Assembly (NCBI GenBank): GCA_036244855.1
Contig: BQKZ01000455.1
Coordinates: forward strand, 1 to 64,000
Direction of reading: 5' to 3'
Source: Temnopleurus reevesii
Taxonomy: Eukaryota; Echinodermata; Echinoidea; Temnopleuroida; Temnopleuridae
DNA: 64,000 bases
Program-made: the position numbers and the translations under genes
Part shown: positions 1-64,000 of the stretch, piece by piece
Position numbering within the stretch: the first letter of the stretch is position 1
How the letters are laid out: each line of letters opens with the position of its first letter
The notes under the pieces: model-generated
Seen by the model: the letters and a program-made list of their open reading frames with translations, nothing else
What the model was told of the DNA's origin: nothing
The model's database searches: none

Positions 1-1290
1 AGCTTACAAAGAATTATGTACATGAGAGAATGATGACTTGCCATGTCAAAAGGAGCCAAAAGTGGGCAGCTTCTTAAGAATTATGCAAATGAGATGAGAC
101 TTGCCATATCAGAAGGAGTCAAAGGTGGAAAGCTTACAAAGAATTATGTGAATGAGAGAACAAGACTTTCTATGTCAAAGCGGGGAGCTTACCGAGAATT
201 GTGTAAATAAGAGAATGAGACTTGCCATATAAAAAGGAGACAGAAGTGGGTAGCTTATTAAGAATTATGTGAATGTGAGAATGAGACTTGCCATATCAAA
301 AGGAGCGAAAAGTGGGGAACTTACTAAGCATTATGTAAATGAGAGAATGAGACTTGCCCTGTCAAAAGGAGTCAAAGTTGGGAGCTTACTAAGAATTATA
401 TAAATGAGAGAATGAGACTTGCCATGTCAAACGGAGTCAAAGTTGGGAGCTTACTAAGAATTATGTAAATGAGAGAATGAGACTTGGCATGTCGAAAGGA
501 GCGAAAATGGGCAGCTTACTGAGTACATTGTATGTGTAAATGAGAGGAAATGTGACTTGCCACATTGGATGGAGCCAAAAGTGGGTAGCTTACTGAGTAT
601 GTGTGAATGAGAGAATGAGACTTGCCATGTCAAAAGGAGTCAAAGTGGGCAACTTACTGAGTACATGTATATGTTAATGAGAGAATTAGACTTGCCATAT
701 CAAAAGGAGCCAAAAGTGTACAGCTCACTAAGAATTATGTAACTGAGAAAACGAGACTTGCCACGTCAAAAGGAGTCAAAGTGGGCAGCTTACTAAGAAT
801 TATGTACATGAAAGAATGAGACACGCCATATCAAAAGGAGTCAAAGTGGGCTGCTTACTGAGAATTATATAAATGAGAGATAGAGACTTGCCATATCAAA
901 AGGAGTCAAAGTGGGCTGCTTACTGAGAATTATATAAATGAGAGAATGTGACTTGCCATGTCAAAAGGAGTCAAAGTGGGCAGCTGAAGAATTATGCAAA
1001 TGATAAAAAGAGACTTTTCATATCAAAAGGGGCCAAAAGTGGACAGCTTACTAGGGATTATGTAAATGAGAGAATGATACTTGCCATAGTAAAAGGAGTC
1101 AAAGTAGGGAGCTTACTGTGAATAAGTGAATGAGGTGCATCTATATGAGCAAAAAGTGGGCAGTTTACTGAGTACACGTATATGTAAACAAGAGAATATT
1201 TTACATGCCGCATCAAAAAGAGCTAAAAATGATTAGCTAAATAAGAAAATATGTGACACGCCACATCAAAAAACCAAGAATGAGCAGCAA
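1..1290. repeat. Minisatellite array, about 65 bp unit
   Basis: About 20 head-to-tail copies of a unit of roughly 65 bp fill this stretch. Each copy carries recognisable blocks: AGCTTACTAAGAATTATGTA, then AATGAGAGAATGAGACTTGC, then CATGTCAAAAGGAGTCAAAG. Copies differ by point changes and small indels, and become more degenerate after about 1100. The array begins at the first base, so it continues to the left of the window. No long reading frame runs through it. Confidence 0.93.
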
Positions 1291-1869
1291 TGTCCAATTT
1301 AAGCAATCACAAAAGCATGAGGCACAAAAGCTATTTCCTCACCTCTTATTCTACAAAGAAATGCCAAACAGGTATCTATTTCTTGAATAAAAAGGGATTC
1401 TACTTTCTTTCGTGTGTCAAATCTACTGTGAAGGCTTGCATGTGAGTTGTTTAATTTGTCCGTTTCCTTTGTTCCTTCTGCTACAGTGGTAATACAGCAG
1501 GAAATATCACTTTAGAAACCTGCAAAATTCTTGCTGACATAGTTTTGTAATATAACCAAATGTGCTGGTAAATGATAAAATAAGCAAGTTGTATTCAACA
1601 AATCTTTATATCAAACGAAAGTTAGAGGATTTGACATCCACCATCTAATTTTTTACTCAGGACTTCTTTTTCTAATAAGTGAAAGTCACTATGAGACTTT
1701 GTTTCTGTGCAACCAGTCAGGATTATTTTTGTTTTATTGCGATATCACTTATCCAAGAATATTGTGAATAACACAGAGAGGGTGCTATCCCTAGAGCCAG
1801 GATTTCCTGTTATGTGTAAGGTGAACGGCAAAATAACATACCACAATAACAAATCATTTTGCACAAACC
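1291..1869. other. No gene seen
   Basis: AT-rich sequence after the end of the minisatellite. I see no coding exon, RNA gene or clear repeat here. Confidence 0.6.
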
Positions 1870-2009
1870 TCAAGGTGGTTGGGACCAGAGAAATTACCTC
1901 TTTATATCGAAACCTTGTTATATCAGGGTCAAAATACAATAATATACAAAGAGATGAGACCAGGGAAATTACCATATATCAGTACTCTTTATAACGAGGT
2001 TTGACTGTA
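1870..2009. mobile_element. Truncated pogo-like MITE fragment
   Basis: The right end reads TATAACGAGGTTTGACTGTA, the terminal inverted repeat of a family with full-length copies at 41548-41730, 41883-42062 and 43212-43374. Internal phrases such as 'aacctTGTTATATCAGGGTC' also match. The left terminus is not clear. The TA-flanked CAGT...ACTG ends suggest a Tc1/pogo-type cut-and-paste family; that class is inference. Confidence 0.75.
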
Positions 2010-3807
2010 TTTCGCCATTCACTTAACACAGGCGATCTGGTAGTTGCGGTAGCTCCCTTTCTCGGATATTTGCAATATTCTTGGATAAACGAGACCTCAG
2101 AAAGAGAAAATACTCCTGACTGACAGCTAAGTAATTCCCTGTGAAATGTACCAAGATCTAAAAAATAAAATCTGCAATTGATTTACTATTGCTCAATAGC
2201 AGAATTGAAAAGATAATTCTAATGATTTAGCTGGTGAATGGGATAATCGATAATGAGTTATCAATCCATACTAATCAACTTATAGTGATGTTGATAATAT
2301 CAATTCATGATCTTCTTAACAATAAAATGCAAAAATTGTATTTATTCATGATTTCATTCAATCATTCACAGACTCTTCCCCAGCATCAATTTAATCCTAT
2401 TCAGATATATGCACAGTTTAACAACATATGTAATGAATGTATGGAACATCAATTACAGATTTTGCAACATCTTCCTACCTTGGTTTCTGTCAAAGGAAAT
2501 AATTCAGCTGTTTAATAACTTGTGGGTAACCAATTAGGTGTCATTCTTTAAATAAAACAAAACTCTTTTTAAAGGTATAGATAAGGTATAGATTCTTGAT
2601 GGTCGGGATGCAGAAATTTATGCGAAACGAGCTGATGTATTCCCAAAGTGCTTTACATGCCTAAATATAACTGTGTACAAAATTAGAATTTTTTTTTGCA
2701 CGTATTCTCGTGTATTTTACCTTGAGAATGTCAATCAGTTGTTAGCCTACGGCGCGCTAAATGGATCACACGGGCCCCGAGCGGTGGAGAATGGCTTGAG
2801 CAACCAGTGGTATTGTGTGTGGCATGTGAGTTCGTATTTATTTTGTTTGTGAAGCATGTCGTGTTGGGGAGAGCGACAGCATCGTCATTTTTTATTTTGC
2901 TATAATTAAGCCATTTCTAGATTGATTTCATTCAAACAAACTATGAAGATGCTCTAATTTACTATTGAAAAACTGCATTATGGTAATAATTTTACTGCAG
3001 CTCGTAAACTAGTTAAATATCTGAAGCGCCATCCTCCCAAAACTGATCTATCGGTTTAATGATTGAACAAGATATGGAAATAAATTTTCTGTATTCTTGC
3101 TACATACATAAACTCAAGTTTCCAAATGTTTTGAGGAGTTTGTTTTGTCCACGATAACAAGATTTTGATTATATAAAGAGATAATTTATCTGGTTTTAAG
3201 GACCTTGATGTAAGGAGGTTAAACTTTACATAATTTTTCTGTTTCCAAACATGGTATGTACAGAACATTCTGATTATGAATGCTGCATATTTCTTTTCTG
3301 TTTAAGTAAATCATTTTCAGTTTAGCTAAAAAAAAATAAAAGGTAAAGTATGTATTAAGGCGAAGTGGGTGAAGAAGGGAAACCAAATGAGTCTAATGTT
3401 TAAAAATATGAATAATCAAGATTTTGACACAGAATGGTTTATTTACACCCAAGACTATACTTTTATTGAATAATATACATTTTGACACTGTAGAATATCT
3501 CCATCTAAAGAATGAGCAAATATTCAATATACATTTACAAGGGGCATAATACTTTACCTGCATTTTCAAAACTGTTCAAAAGCTTGAAGCTTAAATATAA
3601 TTAGAATATTTTCTCATAGTAAATTTCATTCACACAGAATATTCAGTATACTTTTCTTTGTTGATCAATAGTGAAATGCAGTCATTTGGATAAAAATCAA
3701 CAAATCTGTATGACATATATTAGTGATAATATTCTGCAAAATAGCACAGAGAGAGTGAAAGGAATGATTTGTGAAAATGTCATCCAAACCCGAATGATTG
3801 AAGTATC
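2010..3807. other. Gene-free AT-rich intergenic DNA
   Basis: No exon with convincing splice sites and no RNA gene seen. Short open frames here have no recognisable protein content. Confidence 0.55.
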
Positions 3808-3810
3808 TTA

Positions 3811-3940
3811 AGCCCCGGTCACATAGGACCCCGGAAGCAACATGATTCACCCCGACTCGTTGCTCTGAGGCAGTTGACTGTGAATTAACAAAGAGTCGTG
3901 TTGAATCGTGTTGCTTCCGGGGTCCTATGTGACCGGGGCC
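3811..3940. mobile_element. Harbinger-like MITE, CCCCGGTCACATAGG family
   Basis: A compact 130 bp element. The left end AGCCCCGGTCACATAGGACC is the inverted complement of the right end GGTCCTATGTGACCGGGGCC, and the repeat runs on inward through CCCGGAAGCAAC. TTA flanks both sides (3808-3810 and 3941-3943), fitting a 3 bp TTA/TAA target-site duplication of PIF/Harbinger type. A second copy lies at 47208-47337. Confidence 0.85.
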
Positions 3941-4451
3941 TTAACATATGATTTATGTCTGTGTGAAAAGAAGATATTAACACAATTTAGTCATGATGGC
4001 ACTCATGAAAGTTTGAATACACCAGTTATCATTCTTTCACTTTTGCTGTATGGATAAGGCTGAAATAGTTTGGTCGCCCAAGTATACCGTTTCTGACATT
4101 TGTGTTGGTCGGTCTGAAAAAAAAAGAGTTTGTTTCTCCTTCTTTATCAATTTTGATTACATTTTATATGAAAAATTGGGACTAAAATCTTTAGCCTCTA
4201 GATTGCCAAGAGCTTAGAAAATTCCCAAAACTTAAATTGTCATCCAGAAAAAAGATGGTTATTTCTTTACTTATGGGCCAAGAAATAGCAAGAAACTAAT
4301 CTAGATGACATTGTAATACCATATTTCATATATGGGCATTTTCACCACAAAAAGACATGGAGGCAAAAAAATTACATTGGTTTACAAGTAAAATGACTTA
4401 TGGTTTTTGAAAGATGAAGGTCTGAATTTTCCGGAAAATTGCTTTATTTCA

Positions 4452-4492
4452 ATTTTGGCGGCCATTTTGGATTTCAAAATGGCCGCCAAAAT
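4452..4492. repeat. Perfect short hairpin
   Basis: ATTTTGGCGGCCATTTTG is followed after a 5 bp spacer by its reverse complement CAAAATGGCCGCCAAAAT. The 18 bp arms match perfectly, so this would form a strong stem. It lies in gene-free DNA. It may be the core of a decayed inverted-repeat element. Confidence 0.8.
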
Positions 4493-4901
4493 ATGATGAA
4501 AAAACATTAATAAAAATGCTTTTACATACACGTTTTGTTATGTTATTTATTATAACAAATGTGATTATAATAATTGTGTTTCATGTGGTCCAGCTTACTA
4601 TTATAACATTTTATAGGATCACAGGAGAAAAAATGTAGAAATTCATTCAACTCATTAAAAAATGTAAATAAAAATTATCATAATGGATGTAACGTCAGTT
4701 ACCAAAAAACATGAGCTTTTTGTTTTTATTTTCAAGAAAATTGGTTAGATTCAGTGAAACTTGGTAACTGTCAAAATTAGGTAATACCCCATCCATTCAT
4801 GCCAAAACTATTGAGAGTCAAGTTTTAATTGATTCTTATTGGACGATTTAATATGTGTAACGTCAGTTACCATACCAAAATGTAACGTCAGAGATTTCCT
4901 T

Positions 4902-5193
4902 GTGAACGCTCTACAGGTCCGAGTTCTTGTTGAATCATTTTCAAATTTGGTGTAAAGGTGTCTTATGGAGAGAGGACGAGGCCTATTAATTTTGGTGTGT
5001 GGCAGGGACCTGGTTGCCATGGTAACCATGATGAAAACAAATACATAATAATAATTGTGAACGCTCTGCAGGTCGAGTTCTTATCCAGTCATTTTCAAGT
5101 TTGGTATGAATGTGTATTAAGGAAAGAGGACGAATCCTATTGATTTTGGTGTGGGGCGGGGATTTGGTTGCTATGGTAACCATGATGTAAAGA
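4902..5193. repeat. Two-copy tandem repeat, about 155 bp unit
   Basis: Two adjacent copies (4902-5056 and 5057-5193) start with GTGAACGCTCTACAGGTCC or GTGAACGCTCTGCAGGTCG and share the blocks GAGGACGA, TGATTTTGGTGTG or TTAATTTTGGTGTG, and GGTTGCCATGGTAACCATGA. The second copy is slightly shorter. Each includes the small palindrome TTGCCATGGTAACC or its near match. Confidence 0.85.
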
Positions 5194-5519
5194 AATACTG
5201 GTACAACAACATACACCAACAACCTGGTTCAGTTGACAGTAATAAAACCCACAACAGTGCAATGCTGTTGGTTCGGGGGATACATGTGCTCGGCTGCGCA
5301 ACCCGCCGAGCGCACAATTTCTAGTTGTAAATGCTTATAGTGAATGATTTTGACATATTTCTATAAAGATGGTTCAAGTTTGATGAATATTGGTCAATAT
5401 GAGTGAAGATTTTGGATATTTGACCTCAGATGACCTTTGACCTCGACGATGACCCGAGAATTGCTCTGCATTATTTAGGCTACCGAAAGGACCTATTGTG
5501 CAAGTTTAATGAAAATCAG

Positions 5520-5622
5520 GCAAGGGTTTTTTTTATTCAGAGCAATTCTAAATTGCTTTTGCCGCCGTTGCCGTCGGAAAAAGCGGCGCCTATGTCTCGA
5601 TTCTGCTACGCAGACGAGACAA
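5520..5622. repeat. Dispersed repeat fragment
   Basis: The block from TGCCGTCGGAAAAAGCGGCG through ATTCTGCTACGCAGACGAGA reappears in reverse complement at 33763-33810, inside an anillin intron, where the second copy is interrupted by an N. It is therefore a dispersed repeat, not a gene. Type unknown. Confidence 0.7.
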
Positions 5623-6928
5623 AAATGTAAAAGTGAATATTTTTGAAAAATCAATTTTGTGCATTCAGCATAATGAAGTTTATTTTATTTTGCATTTTTC
5701 AAATTTACAAACACCAGATGGCAAGCATCTTTCTTTTAGCAAAATTGTCAATATTTGCATGTTTTTAAGTTTATACATGCAGCATGTCAAGCTACTGTAC
5801 ATTCACAAAAATTTCCACACAGGAAAGTTTTTAACTTTTGCAGTATCTTAACTTTTATTATTGTGTGAAAAACTTGTTGAAACACATTTCTATGCAAAAT
5901 GATTGGTAAACTTGCATGTGATGTCGACTGAAAAATGTCAGCTATGTAATGTCAGTTACCATCAGGTGTTAAATTAATCAACATATTGAAAACAAATGAA
6001 CTGTAAAAGTTGGTATTTTGTACTAGAATGATCTTAGAGTATCAGGTAAACATCCATATCAGAATTACATCCATTCCAATTCCTGGATAGGAGATATAAC
6101 TATATGATTCAAAACATTTCAAATTCATGTGTTATCTCTATGGCAAAATAACTGTAACGTCAGTTACCGTAACGTCAGTTACCATCATAGTAATGAAAAA
6201 AGTATCATAGCTAAAAAAAATACATTCACAAATCAAACATTTTTTTGGCAAATCTTAGCTTAGGAATGAAGGTATGTTACCATGTTAAGCTTATCACCCT
6301 AACCCACCAGGGACATGAGATATATTCATTTGATCAAACATGCAAAAATTGCATGTCCTTTTTGTGTAACGTCAGTTACCAGCACAGTTTTGCTCGCTGA
6401 AGCATAGCAAGAACAGTTTCATTGATTTTGTTGGTATTTATTTATAAACCAATGTATACTATATAACTTGTATGAACAATAACATTGTATAATTTTTGTA
6501 TAATCGTAGACCTCTTAAGCTTCAGACAAAAAAGAAAGATTATATTGCTCAAACAGAGCAAAAGAACAACAATGTCCACAGAAAAATCATGAAATACTAT
6601 GGAGATGTGAGTTGCAAATGATTGAAATTCTTATTCATCTTCAAAGTTATCATTCTTTGGAGGTCTGGTTTTGCCTTAAAAAAACAGGGGATATTAAAAG
6701 TTTCCCATCCTGAGGAAACATGTAAATTGAATACTTCAGATTTCCAAAATGGTACAGTAAACGCCAATATTTTAGAACACATTAATGTTACTGAATTCAT
6801 TGAATTGTAGCCCTTTTTACACATTAGCGTGACATTATTTTCACATTTTGTAAGGCATGAAAACTATGACCGTACTCTCAGCCATTCACTTCTGATAAAA
6901 GCCTTGAATTTGATGCATGAAAATACAA

Positions 6929-7103
6929 GTAACTCTGCCTATTAGTCGTATCTGTTGGGACCACATAAATCTGTTCGACTTATGAGAATTTCAATTTAGA
7001 AAAAGCTAATAACACTGGTTTTGTTTGATTTGTTCCAGAAAATCACTTTGACTTAGGCAATTATTTGACTTAGACAAGCTCGACTTAGGCAGAGTTAACT
7101 GTA
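6929..7103. mobile_element. MITE with AACTCTGCCTA inverted termini
   Basis: The left end GTAACTCTGCCTATTAGTCG pairs with the right end CGACTTAGGCAGAGTTAACT GTA. Sequence with the same wording occurs at 22655-22811 (ending ATGCAAGGTTGACTGTA) and at 39093-39300, where it is split by another MITE. Probably a Tc1/pogo-type non-autonomous element, by its TA...TA context. Confidence 0.65.
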
Positions 7104-7282
7104 TACCTCATGCATATTTTCTGAAAGGTTGGCATCTCTGCCTATCATAAATCATCCACTAATGACTGTCTGAATCATTTTAAATCCCACATTCTCTATT
7201 TTTTTCCTTCAAATGTCTCCTTAGTCCTGCAATCATATATTGAAAAATATCAGAGAGTATGATAAAAGTTGAAACATTGGCT

Positions 7283-7460
7283 GAGGGGTGTTGGTGGAGA
7301 GTTGCAATTGAGAGCAAGTTGCATTTGATCAGCACACGCAAATCAAAATCATTACTCCCTGCGTGTCTTGTTAGAAGCTCAAACAGAGCAAATAGAAATG
7401 AGTGTTTCAATTTGAAACTGATTTCCAATCTATCGCAACTTCCGAGTAACAACTTAAAAG
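7283..7460. mobile_element. Degenerate MITE, GGGGGTGTTG family
   Basis: GAGGGGTGTTGGTGGAGAGT followed by TGCAATTGAGAGCAAGTTGC and AATCAAAATCATT matches the better copies at 22903-23078, 46062-46228 and 46793-46969. The right terminus is eroded, so the boundaries are approximate. Confidence 0.6.
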
Positions 7461-7649
7461 TGTAAAAAGATTCATAAATGAGATGCTTTTTTATACATAT
7501 GGTCCACAAATTCATGATGCATACATCACAGTTTATAGATTGTCTAATTAAGAGGGTTTTTACTATAAAGTTGCAATCAATTACTAGTTGCAATTCTCCT
7601 TATCGTGTATAGCTGATACCAAGCAATATCTCCTTACAATACCGATATT

Positions 7650-8725
7650 GCATCCTTGAAAAGTCACTTTTCAGTTAAAATTTTAGAAGTCTGTCCCTAG
7701 CTGTCCTACCTAAAACTCATAGGACATGGTCAGTGTTTCACAAAGTTACAAACAACTCTACAATATGTTTCAGTTCTTGCTCTCGATAATGTACCCAAGT
7801 CCGTCTTACTTGGTAAAAACACTGTAAAGGACCTGCTATCAGAAGTAACATTTGTAATGCGTGCAAGCAGCCTACAGTGATCCAATTAGGGTTCAATATT
7901 CCATCAACAGTCATTTACGAAATATCAAAATGTCACATGATGGACTAAACCCTGGAAATGTGGGTCAAATTGTCTTGATTAAGACTTGGAACTAGCTGTC
8001 ATTATCTAGACCTCGCTGAACATGATCTTGCTCCATGAAAGTCTTACTGTTCATCAGCTATCATTTGCAAATTAACCCTATGACAACTGGAACCATGTGG
8101 CCCATGCACAAAGTCTATGCAAATTACAGAATTCACTTGTCAATGAGTTTAAAAGGCACTTGTCAGTCTAAATTCTGGACGTTCCGCCCTAGCTGTCTTG
8201 AGTAGAACCTGGACCTGCAGTCAGAAGGTTCATACGTAACGTGTGCATGTTGTTCAGGACTTCAATGAAGAATGGTCCACATAATAGTCCACATAATGGA
8301 CTAAATCCAAATGAACTATCTCTAAATGTCTTGACCTAGATTTTACTGTCAGGAGATACATGATTTTGCTCCATGAAACTCTTTCAGTCCATCAACAAGG
8401 GCTGCCATCATCCATCACTTGCAAATTTTAAAAAGTCACTTGTCAGTCTAAAAGCTTGACCTTAGCTGTCTTGTGTAGGACCTGGACCCGCTGTCAGTAG
8501 GTTCATACGTAACGTGTGCATGTGGTCCAGTGCCAGTGAGGACTGGTCCACATAATAAGACTAAATCCTGGTGATCTAGCTCTAAATATCTTAAACAGGA
8601 CCTTGCTGTCAGAAGATACATGATTTTGCTCCATGAAAGTCTTTCAGTCCATCAAGCAGGCCTGCCATCAATCATCACATGCAAATTCTAAAAAGTCACT
8701 TGTCAGTCTAAATTCTGGACGTTCC
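7650..8725 (-). pseudogene. Decayed tandem copies of the GINS2 last exon
   Basis: Sequence complementary to the 3' part of GINS2 exon 4 and its flank repeats with a period of about 250-270 bp. Clear copies are at 8165-8285 and 8440-8550; each contains the words TAGCTGTCTTG, TCATACGTAACGTGTGCATG and CAGTGAGGA or CAATGAAGA, as in the genuine exon at 8729-8854. A more degraded trace (TCCCTAGCTGTCCTAC, CAGAAGTAACATTTGTAATG) begins near 7690. The copies cover roughly the last 28 codons. They lack the 5' part of the exon and a clear acceptor, so I call them pseudo-exons lying in the 3' flank or UTR of GINS2. Confidence 0.8.
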
Positions 8726-8728
8726 GCC

Positions 8729-8854
8729 CTAGCTGTCTTGTGTAGGACCAGGACCCGCTGTCAGTAGATTCATACGTAACGTGTGCATGTGATCCAGTGC
8801 TTCAGTGAGGAACGGTCTGATTGTGTTGATTTCCATCAGGGAGAGGTTATCAAG
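8729..8854 (-). CDS. GINS2: GINS2 exon 4 (stop codon)
   Basis: Residues 145-185, [20 protein letters not shown] through TQDS, then TAG at 8731-8729. The acceptor is CATTTTCAG. It matches the family's LDNLTLMEIN motif. Partial copies of this exon repeat downstream at 8440-8550 and 8165-8285. Confidence 0.93.
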   Translation of the reverse strand, partial: LDNLSLMEINTIRPFLTEALDHMHTLRMNLLTAGPGPTQDS

Positions 8855-11646
8855 CTGAAAATGAATGAAAAGATGTGATAAAGAAATTTAATATCTTCTA
8901 GTACTTCCGGAGATAACATAGAATACAGATATAGAATATTCAATATCTGTGTCTACTACAAACTGTACCCTTTGGAAAAAAAATATTGAATCAACTCTAT
9001 TTCCCATCCACTGTTGTTGAATGCCAAAGAAAGCAGAGATGCCAACCATTCAAGTATGAGGTAAAAATTGAAGTATGAATATCCCAACACCTGAACAAAA
9101 TAAATGCTTGAAAGAAAAAAAACATGGCAACAACATCTACTCTCTCAGTCATTCACTTATGATGAAAACCTTGAATTAATGCGCATAGAGAATTCATATG
9201 TTTTATTATGCGCTTTATAAAAATTGAATTATTAGTATTAATGTGCTTCCTGAAATGGTTGGCATCTTTGATAAAGAAACAACAACTGCAATTTTGCAAT
9301 GCCTCTATGGTGGGAGCGGCAGAAGTTTGAATCCACCATCTTCAGATCATGATACAGATTATATACTGATTGAACCAACACACAAATTTACAAAATAGAT
9401 AAATTTGTATTAACACAGGCAAAGTGATTGTTTTTTTTTTTTACTTGTGAGGCTTCAAAGCATAAAAAAAATTGAGAGGGATTTAAACTCACCCTAGCAT
9501 GTGTCTCTTGATCCTTGACGAACTTATCAATACTCTGCCTGAGCTTGGCCATTCGTACATCCCAGATGTCTTTGATTAGGGTATTCACTTCGTCAGCATT
9601 CGGGATATCATCTGTAGCACTGAAAAGAAAAAAGCATTGGTCAATCTGCAAGTGATAAATGAACTGTTTGACACTAGTGGCGATTACTCCATGACAATCT
9701 TGTCTATAAATTTCCGCTCAATTTTCAATACCATACAAAATTTCTCACCTCAATCCTTTCTACGAGAAAATTTTTCTGTAGTTCAGTTTTTAATAATATA
9801 TTTCGTAGTTTGAGGGAAAAGGATTGAACCGTATCAGTGTATAGTAGAAACTTGTTAGAACTAGGTTCTTGGGACCAGAAAATCTTGTTATATCAAGGCC
9901 ACTACATAAAGAGGTCGGACAGAAAATCATCTTGTAAAAATGAAAGTTTGTAATATCAGTACTCTTTATAACCAGGTTCAACTGTATTATGCTTTAGTCT
10001 ACATAGAAATTTAGTGCAGTTGTTTGTAATACCAGTATTTTTGGAGAAAAAAAGTTGGATCCATGTACAATTATTTTTTTGCTTCTTGGGCCCCTCACGT
10101 CCTATTCTTTTCTTTCTCTCCAACCCCCTATTTAGCTTTTTATTTACACTTGTCCACACAAGTGGAGGCGCCGTGGTGTAGTGGTCGCGACTCTCGCCTT
10201 TCAACTAGAGGGTCGTAGGTTCGAATCGTACCCAGGGCGTTAATTTCCTTCAGCAAGAAATTCATCCACATTGTGCTGCACTCAACCCAGGTGAGGTGAA
10301 TGGGTACCTGGCAGGAATATTTATTCTTTGAAATGCCAAGTGCGCCGTGAATGGCTGCCGGGCTAAAGCCAGGGTAATAATAATGTAAAGCGCCTTGAGC
10401 ACTCAGCAGAGTGGATAGTGCGCTATATAAATTGCATCTATTATTATTATTGTGTGTTCACTTCATTTCTCTGTCATTTTGCTTATGATTAAGATTCTGC
10501 TAGGATCGAAAGCTCAAGTTCTTTTTTGACTGCTTATTTCTCCTCTTTTTCTTCACTCCATTTATCGGGTAATGATCTTTTCGTCATCAATCAGAATACT
10601 GTGCGCTTAGAAACATCCATTTTAAGCGCCTATTAAATGTTAAGTATTATTATTATTATTACATACGCTTCTGTCCTGATATATTTTAGTAATTTTAGAC
10701 AGTCTGTAATCTCCTAAATCAATAGGTGTTTTTCTACTTACTGGCTGAGAAGTAGTTTAGTAACCTCCATGTAGTGAGGGTTGACCATTGGTTGAAAGAC
10801 GGCAGAATCCTGCTCCTGCTTCTTAACATCTTGCAGAGTTTCTATTAAAAACAAAATGATTTAATGAAGATTAAATGACAGGTGAATGAATGAAATTGAG
10901 TATATAATTATGAAAAAATATATAATTCAAATATATTTTGCCACTTGACAATATAGAACATTATTTATGAACAGAATGTATTCATGTTTGCAAGAGGGGG
11001 CTTTTGCCTGGTGAACTTGGGTCATTCTTTAAATGACTACAATCCCAATAATAATATTACACCACTGTAGATTCAATCAAATGAATGAGTTATTTCAGGC
11101 AGGGACAGGATATGATCCCATTCTTATCCTGCAGAAATCTTATCTCAAGGATAATAGATTTTTAGTATTTTTGAGAGATGGAGAAAAAGCATTTTGGTTG
11201 GGCTACAATCTTTCCTGTTTATAGAAACTATGGTGTGGCAACAGTGGCAGTATGTCTACTTGCAAAAATTTACATCAAACCTGATATATTTTTTATAAAA
11301 ATCCTGTAATACTTCAAAATAACCAATTTGAATAATTGATCAAATATGAATCATTTTTTACTTTAAATACATGAAATTATGATTCCTTCCTCCCTGTGAA
11401 CTATGCAACTCTCATCTATCTATAAAAACCTTTATACTCACCGACTTGCATCCAGTCAGGAGGCTGTATACGGCACTTCTGTCTCTGCTTCAGGTTGATA
11501 GCCATCCACAGAGGGACCTTCATGGGAAGACTAGGGTTGAATGGTCCGACATTTCCTCCGATCAAAAACACCTCATCATGGGAAAAGTTTGGAATAATCG
11601 TCACCTCCTCCTTCTCTGCAAGAAACTCCACCTCTGACGGATCCAT
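8729..11646 (-). CDS. GINS2: DNA replication complex GINS protein PSF2 (four coding exons)
   Basis: Complete gene: join of 11646-11442, 10841-10742, 9619-9493 and 8854-8729 on the minus strand, 185 aa, the same length as the human protein as I recall it. GINS2 is one of four subunits (with SLD5, PSF1, PSF3) of the GINS tetramer, which with CDC45 and MCM2-7 forms the CMG helicase at replication forks in the nucleus. Recognition rests on the N-terminal [17 protein letters not shown], the block [32 protein letters not shown], and the C-terminal half [19 protein letters not shown] and [15 protein letters not shown]. All three introns have GT-AG ends and phases that join cleanly. It lies head to head with anillin. 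The last exon is tandemly duplicated downstream. Confidence 0.97.
9493..9619 (-). CDS. GINS2: GINS2 exon 3
   Basis: Residues 102-144, [20 protein letters not shown] onward, then [10 protein letters not shown]. The acceptor is TTTTCTTTTCAG and the donor GTGAGT. The exon ends on a codon boundary. This is the conserved helical A-domain core of PSF2 (family knowledge). Confidence 0.95.
9843..9988. mobile_element. Pogo-like MITE fragment in GINS2 intron 2
   Basis: The right end CTTTATAACCAGGTTCAACTGTA and internal phrases (TTGTTATATCAAGGC, GGGACCAGAAAATC) match the CAGTCAAACCTCGTTATAA family. The left end is eroded. Confidence 0.65.
10164..10455 (+). mobile_element. tRNA-derived SINE
   Basis: The head looks like a tRNA gene. 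It has a pol III A box, TGGTGTAGTGG, at 10174-10184 and a B box, GGTTCGAATCG, at 10218-10228, spaced as in a tRNA. A roughly 200 bp unrelated body follows, containing GCGCCTTGAGCACTCAGCAG, and it ends in an ATT-type tail (CTATTATTATTATT). This composite structure is diagnostic of a SINE, not a functional tRNA. Fragments of the same body occur at 43610-43690 (reverse complement) and near 38120-38150. It sits in GINS2 intron 2, opposite to the gene. Possible Deu-type SINE, not verified. Confidence 0.9.
10742..10841 (-). CDS. GINS2: GINS2 exon 2
   Basis: Residues 69-101, beginning [18 protein letters not shown] and including [13 protein letters not shown]. The acceptor is TTTTAATAG and the donor GTAAGT. 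The His codon is completed by the first base of exon 3. Confidence 0.93.
11442..11646 (-). CDS. GINS2: GINS2 exon 1 (start codon)
   Basis: Encodes residues 1-68 plus one base. The ATG at 11646 opens [14 protein letters not shown], matching the family N-terminus. The donor is GTGAGT (11441-11436), and the exon ends in phase 1 after CAAGTCG. Confidence 0.96.
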
Positions 11647-13097
11647 GTTTTTAGTTTTTACTTTGCAACTCCGATTAGTTTCTGCAATTCTGCAATAGCT
11701 GTCATTTGTTGTATCTAGTTTAAATTAATTTCAACTTTGGCAATTCTTGTATATCCCCGGCAATCCAATCAATATGATCTACGTTTTTCCACAAGGTGAT
11801 GGAAAAATGCATTTAAAGTAACCTGCATGTCTGAGGCTCTTCAACTCGTTGCATTGATGACAGCATTCTTGCAACTTATTTCATCCCTTTCAGGTGAGAA
11901 GTCTTCAAAATATATTAAGGTTATTCTTGGATGAGCGCAGACTTTTTCTTGCAGGTGTGACCAAGCCTGAGAACAGCCTTGCCTGGTGTTTAGATTTCCT
12001 GAAATGAAAATAGAAGAAATTTATGAGATAATGATGTATCAAAAGTCAGACTGGACACAAACAAGAATTGTGTAGTAAAGATAGCATACCTTATAACACA
12101 GTCACAGGCACTTTTTAAAAAATTTCCGGTTAAAATCTTTTCTAAAAGTTTTTGGAAAAAATGTAGGTACATGTATCGTCAATTTGTTAGGTCCCCTGGA
12201 GATTCAAATGAGTTTTCGAAAGTTTTATGTGTGTGAAAAAAGCGACACCAAGATTCCCTGGTCATACTCATATTCATAGTCATAACTATGTCTATGACTG
12301 AGTATGACATTAATTACTCATACTTAGTAACTTAGACTCAGAGAGACATTCAAATTCAATTTCAAGTTAGACATTCTTGACTTAAAAAAAGTTAAGTTTG
12401 TGCTGGAGTAGGCTTTTGAATTTGAAGTATGTTAACATCCACAGGATGCAGGATTACTTTCATAGGCTGAAGCTACATTCCACAAAAGCAACACTCAAAT
12501 TAAGAATACATCTCTTTGTTTAAGTTATTGTTCTGTAGTCTGCAAAAGGGAAACAATAACTTGAATGCAAAATAAATTTCATGCACGGATAATAACGAGT
12601 GGGACCAAAGTGTTTTTATCAGATATGAAACAATCACTTACAGTTACAGCCACATTAAACGTCAATAAATGATTGGATCTTAATCGAATTACCTGAAAAT
12701 GCTAAGAACATATACCAGGACAACGTTTCCAAGAAAATATTATTTCAAAGTGATTCTGACATAGAATTCTGATCCTTTCACTGATTCCAATTTCCCGCTG
12801 TGGTGTCAATAATGTTCGCTGATCTCGATCTAATCGATCTCTCATGAGCTCAACGCAATATGCATTGCATTCCGTACGCGTTACGTGAGATCGAGGAGTC
12901 AACGAAAAATGCCAGAGCGAAATCAAATGGATTACCTACTGTTCATGTTTACAAACGTTTATTCTTATTCTGGTTTTCAGAATATTTTATACTTTCATTT
13001 TTTTTTTTTTTTCATCTATGCCACATTTTGCCATTGTTATAATATTGTATCATTTCTTCCATGCCCCCAGGTGGGGCCGTTAAGAAATAAAATCATT
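11647..13097. other. GINS2 upstream region, no further exon identified
   Basis: Contains the presumed 5' UTR and promoter of GINS2. No clear TATA box or upstream non-coding exon could be proven. A CpG-containing stretch near 12780-12900 (ACGCG, ACGTGAGATCGAG) is the least AT-rich part and a possible core promoter. Confidence 0.35.
12262..12309. repeat. Imperfect hairpin
   Basis: GTCATACTCATATTCATAGTC pairs with the downstream GACTGAGTATGAC arm over a short loop. It lies in the GINS2 upstream region and its function is unknown. Confidence 0.6.
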
Positions 13098-13265
13098 GTC
13101 ATTGTCATTGTCATTGTCATTGTCATTGTCATTGTCATTGTCATTGNNNNNNNNNNNNNNNNNNNNNNNNNNNNNNNNNNNNNNNNNNNNNNNNNNNNNN
13201 NNNNNNNNNNNNNNNNNNNNNNNNNNNNNNNNNNNNAATAATAACAATAATAATAATAATAATAA
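13098..13265. repeat. (TCATTG)n microsatellite, assembly gap, (AAT)n microsatellite
   Basis: Eight or so TCATTG hexamers run into N at 13147-13236. The sequence resumes in AATAATAACAATAATAAT repeats. The gap is flanked by different simple repeats, so its true length is unknown. The long open frames through the N run are not genes. Confidence 0.95.
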
Positions 13266-13924
13266 AATGATCAATATAATTTTGTGATCACTTAACCTTG
13301 ATTGAAAGTTATCATTATGAATCTGATTATATTGCAATAAGGGTACATCAGGGTATAATTATTATCTATCTGTACTTGAGTTACCTTACCTTAATATTGG
13401 TCATTAAGTACTTAATGGTACCTAAGGACAAACGGATACGCAAATTAATTGCCATAAAATGATTGGATAGGACTAGTCTGGTCGCGATCTACACCTAAAA
13501 TGCCGTAATAATCAACTTTGATTGTGGGCGTAAACGGAAATGGGAGAAACTTATATGAGATAACAACAAGACAAGCAAATTATTTATGGTGCGGACACTC
13601 CTTGATATTTAGAAGATGACGGAATTTTCAGAATTTTGTCAGTCGTGAACATCAGCCGCTCTTCAGCCTGTGCCCCTTTTCATTTTTTCCATTCCTTTTT
13701 TTTTTCTTCTTCTTTTTACAGTAGAGCCGCCCACTTAGTCAGCCCCTACCCCTCCTGCAAAAAATGCTTCGGCAAACATGATATTTTCTACGAAAAGTTG
13801 AAGGGGCTAATTTAGGCTGCCAATATTACGCTCTGTATATGTTCGGCAAAATAGCGCCAGATAGTATTATAATTCTCTCAGATGTAATGCAAACTGTATT
13901 ATCGGTATTGTATTTTAATAGGCG

Positions 13925-14420
13925 ATTTATATGCAAATTTACATATACTTTATATACACAGAGGTTGTTCTTGACAAACTAAAAGCTTGCCCTCGGCTTG
14001 CCCGACGTAGCAAAAAGTGAAGTATGCAAACTGGAATCCACGCCTGTTGAAGTTCAATAGGCGGGAGGCTAATAGATGCAAATTTTATGCATACCTCTAA
14101 CACAAAGGTTGTTCTTGACGATCCGAAAGCTTGCCCGAGGCTTGCCCGACATAGCAACAAGTAATGTATGCAAACTGGATTCCAAGTATTGTAGTCTTAT
14201 AGGTATCAACCGTCATATGGAATACCGCGTAACTACGTTAAACGCACATAAATTTGAATATATAAGTAAACCCGCCTATTGGAATACCTATATATGCAAA
14301 TTTTATGTGTACTCTGTACACAATTGTTGTTCTTGACAACCCTAAAGCTTGCCCGAGGCTTGCCCAACATAGCAACAAGTAATATATGCAAACTGGAATC
14401 CGAATATTGTACTTCAATTG
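13925..14420. repeat. Three tandem copies of a 130 bp unit carrying ATGCAAAT octamers
   Basis: Cores near 13930-14040, 14075-14185 and 14293-14400 share ATGCAAATTTTATG or ATGCAAATTTACAT, then GGTTGTTCTTGACAA, AAAGCTTGCCCGAGGCTTGC, CCGACATAGCAACAAGTAAT and TATGCAAACTGGAATCC. Spacing is uneven (about 145 and 220 bp). Each unit begins with a perfect ATGCAAAT octamer (13931, 14076, 14294), the POU-factor consensus. Confidence 0.85.
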
Positions 14421-14944
14421 TTACTGACCTGTTTAATTTTACCGCGTATAACGACGTTCGCTGCATGGAGAGAAAAGTGCATAAATTTGAATCTATTAGT
14501 AAACCGCTCTATTCATTGTCGTTAAACGTGTAGGCCTATAACTTCAAATATAGTAAACAGGTGTATTGTAGCATGGTAGGTCAAGGAAAAAGAACGCAAA
14601 AATATTTGAATCACAATGATAACTACAATAGGCCTACATAGCTGCCGAACTTTCTGAACAATTTAATTGGGAGCCCGGTACAGATGAGGCATCCTCGGGT
14701 GGCCACGGTGCGCAGCTCATGCGAACAGTTGAAAACGCTTTTGCTGCTCATAAAATGTCTAATTTTCACCGCATATTCCTGCAATTGGCTTATAAAATCA
14801 GATGACAATTTCAAGAGGAAAAGGCAACAGTTGGAGATAGAAAGAAATTGAAATTAAAGGATTGCGTCAAGCTGAAGCCAGACCGGACGTTTGTAAAGTT
14901 CTTTGCGACAGGATTCAAGCAGTAAGTTTCACAATTTTGTATAC

Positions 14945-15580
14945 TAGTAATTGAGGAATAGGAGGAGTAGAAGAGTATAAGGAGAGAAAATGGGAAGAAT
15001 ATTATTGTATGAAGAGGAAGAGAGGAGAGGAAGGGAAAGGAGAGGAGAAAATGAAAGGATAGGATTGGAGAGAGGAGCGAAAAGAAGAGAAGAGCAAAGG
15101 AGAGGATGGGAGGAGAGGAGGAGAGAGGTGAGAGAGAAGAGGAAAGCGGAGGAGACTCTAGGGGAGTGATGAGAGAGAAGAGAGAGAGAGGGGAAGAAAG
15201 GAGGAGAGGGGATAGATGAGAAAGAAGAAGAAAAGATAGATGAGAAAGAAGAAGAAAAGCGGATCAAGGAGAGGATCGATGGGAGGTGGAAAAAAAATGT
15301 CAGATAACAGAGGAATAGGAGTAAGATAGTATGGGGAGTCAGAGGTGAAGAATTGTATGGAGAGGAGGAGAGGATCGAGAGAAAGGGAAAGGAGCCGGAG
15401 AGAAGTAGAGGGGAGAGGTGAGGAGAGGAGAGGAGAGAGAAGAGGAGAGAGAAGAGCCTGAGAGAGGAGGAGAAGAGGAGAGGAGAAAAGAGGAGAGGAG
15501 AGGGGAGGAGAGAAGAGGGGGGGGGGGGGTGGAGGGGAGGAGAGAAAGAAAAGAGAAGGGGAGAGGAAAGGAGTAGGGCT
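14945..15580. repeat. Polypurine tract, GGAGAG-rich
   Basis: About 630 bp in which the plus strand is almost only A and G (runs of GAGGAGAGGAGAGG, with a G11 run near 15518). Open frames on the opposite strand (Ser/Leu/Pro only) are compositional artefacts. Such mirror-like purine tracts can form triplex DNA. A weaker purine-rich stretch continues at 16170-16540. Confidence 0.92.
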
Positions 15581-16163
15581 TAAAGGGGAACTTCACCCAG
15601 ACATTTTAGTGCGCTCAGCTGATAAAGAAAAATACAGTGGTCAAACTGTGAAAATTTGACCAAAATCCGACTATCCATTCAAAAGATATGTATTTTCAAA
15701 GTTTTGATTTAAACCCCTCATGGGCTCCTCAAATTGGCACCTTACAGGAACAAAATGGCTGCCAACATGGAGAACTCTCCATTCACTTTGTACACAGAAT
15801 TTCACATTTTGCTCTTTTTCCAGAAAAGTAGACAATTTTTTTTTTTCAGTTAGGTATATTACAGCCACATCAATTCTGCAAGCATTCCAGAAAGAACGGT
15901 GCTGATTCATATGATATTGATCCATTTTCAATAAATTTATATACAAAGTGCATGAGGAGTTCTCCATGTATGACATCACAGATTATGCTAATTGGCTATA
16001 CGTTGCCAATTCAAGGATGCCCAGCACAGGTGGAATTGATAACTTTGAAAATTCATAACTTTTAAACGGATTATCCGATTTTTCTCAAATTTTCACAGTT
16101 TGTTCATCTGATTTTTCTTCATTTACTGACCGTACATTATTGTCTGGGTGTAATTCCCCTTTA
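15581..16163. mobile_element. Inverted-repeat element, TAAAGGGGAACTTCACCC family
   Basis: The left end TAAAGGGGAACTTCACCCAG pairs with the right end CTGGGTGTAATTCCCCTTTA. Subterminal sequences also pair (AAACTGTGAAAATTTGA left, TCAAATTTTCACAGTTTG right), giving long imperfect terminal inverted repeats. The interior has no transposase. A diverged relative is at 18800-19334. Non-autonomous DNA transposon of unknown superfamily. Confidence 0.8.
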
Positions 16164-17321
16164 ATATAGAGGATGTGATCTGAGGAGAGGAGAGGAGGAG
16201 TATAATGAGTTCACGCGCCAGCACAGAGAAGAAATTAAAAGGAGCCTTTGGTCAGAAATGAGAAGGGGAAGGAGAAGAACTTCAGACGGCCAACGAAAAA
16301 CTATATGCATGCTGGAGACGACGAAAAAGACGGGGGAGAAGTTCAATTAGTGGAAAGAGAAAAATTCAGGAGCTATAGACATGATAGGGCCTGAGAGGAG
16401 GAACTTGGAGGAGGCAGGAAAAGGTGAAAACGATGGGTCAGGAGGAGGAAAAGGAGAAGAGTAAAGAAGAGAGGAAAGAGGAAAACAAGTACAAGTAAAA
16501 GCTTCCCGAAAAGGGAGGATGAGGAAAAAGATAGTGGAGGATTTGGAGTTTCACGGAAGTTTCAAGTTGCCCCCTGAAACAAAACACCCCCACACATTAT
16601 CCAATATGGAGATAGATCATGAAATCCAACGGGCGGATCACGGATTTCACAAATGGTGGGGGAGGTGGGTAGAATAAGACGCGATTTTAAAACTTGTTTA
16701 TTCCACCGCCGAGATGACTGCTCGATCCGCCTATAACATGCACAATTCAGGCACCGCAGAACTTTTTGAAAAAAGGAGGGGGGGGGGGGTGTTTTACAAT
16801 TGTACACATTCCCGTAAAATTGCATGTACTAAAATGAGCTAAATGACTGCAGCCCCAAGAATAGAGGTTACTCGTATATTCTATCTCTTATTTGCTCAAA
16901 AGAAAAACGAAAAGGGGACCCAATCGTGCTCACATAAATATGCAGTGCAATGTACACGTGACCGTGCTCGCTCTTCGTCTGCTACAATTCGATCTGATAA
17001 ATTGTCTAAATCTCATGTAATAAAATAACATGAATTTAATTAAATTGATAATTTGTAAAATAAACATAATTTCAATACTAAATTATATATATATGTTTAA
17101 TTTATAACAATAATGTGATATTTATGCACAATCTTGATAAAATACAAAATTAAAATAATTGAACGAGGATAATAAATTGGTTGCGAAAATTCAAAAGATC
17201 AACGACTTTATTATTCAAAACAACACGGACAAATAAACGGGTGGTTCCTCCGTTGCTACATTTCATCCAAGAATTTGACGAAACTTAAAACTCTTGAAGA
17301 TTTTTTAACACTTAAAGAATA
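16164..17321 (+). promoter_or_regulatory. Anillin upstream region (putative promoter and 5' UTR)
   Basis: No coding exon. A distal purine-rich part is followed by very AT-rich DNA up to the anillin ATG. At about 17176-17200 an inverted CCAAT box (ATTGG) is followed within 20 bp by TTCAAA, the reverse of the CHR core TTTGAA; a second TTCAAA lies near 17214. CCAAT plus CHR is the known arrangement in G2/M gene promoters. These are short matches, so functional status is inference. Confidence 0.3.
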
Positions 17322-17339
17322 ATGGATCCGCTGACTGAG
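17322..17339 (+). CDS. ANLN: Anillin exon 1 (start codon, 6 residues)
   Basis: ATGGATCCGCTGACTGAG encodes MDPLTE, almost identical to the MDPFTE start of vertebrate anillins. It is followed at once by a donor, GTTCGT, in phase 0, matching the phase-0 start of exon 2. The micro-exon is too short to stand out on its own; position, sequence and phase together support it. Confidence 0.85.
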
Positions 17340-20300
17340 GTTCGTATGAATGTTTAAATTTACACGAAATGTTCTAAAACATTAATTAATCGTCATGATC
17401 GCTGAATTTTTTACGTGGCCTAACGTGTTTGAGTTGAATGAATGTGAGGAACAGTGCAGTGCAATATGTGCGGGTTTGGGTGCGGCGTCGACCCGTGCTG
17501 TCGGTGTTTCCGTGTAGTATGTGTTTGTGACTTCTTTGTGTGTGAGTCATTTTGAAGTAATAGTTCGGATCTTCCTTTCTGAAGTCTTGAACTTTGAGTT
17601 TGGAGTCGCATTTAAATTTTTGCTCTCCAAATTAATCAATTATCAAGAACCGTCAATCATGACCGGCGTAGTGTTACAAGTGTAGAAATATTTGAATGGA
17701 ACATCTGTGCTTAGCTTTGCCTTCGAATATTCTCAACAATAATATTGAAAAAATTCCGAAATTTTGAAGGCTTTTTTTAAAAGATCATGATTTTAAAACT
17801 CGCGTCCGTCCAGACGACGAACCCGTTCGTACTTGTCTTGATAGACACTTTGGCATTAGGGGCCAGAAATTAGAATGTGCGCGTGTCACGAAAAAATTGT
17901 AAACATCGGGGGCAGAAACTGTCCAAAATATACTCAGGAGTCAGGTAACATCGCCACAAAACATAGTCTAAAAGTGAGTTTAACCAAATTGTATGCACAG
18001 AATAGTGGGTAGTCATTTAAATAAATGTTATTTCATTTCCCCTGCTTAGTTATTTCAGGAAATTCATTGAAAATTTTAATCTATTTTTATGTTAAAAAGT
18101 GCAAACTTGTGTCTACTTAGTACTTTGCAAAGCCAAAGGTTTTTTGGCCGAATCTGGTGCAAAAAATTATCGCTGGTGCACTGCTGCATGCTTCCATAGG
18201 ATTGTTTATGAATTGAATACAGTGCGCAAATCTGGCCCCTATTCTCCAGGTTTGCTGACACTTCCTGATCAGTAATCGCAGTCATGATCAAGTTGAATAA
18301 CAACAGTTAGACAGAAAATCCATTGATTTGGAGTAGTTTTTAAGTTTCTGTCTGACAAGTGACATCAGTTGATGTCACAAACAGTGTTTTAGAATGGTCC
18401 TATATATATGGGGGTTGCGTATCCAGACACTTAACACTATTAAAATTACCTCTTTTGCCTTTGCATGACAAAAACTGTGGATCAAATAACAAAAGTATTG
18501 GGCATTTGTGTCTTCAATTGCAATTTAACGTTTAATACACTCCCATGGCCATGTTGATAAAGATAGACTCCCAAATGAGTGTAGGAATTATTATGTTTTC
18601 ATTGACATTGAGTGAAGAAAGATCAGGGGGTGTTTCATCAAGATTTGTCGCAGCGACAACTTAAGGAGTCATTTTCCGACAGTTCCCATAGCAACTGTCA
18701 GCGATAGTGCATTTCATCCAATCACAATCAAGGAATTTGTTAGCGCTGACTAATTGCCTCTGCGACAAATCTTGATGAAACACCCCCCGGATGAACAAAC
18801 TGAGATTATTTGAGCTAATCCGAGTTCTGAATTTTCGAAACCACAGAAATACAACGATCACTGCTGCTGATGGTGATCTGTGCGATTGGCAACAATGACG
18901 GAGGGTGTGAGGTCATGTCAAACAACTCATCATTTACTTTGTGCATAGGATTTTTAAAAATTGAATGATTGATGTAAGATGTAGAGAAAGGGTTTGACAG
19001 GATTCTTCCAAAAATACATGCAATTTCGATAAACGCATGATATATTCTCAAGCAAGGAAAAAATTTGTTGACTACTCTTGGGGGGGGGGGGGAATAAGAA
19101 AAAGTGAAGTTTTTGTATGAGAGTGAATGGGAAGTTGTACAAAATGACGTCACAGGTTCTGTCAATTTTCCCAATTACATGGATCCCCATCAGCGGCAGG
19201 GCTGTTATGTCTGGGAATTTGAAAATTCACAACTTTTGAACGAATTCTCTGATTTTGCTCGAATTTTCGCAGTTTGTTAATCTGATTTTTCTTCATTCAA
19301 TGAGAATATAAGCCCAGGGGTGGGTTCCCCATTAGTTAGTAGGAAGACAAAGCCCTATAAAGTATTTGTGAATGTCATTCTTTTGTTTCTTTTAATTTTC
19401 TAATCTTATTTTGTTTATTTCTTTTCCTTTATTCCTTTTAGAAACTTTTGGAGAGAGCTCGTGCAAGGCGGGAAAATTTAGCTCGAAAGATGGCAGAATC
19501 AAACATGTCTCCTCGAAAGACTGCAACAAGCACAACAACAACAGCAGCCAGAGTGCCCCTTCGGGAAAATCAGTTGCACAATATCGAACCAAGACGAGGT
19601 ATGTACAACTACAAAGACATTTTATTTAGTTAATTTAGTTTTAAATGTTTGTTTTTCCTTATGAACTATTTTTGCATTTTAATGACAAGATAAGATGCTA
19701 GCTCAACATGTTCATAGCTTTCTGAAGAACACAAGGACTGCACGCATACCAAATTTATCATTCATATCACCATGAGATCGTTCAATTGGTAAGGGTTGAG
19801 CCAAATTTTTATGCCTCCGCCACCGTAAGGTGGTGCCGGAGGCATTATGATTTAGGCTCTCTTCATTTATTTTTAAAAAAATTGTTTTGTCCACCAATTA
19901 CAGTGTCACCAATGAAAGCGAGACGCGAGATGGACATCAAACCAGACACACCGGCAATTCCTTCAGTCAAAAGCAGACTTCAACGCTTGGCTGATCAGAG
20001 ACAGGACTGGGCCGATTCATGTAAATTTATTTTCCTTTCTTTTTATTTTTTTGGGGGTGGTACCCTATTTCAGAGCTGTCAGGCTTCTGTGAAATTGTTT
20101 TTAGTGACTATATATCAGGTTTGCATAAAAACTCAATGTTTGCATTTTATAACAGTCAAAAACTTCCCGTCATTTTCTTTTTATTGGGTCATGCATTGTA
20201 GAGGAAGGTATTAAATGTGAATTGTTACACAAAAGCTATGAATAAAGGCCCCCAAATTATTTTGATGCCCTCAAATGCTAGTTTTTAAATTTTTCAGTGG

Positions 20301-23300
20301 GCCAGTTGGTTGAGGGCATCCAAACATTTTTTTTTTATTTCTGCCTAAGAGCAACCCTACTCAATGTGGCCAAACAGAATGTAAACTTCCATCTCCCCCT
20401 CTCTCCCTGTCTCTCTTTCCCTCTCTCTTTCCCTCTCTCTTTCCCTCTCCCCTCTCTCCCCTCCCCCATCTCCCCCTCTCTGCCCCTTCTCTGCCCACTC
20501 TCCCCCCTCTCCCTCTCACCCCCTCACCCTCTCTCATCCCCTCTCCCTCTCCCAGCCTCTCTTTCCCTCTCCCCCTCTCTGCCCTTTCCCTCTCCCCCTC
20601 CCCTGTCTCCCCCTCCCCTGTCTTCCCCTCTACCCTCTGTCCCCCATTCCCCTCTCTCCCCTCTCTTTCGATCTCTCTCCAGGTGGAGCAGAAGTAGACA
20701 GTCCCAAGAATGTGATCCCTCCAAAGCGACCCAACTTTGATGAGGAGGATGTGGCCCCTGCTCCCAAGGCTCCGATGTCGTGTCGGTCTCGCTTTGCTGC
20801 GTTGGCCGCCAACATCAACAGCTGGGAGGACGATACAGATCACCCTAGACGTGACTTCCACAAAAAGGTTGGCAGTGTTCTTTCCTTTTTCCTTTAGAAT
20901 CGTCTAAGAGCGGACGTAAATTTTACAGAATTCACAGAATTTCAGTCATATTTGCATTGTACACAAGTTAGCGAATTAATGGTCATGGAAATAGCGAAAA
21001 TAAAATACCAGGGAATATTTGAGCTTCTACATTATTCGATGATCTACGCATGTGTAGTGACGATATCATTATTGCCATGTCCCTGCTTTTTTCGAGTACA
21101 TTGACTGTGAGGTTTCTTTGTGTCCAAGCTTCGGGAGACACGTAAATCTGAGTTCTTGTCTTCACAGAGCCAGATTATATCCATGACTTAGACACAGTCT
21201 CCTGCTCTCTATTGCTGGTGTTACTTGCTCAGAATCTTTTATATGAATGCCAGTCTGTGGAATAAAAAGTGGGAGTCAACCCTCTTCCAAGTTAGAACAA
21301 AACTTTGATGAAAACAAATCGTCTGTATTCACAATATATTGAAGATACCAAACATGCATTTGTGAACCATTCATTCATTCTGAATGGAATGGATGTAATC
21401 AAAATTAGATCTACAATAAAAAGACAATGCTTTTTTAATATGCTGTGTTGCATTTTTTTTCTCTCACAGGAAAAACCAGCTGCTAAACAGTGGCAGCCTC
21501 CTAAAACACATGAGCCGGAAGAAGAATCTGCCCCAGTGCCTGCTAAACGCTCTGCCCCTACCACCACCACTACAGCCCCTTCCTCTACGCAACCTTCTCC
21601 TCCCAAGCGTACTAAGTATGACGAGAGTGAGACCTCGTTGCAGCGGGAGCCGAGCGGCAAAGGTAAGGCTCAATTTAAAACTCTTCCATACCGCCGCAGC
21701 TCCTCCACCGGTAGCGTCCACAAAGTCCGATCCATTTCCAAATCACCATCTAAGATACTGCATGCTAGTAGTACCACATCCCATTCATCCTCATTTAAGA
21801 CCGTAATCACCGTAGAATCCAACAAACATAGTCCCGTAAAGAGGCCTAAATCTCCCCTCTCTGGCCGCCTCTTTGTTGCAGTTGGCACCCGGAGGCAGAC
21901 GTCGTCGTCCGGGAGTGATTCGGATGTGCCCAGCACGGAGCAGCCGGTGCCAGCGCCTCGAGCTGCCAAGACGGATTCAACGCCGGCCAGGAGCCCGGTC
22001 AGGATGCAGATCACAACTGCCTCGGTGGTGAAGCGCCCCGCCCCACAGTCCTGCACGCCAGCAACCCCGAAGTCTAAATCGCCCAGGAAGCAGACAAGCA
22101 TTAGGGAATCCCCCAAGAAATCTTTCACGACCATCGCCCCTTCCCCTCTCAAACACAAATCACCCATCAAGACCTCCCCCGTCAAACAGCCCACCAACAG
22201 GGCCTCCCCCGTCAAACAGCCAACCATCAGGGCGTCCCCCGTCAAACAGCCAACTGTCAGGGCTTCCCCCGTCAAACAACCAACAATTATAAAGGCCTCC
22301 CCTCTGAAGCAACCCACCAAGACTAGGAACACCCTGGTCGTCAACAGAGCTCCGACGTCCCAGAAGTTTGCTCAAGCGATGGCGTTGTTGGAGCAGGGCT
22401 GTGGTGGGGGTGGGGCAGCCACCAGGCAGAGTCCCGTCAAGTCTGCGCCTAGAGTGGGGGCCATCGCTCAACGCATCCAGCAGCGATTGAAGGCAGACCA
22501 GAGCAGCTGGCAGAGTAACGCCATCAACAAAAAAGTACAGGTGAGATATATGCTTAAATATTTTAGTATTTTCTCCATATCATAGATACTAGCAAGACGT
22601 GAAATAACCCCCCATTTTGTTACATTCTAAGAATATGTATTTCATTTAATTACAATAAATCTTGATCTCGTATAAGTCAAATAATCACCTAAGTGAGGGT
22701 ATTTTCAAATCCGTTTCTCTGTATATTCTATGGATTTTACCCCTCACAGGTCTAAATTTTCTCTTAGTCAAATATATTTCTTTTATTCCAACAGATTTGA
22801 CTTATGCAAGGTTGACTGTATTTTCTGCGCATTTTTCATATTTGCTTCATATCTTCATCCATTAAAAGATTTGCTTATGGTTATAAAAGTTCTGAAGAAT
22901 AAGGGGGTGTTGCTCAAAAGTTGCAATTGATCGCAAGTTGCTGTTGATAGGAACGCTCCAATCAAAATCATTGTTTCATGCGCGTCTTTTTAAATGCGCA
23001 TACCGTGCGCGAATGGAAATGCGCGTTACAATGTGCAAAGTTGCAGTTGATTTGCAGTTGATTTTGAACAACACCCCCTAAGACTGATAAATCAGATGTT
23101 TTTTGTATCTCATTTGCTTGTTGATATTGCAATGATTGTAATATGCTAGCATATATGCGAGAAGTTGATTACAATTAACAGAAATTTGATGGAGGATTGA
23201 AGGAGTGAAGGTCTGGCCTTTGATGATGACTTTATAACTGAAAATCAGTTTGAGAATACATCTCTGAAACCACATTCATGACTGAAAAGGATTCATGCTT

Positions 23301-26300
23301 TCATTCCATTCCATATCCATCAATGTATCCTGTTCTATCTCCATTTCTACCAATCTTTGCATCTCATACTATATTGTGCCAATTTCCATAGTAAACTAGT
23401 TTATGCCCTTCCAAATGGAGATCTATTATTTTTGTCAGATTCGTCGCTTTTGTCAGATTCATCACTTTCCATTGTACATTCACAAAGCAGCTTTCATATC
23501 TACCTTTTTGATTAGCAAAATTTAGTATTGTACGTCTTCTCATTTTTTTAAAAGCTTACAGTCAAACTGCTATGTGTACATCTGTTTTTCTATAAATGAG
23601 GGGCCAGTTTGACATTTTGGTGTCCCTTTTACAAAATGAGCTCACGGCTTTTTCATGGCCCGGGCCCCCAAGGGCTTGATGACCCTACAAAAATGGAATG
23701 TCCTAAGTCAGATATTACATCCATGATACGTGAACATCTTCCAAGCTGAAGGAGTCATGAAGATGTATGGCATAAAAATGTAACACCAAAGTATCAAGAA
23801 CTGGCGCCCTTATTTATAGAAACATCCAAGTTCACTAGACCAAAATGTAACAATCCAGCTTCTCGTGATATTATTCTGGAACTATGTACCTCTGGAATAA
23901 CAATCTGTGACAGATTTCTTGTATTGGCCAACTTTAACCGTTTTTTGGTCTCTCTATTCATAAAATTGTCTCAACGTGATTAGGAGGAGAGACAGAAGGA
24001 GATGGCGCTCATCAAAGCACGTTGGGAAGGAGGATCTGGAACTGGAAACCATGGACCAAAGGAAGAGGTTTGTCTGAACTCTCTTTTTCTTTTCTTCCCC
24101 TTTCACCCCTACCCCAAGTTGGATCAAATTTTTGTAAATAGCGCTTGAATTTTGATAGGAAGTAGTTCGCAGTGATCATATTTGGATCACAATGTAAAGG
24201 AAAAGTTGTCTCGACCCCCAAAACAATCAAAGTTAATGAAAGTAGTGCATAATTTTATTCTACGTGTACTTTTCCACGGTCACTAAAACTCAAGAAATGC
24301 CACATGTAACCAGGCATGACATTGACAGGGAAGTCAATTCCCTGATCCCTGCTCACCAATTTGCAAGTTTACATTTTCCTTCTGAATCATTTGATGCATA
24401 TAACTATTCTTCAATGGGTAGGAGCATTCTGGTCAGTTTTTGTAAGAACTTTTCCAGAAAGTACCAAAACCAATTTATTATATTTAAACATTTGTAATTT
24501 CCATGTAGATCAATTTAAGATCTGCCCCAAGAGAGGAGCCTGTCGAAGAGAAAGAAGAGATGTCACAAGAAACAGATGTAGATACAGAGGAAGAGGAGAT
24601 GTCTAATTCTGTGAACATATATTTACCTGACATTTCATTCAAACATTTTTAATCTCCATGTAGAAGAACACAAGATCTGCCCAAAGAGAGGAGCCTGTAG
24701 AAGAGAAAGAGGAGCTGCCTCAAGAAACAGATATTGAGACAGAGGAAGAAGAGATGGATGCAGAGTCTAATGCTGATGCAGATGGTGAGTTGATTTTTGT
24801 ATCCTGAATTTGTTTCCCCGATTTGATGTCAAGTGTACTAAAATCCCGTTACTTAGTTCATCTAAATACCCAGTTGGTATGAGTGTAGTGTACTGAGGTG
24901 TGATGTCATAACGATTATGGTAAGTGGTTCTAAACTGTTTCAGAAGTACAGGGTTCCAGTGATCACAACAGTCACTATGTTAAACAATAAGAGTCCTGTC
25001 ACTGCTAATTGTCTGGCAAAAGCATCTGTTATGCTAAAACAAAGGGCAATTACCTCATAGCTTCTGTACTCTATACAAACCATAATGCGAAAATGCAGTG
25101 TCGTACTCTTCAAAATGCTGTACTGGCTTGCCAAGCTGCATGTGAAAGAGGCTTACAATGATAGTAATGAGAGGAAACTTGCAGTGTGGGAGAAAGGATA
25201 GTGATGAAAGTCTTTTTCTCTCGCTAAAATGGACACATGAACCAGGAGAATCAAATATTCTGTATTCATATATTTTTCTGACCAATGTGAAACTGATGGT
25301 TCAATATCAAGGGATGTTTGATATGAGTTGCTTTCAACTTATTTGGCACTTGAAACAACGAATCACTGTTGATCTGGCAGTACCCAGGAGCTGTCCGGCC
25401 CCACAATTAATTGGACCAAATTAGAATATTAGGGTTGATATTTCCAAACATTATTCATTTATTTTGCTTTTTTTTATCTTTCTATTTGTTCCATGCACAT
25501 ATACAGTTAGTGCATCTACCGCTGAGGATGATTACATGACGGAAGAAGATGAGATCGTGCCTACACACAACCAACAGGAGATGGCGCAAACAGGCATCGT
25601 ATCCATTACCATGGAGAGATCCAGCGCTCCAACTGATGATTGGCTTGATGATGTGGACGAGAAGGTAAGAGTTTTTACATAAAAGTTTGCTTTATGTTCA
25701 CTGACCTGAGCAACCTTTTTTAAAATGTGAATGGTCCTGGAAAAGATATATTATTATATGAAGCCTTTTAGTCGTGGTCGTTTTTTATAGCAAAAGCATC
25801 ATACAATATTCCATCGCATATAATTCTATTTTTTTCTTGCACTAATTGCATCTTGGACACTTTTTTTAAGTGGAGTTGGCGCCATACAAAGTGTATATAT
25901 CATTCATGATTTTTTTCGTCATTCTAAAACTGTTGACATATAATTTTTATTTTTCATTAATGCTACAAATTCCTATGGCAATTACTTTCATTCCTACTTT
26001 TTTTCCTGTCCAAAAGGTTGGAACGTTAGATAGTTTGTATAATCACTGCATGAATTACACCACTATCACTTCTGTGTGAGTTGATGTTGGCAGAGATATG
26101 ATTAATGAGAGAGCAAAAAAAGCTTTTTTAACTTTATTACTTCGTTCATGCATTATGCGGCTTTCAATATCCGGTTAGTCAATATGTGTCTACACTGGGT
26201 AATATTATGAATGTTATATAATTTTCCTTTCAGCCAAATGAAGCAGCCGATGAGAGTGAAGTGAACATCAGCGATGTCCTTGGTGACATTGATGAGCTGA

Positions 26301-26793
26301 TTGTTGAGGCTGAGCAAGCTATGAAGGATGAGGAGAAGGCCAAGGCAGAAAGTTTGAAGAAAGATGTGATGTCACCTGTCAAAGCTTCTAAATCCAACGC
26401 AGATCTATCTGGATGGGACTACAATATTGATAATGTACGCCTTCATAAATCCTTACTCAATTACTTTATTGATATTATACTCCTGAATTTGTTCTCCTAT
26501 TAAAGAAAGGAAAGGAAACCTAGTCCTACGTAATCCCCAATGACATATGAGGCTCGTCGCGACAAAAGGGCCCTTAAGCTGTTTACGCGTACGCGGTAAA
26601 ACTCTGCGCGGTAGCATGACGTCACAATAAGCTGGACAGGAGCGTTGGAAAAGCCTAGGTTTTATACAAGGCTTTATGCTAAATAAATTCATTCATCTTG
26701 AATACCTTAGATGACCGTGGAGTGATTTTAAACACACTTTAGACAGTTAGGCCATCAAATTAGCCTTAGAGACCGGGAAATAATGAAGTGAGT

Positions 26794-26828
<35 letters not shown>

Positions 26829-27806
26829 GGGGGTGGGGGGTCGAATGAACCTTCTTCAGAATCACATAATTTCGCGTCCCTATTCTGTAATTCATGACTG
26901 TTCAAAATTTGCGCAAAAAAATAAAATATTGAAAGTTCAATAACAACAAATTTAACACCAATGACGGTTCCAAATAAAAAGATTGAAAGCTCCTTCTCGC
27001 ATATTTTCTTTCATATATCAGAATTTCCTCATTTTGCTTTCCTCTCAGGGTTTTCCCCCTATATCTAAACTCGTAGTTATCATATCACCATAATGTAAAG
27101 AACATAACAAACTTTTTAATGTTCAGTTACGAAAAAATGTTTAGTGTTACCGATTTACTCACTATCATCAAAATAGTTCCCATATCTCTCGTGACATCGT
27201 TTTCCCAAATATGCATTGAAAATCTTTACACATTTTTAGTTAATTTGCAGAGAACTTTAATATTCTTTTCAAGATTGTTTTTCTTCAAATAATGTTTTCC
27301 CAGTTCGATGAATATAAAACTGTTTATCAAAATTTAAAGATTTGTAAAGATTTGAAAGACGAGTTCATTTGTCAACAAACAAATACGCATACCATTATCG
27401 TATTAAAAGAAGAGTCTACTGAAAACAAATTCTTTAATTATCAGGAGTTTATGATTAGCTGTCCGATTTTCTCAACCCTTTTTTATTCTGTTCATTTGAT
27501 TTTTCTGCTCCTGTTGAAGACATAATATTTTAAGGCAGACTCTTCTTTTGAGAAGGCAAACAACTTGTTGGCTTCACACATTTGTGCAATTTGTTTCAAA
27601 GTTACGAGGATAAAAACTGGGCGAGAACATGATTTTTAAGTATCTTATTTTGGTATTGCTTTATTTGCTACAAAGATTTCTAAATATTTATTTTTCTAGT
27701 ACTTTATTCGGTTTAATTATGGAAACCTCAAATCACTCTCGACATCACCGCTTTTTTTTTGCATTAAGTTCGCGGACTATAGGAAAGTATCGAAGCCTCT
27801 GCATCC

Positions 27807-27857
<51 letters not shown>

Positions 27858-30800
27858 CCTTTCTCCATGCATGAAGAGCTGGAGAGCTCATTTTAACGGA
27901 TACAGTTCGATGCTGAGAAATATTATCATTCGGAGTTGGGATCAAAAATATTTTGTAATTCTCTTCCATAAACTTCCTGACCCTATACAAAGACTGGAAT
28001 TGATGATGGTAATGACATGAACGACAATAATGCAGATATCAATAATGCAATAATATCTGCGGGAAAAATTGGGATTATGAAATGTAGGTTTTGAAACAAA
28101 GACGATATCAAAATCATGACCGTTTTATCATGCTGAAAAAGTTACTGTTTAGAGTGAGGGCAAATCTAACAATTCTCATTTTTGGAACACTTAAATGATT
28201 TCCACTCCTCAACTCTTTCTCAAATATTTTTCTCTGAAATTTAACTCTCCTGGCACAAAAGTTGATTCGAATACAGTTTACACGGTTGTGAGTATGATTA
28301 TAAATAACATAAAGAAGCAGCGTGTGTACCGTTACAGAATTCTGATTTCTACCGTAATGTTCTGAGATTAAGCATTACGCCTGGGTACTAAACCTAGCTC
28401 TTTCCATTCTCCTCTTCAGCTCATTGTGACGTCACGCTACCGCGCAGTGTTTTACCGCGTACGCGTAAACAGCTTAAGGGCCCTTTTGTCGCGACGAGCC
28501 TCATATTCAATTTCATTTCTTTTATTGAACTTTGAAAGGAAATTCATATAAATTATAATTGACTTTGTAGATTGTTTATACCACAAGTTATTTTTATCCT
28601 CCCCCAAAATCGTTTTCCTTCATGAAATACTTGATGCATTTTCAGCAGAAAAATATAATGATCACTTTCTTTTCCTCTGAAGTAGTTCTTGAAGAAATAT
28701 GACAAATTTAATTTCAATGGAAAAGGGGTAGATATAATGGAATGACCTATGGTGGAAATTCAGCATGTGTAAACAAAATTTTACAGTTATTACAACATTT
28801 CCTATCTCTAGATGGAGCCAATCTATGCCAACATCGCTGAAGTAACAGCCTCCTCCTCTTCATCCTCCGATGAGAGTAACCCCATCCCACCTCCACGATC
28901 ACGACGCAGGAGCTCCAGCGTCGGTTCCATCGATTCCTGCATCTCTACAGCCTCCTCCCTGGCCCCGATCAGCCTGGAGAGTTACCGGTCCCAACAACAG
29001 CAGAAGACGCTCAGCCCCACCACCATCACCCACCGGACCGTCACCCGCGAGACCGCATCCCGGACCGTCGTCAGGCAACCCTCCTCCAGGCCGAGGTCAT
29101 CATCCACCACGTCATCGGCGTCTTCGACGACATCAAGGAACGATACGGGTAGGCGTCCCCAGCAGCAGCCTCAGGGCGGACAGCAGAAAAGGCTGGTCGC
29201 TAAGAAGATGAGCACCAAGGAGAAGATTCAGATGCTGATGGAGGAAGTGTCTGCTCAGCAGAGCATCATCCATCAGACCAGCCAAGCTCTAGAGCTGATC
29301 GCTGCCACTGAGGAGTACCATGGCACCAAGGAGGAGATTGAAGCTGAGAGACTACTTGTTGTTACAAGTAAGCTTTAATCATCTTGTTCCACAACATCTC
29401 TTATAAATCGGGAATACTCTGAAATCTTGGATTTTGAATAAAGATAGTAATTAAAGCTTGTACAATAGTTCTCTAACTCACTGGAAGGTGTAGGATTATT
29501 GCAATATCTAGTACATGTTTATGAAAAATGTGAAATAACTCTGAGCGTGTTTATAGCTTTTATTTTAAAATTGTCATCTTGATATAAGGATAACATACAT
29601 ACCAAATTTATCATAAAGGCCACATGAGAATAGATACACTATCGGATTGAAAATAATGGATGCTCTTGGGTGGTTAGTGAGTAATAGGAGGGGCAGTTTG
29701 GGGCGATTTAGTTGCTTTAAATGAGTCAAAGATGTTTTTAAATTTCATGCGTTGATTCCCCAAAATACATGCTGCTTGGAAACTTTCAGCAATTTCTGAG
29801 TGCATTATTCAGTAAGAAGATTGATTTCGTATTATTAACAATCAACATCTGTAAATGTTCATATCCTGCATGAAAAGAGGACACATAATAATGAGTTCGA
29901 CGCTGCTCATGTCTGTTAATTATATTTGCAATTTTTGTTTCAGCTCAACGTCGCCAGGCATGTCTCTCTGAGATCCAGTACCTGAAGAACCCAGTGGCCC
30001 CGCCCAAGGCTGTGTTGACGGAGGATGGCGAGGAGATATTTCCCTGCAGAGGATCAGTCACCATCAAGGATATCAGACTGCCCCTGAAGACGCAGTACCT
30101 CATGGCTCTAGACTCTGGTAGAGGTAGGTACACCCAGACACTAAGATGTGTAGGGGGGGGGGGGATGGAATGGGTAAAAGATCTTTCCCTGCAGAGGATC
30201 AGTCACCATCAAGGATATCAGACTACCTCTCAAAACACAGTACCTCATGGCTCTAGACTCTGGTAGAGTTAAGTACACCCAGACACTATGATGTCGGGAG
30301 GGGGGAGGCAGGGGGTAGGAGATCTACCCCTGCAGGGGATCAGTAATGATCAAGGATATTAGACTACCCCTCAAGACGCAGTGCTTCATGGCTCTTGACT
30401 CCGGCAGAGGTAGGTAAATCCAGATTCAAATTATTTGGGCGATGCGGGAGAGGGTAGGGGTAGGAGATCTCCCCTTGCAGGGGACCAGTAACCAAGGGGA
30501 TAAGAATCCCCAACAAGACACAATACCTCATGGCTCTAGACTCTGGTAGAGGTAGGGTAGATGCAGGTACTATGATTGGGGCAGGGCAGGGAGAGGCGTG
30601 GGGGGGGGGGGAAGAGGGTGCTTTGGTGACGGAGGATGGCGAGGAGATCTTCCCTTGCAGAGGATCAGTAACCATCAAGGATATCAGACTACCCCTCAAG
30701 ACACAGTACCTCATAGCTCCTTTGACACCCATTGTTATTTAGAACACAATTACACATCCATCTGTCTCCTAAGAAACCCTTTTGTTCATGGATAGCATCA

Positions 30801-33800
30801 ATGAAGAGAGAAAAATGCACTGGAATCAATCATTCGTAATATCCCCCTATGAACCATAAAAAGACTGAAAAAGTTTGGAGTCGGATTTTAGGTTATATAC
30901 TGATAGAGAAAAATAAACTTTTTTCACCCTTTCTGCTCATGATTGAATCTTGAATCTGTTTCTGAAACACTGATAGAAAGGAGAAGCGAATGACATCAGA
31001 ATTTCAACAATTTGTATTTACATATATTTTCATCTAATTCAAACTTTTCTTTTTCTCTCTCCATCTATAGATCAAGCTCATCATAGTTTCTTTGTGATTG
31101 TGAGATGTCAGGAGCATGTGATTGCAACTCAGATCCTGTCCACAAGGGAGATCACAGGAGACTGCCTTCACTTCACCAACCTAGTGTGCTTGTAAGTCAT
31201 GCTTATCATATAGATAGTAAATGGTTTATCATGCATTATATTGGATAAAGCACGACTAGTAACTACATTATCCCAAGTGCCGGTGGTTTGTATTACCGAG
31301 GACATAGGCCGAGGTTATTAGACCTGCATGAGGGATGATTTAGTTATTTTTGGAGTTCATATAGTCCGGTAATAGTGTGTCAATAGAGCATGCATTAATC
31401 ATTATAGTAAATAGGCCCCTGTTTCCGATTATATCACCAAGAATTACACCACAGGCAAAAATTGCCTGCGTCACTATGAAATCAGCGTTTGCTTGAACAT
31501 TCCTATTGTTGTGTCATAGTGCACAAGTAGCACAACAAGTAATATACATACCATATTTACTTTCATTTCTTGTTGTATGATACCCTCTCCCTTGCATAAA
31601 TTTTCACTTGATTCAATATCTTAAATCAAACAAAGGAACAAGATGTGTGAAATTCCATTGTCTTTTAGCCCTGATCTTACAAGAGGTTTAGTGTACTAAA
31701 GAGGAAATTGTGCTGGTCTATGAGTTTCAACTTTTCACAATCTTGTCTGAATTTTGCAGGAATGATCTAGGAAGTGATTTCACCATTGAGCTACTGGTAT
31801 ATGAGATGAGAGGTAGATGTGCTACCATGGATGCAGTCCACAGCAAGAAGGCTGCTAACTCCAAGCATGGCTGGAGCCTCACACCAAAGAAATTCAAGAC
31901 TGCATCTACATTTAGGGTATGACAATGAGAAACCAGGGTTCCCTCTCTACCTGAAAACATAAAAAATGAGTTTCACGTGTATCAGTCAGGGGAAAGTCAG
32001 GGAATTTGATTTTTAAAACCCCTCAAATCAGGGGAAATCATTGAATTTTGACAAAGTGTCCATTTGGAAATTGAGGATGTGTCAAAATGTGTTAAAATGG
32101 AGGAATTATGGTGATAGAATTTGGAAATTTCATTGAGGAATGACAGGCCATTTCTGGGTAGATTTTGTTCAAACAAACCAGGAACATACTCTAATCTCTC
32201 ATTGAAAAATTGTATAATATTAATAATATTGCTGTAGCTCAGAAAGTGATTAAAAATCTGAAGTTCCACCTCTCCTAAAACTGGTCTACATGTTCAATGT
32301 CCACAAAATTTGAATTGTGAGAAATTCAGCAGACAACATTTTTTTTCAAGATATTTCACCTTTTCTCTTTGCCCTACAGCAAGGAGGCCGTAATCTGAAT
32401 TCTCCAGGACCGTCTGGCCACAGCACTGTTAGACAGAATAGCTTTGCTATGGTGGGCTCAGCCCGGCTAACACTAGCTAGCTGTCAACTCAAGAAATGCA
32501 CTCTTACAAAGGTTAGTCGTGGCTCATATGCACTTTATTATTCATTTAGGGGTGTATTTCTTGTATGATCTGCTCAGTTTTGAGCTCAAGAAATGCACCC
32601 TCACAAGAATTGGGCGTTCCATAGAGTGATAGAATAAGCGATAACCATTTTGGTATTCAGTATTGAGGGGGCAGAACAGCTTTGCTATGGTGGGCTCAGC
32701 ACGCCTCACTCTAGCTAGCTGTCAACTCAAGAAATGCACTCTTACAAAGGTCAGTTTGATATCACAGATATCATTTAGGCTTTATACGGAATAGGGGAAC
32801 AGGAGGAAAATGGTCATTGTTGTCAGGTTTTTCGTCAGATAATCATATGTAAAGATTTCAAAACTATATCAATTTACATGTAACCTGGGCTGTGTTTCAT
32901 AAAGCTATTTGTAGAGGCAAGCATGATTCTACAGATGACTGGTGACCCTTTCCCGCACTCGGTAAACATTATGTCACTGAGTAAGCACTTGAGAAGGGTC
33001 ACCAGTCGTGTGTAGTTCTATGAAGAGCTTCATGAAACGCAACCCATATCAAATGATGCATCCCATCTTCCCAAAATGAATATAAATAATGGTGACAGCT
33101 GAACAAAGTGGGAGCAATCATGAAAACAATAACCGTACTCTCAGCCTTTCACATATAATGAAAGCCTCAAATTCATATGAAACTGCACCTCGGACACATT
33201 CCAGAACATTTTTGCATCTCTGAATGAAGCGCAGCAATTTGATATGAATATTCAATAAATAATAGCTCCAGTTTATCTTTGGTATCTCATAAACATTTCA
33301 TAACATCATTATGTCACTCTCTTTGTGCAGGTTCCTTTCCTATCACCGCTAGAGGGTGCCATTCACATGACAATGTCTTGTCACACAGACAGCCAGACCC
33401 ACGCTGAGGGATTCCTAACGATGTTTGATGACTGCAGCGGGCTTGGTATGTGGCATAGGAGATGGTGCGTCCTACATGGTGGAAACCTGTCGTTCTGGAA
33501 ATATCCGGGAGATGAGAAACGCAAGGTAAGATTGACATGGTGATTCTTGAAATCCTATATTCATCGGCCTTAATTTGGGTGGGGGGGGGGCATGTAGAGG
33601 GTTTTTTGACGATGTTTGACGACTGCAGCTGACTGGGTATGTATCATAGGCGTTTGTGTGTCTTACACTGTGGGAACCTATCGTTCGGGAAGTATCCAGG
33701 GAACGAGAAACGCAAAGTAAGAATATATTTCTTTATGTCATTTTAATTCATTTTTGTCTCGCCTGCGTAGCAGAATCGAGACATAGGCGCCGCTTTTTCC

Positions 33801-36773
33801 GACGGCGACNGTTGAACATTTGAAAGATTTGAAAACTATAATTTCTTTTAACCAGATCACATTTCACATCTTCCCAAAGCCATCAATGAATTTCAAGTCC
33901 ATTGATATGGGACCAGGGTCCCATATCCTAAAGCTTTTCAATCGATCATACGATTGATATCAATAGCAAGTCGATGGGAAATGTACAAAAATTTGCAGTT
34001 GATTGCAAACTTGTTTTATGTTACAGGCCCCAGGGGTTCATTTTGCTCCTAAATTTGCACCCAGCTATTAACAAAGATGACAACCGCTCTGCAATATGCA
34101 TGAGGTCAAAATTAAAATGTGAATAATGCTAGAGCTGAGAATTAGCAAGAGCAAATGTGACAATGACCATATTCTCAGCCATTCACTTGTAATGAAAGCC
34201 TTTTCTGGAATGCTTTGTGTCTAATATGAATATTCCCTAAATAATGGGCTCAGTATGTGACATCTTTGGTATCTCATTAACACTTCATAACATCATTATG
34301 TCACTTTCTTTGCGCAGGTTCCCTTCCTATCACCGCTAGAAGGCGCCATTCACATGACGATGTCGTGCCACACGGACAGCCAGACCCATGCCGAGGGTTT
34401 CCTGACAATGTTTGACGACTGCAGTGGACTGGGCATGTGGCATAGGAGGTGGTGTGTCTTACACGGTGGAAACTTATCGTTCTGGAAGTATCCTGGAGAC
34501 GAGAAACGCAAGGTAAGAATGACATGGTGATTCATTAAATATAATTGCTATGGGAAGGCAGAAGGGAACCCATGCCAAGGGTTTTATGACAATGTTTGAT
34601 GACTGCAGTGGACTGGGTATGTGGCATTGGAGATGGTGTCTCCTACATGCTGGAAACTTATCATTCTGGAAGTATCCCGGAGACGAGACAAACAAAGTAA
34701 GAATATTATGGTGATTCATTTAAGCACTTTGGGGAGGCAGGAGGGAAGGCCATGCAGAGTGTTCTGTGAAGATATTTGATGACTGCAGCGGACTGGGTGT
34801 GTGGCATAGGAGATGGTGTCTTACATAGTGGAAACATATCATTGTGGAAGTATCCCGGTGACGATAAATGCAAGGTAAAAATATTATGGTGATTCATGGA
34901 GTTTTATACCATTTGCCTTGTATTGGGAAGGCAGGAGGGAACCCACGCTGATGGTTTTCTGAGGATCGATGATTGTAGTGGGCTGGGTGTGTGGCTAAAA
35001 CCTATGGTTAAAACCTATCATTCTGAAAATATCTCTGGTGCAACAACGGCAAAGTGAGAGTAACATTGTGATTCATGTAATTCACCATAATCTTTATCAT
35101 TATTGATTTGGGGATGAGGGATGGAGGAATTGCTGACAATCTTTTATGACTGCAGCCGACTGGGTATATGGCATAGGAGATCATGGTGCGTCCTACATGG
35201 TGAAAACCTATCATTCTGGAAAATATCCTGGGGATGAGAAACGCAAGGTTAGAATAAGATTGTGAAGTTCACCACAAACTTATCGTTTTTCCAGTGTAAA
35301 AGCTATCTCGTATCCACTGCACTAGACAAGCAGACCCGTTTTTGACCAGTATCATCATTTTTCCAGTGTTAGAATTGTACATAGGTCTGCAAAATAATAA
35401 CATGTTTGAATCTTATTCTCCCACCAGCCACCCATCGGCACCATCGACTTGAAGGCGTGCATCACCAGAGAAGTGAAGATGATCTCTCGTATTCACTGCG
35501 CAAGACCAAACACCTTTGAGCTCCAAACAAGTAGACCGGCCAGCAAGTCAGACAGGGACACACTCGTCTCAAAACACTCCAACTCATACACAGTCACCAA
35601 GTAAGTCCTTTTCTTGAATTATATCAAAATTGCCAGTGTTTTAACCATTGGAGTATACTTGCTGCCTTGAGCATTTCAGAGAGCAATGAAGGGAGTAAGA
35701 GTCGATCAATTTCGATCAGTCCATAATGATATAAACACTCCAACTCATTGGGGGTGTTGTTCAAAAGTTGTTCAAAACTACAAATCAGTTGCAAATTGTA
35801 ACCCGTATTTTCATTTGCGCATGATATGCACTTCTAACAAGATGTTCATGAAACAATGGTATTGATTGGCGGGGTCTGATCAACTGCAACTTGCGATCAA
35901 TTGCAACTTTTTAACACCACCCCCATACACCGTCACCAAGTAAGTCCTTCACTGATGATATAAAAGCATTTGTGCCAATCTAAATTTGTAATTTTATTAT
36001 ATATTTTTTTCAGAGGGAGTATGTTTTATTCAGGCATCAGTAAATATTTGGAAAATTGTTATGGCAATGATACCATTGGTCACATCATTTATACGTCCCC
36101 TCAAGCCAATGCTAGCTGGAAAACAACAAGAAACTATTTATAAGCTCAAGAGGTATGCCATTGTGTGTAGTATAAAGAATTCAGAACATTCACAACCCAG
36201 AACCTGGGGGACATTGCATTAAAATGTACCTATATTTTCATTAACCTGTTTTTTTCCCATTTCTTTGTATCTCTTCTTTCCCTTATGCATCTTTCTCTCT
36301 TACTCTCCTCACGCTCTATCATTCACATTCACTCTCACTTTCTTCTTCTTTCTTTATATTCTTCCTTGTTACACACACACACACACGCAATCTCCCTCTC
36401 TTCCTCTTTCCCCTTCTCTCTCTCTTTCTCTCCTTTTCTATCTCTCTCTCTCCTTTCTCTTTCTCTCCTTTTTCTCTCCTTTTTCTCTCCTTTTTCTCTC
36501 CTTTTTCTCTCTCTATTTTTCTCTCTCTCTTTCTCCATCTCTCTCTCTCTCTCTCTTTCCTACTTCTTTCCTTTCACTATCCTACCCTCTCTCCCTCCTA
36601 CCTCTTTCCATCTCCTCCATCTCCCCATCCTCCACCCATCCCCTTCCTCAAACAGACATCTCCTTTCAGCAGACACCAAGGAAGACAGAGTAGAATGGAC
36701 GACGTCCCTCAACAAGACGCTATTGGAGCTCAGGTTGTGGTGTAAGGATGCCATAAGACCAAGCCACGAATGA
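17322..36773 (+). CDS. ANLN: Anillin, actin-binding cytokinesis scaffold (17 coding exons)
   Basis: Coding exons: 17322-17339, 19442-19598, 19904-20020, 20683-20867, 21470-22540, 23984-24067, 24664-24784, 25507-25664, 26234-26434, 28812-29367, 29944-30123, 31071-31191, 31760-31916, 32380-32511, 33331-33525 (or 34318-34512), 35428-35600, 36656-36773. All joins keep frame and give about 1247 aa; human anillin is about 1124. Anillin links RhoA, F-actin, myosin II and septins at the cleavage furrow. Visible features are the N-terminal MDPLTE and KLLERARARRENLARKMAE, the conserved SVKSRLQRLADQRQDW and LAANINSWEDD motifs, a Ser/Pro-rich disordered region with seven SPxK sites (about 383-441), acidic stretches (about 545-700), an anillin homology domain (about 840-1100) and a PH domain (about 1115-1240). 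Exon duplication is rampant (see findings). Splice choice at the duplicated exons and at the internal intron-like segment 21663-21881 is uncertain. Confidence 0.96.
18626..18788. mobile_element. MITE, GGGGGTGTTTCATCAAGA family
   Basis: The left arm GGGGGTGTTTCATCAAGATT pairs with the right arm AATCTTGATGAAACACCCCC, and pairing continues inward (TGTCGCAGCGACAA against TCTGCGACA). It lies in anillin intron 1. A second copy, nested in another element, is at 41076-41232. Confidence 0.88.
18800..19334. mobile_element. Diverged relative of the 15581-16163 element
   Basis: The right half (GAAAATTCACAACTTTTGAA, TTTCGCAGTTTGTTAATCTG, ATTTTTCTTCATT) closely follows the right half of the element at 15581-16163. 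The end reads AGGGGTGGGTTCCCCATTAG. The left end is not well defined. It lies in anillin intron 1. Confidence 0.65.
19442..19598 (+). CDS. ANLN: Anillin exon 2
   Basis: Residues 7-58. Begins KLLERARARRENLARKMAE directly after a TTCCTTTTAG acceptor; this is the signature N-terminal helix of anillins. Donor GTATGT, phase 1. Confidence 0.95.
19904..20020 (+). CDS. ANLN: Anillin exon 3
   Basis: Residues 59-97, including SVKSRLQRLADQRQDW, matching the vertebrate SSVKTRMQKLAEQRRRW motif. Acceptor CCAATTACAG, donor GTAAAT. In the preceding intron, 19800-19860 has a short 'GCCTCCGCCACCGTAAGGTGG' type repeat. Confidence 0.94.
20386..20680. repeat. Polypyrimidine (CTCTCC)n tract before anillin exon 4
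   Basis: Nearly pure C/T for about 300 bp, running directly into the splice acceptor of exon 4. The long open frames on both strands here are compositional. Confidence 0.92.
20683..20867 (+). CDS. ANLN: Anillin exon 4
   Basis: Residues 98-159. Contains SRFAALAANINSWEDDTDH, matching the conserved RLANLAATICSWEDD motif in the myosin/actin-binding half. Acceptor CTCTCTCCAG lies at the end of a long pyrimidine tract; the donor is GTTGGC, a weak match. Confidence 0.94.
21470..22540 (+). CDS. ANLN: Anillin exon 5, large disordered exon
   Basis: Residues 160-516, rich in Ser, Pro, Lys and Thr, with no folded domain. A run of 30 bp repeats (22165-22320) encodes SPVKQPT-type decamers. The C-terminal end (KFAQAMALLEQG, AIAQRIQQRLK) resembles the helical segment before the conserved ERQKE motif. 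Acceptor CTCTCACAG, donor GTGAGA. Nucleotides 21663-21881 start GTAAGG, end TTTGTTGCAG, are 219 bp long (a multiple of three) and contain no in-frame stop. They may therefore be an optional intron (exitron); removal would delete 73 residues and rejoin G-K-V-G-T. Confidence 0.92.
22655..22811. mobile_element. MITE remnant in anillin intron 5
   Basis: Related to the element at 6929-7103: TCTCGTATAAGTCAAATAAT on the left, AGATTTGACTTATGCAAGGTTGACTGTA on the right. The arms are imperfect. Confidence 0.5.
22903..23078. mobile_element. Harbinger-like MITE, GGGGGTGTTG family
   Basis: GGGGGTGTTGCTCAAAAGTT on the left and TGAACAACACCCCC on the right form the inverted termini, with TTGCAATTGATCGCAAGTTG subterminal. 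TAA flanks both ends (22900-22902 and 23079-23081), a 3 bp target-site duplication. Other copies are at 35749, 39109, 44685, 46062, 46793, 60193 and 60549. Confidence 0.9.
23984..24067 (+). CDS. ANLN: Anillin exon 6
   Basis: Residues 517-544, starting EERQKEMALIKARWEGG; vertebrate anillins have QERQKELACLRGRFDKG here. Acceptor CGTGATTAG, donor GTTTGT, phase 0 at both ends. Confidence 0.9.
24509..24610 (+). CDS. ANLN: Anillin candidate alternative exon, duplicate of exon 7
   Basis: Starts after a CCATGTAG acceptor nearly identical to that of exon 7 (24664-24784). It encodes the same REEPVEEKEE...QETD.DTEEEEM acidic motif with about 85% base identity. The 3' end is altered: where exon 7 has GATG|GTGAGT, this copy has TCT|GTGAAC, a weak donor. 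If that donor is used the exon is 102 bp and in frame, adding 34 residues before exon 7. It may equally be a decaying duplicate. Confidence 0.45.
24664..24784 (+). CDS. ANLN: Anillin exon 7, acidic
   Basis: Residues 545-584, strongly acidic: REEPVEEKEELPQETDIETE then EEEMDAESNADAD. Acceptor CTCCATGTAG, donor GTGAGT, phase 1. Confidence 0.85.
25507..25664 (+). CDS. ANLN: Anillin exon 8
   Basis: Residues 585-637, including DDYMTEEDEIVPTHNQQEM and SAPTDDWLDDVDEK. Acidic and low complexity. Acceptor CATATACAG, donor GTAAGA. Confidence 0.88.
26234..26434 (+). CDS. ANLN: Anillin exon 9
   Basis: Residues 638-704, including NISDVLGDIDELIVEAEQAM; compare [20 protein letters not shown] in vertebrates. 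Acceptor TTTCCTTTCAG, donor GTACGC, a weaker match. The following intron carries a 1956 bp transposon. Confidence 0.9.
26548..28503. mobile_element. 1956 bp DNA transposon in anillin intron 9, long terminal inverted repeats
   Basis: TGAGGCTCGTCGCGACAAAA at the left end is the exact inverted complement of the right end. The inverted repeat continues for about 87 bp with three or so mismatches, through GGGCCCTTAAGCTGTTTACG, CGTACGCGGTAAAAC and TGACGTCAC. TA flanks both sides (26546-26547, 28504-28505). The interior is AT-rich with a (CT)n microsatellite at 27808-27855 and a (GA)n/G-rich tract at 26797-26840, and I see no transposase. It is non-autonomous; superfamily unknown. Near-identical termini suggest recent insertion or selection on the ends. 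Confidence 0.9.
28812..29367 (+). CDS. ANLN: Anillin exon 10, start of the anillin homology domain
   Basis: Residues 705-889. A Ser/Arg-rich first part (RSRRRSSSVGSIDS) and SLESYRSQQQQK are followed by STKEKIQMLMEEVSAQQSII and HQTSQALELIAATEE, which match the AHD opening [20 protein letters not shown] of vertebrates. Acceptor TATCTCTAG, donor GTAAGC, phase 1. Confidence 0.95.
29944..30123 (+). CDS. ANLN: Anillin exon 11, AHD
   Basis: Residues 890-949. Contains FPCRGSVTIKDIRLPLKTQY, matching [20 protein letters not shown]. Acceptor TTGTTTCAG, donor GTAGGT, phase 1 at both ends. Four partial copies follow within 600 bp. Confidence 0.95.
30178..30720 (+). pseudogene. ANLN: Four partial tandem copies of anillin exon 11
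   Basis: Copies at 30178-30268, 30320-30409, 30463-30551 and 30625-30720 repeat the second half of exon 11 (TGCAGAGGATCAGT, CAAGGATATCAGACTACCC, CTCATGGCTCTAGACTC). Copies 3 and 4 keep the GAG|GTAGG donor. Copy 2 has GAG|TTAAGT and copy 5 is cut after CTCATAGCTCC. None has the exon's 5' half with its acceptor, so they are probably not spliced. Copy 3 has GTAATGATC and copy 4 an internal deletion. Confidence 0.88.
31071..31191 (+). CDS. ANLN: Anillin exon 12, AHD (C2-like part)
   Basis: Residues 950-989. HHSFFVIVRCQEHVIATQIL then GDCLHFTNLVCL, corresponding to [20 protein letters not shown] and GDALTFTTTFTL. Acceptor CCATCTATAG, donor GTAAGT, phase 2. Confidence 0.93.
31760..31916 (+). CDS. 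ANLN: Anillin exon 13, AHD
   Basis: Residues 990-1042, NDLGSDFTIELLVYEMRGR then SKKAANSKHGWSLTPKKFK. Matches DVSNDFEINIEVYSLVQKK and the TPKRLLT segment. Acceptor AATTTTGCAG, donor GTATGA. Confidence 0.93.
32380..32511 (+). CDS. ANLN: Anillin exon 14
   Basis: Residues 1043-1086, including VRQNSFAMVGSARLTLASCQ, matching [20 protein letters not shown]. Acceptor TTTGCCCTACAG, donor GTTAGT, phase 0 at both ends. Partial copies follow at 32583-32607 and 32675-32749. Confidence 0.93.
32583..32749 (+). pseudogene. ANLN: Two partial copies of anillin exon 14
   Basis: 32675-32749 repeats the last 25 codons of exon 14 without amino-acid change (NSFAMVGSARLTLASCQLKK...), starts after GAGGGGGCAG and ends at AAAG|GTCAGT. 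It could therefore in principle be spliced in frame. A second remnant, CTCAAGAAATGCACCCTCACAAG, lies at 32583-32607. The lack of a pyrimidine-rich acceptor makes use of the first copy unlikely. Confidence 0.75.
32887..33047. mobile_element. MITE, GTTTCATAAAGCT family
   Basis: GGGCTGTGTTTCATAAAGCT pairs with AGAGCTTCATGAAACGCAAC. Inside, GACTGGTGACCCTT pairs with AAGGGTCACCAGTC. A second copy is at 40458-40611. It lies in anillin intron 14. Confidence 0.82.
33331..33525 (+). CDS. ANLN: Anillin exon 15a, first PH-domain exon (copy A)
   Basis: Residues 1087-1151, 65 codons, phase 0 at both ends. VPFLSPLEGAIHMTMSCH, then GFLTMFDDCSGLGMWHRRWC, VLHGGNLSFWKYPGDEKRK. Matches the VPFLSSLEGHIYLKI and WHRRWCVLSG...YPDDEKRK blocks that end the AHD and begin the PH domain. 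Acceptor CTTTGTGCAG, donor GTAAGA. An equally intact copy is at 34318-34512. Confidence 0.95.
33596..33716 (+). pseudogene. ANLN: Decayed copy of anillin exon 15
   Basis: Begins at GGGTTTTTTGACGATGTTTG and keeps the donor CGCAAA|GTAAGA. It lacks the acceptor and first third of the exon and has an in-frame TGA in the CTGCAGCTGACTGG stretch. Confidence 0.85.
33763..33810. repeat. Dispersed repeat fragment ending at an N
   Basis: Reverse complement of the block at 5560-5622 (CTGCGTAGCAGAATCGAGAC, TAGGCGCCGCTTTTTCCGAC). It stops at a single N at 33810, which may mark a collapsed or joined contig. Confidence 0.7.
33907..34034. mobile_element. Diverged MITE, CTGGGCCCCGTAA family
   Basis: GGGACCAGGGTCCCATATCC on the left, TTTTATGTTACAGGCCCCAG on the right, with TTGATATCAATAGCAAGTC inside. 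Matches the better preserved element at 45446-45598. It lies between the two intact PH exons. Confidence 0.6.
34318..34512 (+). CDS. ANLN: Anillin exon 15b, intact duplicate of the first PH exon (copy B)
   Basis: 195 bp with intact acceptor (CTTTGCGCAG) and donor (GTAAGA). By my count it translates to exactly the same 65 residues as 33331-33525 while differing at 26 nucleotides, all synonymous. Being phase 0-0, it could replace copy A without any protein change. Splicing both together would repeat 65 residues across the AHD/PH junction and probably break the PH fold. About 160 bp of upstream intron is also recognisably shared (CATCATTATGTCACT). Confidence 0.88.
34568..35247 (+). pseudogene. 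ANLN: Four decayed tandem copies of anillin exon 15
   Basis: Copies at 34568-34696, 34745-34874, 34940-35053 and 35125-35247 repeat the 3' two thirds of the exon (GATGACTGCAG, GGCATAGGAGATGG, ATCATTCTGGAA). Each ends near a donor-like site (GTAAGA, GTAAAA, GTGAGA, GTTAGA). The first is open and encodes a variant (FDDCSGLGMWHWRWCLLHAG). The others carry frameshifts or stops. All lack the exon's acceptor. Confidence 0.85.
35428..35600 (+). CDS. ANLN: Anillin exon 16, PH domain
   Basis: Residues 1152-1208, PPIGTIDLKACITREV then IHCARPNTFELQTSRPASK and DRDTLVSKHSNSYTVTK. Matches NPIGRINLANC, CARRNTFELITVRPQ and DRETLVSQ. Acceptor TCCCACCAG, donor GTAAGT. Confidence 0.95.
35733..35949 (+). pseudogene. 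ANLN: Duplicated 3' end of exon 16, split by a MITE
   Basis: AAACACTCCAACTCA (35733-35747) and TACACCGTCACCAAGTAAGT (35926-35945) together repeat the end of exon 16 and its donor. Between them sits a GGGGGTGTTG-family MITE (about 35749-35924). The exon tail was therefore duplicated first and the transposon inserted later. Confidence 0.85.
35749..35924. mobile_element. Harbinger-like MITE inside a duplicated exon tail
   Basis: TGGGGGTGTTGTTCAAAAGT to TTTTTAACACCACCCCC, same family as 22903-23078. It splits the duplicated end of anillin exon 16. Confidence 0.85.
36260..36650. repeat. Polypyrimidine tract before anillin exon 17
   Basis: CT-rich microsatellite with CTCTCTTT and CTCCTTTTT repeats and an (AC)n run near 36370. 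Open frames here are compositional. Confidence 0.9.
36656..36773 (+). CDS. ANLN: Anillin exon 17, end of PH domain and stop codon
   Basis: Residues 1209-1247. HLLSADTKEDRVEWTTSLNK then TLLELRLWCKDAIRPSHE and TGA. Matches [20 protein letters not shown], the C-terminal PH helix. The acceptor CCTCAAACAG follows a 400 bp pyrimidine tract. Confidence 0.95.
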
Positions 36774-36950
36774 AGATCCATTCTCGACAAATAGACTCTT
36801 AGAAAGTGAGATTAAAAAGAAAGAGAGATTAAAAAGAGATAGACCAAAGATGTCACAAAACTTGGGTTATATAACAGATGTTGGTGTGTAGCCTTCATAC
36901 CACTGGTCAAAAGAATACCAATTCTTTTTATAGAAATTCACATTGACTCA

Positions 36951-37175
36951 GCTCCGGTTGTGGTGTATAGATGCCATAAGACCAAGCCACGAATGAAAAT
37001 CCCTTCTCAAATAGACTCTTTGAAAGTGAGATTGAAAAGAGATACACCAAAGACGTCGCAAAACTTGGGTCATATAAGGAATGTTGGTGTGTATACTTCA
37101 TGCTACTGGATAAAAAAACAACCATTTCTTAAATGGAAATTCACATCGACTCGGCTCGTGATTATATATTTTCAT
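36951..37175 (+). pseudogene. ANLN: Tandem copy of the anillin terminal exon and 3' UTR
   Basis: GGTTGTGGTGTATAGATGCC and ATAAGACCAAGCCACGAATG repeat the last 13 or so codons and stop of exon 17. The similarity continues through the 3' UTR (GTCGCAAAACTTGGGTCATA, ATGTTGGTGTGTA). The copied frame has a TAG. It lies within the presumed 3' UTR. Confidence 0.85.
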
Positions 37176-38357
37176 GGTGCCTTGATGAGACTAGATATTT
37201 CACGATGGAATCCGACATTGAAATTCACCATATTAATTGCATCCTCAAGAGTTTAGATAAGTAATAATAATAATAATAATATAATGAGTGCCATCGTTGT
37301 ATAAATAAGAATGCAATTTACTTCTAAGAATTCTAAATATACCTACTGTACTATTATATTTCATTTGTTTGTTTGTAATTTTGTTATTAAATACCAAAGC
37401 ATTTTATTGTACTGGGCAAAAGGCTTCACATGAACAAATACTCTCAATAGTGTAGCGCTGGTATAAACAAGCACTTGTAAGCTTTTGGCATGTGTATGGC
37501 ATATAGTGATCCATAGTTGCTTTTCTTGCATTGTTCCGTTATAAAATGACTTGCCCTCTATTAGTAAAATTCTGTGCGAGCTTAGCGAAAATGTTACGAG
37601 TTTCTTGCGGACAGGAAAATGTGTTTCTATGTAGAGAATTATAACACTCCTAGAACATGTGTTTCTTGTAATGAAATGTGAGTATAGTGAGAGTGATATT
37701 AGACCATTGTATTTATTCAGTATATACATGTACTATTTTATGAATATGAATGTAATAATTATCGCATATTTTATTGATTGGTACATGATGTAAATCGGTG
37801 AGTATGAAATGTACTTAATACCTCCGTTGAATGTATGAAAAGTCCTATCATAATTTAGTTTAGATACTGAAGAACGCTGAATTATTTTGTTCTTCTGTAG
37901 GTTCATGGAGTAAATAGAATTTACATGACCCTCCCTCCCTTCCTTGTGTTTTATTCCCAGTATAGTGATGAGAGGGGGGGGGGGTCATAATGTTATCTCA
38001 TGGAAAGGGAAATTATGTTTATTTTCTTTGAATTTTTAAAATTGTCATTTATATATATTTCAGGAGCCATTTGTTCATGGTATATACTCTCCTGTGTTGA
38101 TCGATAGTAATTGCCACATTATTACCCTGGCTTTAGCCGTAGTTGCCATTGAAAGAGACTTGAGAGTTGGGACCAGTATATCACTCCTTCTCAAAGAGCA
38201 TCTAGAATTCCATTCACAGATGATGAATTAAAGTCTGCCTGCCACTGAATGATTAACAATTTGACATGGATTAAAAACTAAATGTAGTTCAGAAAATTGT
38301 AAAATATTACCGCCATAATTTATGATGAATTTGTGAAAAATGAACGAAATTAGGAAG
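37176..38357. other. Anillin 3' flank, no gene
   Basis: AT-rich presumed 3' UTR and downstream DNA. A G11 run at 37976-37985 and a fragment of the SINE body (ATTACCCTGGCTTTAGCC, near 38120) are the only items seen. I could not fix the polyadenylation site. Confidence 0.5.
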
Positions 38358-38899
38358 TACAGTGAAACCTCATCAAATGAAGGTCTTTGGGATCATGAAA
38401 ATGACCTTGTTATATCAGGAATCTCTTTATACAAGGGTAGAGGAACAATAAAAAAAAATATAAAAGGATCTGAAAACAAAAATCTCCTTGTTATCAGAAT
38501 TGAGGTACTATCCGTTAATTCAATTTTTTTTTATTTCAAATTGAAAAATTGAAAGCTAGAAAATTGACTCTGATCTTGATCAATATTCTGTTTTTAAAAC
38601 AGAAAAAAGCCAAATTGACAAATGAAACTCGTTTTTCATTATTTTAATTTCACATGAAAAATAGAAAATGGAACAAATTAATTTGTTTTTCTACATTTCA
38701 ATATTTCAATATTATATTGATGATGGAAATCGAAATGCACCTTCATTTTTCTGTTTTAAAAACAAATATTGATCGAGATCAGAGTCAATTTACTATTTTT
38801 CAATTTTTCAATTTGAAATAGAAAATTGAATTAACGGCTAGTACCTCAATTCATCAGGTATAGTTATGTTTAACCTTGCTCTAATGAGGTATCACTGTA
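38358..38899. mobile_element. Pogo-like MITE interrupted by a second element
   Basis: Outer ends TACAGTGAAACCTCATCAAA and TGAGGTATCACTGTA belong to the CAGT.AAACCTC family. The interior is split by the hairpin element at 38500-38849. Confidence 0.75.
38500..38849. mobile_element. Long-hairpin MITE nested in a pogo-like MITE
   Basis: The left arm TTGAGGTACTATCCGTTAAT and onward (TCAAATTGAAAAATTGAAAG, TTGACTCTGATCTTGATCAA) is repeated in inverted order at 38745-38849 with few mismatches, giving arms of about 100 bp. The interior is very AT-rich. No coding capacity. Confidence 0.85.
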
Positions 38900-39092
38900 C
38901 TGACATATCTAGCATTTTGTATGGAGAGGTACGCTATGTGTTGACGAGAATGAAAAAGGTAAAGGTGCAATAGGGAGCAGATAGTAACACAATGTGATGG
39001 ACGTTAGAAGAGAAGCGTAATATTAGCTTTAATAATTGTTATCTTATTTGGAGCACAGCTAGAGGTCTGCATCATTGTGCATCACAATTAAA

Positions 39093-39310
39093 GTCAACTC
39101 TGCCCTAAGGGGGTGTTGCTCAAAATCAATTGCACATCAATTGCAACTTTGCGAATTATAACATGCATTTTTATTCACGCACTATATGCGCATTTAGCAA
39201 GACGCGCATGAGGCAATGATTTTGATTGGCACGTTCTGATCAACTGCAACTTGCGATTGATTGCAACTTTTGAACAACACTCCCTAAGTCGAATCTGTTG
39301 GAACTGAAGA
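39093..39310. mobile_element. MITE remnant split by a Harbinger-like MITE
   Basis: AAAGTCAACTCTGCC and GTCGAATCTGTTGGAACTGA flank the insertion and resemble the two parts of the 6929-7103 element (AACTCTGCCTATTAGTCGTA TCTGTTGG). The inserted element is at 39109-39284. Confidence 0.6.
39109..39284. mobile_element. Harbinger-like MITE, nested
   Basis: GGGGGTGTTGCTCAAAATCA to TTTTGAACAACACTCCC, flanked by TAA at 39106-39108 and 39285-39287. Same family as 22903-23078. Confidence 0.88.
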
Positions 39311-40457
39311 AATAGAATCGGCTTCAAAAAATTCAACTAATGAGGGGTAAAAACTAGAAAATGTAAAAAGGAGACTTGGAAACTTCTGACTTTTATTATT
39401 ATAAGTAAATAAATAAAAAATATTGCGCGATGTTGACTGTCACACTCTGCGTATTAGTAGCAACTGGTTTGACATAATAATAATAGCAATTCTATTGACA
39501 AAGTAAATGCCATGAAAATATTTTAATTGAATTGTTCAAACCTGCAGTATAACTACAGACAACCTTGCAGAGGTCCAACCTGTTGGGGCTAGAGAAAAAG
39601 CTCCAGTTTAATAGAGAATATTATGAGGATAGAAACAATAGAATATAAAGAGAAGGGGACTTTTAAAAACAATTATTCGCGATTATTCAAATCCAACACT
39701 GCTTCATTGGTTGTCAATATGCACTACCAATATACGAGTCACTGGGTGTTGAATAAATATGGATATATCCAAGAGCTGTCGAGAGCGACTCAATTGTGAT
39801 GTAAAATGATGTAGTCCCCAATATTTCGAGGTGTGCTCCGAACAAGACTAATTTTAATAATCTACCAATGTAGTACTGATGCACCATAGAAAACTTATAA
39901 AAATGTTGATTATTTGATTGAATTCAACTTCTGAAATTGATTCCTGATGTGCTTACAAATTGAAATATAAATCCTCTTCTGTTCATTAATAGATCATAGG
40001 CATTAATATATCCAAATACCTGTACAGTTAAAACTTGTTGTAGAAGAGGTATTATAGAAATATATTGTGTTTATGCCAAGGTTGTAAGGAAATACAGATT
40101 TGCCAACCTTTCCAAAATATTAATCAGATATATTTTTATGTAAATACAGTGCATAATTTCCAAGTTAATGCCCAACCATAGACACTGGGTGACTACAAGT
40201 ACGGTGTTGAACGCTGGTGTTGGTGTTGCAGCAAAACTAACACCAGCCTCAACACCAAACTTGAAGTCTGTCGGTGTTTGGGGTAGACCTCACAAGATTC
40301 TCACGTATTTCCGGTCGTTTCTGTATCACTTCTGTAACCTGACCAACAGTGTTGGAGCTCGGTTTACGGACCGTTTTGCTCTCTCAACACCAACACCAAC
40401 ACCAAACTCCATACTTGAAGTCACCCATCGTAATTTTGACCTTTCATATTCCTGGAT

Positions 40458-40611
40458 TGTACTTCATAGAGCTGTGCATCACACAACTCTACGAACGACT
40501 GGTGACCCTTTCTTGCACTTAATAGTCCCTGGTGCTCAATCGCACCAAGGAACGGGTCACTAGTCGATCGTAGAATCCTGCATAGATGTACGCACAGCTT
40601 TATGAAACGCA
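40458..40611. mobile_element. MITE, GTTTCATAAAGCT family
   Basis: The right end CACAGCTTTATGAAACGC and the paired GACTGGTGACCCTT and GGGTCACTAGTC blocks match the copy at 32887-33047. The left end is partly eroded. Confidence 0.75.
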
Positions 40612-41046
40612 TTATGGAATGGTTGGCATCTTTGTTAGGAGTAAATTGAGTATCTATTTTGTTTAAAATATTCAATGTATTTTAGAGAAGTGGGCAGATT
40701 GTATGGAGGAAATATAGGATCAGGTAAATTATAAGAGAATTAACATTATCAATGACGATATGGTGCATTTGCTATTAATATTTTTTTTTTTAAATCAACT
40801 GTACATTTATAATTAATATTAAATAGTTTTTACACTCGATGTGTTTCTGTTCAGTTTTGTTTTTAATTTATATGTATACCCGTTCATTGTGTAGCTTATT
40901 CAAAATGTTTCAAATTATGTTGTGTGGCAAATAACAGAGATTAATTTATTTTAAACTGTTCATAAGTGCCATTTAACTATTGTTGAACAATGGCATCACA
41001 GTCTATTCGAAAGAAAAATACTGATAAATGGCTTTAAAGGAAATGG

Positions 41047-41263
41047 TACAGTGGAAACTAAGCATAAGGAGGTCTGGGGGATGTTTCATCAAGATTTGTC
41101 GCAGCGACAAGGAGTCATTTTCCGACAGTTCCCATAGCAACTGTCAGCGATAGTGCTTTTCATCCAATCACAGTCAAGGAATTTGTCAGCGCTGACTAAT
41201 TGTCTCTGCGACAAATCTTGATGAAACACCCTTCTGGTATAACAATACTGAGTTTCCACTGTA
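41047..41263. mobile_element. Small MITE with TACAGTGGAAACT ends, containing another MITE
   Basis: TACAGTGGAAACTAAGCATA on the left and AGTTTCCACTGTA on the right are inverted. The GTTTCATCAAGA-family MITE at 41076-41232 fills most of the interior, so the host element is only about 60 bp without it. Confidence 0.75.
41076..41232. mobile_element. MITE, GGGGGTGTTTCATCAAGA family, nested
   Basis: Same family as 18626-18788, with identical internal words CGACAGTTCCCATAGCAACT and AATTTGTCAGCGCTGACTAA. Inserted in the element at 41047-41263. Confidence 0.85.
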
Positions 41264-41547
41264 TGTATACTCGCAGCCAGTATACATGCGAGTTAATTGG
41301 AATTGTTCTTGTTAAATTCCTTGTCATGCTCCTCAAGGCCCAATTTCAGAAAATGCACAATCTCTCCTAACTTTGAAATTGTGCAACACTCACTCAGCAT
41401 CAAGAATTTCATTGGACTTGCAATAAATTGATGGATATAGAGACACTATGGAGAAAATTGCTTGTTATTTGCAAGCCCTTATAAAACTCTGTACTCACTC
41501 AAGGTTTAGACTGGTTTGTAAAATCAGAGCTATAATTAAATTGTAAA

Positions 41548-41730
41548 TACAGTCAAACCTCATTATAAAGAGCACTGATATAACAAGCTCTCGTTAAAAC
41601 AAAGTAATTTTCCTGGTCCCATCTCTTTGTATTTTATTGTATTTTGACCCTGATATAACAAGGTTTCAATATAAAGAGGTAATGAATTCCTCTGCTCCCA
41701 ACGACCTCGTTATAATGAGATTAGACTGTA
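41548..41730. mobile_element. Pogo-like MITE, full copy
   Basis: TACAGTCAAACCTCATTATA on the left and TATAATGAGATTAGACTGTA on the right are inverted termini. Inside are ATTTTCCTGGTCCCATCTCT and TTGACCCTGATATAACAAGG. TA borders suggest TA target-site duplication. Confidence 0.85.
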
Positions 41731-41769
41731 CTATGCAAGGACCCTCAATAAAAAGAATAACACAACACG

Positions 41770-42078
41770 TACAGTGGAAACTCGGTATAAAGACTTAAAA
41801 ATCCGATCCCAGTTCTCTACAACCCTGCTATAGCAAGACTACTGCAATAACAAACTTATTTATGGTAGCAATCACCTTGTTATACAGTCAAACCTCGTTA
41901 TAAAGAGCACTGACATAAAGAGCTCTCGTTATAACAAGGTAATTTTCCTGGTCCCCATCTATTTGTATTTTATTGTATTTTGACCCTGATATAACAAGAT
42001 TTCAATATAAAGCGGTAATTCCTCTGGTCCCAACGACCACGTTATAACAAGGTGAGACTGTACTGAGTTTCCACTGCA
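41770..42078. mobile_element. MITE with TACAGTGGAAACT ends, containing a pogo-like MITE
   Basis: TACAGTGGAAACTCGGTATA on the left and TGAGTTTCCACTGCA on the right are inverted. Within it, at 41883-42062, lies a full pogo-like MITE. Confidence 0.75.
41883..42062. mobile_element. Pogo-like MITE, nested full copy
   Basis: TACAGTCAAACCTCGTTATA to TTATAACAAGGTGAGACTGTA, nearly the same interior as 41548-41730. It is inserted at a TA in the element at 41770-42078. Confidence 0.87.
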
Positions 42079-43211
42079 TAAGTGCATTAAGAAATCCATC
42101 CACACCAATCTTAATTTGTGCTTATGTAGTTTTTATTTTCATATAAAAAAGTTTTCTTTTTTTCCTTTCTAACAAGAAACAGCTTTAACTTCTACAATAT
42201 ACAATAGATACATCTTTTTTTGAATAAAATAGTAACTGTTTTGTGCATATCAAAAAGACAGTGGGGCAACTGTGTACGTTAATATAAGGCGCCAATCATT
42301 CAAAGATACAATGCCAACTGAAATAGAAGGGTATTGAAGAAATGCCCACTAATGGAAGGTACACAAAGTAAAGTTGTTTATTACTATACTCAACTTCGCA
42401 GAGATGCCAACCATTCCAAATATGCACACTGGAAATTAAAATATGAATTACTATCTGAGCCAAGGGTTTTATCAGGAGGGAAACCATTGGAGTATTATCA
42501 TAAAATTAATTGGTTCAGCTGTTTGGTGATTCACATTAATTTCTATTTTCTGGAATGATTGGCACCTCCGTCTTTGTCAGAATGTTACATGGAAATTCAA
42601 GTGAATTACTATTAGCGTACTAATAAATGGCAAGTTGACAAAAAATGCTGTGCATCAAAATAAGGAGGATGCAACTTTCTTTCTTTGGCATCGCAGGTCT
42701 TGCTTATGATAGGCTTCCTTTAAACAAAAAGATAGAGCTCAACATACATCATTATATATAAAATATGAACAATATATGACGTTTTCCAAAAATATACATG
42801 GGTTAATGGGATTGGAAATAATCACAATTGCTGATCAAAGAATTCTTATTCCAACATGGATAACATTGAATTACAACATTATTTGAGCTGCTATTAAAAA
42901 AAATTTACCCATTGTTAAAATCATTAATTTGAATTCATGATTGTGTTAATTCTCTCTACATTTCTGCAAAATAAAAAAAAGGAATTTGAAACAAATATTT
43001 AATCAAGAAAAATCTAAATTTCCCAAACCCCCAAATTACCACCTATAATTTCTGCTCCATAATCTAAATCTGTTTCTAAATTTATTTGTATTATATAAAT
43101 AATCGCATGTATACATTTAGCACCTTTTATCAAAAGACGGGAGTGGCGTGTAAACACAATAAAGTAAAAATAAAAAAGATGGCATCATACACAGTTTAAA
43201 CTAAAACATGA

Positions 43212-43374
43212 TACAGTCGAACCTCGTTATAAAGAGCACTGACATAATGTGGTAATTTTCCTGGTCCCATCTCTTTGTGTTTTATTGCATTTTGACCCTG
43301 ATATAACAAGATTTCAATATAAAGAGGTAATTCCTCTGGTCCCAACGAACTCATTATGACGAGGTTAGACTGTA
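43212..43374. mobile_element. Pogo-like MITE
   Basis: TACAGTCGAACCTCGTTATA to ATTATGACGAGGTTAGACTGTA, slightly shortened interior. Confidence 0.87.
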
Positions 43375-43382
43375 TCAGTAAA

Positions 43383-43572
43383 TACAGTGAAACCTCTTTA
43401 TAACGAGGTCCTTGGGATCATGAAAATTACAACTGTACCTTGTTATATCAGGTTCCTCACTATATCAGGGTAAAAAAAACAAAGAACTATAAAGAGCTGG
43501 GACCAATAAAATCACCTTGTTATAACAGGTATCTCGCTATATCCGACCTCTTTATAACGAGGTTCCACTGTA
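43383..43572. mobile_element. Pogo-like MITE, divergent subfamily
   Basis: TACAGTGAAACCTCTTTATA to TTTATAACGAGGTTCCACTGTA, with inner words CCTTGTTATATCAGGTTCCT. It starts 9 bp after the previous element ends. Confidence 0.87.
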
Positions 43573-43607
43573 AAAGATACCTATGTGTAATAATAACAAT
43601 AATAATA

Positions 43608-43695
43608 TATGCAATTTATATAGCGCACATATCCTCTCTCTTTGCTGAGTGCTCAAGGCGCTTTGCATTTATTACCCTGGCTTTAGCCCGGAAGC
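43608..43695 (-). mobile_element. SINE body fragment
   Basis: TATATAGCGCACATATCCTC, TGCTGAGTGCTCAAGGCGCT and TTACCCTGGCTTTAGCCCGG are the reverse complement of the 3' body of the SINE at 10164-10455. The tRNA-like head is missing. Confidence 0.75.
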
Positions 43696-44684
43696 CACCA
43701 AATGAATGACTGATTATTCATTTCATCAATTAGATATAGACAGCACAAGTCAGAATTCTTTGCTATGCTATGACAATATAAATGCCCAGAACAATTGGAT
43801 AATATATTGTTTTGGGGAGCAGTTTTGGTGTCATGGTGTAGCAAAGATTTCTGACTTGCACTGTGCATTGATATACATGATATGTATAAAAAGAGCACTT
43901 TAGAATGACCATCCTACATCATACACTTCTTCAAGGCACATAAGTCACAAGTAAAATAATATTCATATCAGAAAGAAATACTTTTCCGATTGAAAGAATG
44001 CTAAGAGTAATCAACCCATAATACATGTATTATACATATTGGTGAGATGTTGAGAGAGTTAAATGAAAACAAAAATATTTACAAAAGAAAGAATGATGAT
44101 TGAAATGAAATTATTACAATGTTATGAATAGTATACAATTGAATCAATAGTAAATAACATGCAAAAAGTAAACTAGATATTCTAAACATACAAAATTTGA
44201 ATACTTTGCATATGAAATGCCCGTCCAAAAATAGGATGCCCAACTAAATAAGCTCAAGATAGTATTCTATATGTATTGCGTAAACCAATTAACCTATTGA
44301 CGAACAAGATATGTTGCATTCTTACAGATAGAAGAGACAAATTTTACTCTACAGTTCCACCTCTCATATTCAGATGTGACAACTTTTCACCTGGTTGATA
44401 CATACATACTGGTAACCAAGGTTATCTTTGTGAGGTGATCAATTTTTTCTTTCTTGTCATTACCAGCAGCACCTTCCATTGGCAAGTCTTGTATCTGCTC
44501 CTGGCATGTTGCATAATTTGAATGAGCTCTTATTTCATTGAGTTTGAAATGACCCTTTCCAATATATCAGTGGATGAAAGAAAATTCAAAGAAATATTAG
44601 TTTTATCAATACCAATAACCTACAATAAAAGGTAAAATAAGAGAGGTCAAACTTTGTATGAACAAATCTTTGATATCCTATACA

Positions 44685-44880
44685 CTTTAGATAGTTGCTA
44701 GAATGTTGCGATCAATTGCAAGTCAACCACAAATCAGTTGCAAATTGAAACCCATATTTTCATTCACGCACAGTTTGCACTTCTAAGAAGATGTGCGTGT
44801 ATGTAACAACAATTTTGAGTGGCAGATGCCTATCAACTGCAACTTGCAAATGATTGCAATTTTCTTGGAACATCCCCTTG
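44685..44880. mobile_element. Eroded Harbinger-like MITE
   Basis: ATTGCAAGTCAACCACAAATCAGTTGCAAATTG and ACTGCAACTTGCAAATGATT are the subterminal motifs of the GGGGGTGTTG family. Terminal Gs and Cs are largely lost. Confidence 0.6.
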
Positions 44881-45298
44881 TTACAACATGATCTTTAGTT
44901 TGGCAAGGCAAGAAAAATAAGTTCGTAGGTGCAAAAGGTAAAAATGGCCAAATAAAATATGCTAACAATACAGCATCAAAAATATAATAAGAGAACTAAT
45001 GAGAAAATTGTTAGGATGTAGATGATACATGAATCATGATGTGCAAACAATGAATAGTTATGACAGTATTCCCAAGAAATGGCTACCAGCCAGCAACACT
45101 GTTCAGGAGGTAATGGAAAAGCTACTGTCTTAGCATACAAAAATTTGAGTAAATTCCCTGATTTGACACGTCAGCGAGTTGTTATTTCTACGTTTTAAAT
45201 TAATATTGTACAGAAGTCATAGGTATTCTAATGAGTGAAAATTTGAGTGAATTCATGGTCGTGACATTTCCAATAATGTCCATATTATGAAGTACATG

Positions 45299-45627
45299 TA
45301 CAGTCCAACCTCGTTATAAAAGCACTGATATAACGAGATCTTGTTACAACAAAGTGATTTTGTTGGTCCAATCTCTTTGTATTTTATTATATTTTGGCCC
45401 TGATATAACAAGGTTTCGATATAAAGAGATAATTTTTCTGGTCCCCTGGGCCCCGTAACATAAAGGTTTGCGATCAATTGCTAATCTGATAGCGATTGAT
45501 ATCAATCGCAAGTCTATGGCACATCATGTACTAAAGTTTGCAATTATTCGCAAAATCAAATAGCGATTAATCGCAAACCTTTATATTACGGGGCCCAGGA
45601 TATCATTATAACGAGGTTTGAGTGCAT
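45299..45627. mobile_element. Pogo-like MITE with a second MITE inside
   Basis: TACAGTCCAACCTCGTTATA on the left and CATTATAACGAGGTTTGAGT on the right. It is interrupted after TTTTTCTGGTCCC by the element at 45446-45598. Confidence 0.85.
45446..45598. mobile_element. MITE, CTGGGCCCCGTAA family, nested
   Basis: CTGGGCCCCGTAACATAAAG and CTTTATATTACGGGGCCCAG are inverted termini, with pairing extending through GTTTGCGAT/ATCGCAAAC. About 29 bp terminal repeats with one mismatch. Confidence 0.9.
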
Positions 45628-45853
45628 TCTCTTAGCAAGTGAAATTGGAGAAAGAATATGAATTCAGGTTTGCAACATTAAAAAAAGTCATCTAGTGCAG
45701 CATTTATGAAAAATAAGAAAGATGCAAGAGACAAATAATACCCAGGTTCAAATTTAACCCATTTATAACTAACTAAAATGAGAAATAAAGAAATCTTATG
45801 AATATAAAACATGACTACATCTACATGCATATAGAGCATATAAGGTTAATTAA

Positions 45854-46253
45854 AGGCCATGGCACGCTACACGACGTTAAGTCATACGAACTTAAGACCA
45901 ATTTTGCAAATACTGAAATATGCTATAATACGTCGTCTCATGGTGAGGTTCTTGATACTTGAAACCTAATTAAGTACAAATTATCAAGTACCTAGCCGTG
46001 AGAAGACATATCATAGCATGTTTCAGTAACTAAAAAAGTGGTCTTAGGGTTGTATGACTAAAGGGGTGTTGCTCAAAAGTTGAAATTGATCGCAAGTTGC
46101 AGTTGATTGGAACGCGCCAATCAAAATCATTGTTTCAAGCGCGTCTCCTTAAATGCGCATACCGTACGCGAATGAAAATGCACGGTAAAATTTGCAAAGT
46201 TGCAGTTGATTTTGAGCAACACACCCTCTAAGTCATGAAGTGTGATGTGGCCT
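45854..46253. mobile_element. Long-arm MITE with AGGCC ends, containing another MITE
   Basis: AGGCCATGGCACGCTACACG, TTAAGTCATACGAACTTAAG and GCAAATACTGAAATATGCTA on the left are matched in inverted order by AGCATGTTTCAGTAACTAAA, GTCTTAGGGTTGTATGAC and, after the nested element, TCATGAAGTGTGATGTGGCCT. Arms are about 85 bp and imperfect. Confidence 0.75.
46062..46228. mobile_element. Harbinger-like MITE, nested
   Basis: AGGGGTGTTGCTCAAAAGTT to TTGAGCAACACACCCTC, flanked by TAA at 46059-46061 and 46229-46231. It is inserted in the right arm of the 45854-46253 element. Confidence 0.87.
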
Positions 46254-46792
46254 GTATGTGCCATTACCTTTGAGTTTATAATGGCCAACGTCTGCCTGGC
46301 ATTCATAAAAATTTGAAAGATGCTCTGTGAACGCAGATATACGGAGGAGGGAATACACTTGACCAACATTGAAGGCATTCAGCTGGTGCATAAAGTATAC
46401 TTGCATTAGCGACAGTTATGCATCCTTCCTGCATATTCCCACGTTTACGGAGAATTCTTTCAAATTTCATGAATGCTGGGCAGACATTGGCTACAAACGC
46501 GAAGGTGCGATCGATCAGTTACTCTGAAAATATCAATCGTTGACAACAATTATTCCTAAACACCTACTAAAATTATGAGGTCTTTTCATATTTCAATTAA
46601 ATATCAATTAAAAACTGCTATGTATTTGCTGACATGAAATTTTCAGCACTGTAGACCCCAATTCAATGGAAAATTGAATTGTAACCAGTATTTTCAAATT
46701 AGAATTATAATTATTTTATAATCAAATTTAAATATGAGAATATTCATTACAATGAAAATAAATACAAGCCCTAAAATTACAGTAAAGACTTA

Positions 46793-46969
46793 GGGGGTGT
46801 TGCTCAGAGTCAACTGCAAATCAACTACAACTTTGGAAATTGTAACGCGCATTTTTATTCTCCCGCGGCGTGCGCATTTAACAAGACGCGCATGAAACAA
46901 TGATTTTGATTGGCTTATTTCGATCAACTGCAAACTTGCGATCAATTGCAACCTTTGAGCAACACCCCC
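46793..46969. mobile_element. Harbinger-like MITE
   Basis: GGGGGTGTTGCTCAGAGTCA to TTTGAGCAACACCCCC, flanked by TTA at 46790-46792 and 46970-46972. Confidence 0.9.
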
Positions 46970-47207
46970 TTAGACTGAAGAAGTCTGAATTACACAAATA
47001 ACTTTGAACGTTCAAGGGGCCTTGTAATGCCGAATTGCCATTGTTCTAATATGAGAAAGGCCTGAAAAATAGTACATGAAAATTTGTAGCTTTACACTTC
47101 ACCAGCATTATTAAGTTGTCCACTAAATGTTCTTAAGATTTCACTTTCTCCATACACTATAAGCTATCCTGTAATTTCAAGTACACTTTTGTCACAAACA
47201 AGTGTGA

Positions 47208-47337
47208 TGTCCCGGTCACATAGGGCCCCGGAAGCAACACAATTCAACACGACTCTTTGTTCGGAGGCAATTAACTATAAATTAACAAAGAGTCGTGTTG
47301 AATTGTGTTGTTTACGGGGTCCTATGTGACCGGGGCC
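47208..47337. mobile_element. Harbinger-like MITE, CCCCGGTCACATAGG family
   Basis: CCCGGTCACATAGGGCCCCG to CGGGGTCCTATGTGACCGGG, with AACAAAGAGTCGTGTTGAAT inside as in 3811-3940. The left terminal bases are altered. Confidence 0.85.
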
Positions 47338-47796
47338 TAAAGAATGGCGTATACAACATGGAAGGGTCTTTGGTGAAGATTGGTGAAACAAAGAGTGCAA
47401 TCAAGCCGAAGTCTCAAGTTGGACGAAAATAAGATTTCCTGCCAATGTAAAAGATTTGTGTTTTAAAGACAGATTATTATTAAAACTCTGGACAGAAAAA
47501 GATTTTAGGACTTTTGGCTCTGTCAGTTGTTGTTTTTCACTAATGAGCAAATCTGATTTTTAATTTTCTAAAAGAATCAGCTCTTTAAATAATCTATTTT
47601 GCAACTTTATCAGGAAATTATAGAGATGAGTTTATGTTTTCCAATGTCTATCATTTCTTTAATTAGAGAATAGGTTGAATTTCCAATGTTAGAAGCAATA
47701 TCTTTAGAATGTAAGATAGGCTAGGAGTCAAACCTCCAAAGCAGGATGAATTCACAATTCAAAGGATAGCAGCATAATGTTTCTCACATTCACTTC

Positions 47797-50700
47797 CTAC
47801 CCTTCCATACCTTCATGCAACATTTGTCTCTTTATATCTTTGCAATTAGCACGATACCTTGAGGACGTTGCCCTTGCATTGGCAAGTTTTCTCTTGGCAA
47901 AAAGTTCTTCTTTGGTTGGATAAACACCATGGTCTTCCTTCATGTGGAAGGCAAGGTAATCTGTGCGAGCGAAGCCCTGTCCACAGTGGTCACATTTGTA
48001 TGGTTTGAGGTGGGTAAAAAGATGCTCCCTCATGTGTTGCTTACTCTTAAATGTTTTAGTGCAGTCATCGATGGTGCAAGAGAAGGGACGATCACGACTA
48101 TTGGTTATCTTGAAATATTCCGACAACTCTATGCCCCCTTTAGGATTGAGGAGGATTTCGGCGGAGTGGTCAGAGTTTCGCTTACGCTTCCTGCCATCGA
48201 CCTTCGGAACGTCGCCTCCATTGGGTACCTGCGGTTGAGCATGATGTTGCTCATCTTCGGATCCAGATTTCACACGGATGCGCATGACGAGGTCACCTTT
48301 CTTGTGATGCTTTGGGGGGCGCCCTCTTCTTCTCTTGATCAAAGGTGAGGACAGGATCACCATTTGTCCTAGTTGATCTTGCGCCACTGGAGAAGGCTGC
48401 ACTTGCTGGATTTGCTTCACTTTATCATGACCAAGTTCATCATTGTTCCTCTGCTCAACCTGACCAGGGTTGTAGTTGCCTGTGCGACGTTTAGGTCGAC
48501 CGCTTGGGGTGTAAAGCATTTCGTCTTCCGATGGATAACTATCGTTTGGTCCATTAGATGCAGGGGTAACCGATGATGAAGGAGTAGCAAGCACAGCTGA
48601 CGGATTATTTTCTATGGCTGATGTGTTTGCAGGAGAACTAAAACTGCCATCAGGAGTCTCCATAGATGCTGCTTCAGTAGCTGCCACAGTTGCTGCAACA
48701 AAATTATTCTGATTGTCCAGAGGCTGTAATACTGTTGCCTGTGAATGGTTGTATTTTCTGGGTCTTCCTCTGCCTCTGCTTTTGTATTTGGCCAGAACAT
48801 TCCTAGCAGCCCACCGCTTGTTGAAAAGCTTCTTCCGACTAAACTTGGGTTTTTTCCTTTGCACTGGAGAGTAGTCTTCGTCTTCATAATCATCTTCATA
48901 GTGAAGGGTCTCTTCTGGCTCATCTGGGTCCTCTTGTGAGTGTTCATATGCATCATTGTCTTGTGATAAAATCTCTTCTGGAGCAACAGGCTGTACAACC
49001 ACCTCACTGCTTTCATGTACTTCATCCATTTCACTGCTCTCAGATTCTTGGGTCTTAAGTACTTCTTCACCTACTTGGAGTCGTACATTAACAGCTCCTT
49101 CAGATTGCTCTGTTTCGGAGTTAGCCTCAGATACCACTGATTTTTCACTATGGGATACTTGAACTTCTTTGGTTGAGTCATTACCATCATTTGCAGGAAG
49201 AACTAAAGAATCTTCTGGAGTGTATTTGGGAATTTCATCTTCATCCATCTTCCCAGATTCAGCTTCAGAGTCTTTGCCAAAGAAGTCCACAAGATCATAA
49301 TCATAGTCTGAAGAAAGTGATTTTCTGGAAAGTTCATTTCCAACCATGGAAGGTGGAGGAGGGAGACTCGTTACTGCAACTCCCATTGCTGGCGTCAAGC
49401 TGGCGACAGGTATACGATCAGTTGGAATCAGTTTCTTTGAGGAAGACTTGAACAGCATCTCCAGGTCTTTGGCATCCCCGCAAAAACCATGGGCTTTTTT
49501 CATGTGCTCAGCAAGGTACTGCCATCGGATGGTATCAAAGGAACATTCCCCACATTTATAAGGTCTGGTGTGAGTCCGGACATGGTCAGTCAAATTGTTT
49601 CTTCTCTTGAAGCCTTTCCCACAAATGTGACAGATGAATGGGCGCTCTGGATCTAGCTTATACTGGAATTTTTTATCTCCTTTGGCAGATCTCGGACTGC
49701 GGGGAGACTTTGCTTTCTGGTGTGGTCTAGAAGCTGGATGATCTGACGCCACACTTCCTGCAGGAGGAGAATGAAGCCCACCCATTACATCATGATGGGA
49801 CGTAAAACTAATTGATCCTGATGGTGACTCGCTCTCCGATGTCTTTGATGGAATCACAGGTCGCACTTCAGCATTCGGAGGTGATTTTTCCATCATACTA
49901 CGTGCTACTACGGTGAGGATGTCTGGACTTTCTTGAGCTGGGTTTGGTGAATCTGATGAATCACTTTGTTGACCCATATTTGGTTTGATCACGTTTGGTT
50001 GTACAGTCGTTGAGGAAATACTTGATCTCCTGGGAGCTTGATCACACTTGCTGCTGGTAGCGTCTGATTGTGGATGGTAGCCAGGACTTACGGACTGCTG
50101 ATTCTCCCCGTTTTCAAATGATTGTCCTCGATAGGGAGGAGGGCCATTGGGATGCTGACGATTAGCTCCATTAAGAAGTTGGGGCTGAGAGGTTGGATGT
50201 ATCTGTCTTTGTGGGACCTGGCTTGGTCTTACCTGTCCTGACATGGAAGGAGGGTTTGGTACCATGCCTTGTGGAAGACCTTGTTGACTGTACTGGGCAC
50301 GCAACATCAAATGGTGAGTGGCCCACTGCTGATGTTGTTTGGCCATTTGTTCCTGATGCTGCTTTTGTTGTTGCTGTTGAAGTTGCTGCTGTTGCTCATG
50401 CTGCTGCTTCAAGGCCATCTGATGCTGATATTGTTGCATGGTTGCAAAGGATATAGACGATCCTTGGACACCTATACCTGGCTGGTTAGGCATGTTCATG
50501 TGAGGAGCGTTGAAAGGTGCTCCTGGAGCTGCTGCTGAAGGTAGGCCCATGGGATTCATATTTGGATTCAAAGGGAATCTGCTTCCTGCCTCTTGTGACA
50601 AGTATACTGGCTGCTGGGGTGGCACTCCATGAGGCATCGGCTGCTGCATTATTCCAGGATACTGAGGGTGACCAACAGGTGCGTGCAACGGAGGTTGTTG

Positions 50701-53700
50701 TTGCTTCAGTGCACTGATGTAAGGATTGCCTTCCATGCCTCCAATGGCATTTTCCGGTTTGTAAAACATTTGCTGCTGCATATGCATCTGTAATTGTGCT
50801 TGAATTCCATGTGGCACTGCTGCAGGATCAGACACATTGGGAGGATATGGCCCACCAGGATACCCTGGAGGCTGCCCATGAGGAAACCTTGGGCCATGTG
50901 GATTTCCCATCATGGGATTGGACAACCTGTAGTCCCCAGGATGTCCTTTGGGGTAGTCCATCAGTTGGTGATTATCACCTTGCGATTCATGGCTCATGGC
51001 CTCAGAATTTCCTTTCAGAGACTCCACCGATACAATTACTGGCATTCCCATGTTATCATTATTGTTTTCACATTCATTTCTCTCTTCTTCGACATCTATA
51101 ACCTCCTGCTTCACAACAATTTCCTTAGTTTTTACACCATCTGCTTTATCAATAACATCACCGGCATCAGCTTTGTCTCCAACACTGTCTTTTCTCTGAG
51201 GTGACTCTTCTCTGTAGTCAGTGACATCTTCACATGACATGTCTAACAAGAAATCCCCAACAGTCTTGATACCAGATGATTCATCAGGTGTTGTGCTAGA
51301 GTCTCCTTCAACAGACTCCTGTCCTGTTTGGCTTACTTTCTCATCACCTTCCTGACCACATTCATTGGATTCTACTGCAGACAAATCTGCTCTTTGTTCA
51401 ACATCAGGAATACCTTCAGCTTTATCACTGCCAACCAGAATAAAGCCATCACTTGCAACAGACACATCATCAGATTGATCCTCTTGCGATGCTATTTCTT
51501 CATCAACATTTTCAATCTCTTCATCATCCCCTTCATGCATTTCCTGACTGCTCTCCTCCTTGCTGCTTCCAACTGGTTCTTCAGTAGGTTTTGATGTCTC
51601 TTCAGTAGGTTTTAAAAGCTCATCATTTTCATCAGGAAAATCAGCTTTGATGGATTCAACTTCATTACTATCACTGTCATTCTCATCTCCACTCACAGCT
51701 GGTTCCGTTGCTTTGGTAGTCACATCAATAACTTCACCTTGATCAGCTTCATGTGGTGCAGCTTCATTTCCATCTTGACTAATCTCTACAGCAGTGATGG
51801 TAATATGATCTCCACCTTCCATTGATTCACCATCATCTTCAACAAGCTCTATACCTGTAACTGTAATTTGATCTTCTTGTGAGGCAACATCAGATTCGTC
51901 TGCATCTCCAAAATTGACATCTGGTTTCGCATGCACTTCTTCAGATTCAGCATTCTCGTCTTCGGCCTCTTCTTCCTCTCCAATGTTTTCTATATCAATG
52001 TCGGCCGATTCTGCTTGTTCTGTGGATGCAAGAGATCCTGGATTCTCGTCAACATCCATATTTCCAACGCTACCACCTTGAGTTACATCATCTCCTCCTG
52101 CATTCATTCCTGAAGCTTCACGAGCCATCCTCTTGCGCCAACGTTTCATTAGCTTCATTCTCCTGCGACTAGTTATGACTGGCTTTTCAGGTGTGTTGGG
52201 TTGTCTCTTTGGAATGTACTTTGGTCCTCCATGGACAAGTTCTATGTGCTTGGCTACATTGTCTTTTCGTGATGCTTTCATACCACATGCTCCACAAGAG
52301 TATGGCTTCACATGAATCTTGATGTGTTCGAGAAGACAGTGAGTAGAGTTGAAGTTCTTTGGGCATAAATTGCACTTATATGGACGTACAGTTCCAGCTT
52401 CATGTCTGCCATAGGTTCCAACAAGATCAGTTGTAGTGGCTTTCGGGTCTTTGTATATGATGAAGGTTGGCACATCATCACTGCTCCTTCTTCTGGGTCT
52501 TCCTGGAGACTTCCTGGCATTTACATTGATATACTCAATCTTAATACGACCTAAATGGGAAGATTCACCTTTTAACTTGTTCAATTGATTTCCAGGTTTA
52601 TTACTCCCGTATTCCGCCCTCACTTTCAAGGATATTCTTCTACCTCGACCTTTTGGTCTTCCTCGCCCCCGAATCTTGAGAAGAGATGACTCCTGTATGG
52701 TCTCGGTACTTGACGTCACACCATTGTCAATAGTGACTGGCTGTGATGAAGAACTGCTACTACAGCTGGGTTCATCTGCATTTGTGACATCTTTGTCTGA
52801 TACATCTTTATTGACTTCTTTACCATCTGGAAGTTGCACTTCTGGATGGCATTTGGCCATGTGGGCAGTTAGCTGCCTGTCATCCATGAACTTCAAATGA
52901 CAGAGCTGGCAACGTATCAGGAATCGACCATTTATTACTCGAGCCTGGTGGTAGTATTCTTTGTGGGATAGCAGTGCTTCACGATTCACAAAGATTTTCT
53001 TGCATTGTGTGCAGATGTACTTCATGCGCTGCTTCTTCCGATGGAATTCCTTCCATAAGTCCCAATGTCCTGGAGTGGTCTGGAGATGTTTCTCATAAGA
53101 CTCTTCTTTCATGAAAAGGCGATTACATAATTCACAGTGTTTCAAACTTGTTCCCGAACTTGCACTTTCATCTTCCATTTTGGGAGTCTCCGAATTTAAA
53201 TCTCCGTCATCATTACTGGTCTCACTAACAGTATTTTCTTCAATTTTGTTTGTAGCTTGATGATCTTTCTTTTCAGCAGTCAAAAGTTTTAGTACATTTG
53301 GAAGGTTTTGATACTTCCCAGCATCAGGTCGAGGTGCAATTGGAACCGTTGCACGTGGGATGTGTCCAACCGGTGGAACACTCACGGGGGCAACTATTTT
53401 TGTCCTTGCAGTTTCATTCCCAAGTTGCATTGGCTGAGACACCTGGAGAAGCTGAACCTGCTGTGGTTGGTTCGGCTGAAACTGTTGATTATGTGGAGCT
53501 TGCGGGATAAGCCCAGGATGTGTAACTTGTTGAATAGTTGAAGATTGGATATTATGATGTGCTTGAACTTGGTATTGAGGTGGATGAATTCGTTGCTGCT
53601 GGACAACAATCGTCTTTGGCTGCTGTGGCGATTGCTGCAAAGCCTTCTGGAGAACAGAAGTGTACTGGTTCTGGGGCACATGGACAACCTGATTAGGAGG

Positions 53701-54219
53701 GGGTGGTGGAGCAACACTGGAAGGGGTCCAATTGTTGGAAGCAATCATGCTACGTACGGTTCCTCGAGGGAAAGAAGCCCTGTCCGATTCCTCAGTGCTG
53801 CTTCTCCTCATTATTGCATTTTCATCAGGATTAGACACAAGCTGCTGATCTCGTTTGTCCTGGACTGGTGCCGCTGTGTATGGCATTGACGGATGCAGAG
53901 GGGTAGGTATAAGCGGTGGGGGCTGCGCAATGGGACGTTGTTGATGTGCTGGAGGTGTCATTGAAGGCCTGGGTGCAGCAGGTTGTGCTACAACCGGTGA
54001 AGAAGGAATGTTAGGTTTGTTGGCTTCCTCAGCAGCCTTGATGACAGTCTTTGAGAGAACGATACCATTGATCAAGCTACTGTTGACGCACGCTGTCTGC
54101 TTTCCCTGGCTGTTGAAGAGGATGAGGTTCCCTTGCATGTCCACCTTTAAAGTGTCCCCTCCTTGAAGCATCAGGACAGTCTTCTGGCTGTTAGGTGTCC
54201 CAGGTGGCATGGGAACATT
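47797..54219 (-). CDS. Zinc-finger gene exon 2 (6.4 kb, stop codon)
   Basis: Encodes residues 710-2849. It opens NVPMPPGTPNSQKTVLMLQG directly after a strong acceptor. The upstream in-frame ATG at 54231 lies in the intron and is not used. Finger 1 has an unusual H-X6-H end (CELC...HLQTTPGH) and finger 8 is C-X4-C (CTIDDC). Fingers 4-5, 6-7 and 8-9 are tandem pairs joined by H.KPY.C or HTRPYKC linkers, a common DNA-binding arrangement. Stop TAG at 47799-47797. Confidence 0.92.
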   Translation of the reverse strand, partial: NVPMPPGTPNSQKTVLMLQGGDTLKVDMQGNLILFNSQGKQTACVNSSLINGIVLSKTVIKAAEEANKPNIPSSPVVAQPAAPRPSMTPPAHQQRPIAQPPPLIPTPLHPSMPYTAAPVQDKRDQQLVSNPDENAIMRRSSTEESDRASFPRGTVRSMIASNNWTPSSVAPPPPPNQVVHVPQNQYTSVLQKALQQSPQQPKTIVVQQQRIHPPQYQVQAHHNIQSSTIQQVTHPGLIPQAPHNQQFQPNQPQQVQLLQVSQPMQLGNETARTKIVAPVSVPPVGHIPRATVPIAPRPDAGKYQNLPNVLKLLTAEKKDHQATNKIEENTVSETSNDDGDLNSETPKMEDESASSGTSLKHCELCNRLFMKEESYEKHLQTTPGHWDLWKEFHRKKQRMKYICTQCKKIFVNREALLSHKEYYHQARVINGRFLIRCQLCHLKFMDDRQLTAHMAKCHPEVQLPDGKEVNKDVSDKDVTNADEPSCSSSSSSQPVTIDNGVTSSTETIQESSLLKIRGRGRPKGRGRRISLKVRAEYGSNKPGNQLNKLKGESSHLGRIKIEYINVNARKSPGRPRRRSSDDVPTFIIYKDPKATTTDLVGTYGRHEAGTVRPYKCNLCPKNFNSTHCLLEHIKIHVKPYSCGACGMKASRKDNVAKHIELVHGGPKYIPKRQPNTPEKPVITSRRRMKLMKRWRKRMAREASGMNAGGDDVTQGGSVGNMDVDENPGSLASTEQAESADIDIENIGEEEEAEDENAESEEVHAKPDVNFGDADESDVASQEDQITVTGIELVEDDGESMEGGDHITITAVEISQDGNEAAPHEADQGEVIDVTTKATEPAVSGDENDSDSNEVESIKADFPDENDELLKPTEETSKPTEEPVGSSKEESSQEMHEGDDEEIENVDEEIASQEDQSDDVSVASDGFILVGSDKAEGIPDVEQRADLSAVESNECGQEGDEKVSQTGQESVEGDSSTTPDESSGIKTVGDFLLDMSCEDVTDYREESPQRKDSVGDKADAGDVIDKADGVKTKEIVVKQEVIDVEEERNECENNNDNMGMPVIVSVESLKGNSEAMSHESQGDNHQLMDYPKGHPGDYRLSNPMMGNPHGPRFPHGQPPGYPGGPYPPNVSDPAAVPHGIQAQLQMHMQQQMFYKPENAIGGMEGNPYISALKQQQPPLHAPVGHPQYPGIMQQPMPHGVPPQQPVYLSQEAGSRFPLNPNMNPMGLPSAAAPGAPFNAPHMNMPNQPGIGVQGSSISFATMQQYQHQMALKQQHEQQQQLQQQQQKQHQEQMAKQHQQWATHHLMLRAQYSQQGLPQGMVPNPPSMSGQVRPSQVPQRQIHPTSQPQLLNGANRQHPNGPPPYRGQSFENGENQQSVSPGYHPQSDATSSKCDQAPRRSSISSTTVQPNVIKPNMGQQSDSSDSPNPAQESPDILTVVARSMMEKSPPNAEVRPVIPSKTSESESPSGSISFTSHHDVMGGLHSPPAGSVASDHPASRPHQKAKSPRSPRSAKGDKKFQYKLDPERPFICHICGKGFKRRNNLTDHVRTHTRPYKCGECSFDTIRWQYLAEHMKKAHGFCGDAKDLEMLFKSSSKKLIPTDRIPVASLTPAMGVAVTSLPPPPSMVGNELSRKSLSSDYDYDLVDFFGKDSEAESGKMDEDEIPKYTPEDSLVLPANDGNDSTKEVQVSHSEKSVVSEANSETEQSEGAVNVRLQVGEEVLKTQESESSEMDEVHESSEVVVQPVAPEEILSQDNDAYEHSQEDPDEPEETLHYEDDYEDEDYSPVQRKKPKFSRKKLFNKRWAARNVLAKYKSRGRGRPRKYNHSQATVLQPLDNQNNFVAATVAATEAASMETPDGSFSSPANTSAIENNPSAVLATPSSSVTPASNGPNDSYPSEDEMLYTPSGRPKRRTGNYNPGQVEQRNNDELGHDKVKQIQQVQPSPVAQDQLGQMVILSSPLIKRRRGRPPKHHKKGDLVMRIRVKSGSEDEQHHAQPQVPNGGDVPKVDGRKRKRNSDHSAEILLNPKGGIELSEYFKITNSRDRPFSCTIDDCTKTFKSKQHMREHLFTHLKPYKCDHCGQGFARTDYLAFHMKEDHGVYPTKEELFAKRKLANARATSSRYRANCKDIKRQMLHEGMEG

Positions 54220-57200
54220 CTGAAACAACAAATTGAATAATGAAAAAAAAACTGTAAGTATTGGAAATAGTCAAGCAAGGTATAATATGAGGCAAATGAG
54301 TGTGAAATTTCAGCCTTGTACTTTTCAGCGCTCTATTAGTGGACACATATCATTCTGTTTCACTTGCATACAGCAGTTAATTTTGACTTTGCACATATTC
54401 ATTCCAGAGAAAACAAATTTATTTTCACACTCCGCTAGTTTCATGAGCTTTTGTATCTAATTTATTTAAATATATTTGCTTTTTAGAAAGATTGTTACTG
54501 CAATACCAGCAGTACGATATGAAAAAATGATGATCATATTTTGGGTGTAACTCCCTTTTATATACCTGCCAATCTCAAAATGTAACCTTTACCTAAATCA
54601 TACTTGATCAGGGGCAGAGTGCTACAAGAATTTTGTGCACCACTTACCCGACAGCACAAGTGGCATCTCAAATTAATGCCCAAACACAATTTCTATATGG
54701 CTTTTTGGGCAAGCGGCAATCTAATTTACTTGCCCAATGGCTCAATTTTGTTGCCATGGGCATTCGGGCAAGTGGGTGTGTATCACCCTAAGGGGTATCA
54801 ACAATTAAACTGTCAACACTTATTTGAACCACAAAACTATCATAAATCCATCTTTCTCCTCAGACAACTATAATTGCCTGCCATTATCATCAAGTGGAAC
54901 AAGAGGCCAGAACTCCTAATGGTTGAATGGTATGCCTTCATGCATCTCAGCAAAACTTTAGGTTCCAGCCGAAAATGGAATGTTGTTGATATGGAGATGC
55001 ATGTCATTGCTGTGTTTCAAGTCATTCAAAGAAATCTTTTTGTTTTTGTGCCTTTCAGTAATAAGATTAAACAAGCTAAACACCAAAGTAATTTTGATGA
55101 GACGGGAGAGTAATTTTACACAAAGACAGGTGCAACGTTTTTCTTTATCAGTAGACTGGAGAACAGAGTTTTGTATCATAATGAGACCTAAAGAGTGAGA
55201 AATTTAAAATAAACTTTGAAGTTGGCGAGCATACCTTTAACCCTAGAAAAAATGGGCTATTTTTGGAGGCCAGGAAAACTGGTCTTGGCCGTATGTTTTC
55301 TAATGAATTTTGTTGCTTTCTTAAAATTTCTTATGTATTTATATTTTGACCTTTTGTTTATTATTGTTCTTATCTGAAAATTATTCCAGGAAGTATACAA
55401 AGCATATGCTAAAATAATCAATTCCTGTCAAGAAAAGTGAAAGTATTTTCACTTATATATAATTTATAACAGAAAACTCAACTTGTATTGATTTTATACA
55501 CAAAATAACATTTTGAAGCAATTAGGAGGTTGACAAATTTTTTTCAAGTGCCATTGCACGACTATCGTAAACACTGTATGGTAAATTTGGTATCAAAAGT
55601 TGCGAGATGAGTGAAAGAAAATCGTCTTTAACAATTTTAACTGAGAAAATTTCACGGAGCGGACTTATCGCACGGAACATCTGGGGGCCTAAAAGGCTCC
55701 CCCAGTCTTTTTAGGGTTAAGCAGCACTATTTTATAGTAATTCTAACACAACAAATAATTAATCAAGGGGTCAGGGACACAAAGACGTTAATCAAATTTG
55801 GCTATTCTGAGAAAAATGAATTAAAAAAATTTCCATCCACATTGCTCAGCATATATAAAAATACTATCTTAAAGGACAATTTGATTTCTTTATGATCATT
55901 TGATGCTATTGTGTTCATTTGCAAAAGGTGACATTTTCCTGAACATTTAGATACCAAAACAACATTTTGCCAAAATGAAGTTCACTCTTTGTGCCACTGG
56001 AACCTTGGATTATGCTCACCTTAAGGGTACTAGTGCCAGGGACAGGTGCCGGCGCAAGTGGTGGTAGTGGTGCCACAGTCTGGGGTTGGAATACTGGTAC
56101 AGCTGGAGGTGCAACAGTTAACTGAGGAGGATTTCCCTGGATGTGGTAGATGCGTGGCAGAGCAGCTGATGGTGATGAGTTGGTAGGTGTGGTGGGGACA
56201 GGCTGACTTGTATGTTGCAGCTGAGTTTCCTGCACATTATTAGGTAACGATGCCTCAGGATGTCGCATGTCATCGATGGGGGTCGGTTGGGGGTCTGTTA
56301 CAAGGTTAGGTGATGATTGTTCAGAAGCATTCTCTTGCACTTCTTCCTTTCCACTATCGAAAAACTTATTTGCAATGTCACAGAAATCAGTAATATCCGA
56401 AGCCTCATCCAGCATGTTTTCGATAACCGGAGCAATGCGCGGAGAACTTGGGTTTCGACGTCTCTGGCTCATGCTGTTGCCCAGCATACTGCTGACTGGC
56501 TTTCTAAGAACAGCTTCAGCTGAATTACTGTCATCTTCAGAGACTATTGCGACATCGTCATCAGGAACGGAATGAGCATCTTGTGAGATATTTGATTTAT
56601 TGATGGACATATCATCCTCGGACTGAGAATCATCAATGTCAGAGTTCTGGAAGGATGGTCCGGTGACAGCTGCAGGGGATTTTTGTTTGAAGATCTTTCT
56701 CCTAGACTGGGATTGAGAACTATTTACACCACTATGCTCACTTTCCTGCGATAACACAGCTTCACTATTTGATGAAACAGTCAAGGAATTCACCCGAGCA
56801 AGCATGTTATCGAGAGAGAACTTCTTTCTTGGTTTTAACTTGCTACCAGTTGGATTTAAAGTGACAGAGTTTTCCAATTCCATGCTGGGTGACGTAGAGT
56901 TATCCTGTGGCATATCATTCGACAGGTCCACACCGGCAGAAGTGTCCAGATTTTCCATTGACTCATTGACTGTTTTATTCGGGCTTTCTTTCTTAATAAC
57001 AGCTGACATAAAATCATTCACACTTTGTTTTGCTACATGGTCCTTGGATAAAGGATCTTCACAAACATCTGATGTGATTTCCGGATTTGCAGTAACTACA
57101 TGATCTTCGGTGATTTCCATTTGTTCTACACTGTCTTCACAGTTTTTCTCATTTGACGTGGGAGAGTCTGTGGAATGATCAATAGAGCCTCCAGGCGAGT

Positions 57201-58146
57201 TTGAATTTGGAATGGTAATAAGTGTGTTACAAGATGGAAGTGTATCATTAGTATTATGCAATAAGTCACTATTGAGGGGAGCTTCTGACGGTGTTGTTTC
57301 ATCAAAGATTTCTTTACTTTCATTACTTTCTTCTCTCGTATGAACTTCAGTATCTGCTGTATGGCTCTTTAGAGGAAAATTTGACGAATCAATGATAGAA
57401 GTTCTTAAAACATTTTCAGAATCGTCACTTTGGCTGTTTGAGGATGACTTTGTTGCTTCGCTTGATGAAGTAGGGTTTGCGTTCAGTTCTCTACAATCAT
57501 CATTTCCTGGACTGACATTGCCCACCTGAACGAGTGAGTCGCCTTGAGAAATTTCACACGCAGACTCTGATGACTCTGGACACTTTTCAGCTTCATTGTC
57601 CTTACCTGTAGAACCACATTGAATGTCAGCAAGGTTTATAGCAGAGTCACAGTTTGCTGGAGATTTACTCTCTGCTAGAGATTTATTCTCTGCTGGAGAT
57701 TTACTCTCTGCTTGAGATTTATTCTCTGCTGGAGATTTACTCTCTGCTGGAGATTCACTTGTTTCAATGACACAAGTTAGCGGAGAGCCATTGCTACAGC
57801 TGGCTAGCTCACCATCACTTTCAATATCTCCATAGTCCTCCCCGCTTAACGCAACTGAACCTTCTCCCAAGATAGCATCATCATCACTATCATTCACTGG
57901 ACTTCTTGCAGTGTCATCGATCCCATCGGACTCCGAGAATATGAGGGGTTCCGGTGGTGTGAGGTTAGCACCTGAGAGGCAGCTGCGAAACGTCTCTTGG
58001 GCTATAATAGGTGAGATGAGTTCATCAGAATCTGTGTATGTCCGTTCACATCCAAGGGTTTGCTGGTCCATAGGGGGAGGAGATTCTGGGCTCTCCATGA
58101 TGATCGTTTGGGAGGGTGGTCTACATGGACTAGCAACAGACTCCAT
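47797..58146 (-). CDS. Large C2H2 zinc-finger/AT-hook nuclear protein (two coding exons)
   Basis: Join of 58146-56020 and 54219-47797 on the minus strand, 2849 aa. The first exon ends AAG|GTGAGC. The second starts after TTGTTGTTTCAG with AATGTTCCC, phase 0 on both sides, so the two large open frames belong to one gene. Visible parts: a Ser/acidic N-terminus (1-700) with SPAESK repeats; fingers 1-3 at about 1069-1166; AT-hooks RGRGRPKGRGRR and SPGRPRRRS (about 1225-1285); fingers 4-5 (about 1321-1370); an acidic region (about 1430-1720); a Pro/Gly/Gln region with polyQ (about 1975-2005); fingers 6-7 (about 2235-2285); AT-hooks RGRGRPRK and RRRGRPPK (about 2520 and 2670); fingers 8-9 (about 2754-2806). 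It is probably a chromatin-associated DNA-binding protein. I do not recognise an orthologue. Confidence 0.9.
54220..56019 (-). other. Intron of the zinc-finger gene
   Basis: 1800 bp, GTGAGC...TTTCAG. It contains a dispersed repeat with inverted-looking ends at about 54612-54790 (CTTACCCGACAGCACAAGTG; TTGCCATGGGCATTCGGGCA), a relative of which lies at 62935-63245. No internal coding exon recognised. Confidence 0.8.
56020..58146 (-). CDS. Zinc-finger gene exon 1 (start codon)
   Basis: Encodes residues 1-709: MESVASPCRPPSQTIIMESP at the start and PAPVPGTSTLK at the end. An in-frame TGA 21 bp upstream of the ATG at 58146 supports this start. Serine, acidic and Pro/Asn-rich, with no folded domain. 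Residues about 126-162 hold six-residue repeats (SPAESK, SPAENK, SQAESK, SLAESK), from 18 bp repeats at 57660-57767. A splice acceptor (ATATCTTTCAG) at 58204-58214 suggests a 57 bp 5' UTR segment and a further non-coding exon upstream. Confidence 0.88.
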
Positions 58147-58203
58147 GGTGGTGTGGAATAAGGCTCACTTCAAGGATCAGTCATATCAGTAGTGAAGATT
58201 AAT

Positions 58204-60117
58204 CTGAAAGATATAAGCAAAATGAAGCACATAAGTTCTGTAAAATTCTTTTAATGGATTAAATCAATAATTAATGAAAAGACATGTATTATAATATGTA
58301 TGAGACAATAACAGTTTTATCTGGTTGCATCTATTTGTATCAAGGAAATAAATATGTGTCACACGTCCTAATTCAATACTTTTATCAGGGTGGATATTTG
58401 TATCCATGGTACTCAACTGCATCTCTATACATGCATGCTAAAAACTCCACAAACAGACAACAAGTTTATAATTTGGTTTTGTTGCATTCAATCATTTAGC
58501 CAAGGTTGTCTTTGTGTACATGCGCATTGTGTACATAAGCACTTTAAAGGTTCTGTTTTTGTGAAATTTCAGATTCAGATGTTTTCTATCAACCAATCAT
58601 TTAAAAAACAATAGTAACAAACATGGTATATACAAAACAAACAATAAATAGACACATAGATCAAATCAATTATAAGAAATGAGAGGCTGAAAATCCTTAA
58701 AAGCTTTGCTTGTGTCTAATAACATGGAATAATGCATTTTATTAATACAAGATGTGCATTTTATTTGTTGCTGTCAGAAGATGGCACATCAATGCTTGAT
58801 GGAAATATATGACAAATAAATCAGGAATTTGCTCATTAGGATTATGTGAATTTGCAACTAAATTCACTCAATACCAAATGTGCTATAGAACGGAAATTAT
58901 CTCTGTTGTCACTTTCAAATGTAGGTATTGCATTATTAAAAAATTATAAAAAAAACAGGACAATTTTTTTTCTACAATACATGATTTACATGGAACTGTG
59001 AAAAACAATCCACAACAAATTACTTGTACTTATCACCAAAATCTCAAATACCTTAATTCCAGCGAAAAAGAAAAATGAAAAGAAAAGCTGTATTTATATC
59101 CAATTAAAGGCAATCAATTAGACCACGTACCAGAAATACAAAATGGGCAGCCTGACAAAAACTTAAAAGCGCATTAACTATGAGGAAGATTGTAGTGTTA
59201 CAATGGACAATGGCTTTGAAATATCTTAGGAGTTCACTCTTCTCCATAAATGGGATTTGTTTGGTAACACTAATTAAACTACACTATACACATGTTCTTA
59301 TAATCAGGATGAAGAGAGGATTAGGAGAGCTTTGTACACTTGCATCTTGGCCAGGGGAAAGACTCAGTTGGGTCATTGTTCAATTCAACTTGTAGCCATG
59401 TTCACAAACATTATCCATTTACAATATACCTGAAATCGGTAGTCAAGGCAGTATTTTAATGTATAATTTCTAAACCCTCACGCAAAACAAGTCATGTATT
59501 ATGTATCTTATTTTTCAAAAGATTAAAAAATTTAGTATTAAGTATTTAGTCTAAAAAAATCACAATTGACTTAATATTTGAGTTGAATTAATATCCGAGG
59601 GTAAGATTTTTTATAACACATTTTTTTTGGTTGGAGACATTGAAGTAGTTTCCTCAAGTTGAAGGTCCGCTTGATGTGGTTCGTCACGGGTGTGGAAATA
59701 TCACAGAGCAATCAAGTTTCCACAGTCTTTAACGGATGATCCTGCATTGCCATTATAATTCCTATTAATTAACATCAGTGGTTTAGTGTTATGCAGCCGG
59801 GCCTGTATCAACCAAATAAGCCGGCACTGCACATGCCGGAGTAATCTTCATCTAGAGTTTTTAGACCAGTGTACTTTTTTTCCTTGATTTTGCTAGAGAC
59901 TATTAAAGTAGCCCCATCTGTACTACCCTAAGTCGGAAAACTTGAGCTCAAGTTTATTATTGTTTTACTTCAGGATTTAGCTCTAGATATTATACTAACC
60001 CGGTCTGCACTACCTTAACTCGCTGCAATAACGAGCATGACTAAAGAAAAGCAAATGCACTTTCACTTTAATATGGTCTTACGTGACTTTGACATGGTAA
60101 AAGTCCATCAAAAAAAT
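58204..60117. other. Upstream region of the zinc-finger gene, no gene seen
   Basis: AT-rich. A TATTAACCC/CGGTCTGCACTACCTTAA-type block near 59800-60030 has the look of a decayed repeat. I found no non-coding first exon that I could support. Confidence 0.45.
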
Positions 60118-60725
60118 TTGAGTTCTATCTGCAGCAGGCAATATGCAGAATTATGAAGATTCTAAGATTAATTAGCTTCATTAGCATATTACGGGGGTGC
60201 TGTTCAACAGTTGCAATAGATCGCAAGTTGCAGTTGATCACAACATGCCAATCAAAATCATTGTTTCATGCACGTCTCGTTAAATGCCCATACCGTGTGT
60301 AAATGAAAATACCTGTTACAATTTGCAAAGTTGCAGTTGATTTGCAGTTGGTTTGGAACAACAATACCCGGGAGCATCCCACGAGTCCGACAGCCCACGA
60401 AACCGACAGCTCACGAGTCCGACAGAAATGAATATAAGCCTACTACATCGACAATTTTCAAAATGAGGTTCNATTGAGTTCTATCTGCAGCAGGCAATAT
60501 GCAGAATTATGAAGATTCTAAGATTAATTAGCTTCATTAGCATATTACGGGGGTGTTGTTCAAAAGTTGCAATAGATCGCAAGTTGCAGTTGATCAGAAC
60601 ATGCCAATCAAAATCATTGTTTCATGCACGTCTCGTTAAATGCCCATACCGTGTGTAAATGAAAATGCCTGTTACAATTTGCAAAGTTGCAGTTGATTTG
60701 CAGTTGGTTTTGAACAACAATACCC
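60118..60725. repeat. Direct duplication of a 250 bp segment with a MITE, separated by an N
   Basis: 60118-60367 and 60474-60725 are almost identical (TTGAGTTCTATCTGCAGCAG through TGGTTTTGAACAACAATACCC). Each contains a GGGGGTGTTG-family MITE (60193 and 60549). The N at 60472 sits exactly at the start of the second copy. This is either a very recent tandem duplication or an assembly artefact (two haplotypes joined). Confidence 0.9.
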
Positions 60726-62934
60726 CCTATATGCCATAAATTCCAAGATATGTAAACCATGGAATTCTTCATCTTAATATTTTTCTGTGAATTAGCTCTC
60801 TAATCGCATCTATAGCAAATTAGCTGGAGCTAGTTCTGAATTAAGATTAATTCACCCAGATCAGAATTAATGAACTAATTGAAAAACTCAGGATAGTTTA
60901 GACAAAATTCGTCAGGTTGTGGGTCCCTCCTAAATATAAACATCTTTTAACAAGAATTTGTTATTAAAGTTGAATGCACAAGTACATCCTTTTTACCAAC
61001 ATTCGTAGAAACCACTTGGAATTTTTTTCCAATATATTTCACAGGATATGTGAACATTCAAGCAGCAAATGTATCAATCGCCAAATGCAGAAACATTTCC
61101 TGTATTCCTTGCTGCAGATTATACAGCTGCCTTTAATTTTGTTTCAGGAAATATCTATACAGCTGCCTTTTATTTTGTCTCAGGAAATATCTTGCAATAA
61201 GCATTCACATGTTTTGCTTAGGTTATATATTAATTTATTTCTGATATTAATACAGGGTGATTCATATCACCGATAATGGTGGTCTTCCATTAGGCCATTT
61301 GGTAACAAAAATAACATCAATAATAGACAATATACAAATTTACAAATGTACAAGCAATATCCTCATTGGCTACGTGATTATACAAGAAAATTAATTTGAT
61401 ATTTCCAAAATCGTTAGTGTGATAATAATCGCATAAGGCTTCCATTGCAAGCTTACAAAGTGGTCGGATGATTGTCGCACTTGAAAATACATGTATTATC
61501 ACTACCAAGCATGTGGTCACATTGTCAGTAACCGTGATCAAATTCCTTGCAATTCACGCAACTGCATGTATTAACTGTAGAGTATCTCGTATGAGAGTGT
61601 GTACCATTCACCTCTTAATGTTGGCGTTGAGACAAAGGTGGACATTTACGGTTGCACGTGAAACTTAACAAAATTCACGTGAATGATTGAAGGCATTGTA
61701 AATACATGCATGAACACACACATGAACATACTACAAAAGCCCCTGGTCGTTCACTGAACCAGTTCAGTGTGCTTCCCTGCTATGGGCAAGGATAAGGCCG
61801 TTACTTGTTAATTGAGTGCGAATATGGAACCTGGCCAAGAGGAATTCTTTGGAGAATTACCAGTGAGGAGGAGAAATTTTTTTCTACACTTAGGGTTGGG
61901 GTTCTTTAGCTCGGTGTCTTAAGCCCGAATTAAATAGGTCGGTCTTTTTTAAGGGGGGGGGCAGTGGGGTATCAGTATCATAAGCAGCCTCACTCCTATA
62001 CCGCTGCAAAAATTTTCCCCGGGCCCACAACATTGTTTGTCTCACCATGTTCAAGCATGTAATCCTTATTCCATTAAAAACGGTTTGAATACTTCAGGTG
62101 TCGGTAAGATACATATGTTCACTGTATAGGCTACATAGAGACGCACTCATGAAAAATAGATATTTTACAGAAGCACTCTCCTCTGCTATTAGTGCTATCT
62201 TAGGATAAGTTGGCTTAAAACTTTGCAAATTATATTCCATTGATTCTAGTTATTTTCTCCTAACCTAGCGAATTAATTGCTGCAAGAAATTATAAATCTA
62301 AAATAACAACGCTAGTTTATAATTACATGGACGTACAATCAAATGAACGTGCAGACAATGTACATGCGTGTAATGTACGTAAGTGCATCTGTCACACATG
62401 AATTTTATGCATAGCTCAACCACTCGTCAGATCCAAGCGGTGAATCTAATTTGGACAAGTGTGATCTAAAACTGCACCGTACGAGGGAGGGGCATGGAGC
62501 GCAGCGTCACGGCGACGGGCAACGGAGTAATTGCTCTCTCTGGGAAATGACTCATGGCTGTGTGTACCAGCGCAAATTCATCGCAGAGGCCTCAATGTGA
62601 TTTCTCCCGGTTAGAAATTTTGTGTGCGCCTGGCAACGGAACAAAGGAATCCTTTCACGAGAATTAAAGTCGACTGGCATTTTGAATGTACGATGTAATA
62701 ATTTACATGTAGGCACTGAAATACACACAAAAGAATTGGAAAATAATAATCACATACAATACATTGAACATATGGATATTGATTGAGTGGTCAAACAAAA
62801 TCTATTAATTCCGGAAATTTTCCTAACAAATATCCAATAATATTCTTTAAAAAATAGTAAACTCACAAACAACAGCTGGAACTAAATTTTACGGTCTGGA
62901 TACATATTTTTACCTTAGTCAACAAACCTTTCTG
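60726..62934. other. Gene-free region
   Basis: No exon or RNA gene supported. The segment 62460-62660 has more CpG (GCAGCGTCACGGCGACGGGC) and is the best candidate here for a promoter of the minus-strand zinc-finger gene. This is weak and compositional only. Confidence 0.35.
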
Positions 62935-63245
62935 GACCGGGTGCTTTAAGAATTTTTTGCACTACTTGCCCTGTCTGGCAAGTGGTTTTTCAAATCGAAC
63001 ATCAATTTTTCTTGCCAAAAACTTCAAAGCAAATAAAAACAGCCTCACACACATTAAACATTAAATGTGGACGAGCTGTCAGTGAAGTTGGTCAAATGAA
63101 ATATCATGTAACTGAATTCTCACAAAGAATTCACTGTATTCAGTAATTAATACTCTTTGGGCAAGTAAAAATTTAATTCACTTGCCTGATGGCTCAGTTT
63201 TGTTGTCCCGGGCATTCAGGCATGTAGGTTTGTAGCGACCTGCCA
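62935..63245. repeat. Dispersed repeat related to 54612-54790
   Basis: GCACTACTTGCCCTGTCTGG and TTCACTTGCCTGATGGCTCAGTTTTGTTG correspond to CACCACTTACCCGACAGCAC and TTACTTGCCCAATGGCTCAATTTTGTTG in the zinc-finger intron. The longer internal part here is not shared. Confidence 0.7.
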
Positions 63246-64000
63246 GTATTTAAAACTTTTTATTTTATCAACATAATTTTGATCCATGATTTTCTCATAT
63301 CTATATAATTGCTAATTCCAGGTTTATTTTTCACACATTGCAATAAAATGTATGATGCTTCCATTTAACAATCATACAATATGAAATAAACTAAAACAAA
63401 AATAAGAGCTTACCAAAATCCCTTTGTAATGTAATATTTGACAATTCGTGTGACTTGCAGTAGCAAAATTCAAATGGAATTAATTAAAATGTCATGCGTA
63501 AGCTCAATACAACCATAAATAATATCTACATGTATCTCATAAATAAGTATCAAACATACACATGTACTTTTTCTACAAATATTTGCAATATACGCAAAAC
63601 AAAAGTGTTATCTATGCCAGATATGGAAATTTAACCGGCATCAAAATCAGTTCATCATAACCTGATCTGAAGTAATGTAGTGTGGCTAATAATGGCAATA
63701 CAATGCACATCATAAAAATAATGCAATGCAAAGCGCAAACCTACGACAAGTTATGAACAAATTCAATCAACAACAAAAAATATTAATGGACAAATCCTCT
63801 CCCCCATTTTCATCCCAAATGGAACATTCCAAAGTCCCTGACAAGCATCTCCAAAACACTCAGGGGTTTTGGACTCCCACTTCCCTGCCTCTCTTTTAGT
63901 CTGCATGCACAGACCATTGCTTTCCGTATTGCATTTTGCACAGAGCATGTGCAGTGCATGATACAGAGTCTGAAAATACAGACTACACTGCCCTTTACTT
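63246..64000. other. No gene seen
   Basis: AT-rich DNA to the window edge. A cysteine-containing open frame on the minus strand at 63763-63948 has no splice or family support. Confidence 0.4.

What the first reader, a model, noticed from the sequence alone, without database searches (positions are those of the whole stretch)
33331..34512. Two intact PH-domain exons in anillin encode the same 65 residues but differ at 26 synonymous sites
Exons 33331-33525 and 34318-34512 both have intact GT-AG sites and are phase 0-0. Aligning codon by codon, I count 26 base differences and no amino-acid change. Zero replacement change at such synonymous divergence means both copies have been kept under strong purifying selection at the protein level. 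It also makes an allelic or assembly duplicate unlikely, because allelic differences would be far fewer. Known mutually exclusive exon pairs usually diverge in protein; a pair kept identical is unusual. The point could be dosage or splice-fidelity backup, or regulation rather than protein diversity.
Basis: partly seen in the sequence, partly recalled or inferred. Interest (0 to 1): 0.88.

Follow-up and report, generated by a model that had tools for sequence, protein, structure and literature searches.

The report
Probably one exon assembled twice
Two copies of one exon in a sea urchin's anillin gene encode the same protein piece, but they lie on either side of an assembly join and are most likely two versions of a single exon, from the two parental chromosomes, laid end to end by mistake.

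Summary
In detail: 33331-33525 and 34318-34512 are two 195-bp phase 0-0 exons of a sea-urchin anillin gene, both with good splice sites, 26 differences, all synonymous. The reading as a kept tandem pair is probably wrong. A single N at 33810 lies between them. Left of it the sequence stops inside a dispersed repeat; right of it the sequence is colinear with the left side, weakly from its first bases (33811 with 32838), then clearly through A and B. Similar overlaps flank other single Ns (4 of 7; 2 of the 5 not chosen with hindsight), and two overlapping contigs elsewhere differ by 13 synonymous and 0 replacement codons of 45 in one exon. I favour a false haplotypic duplication (0.70): A and B are one exon on two chromosomes, each ordinarily constrained. 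Against it: divergence far above published urchin heterozygosity and a copy tree mixing the two sides. A true, old tandem pair stays possible (0.23). Five decayed partial copies nearby, four of them in one unbroken stretch, look real.

The parts
33331..33525 (+). Exon copy A (end of the C2-like part and start of the PH domain of anillin), left of the N
   Evidence: Translation, AG/GT sites, 4xh3 match; acceptor score 4.0, donor 11.1 (matrix recalled)
34318..34512 (+). Exon copy B, same 65 residues, right of the N
   Evidence: acceptor 4.5, donor 11.1
33810..33810 (.). Single N between the copies, read as a contig join
   Evidence: N positions; repeat cut at it; single Ns flanked by overlapping sequence
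33749..33809 (+). Dispersed repeat cut short at the N
   Evidence: 96.7% to 5627-5567 minus, where the repeat goes on with other sequence
32838..33330 (+). Left-side intron upstream of A, colinear with 33811-34317
   Evidence: Strong for 33242-33330 (80% block), clear for 33126-33167 (85.7%; part of a dispersed repeat), weak for 32838-32887
33811..34317 (+). Right-side start, colinear with 32838-33330; contains a roughly 125-bp high-copy repeat at about 33911-34040
   Evidence: repeat: 40 further matches scored out of 1749 candidates
33591..33716 (+). Partial copy A1 (3' part of the exon with donor), one in-frame stop, left of the N; colinear partner of B1
34568..34696 (+). Partial copy B1, open frame, no good acceptor
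34745..34874 (+). Partial copy B2, 2-base gap
34941..35054 (+). Partial copy C, several gaps
35124..35247 (+). Partial copy D, 4 gap columns; groups with A in trees
19906..36773 (+). Anillin gene model, 15 exons, 1188 residues, N-terminus not found; each exon listed with AG and GT (last exon with stop)
   Evidence: homologues (Lytechinus variegatus 92% over the C-terminal 429 residues)

Best explanation
A and B are two haplotypic versions of the same single exon. The assembler broke the gene into two contigs in the intron after exon 13 because the two chromosomes differ there; the left contig runs through A and ends inside a repeat, the right contig starts about 970 bp earlier on the other chromosome and runs through B to the gene's end. 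The scaffolder set them side by side with one N. Shown here: the N, the cut repeat, the colinear homology on the two sides, similar overlaps at other single Ns, and a contig pair with a synonymous-only exon. Inferred: that the two sides are alleles and that a single N marks an overlap estimate (the latter convention is recalled, not tested). Both exons are functional, one per chromosome, so ordinary purifying selection explains the unchanged protein.
For: (1) Single N at 33810 exactly between the copies; the repeat left of it is truncated there. (2) Right of the N the best partner of 33811-33910 in 28000-33809 is the expected colinear place 32844-32885 (score 35 against 24-26 elsewhere in the window; 0 of 300 shuffles and 1 of 198 other window segments as good with the strictest scoring, 3-8 of 300 and 4-6 of about 200 with other scorings); left of the N there is no such match (306 of 500 shuffles as good). 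(3) A1 and B1 are in register, so the homology continues through the left contig's end. (4) Overlapping, colinear flanks at other single Ns: C4964:8711, L008:3394, window 60472 (98% over 252 bp); 4 of 7 single Ns held, counting 33810; by one criterion 4 of 5 evaluable against 10 of 104 control points, 3 of 4 without 33810, p 0.005. (5) C903 and C4964 carry one gene with blocks at 99.8% over 3926 bp next to blocks at 73-91%; exon 2 there has 13 synonymous, 0 replacement codons of 45, 4-fold 8 of 21, not different from A/B 13 of 26 (p 0.56). (6) All 18 genome matches of the anillin C-terminal 411 residues lie on this contig, so no separate second version is assembled.
Against: Silent divergence (4-fold 50%) and barely alignable distal intron far exceed the heterozygosity printed for urchins (about 3% L. 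variegatus, 5% S. purpuratus, 3.5-4.4% Arbacia lixula; passages of PMC11310861). The copy tree groups D (right of the N) with A (left) in 940 of 1000 NJ bootstraps, 764 with copy C included, and A1 (left) with B (right) in the ML tree: simplest if both lineages lay on one chromosome; of the 4 columns that split A,D from the rest, 2 are CpG transitions. The overlap at 33811-33853 is short and weak, and the uniform test for a hit starting within 50 bp of the N was negative at 33810 itself. Of the five single Ns not chosen with hindsight only 2 showed an overlap. C903/C4964 were not proved to be alleles, and their other four exons together have only 6 synonymous and 1 replacement codons in 223. 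No reads were seen.
Confidence: 0.7

Rival explanations
1. A true, old tandem exon pair. An exon block of about 1 kb was duplicated; both copies stayed spliceable, each mRNA takes one of them, and selection against defective anillin keeps each protein sequence unchanged. Copies that lose their acceptor decay (A1, B1, B2, C, D).
For: 0 replacement against 26 synonymous changes, more extreme than 9 of the 12 partial copies of this gene pooled (69 synonymous to 45 replacement codons, p 2e-5; copies C, the E13 fragment and the E6 copy were left out of that pool); equal splice sites; the 56 bases before the acceptor differ at only 4 (read from the alignment); in the ML tree the branches between the A and B groups hold third-position change with almost none at positions 1 and 2, and all 15 informative columns are third positions (13) or Leu first positions (2); real in-register partial copies exist in unbroken sequence.
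Against: Homology begins at the N and not elsewhere; the repeat is cut at the N; single Ns elsewhere show overlaps. 13 of 13 homologues aligned, five of them echinoid, show the exon peptide once. No docking-site signal above shuffles.
Confidence: 0.23
2. The array is real but polymorphic: some chromosomes carry A-type, some B-type exons after unequal exchange within the array, and the assembly shows a mixture of two array alleles joined at the N.
For: Explains both the join and the crossed grouping of D with A and A1 with B; mosaic identity between C903 and C4964.
Against: Needs extra exchanges; nothing here phases the copies.
Confidence: 0.05
3. Only one copy is used; the other is a recently silenced duplicate.
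For: Silencing within the last tenth of the divergence would still leave no replacement change in about 1 of 120 cases.
Against: Both have intact acceptors, donors and frames; neutral for a fifth of the time already gives P 6e-5.
Confidence: 0.02

Closest known systems
False heterotype (haplotypic) duplication in genome assemblies (PMC9516828, passages read)
   Same: Two diverged versions of one region side by side in one scaffold, separated by an assembly gap, whole exons falsely doubled within a gene
   Different: The divergence here is larger than the heterozygosities in that paper's table (0.22-0.95%); read depth and k-mers could not be tested
Mutually exclusive tandem exons (PMC9741552, PMC7954323, PMC5740500; passages read)
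   Same: Two neighbouring homologous in-frame exons of equal length and phase, covering part of a folded domain
   Different: Protein identity 100%, where PMC7954323 gives a mean of 67% and a small second peak near 90%; use of both copies not shown
Birth-and-death exon arrays such as Dscam (PMC3236188, passages read)
   Same: Array of intact copies and gains or losses of copies
   Different: Here at most two copies are complete, the rest are 3' fragments with donors and no good acceptor

Membership tests
Anillin (ANLN) | C-terminal anillin-homology region followed by PH domain, homologous to ANLN proteins | tested here: met
   1188-residue model; 1461 homologues at E <= 0.001, best 120 listed, top ones named anillin in sea urchins, each with PF08174 and PF00169; exon itself PF00169 E 3.9e-6
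Mutually exclusive tandem exon pair | Two homologous neighbouring exons of equal length and phase with working splice sites | tested here: met
   as the assembly stands
Mutually exclusive tandem exon pair | Both copies lie on one chromosome | tested here: inconclusive
   Single-N join between them and colinear overlap against crossed grouping of copies
Mutually exclusive tandem exon pair | One and only one copy in each mRNA | not testable with these tools
   No RNA reads held; either, both or neither copy would keep the frame (195 = 3 x 65)
False haplotypic duplication | Copies separated by an assembly gap or join | tested here: met
   N at 33810, repeat truncated at it
False haplotypic duplication | Second copy colinear with the first from the join onward, no homology beyond it | tested here: met
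   the part next to the join is weak
False haplotypic duplication | Haploid read depth, heterozygous k-mers, discordant pairs | not testable with these tools
   No reads held
False haplotypic duplication | Divergence within the range of alleles of the same animal | tested here: inconclusive
   Above printed urchin heterozygosity; matched by one exon of a contig pair that may be allelic

The most novel reading that the evidence does not exclude
A sea-urchin anillin gene carries a real, old pair of interchangeable exons, diverged to half of all 4-fold sites yet unchanged in 65 residues, with conserved acceptor-side introns: a duplicated exon kept for regulation, redundancy or because any spliceable copy is exposed to selection, not for protein diversity. 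A second bold reading, if the two sides are alleles, is that this animal holds haplotype blocks whose silent sites differ by 40-50%, next to blocks that differ by 0.2%.
Probability: 0.23. Interest if true: 0.65.

Novelty: not a real feature. Interest (0 to 1): 0.15.

Why it matters
Synonymous-only exon pairs are just what a false haplotypic duplication of a conserved exon looks like, so such pairs should be checked for single-N joins before they are read as kept duplicates. If the pair were real, it would be a case of exon duplication kept without protein change, which would allow regulation to be studied apart from protein diversity.

Tried and rejected
Recent whole-copy gene conversion: rejected as the reason for protein identity, since it would erase synonymous differences too; a short conversion tract over the 56 acceptor-side bases is not excluded. 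Docking and selector RNA pairing for mutually exclusive splicing: best energies -30.0 and -28.2, shuffled -24.1 to -29.4 (3 shuffles each), no signal. Separate haplotig or paralogue of anillin: none, 18 of 18 matches on C455; a second PF08174 gene lies on C84. I first argued that the divergence was too large for alleles and that the A/B tree proved two live lineages on one chromosome; the N and the C903/C4964 comparison made me give up the first and weaken the second. Literature: searches (the last returned 0 papers) listed no paper, by title or start of abstract, on an exon pair with identical protein in anillin; other papers may exist outside the held library.

A puzzle left open: partial copies that cannot be exons also differ mostly at synonymous sites (E10 copy 2 6:0, E13 copy 5:0; pooled 69:45 for 9 of 12 copies; with the three left out, C 8:7, E13 fragment 2:0, E6 copy 1:10, the pool would be 80:62). 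Fragments of the other haplotype merged without an N would explain some; not tested.

Full report
Observation. The two exons are as described: 195 bp each, phase 0-0, AG/GT bordered, 65 identical residues, 26 base differences all synonymous. They belong to an anillin gene of a sea urchin: a 15-exon, 1188-residue model is closest to Lytechinus variegatus (92%), L. pictus (91%) and Strongylocentrotus purpuratus (89%) over the C-terminal 429 residues. The exon covers the end of the C2-like part and the start of the PH domain (PDB 4xh3 and 2y7b; PF00169). NG86 gives 41.4 synonymous sites, pS 0.63, dS about 1.36 by JC; 13 of 26 4-fold sites differ; 11 of 26 differences are CpG transitions. If one copy had been neutral throughout, about 48 replacement changes would be expected. 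Both have equal donors (11.1) and similar acceptors (4.0 and 4.5) by a recalled matrix.

Surroundings. Five partial copies of the exon's 3' part with its donor follow: A1 after A; B1, B2, C and D after B. None has a good acceptor (best 0.3, against 4.0 and 4.5). Other exons of the gene also have partial tandem copies: exon 10 (four), exon 13 (one and a fragment), exon 6 (one), and the last exon with following sequence. Such copies recur in this genome: a VPS13-like exon on C1, a second PF08174 gene on C84 and a chaperonin gene on C1774. In 200 kb of random stretches (3 of 20 read wholly N) the C1 case was the only one near the top of a list of 138 local pairs ranked by codon periodicity. Partial copies are thus ordinary here.

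The join. The window has three N runs; one is a single N at 33810, between A1 and B. The 61 bases left of it are a dispersed repeat, 96.7% identical to 5627-5567 on the minus strand; there the repeat continues, here it is cut at the N. Right of the N, B and its flanks are colinear with A and its flanks: 34224-34706 with 33242-33726 at 80%, 34160-34201 with 33126-33167 at 86%. The first bases right of the N also fit: the best partner of 33811-33910 in 28000-33809 is 32844-32885, the expected place, score 35 against 24 and 26 in two other parts of the window; with five scoring schemes 0 to 8 of 300 shuffles and 1 of 198 to 6 of 197 other window segments did as well. The stretch between is interrupted by a repeat at about 33911-34040 (40 further copies scored among 1749 candidates). 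Left of the N (33727-33809) there is no such homology. So homology starts at the N.

Is that typical of single Ns? I held seven: four in the random stretches, two in the window, one in C4964. Four had colinear overlap across the N (C4964:8711, L008:3394, 33810, 60472), three had none. C4964 was looked at because of its match to C903, and 33810 is the case at issue, so two of five are free of hindsight. By one uniform criterion (a hit of at least 100 bp and 75%) it is 4 of 5 evaluable sites against 10 of 104 control points, p 0.0008, and 3 of 4 without 33810, p 0.005. By a second criterion (a hit of 40 bp starting within 50 bp of the N) it is 3 of 5 against 7 of 104, p 0.005, and 33810 itself is negative. 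At 60472, in the same window, the overlap is 252 bp at 98%, which is plainly an unmerged overlap.

Can two haplotypes differ that much? Published urchin heterozygosity is about 3-5% (passages of PMC11310861), far below A against B. Yet C903 and C4964 carry the same chaperonin gene with 99.8% identity over 3926 bp and neighbouring blocks at 73-91%. Over five exons they differ by 19 synonymous and 1 replacement codons of 268; 13 of the 19 fall in exon 2 (45 codons, 4-fold 8 of 21), with introns beside it at 71-80%. A/B (13 of 26) does not differ from that exon (p 0.56). Whether C903 and C4964 are alleles or recent paralogues is not proved. In C4964 the single N at 8711 is followed by 1.5 kb that repeats, in order and diverged, what lies left of it, until 10260-10360 matches the left contig's last 101 bases at 98%: this is how an unmerged second haplotype would look.

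Evidence that speaks for a real pair. Trees of the copies (exon positions 76-195) group D, right of the N, with A, left of it (940 of 1000 NJ bootstraps; 764 with copy C), and place A1, left, with B, right, in the ML tree; all 15 informative columns are third positions or Leu first positions. Taken at face value both lineages lived side by side on one chromosome while under coding constraint. But only four columns split A,D from the rest, two of them CpG transitions, and the distances among A, B, A1 and B1 fit all three pairings about equally (sums 43, 44, 42 differences). The acceptor side (4 differences in 56 bases, read) is much better kept than silent sites, as expected for working splice sites under either reading.

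Conclusion. The copies are both sound, constrained exons, but most likely one per chromosome. I give the false haplotypic duplication 0.70, a true old tandem pair 0.23, a mixed array polymorphism 0.05. Protein identity needs no special force: the same peptide differs by 2-3 of 65 residues from five other echinoid proteins including Diadema. False exon duplications of this kind, separated by assembly gaps, are described for vertebrate assemblies (PMC9516828, passages).

Noticed in passing
window 29944-30740: Exon 10 of anillin is followed by four partial tandem copies (30179, 30317, 30462, 30620); copy 2 differs by 6 synonymous and 0 replacement codons though its donor GT is lost.
   Followed up: partly
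window 32380-32749: Exon 13 is followed by a 78-base partial copy with 5 synonymous and 0 replacement codons, a good donor (8.5) and only a weak acceptor (1.4).
   Followed up: partly
window 60118-60725: Single N at 60472 flanked by a 252-base overlap at 98% identity: an unmerged contig overlap.
   Followed up: yes
G000 C903:107701-117471 and C4964:3421-15428 (L031-L048): One chaperonin gene in two contigs with mosaic identity, 99.8% over 3.9 kb beside blocks at 73-91%, and an exon with 13 synonymous and 0 replacement differences.
   Followed up: partly
L008 1331-4869: Single N at 3394 with colinear diverged copies on both sides (91%, 78%, 88%), starting at the first base right of the N.
   Followed up: partly
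L030 (C1774:56900-59100), L007 3416-3713, L027 to L029 (C84): Partial tandem exon copies in a chaperonin gene, a VPS13-like gene and a second PF08174 gene; many differ mainly at third codon positions.
   Followed up: partly
window 24510-24756: Exon 6 has an upstream partial copy with acceptor but mostly replacement differences (1 synonymous, 10 replacement codons, one stop).
   Followed up: no
window 36727-37157: The last exon's end and following sequence are tandemly repeated at 78% identity.
   Followed up: no
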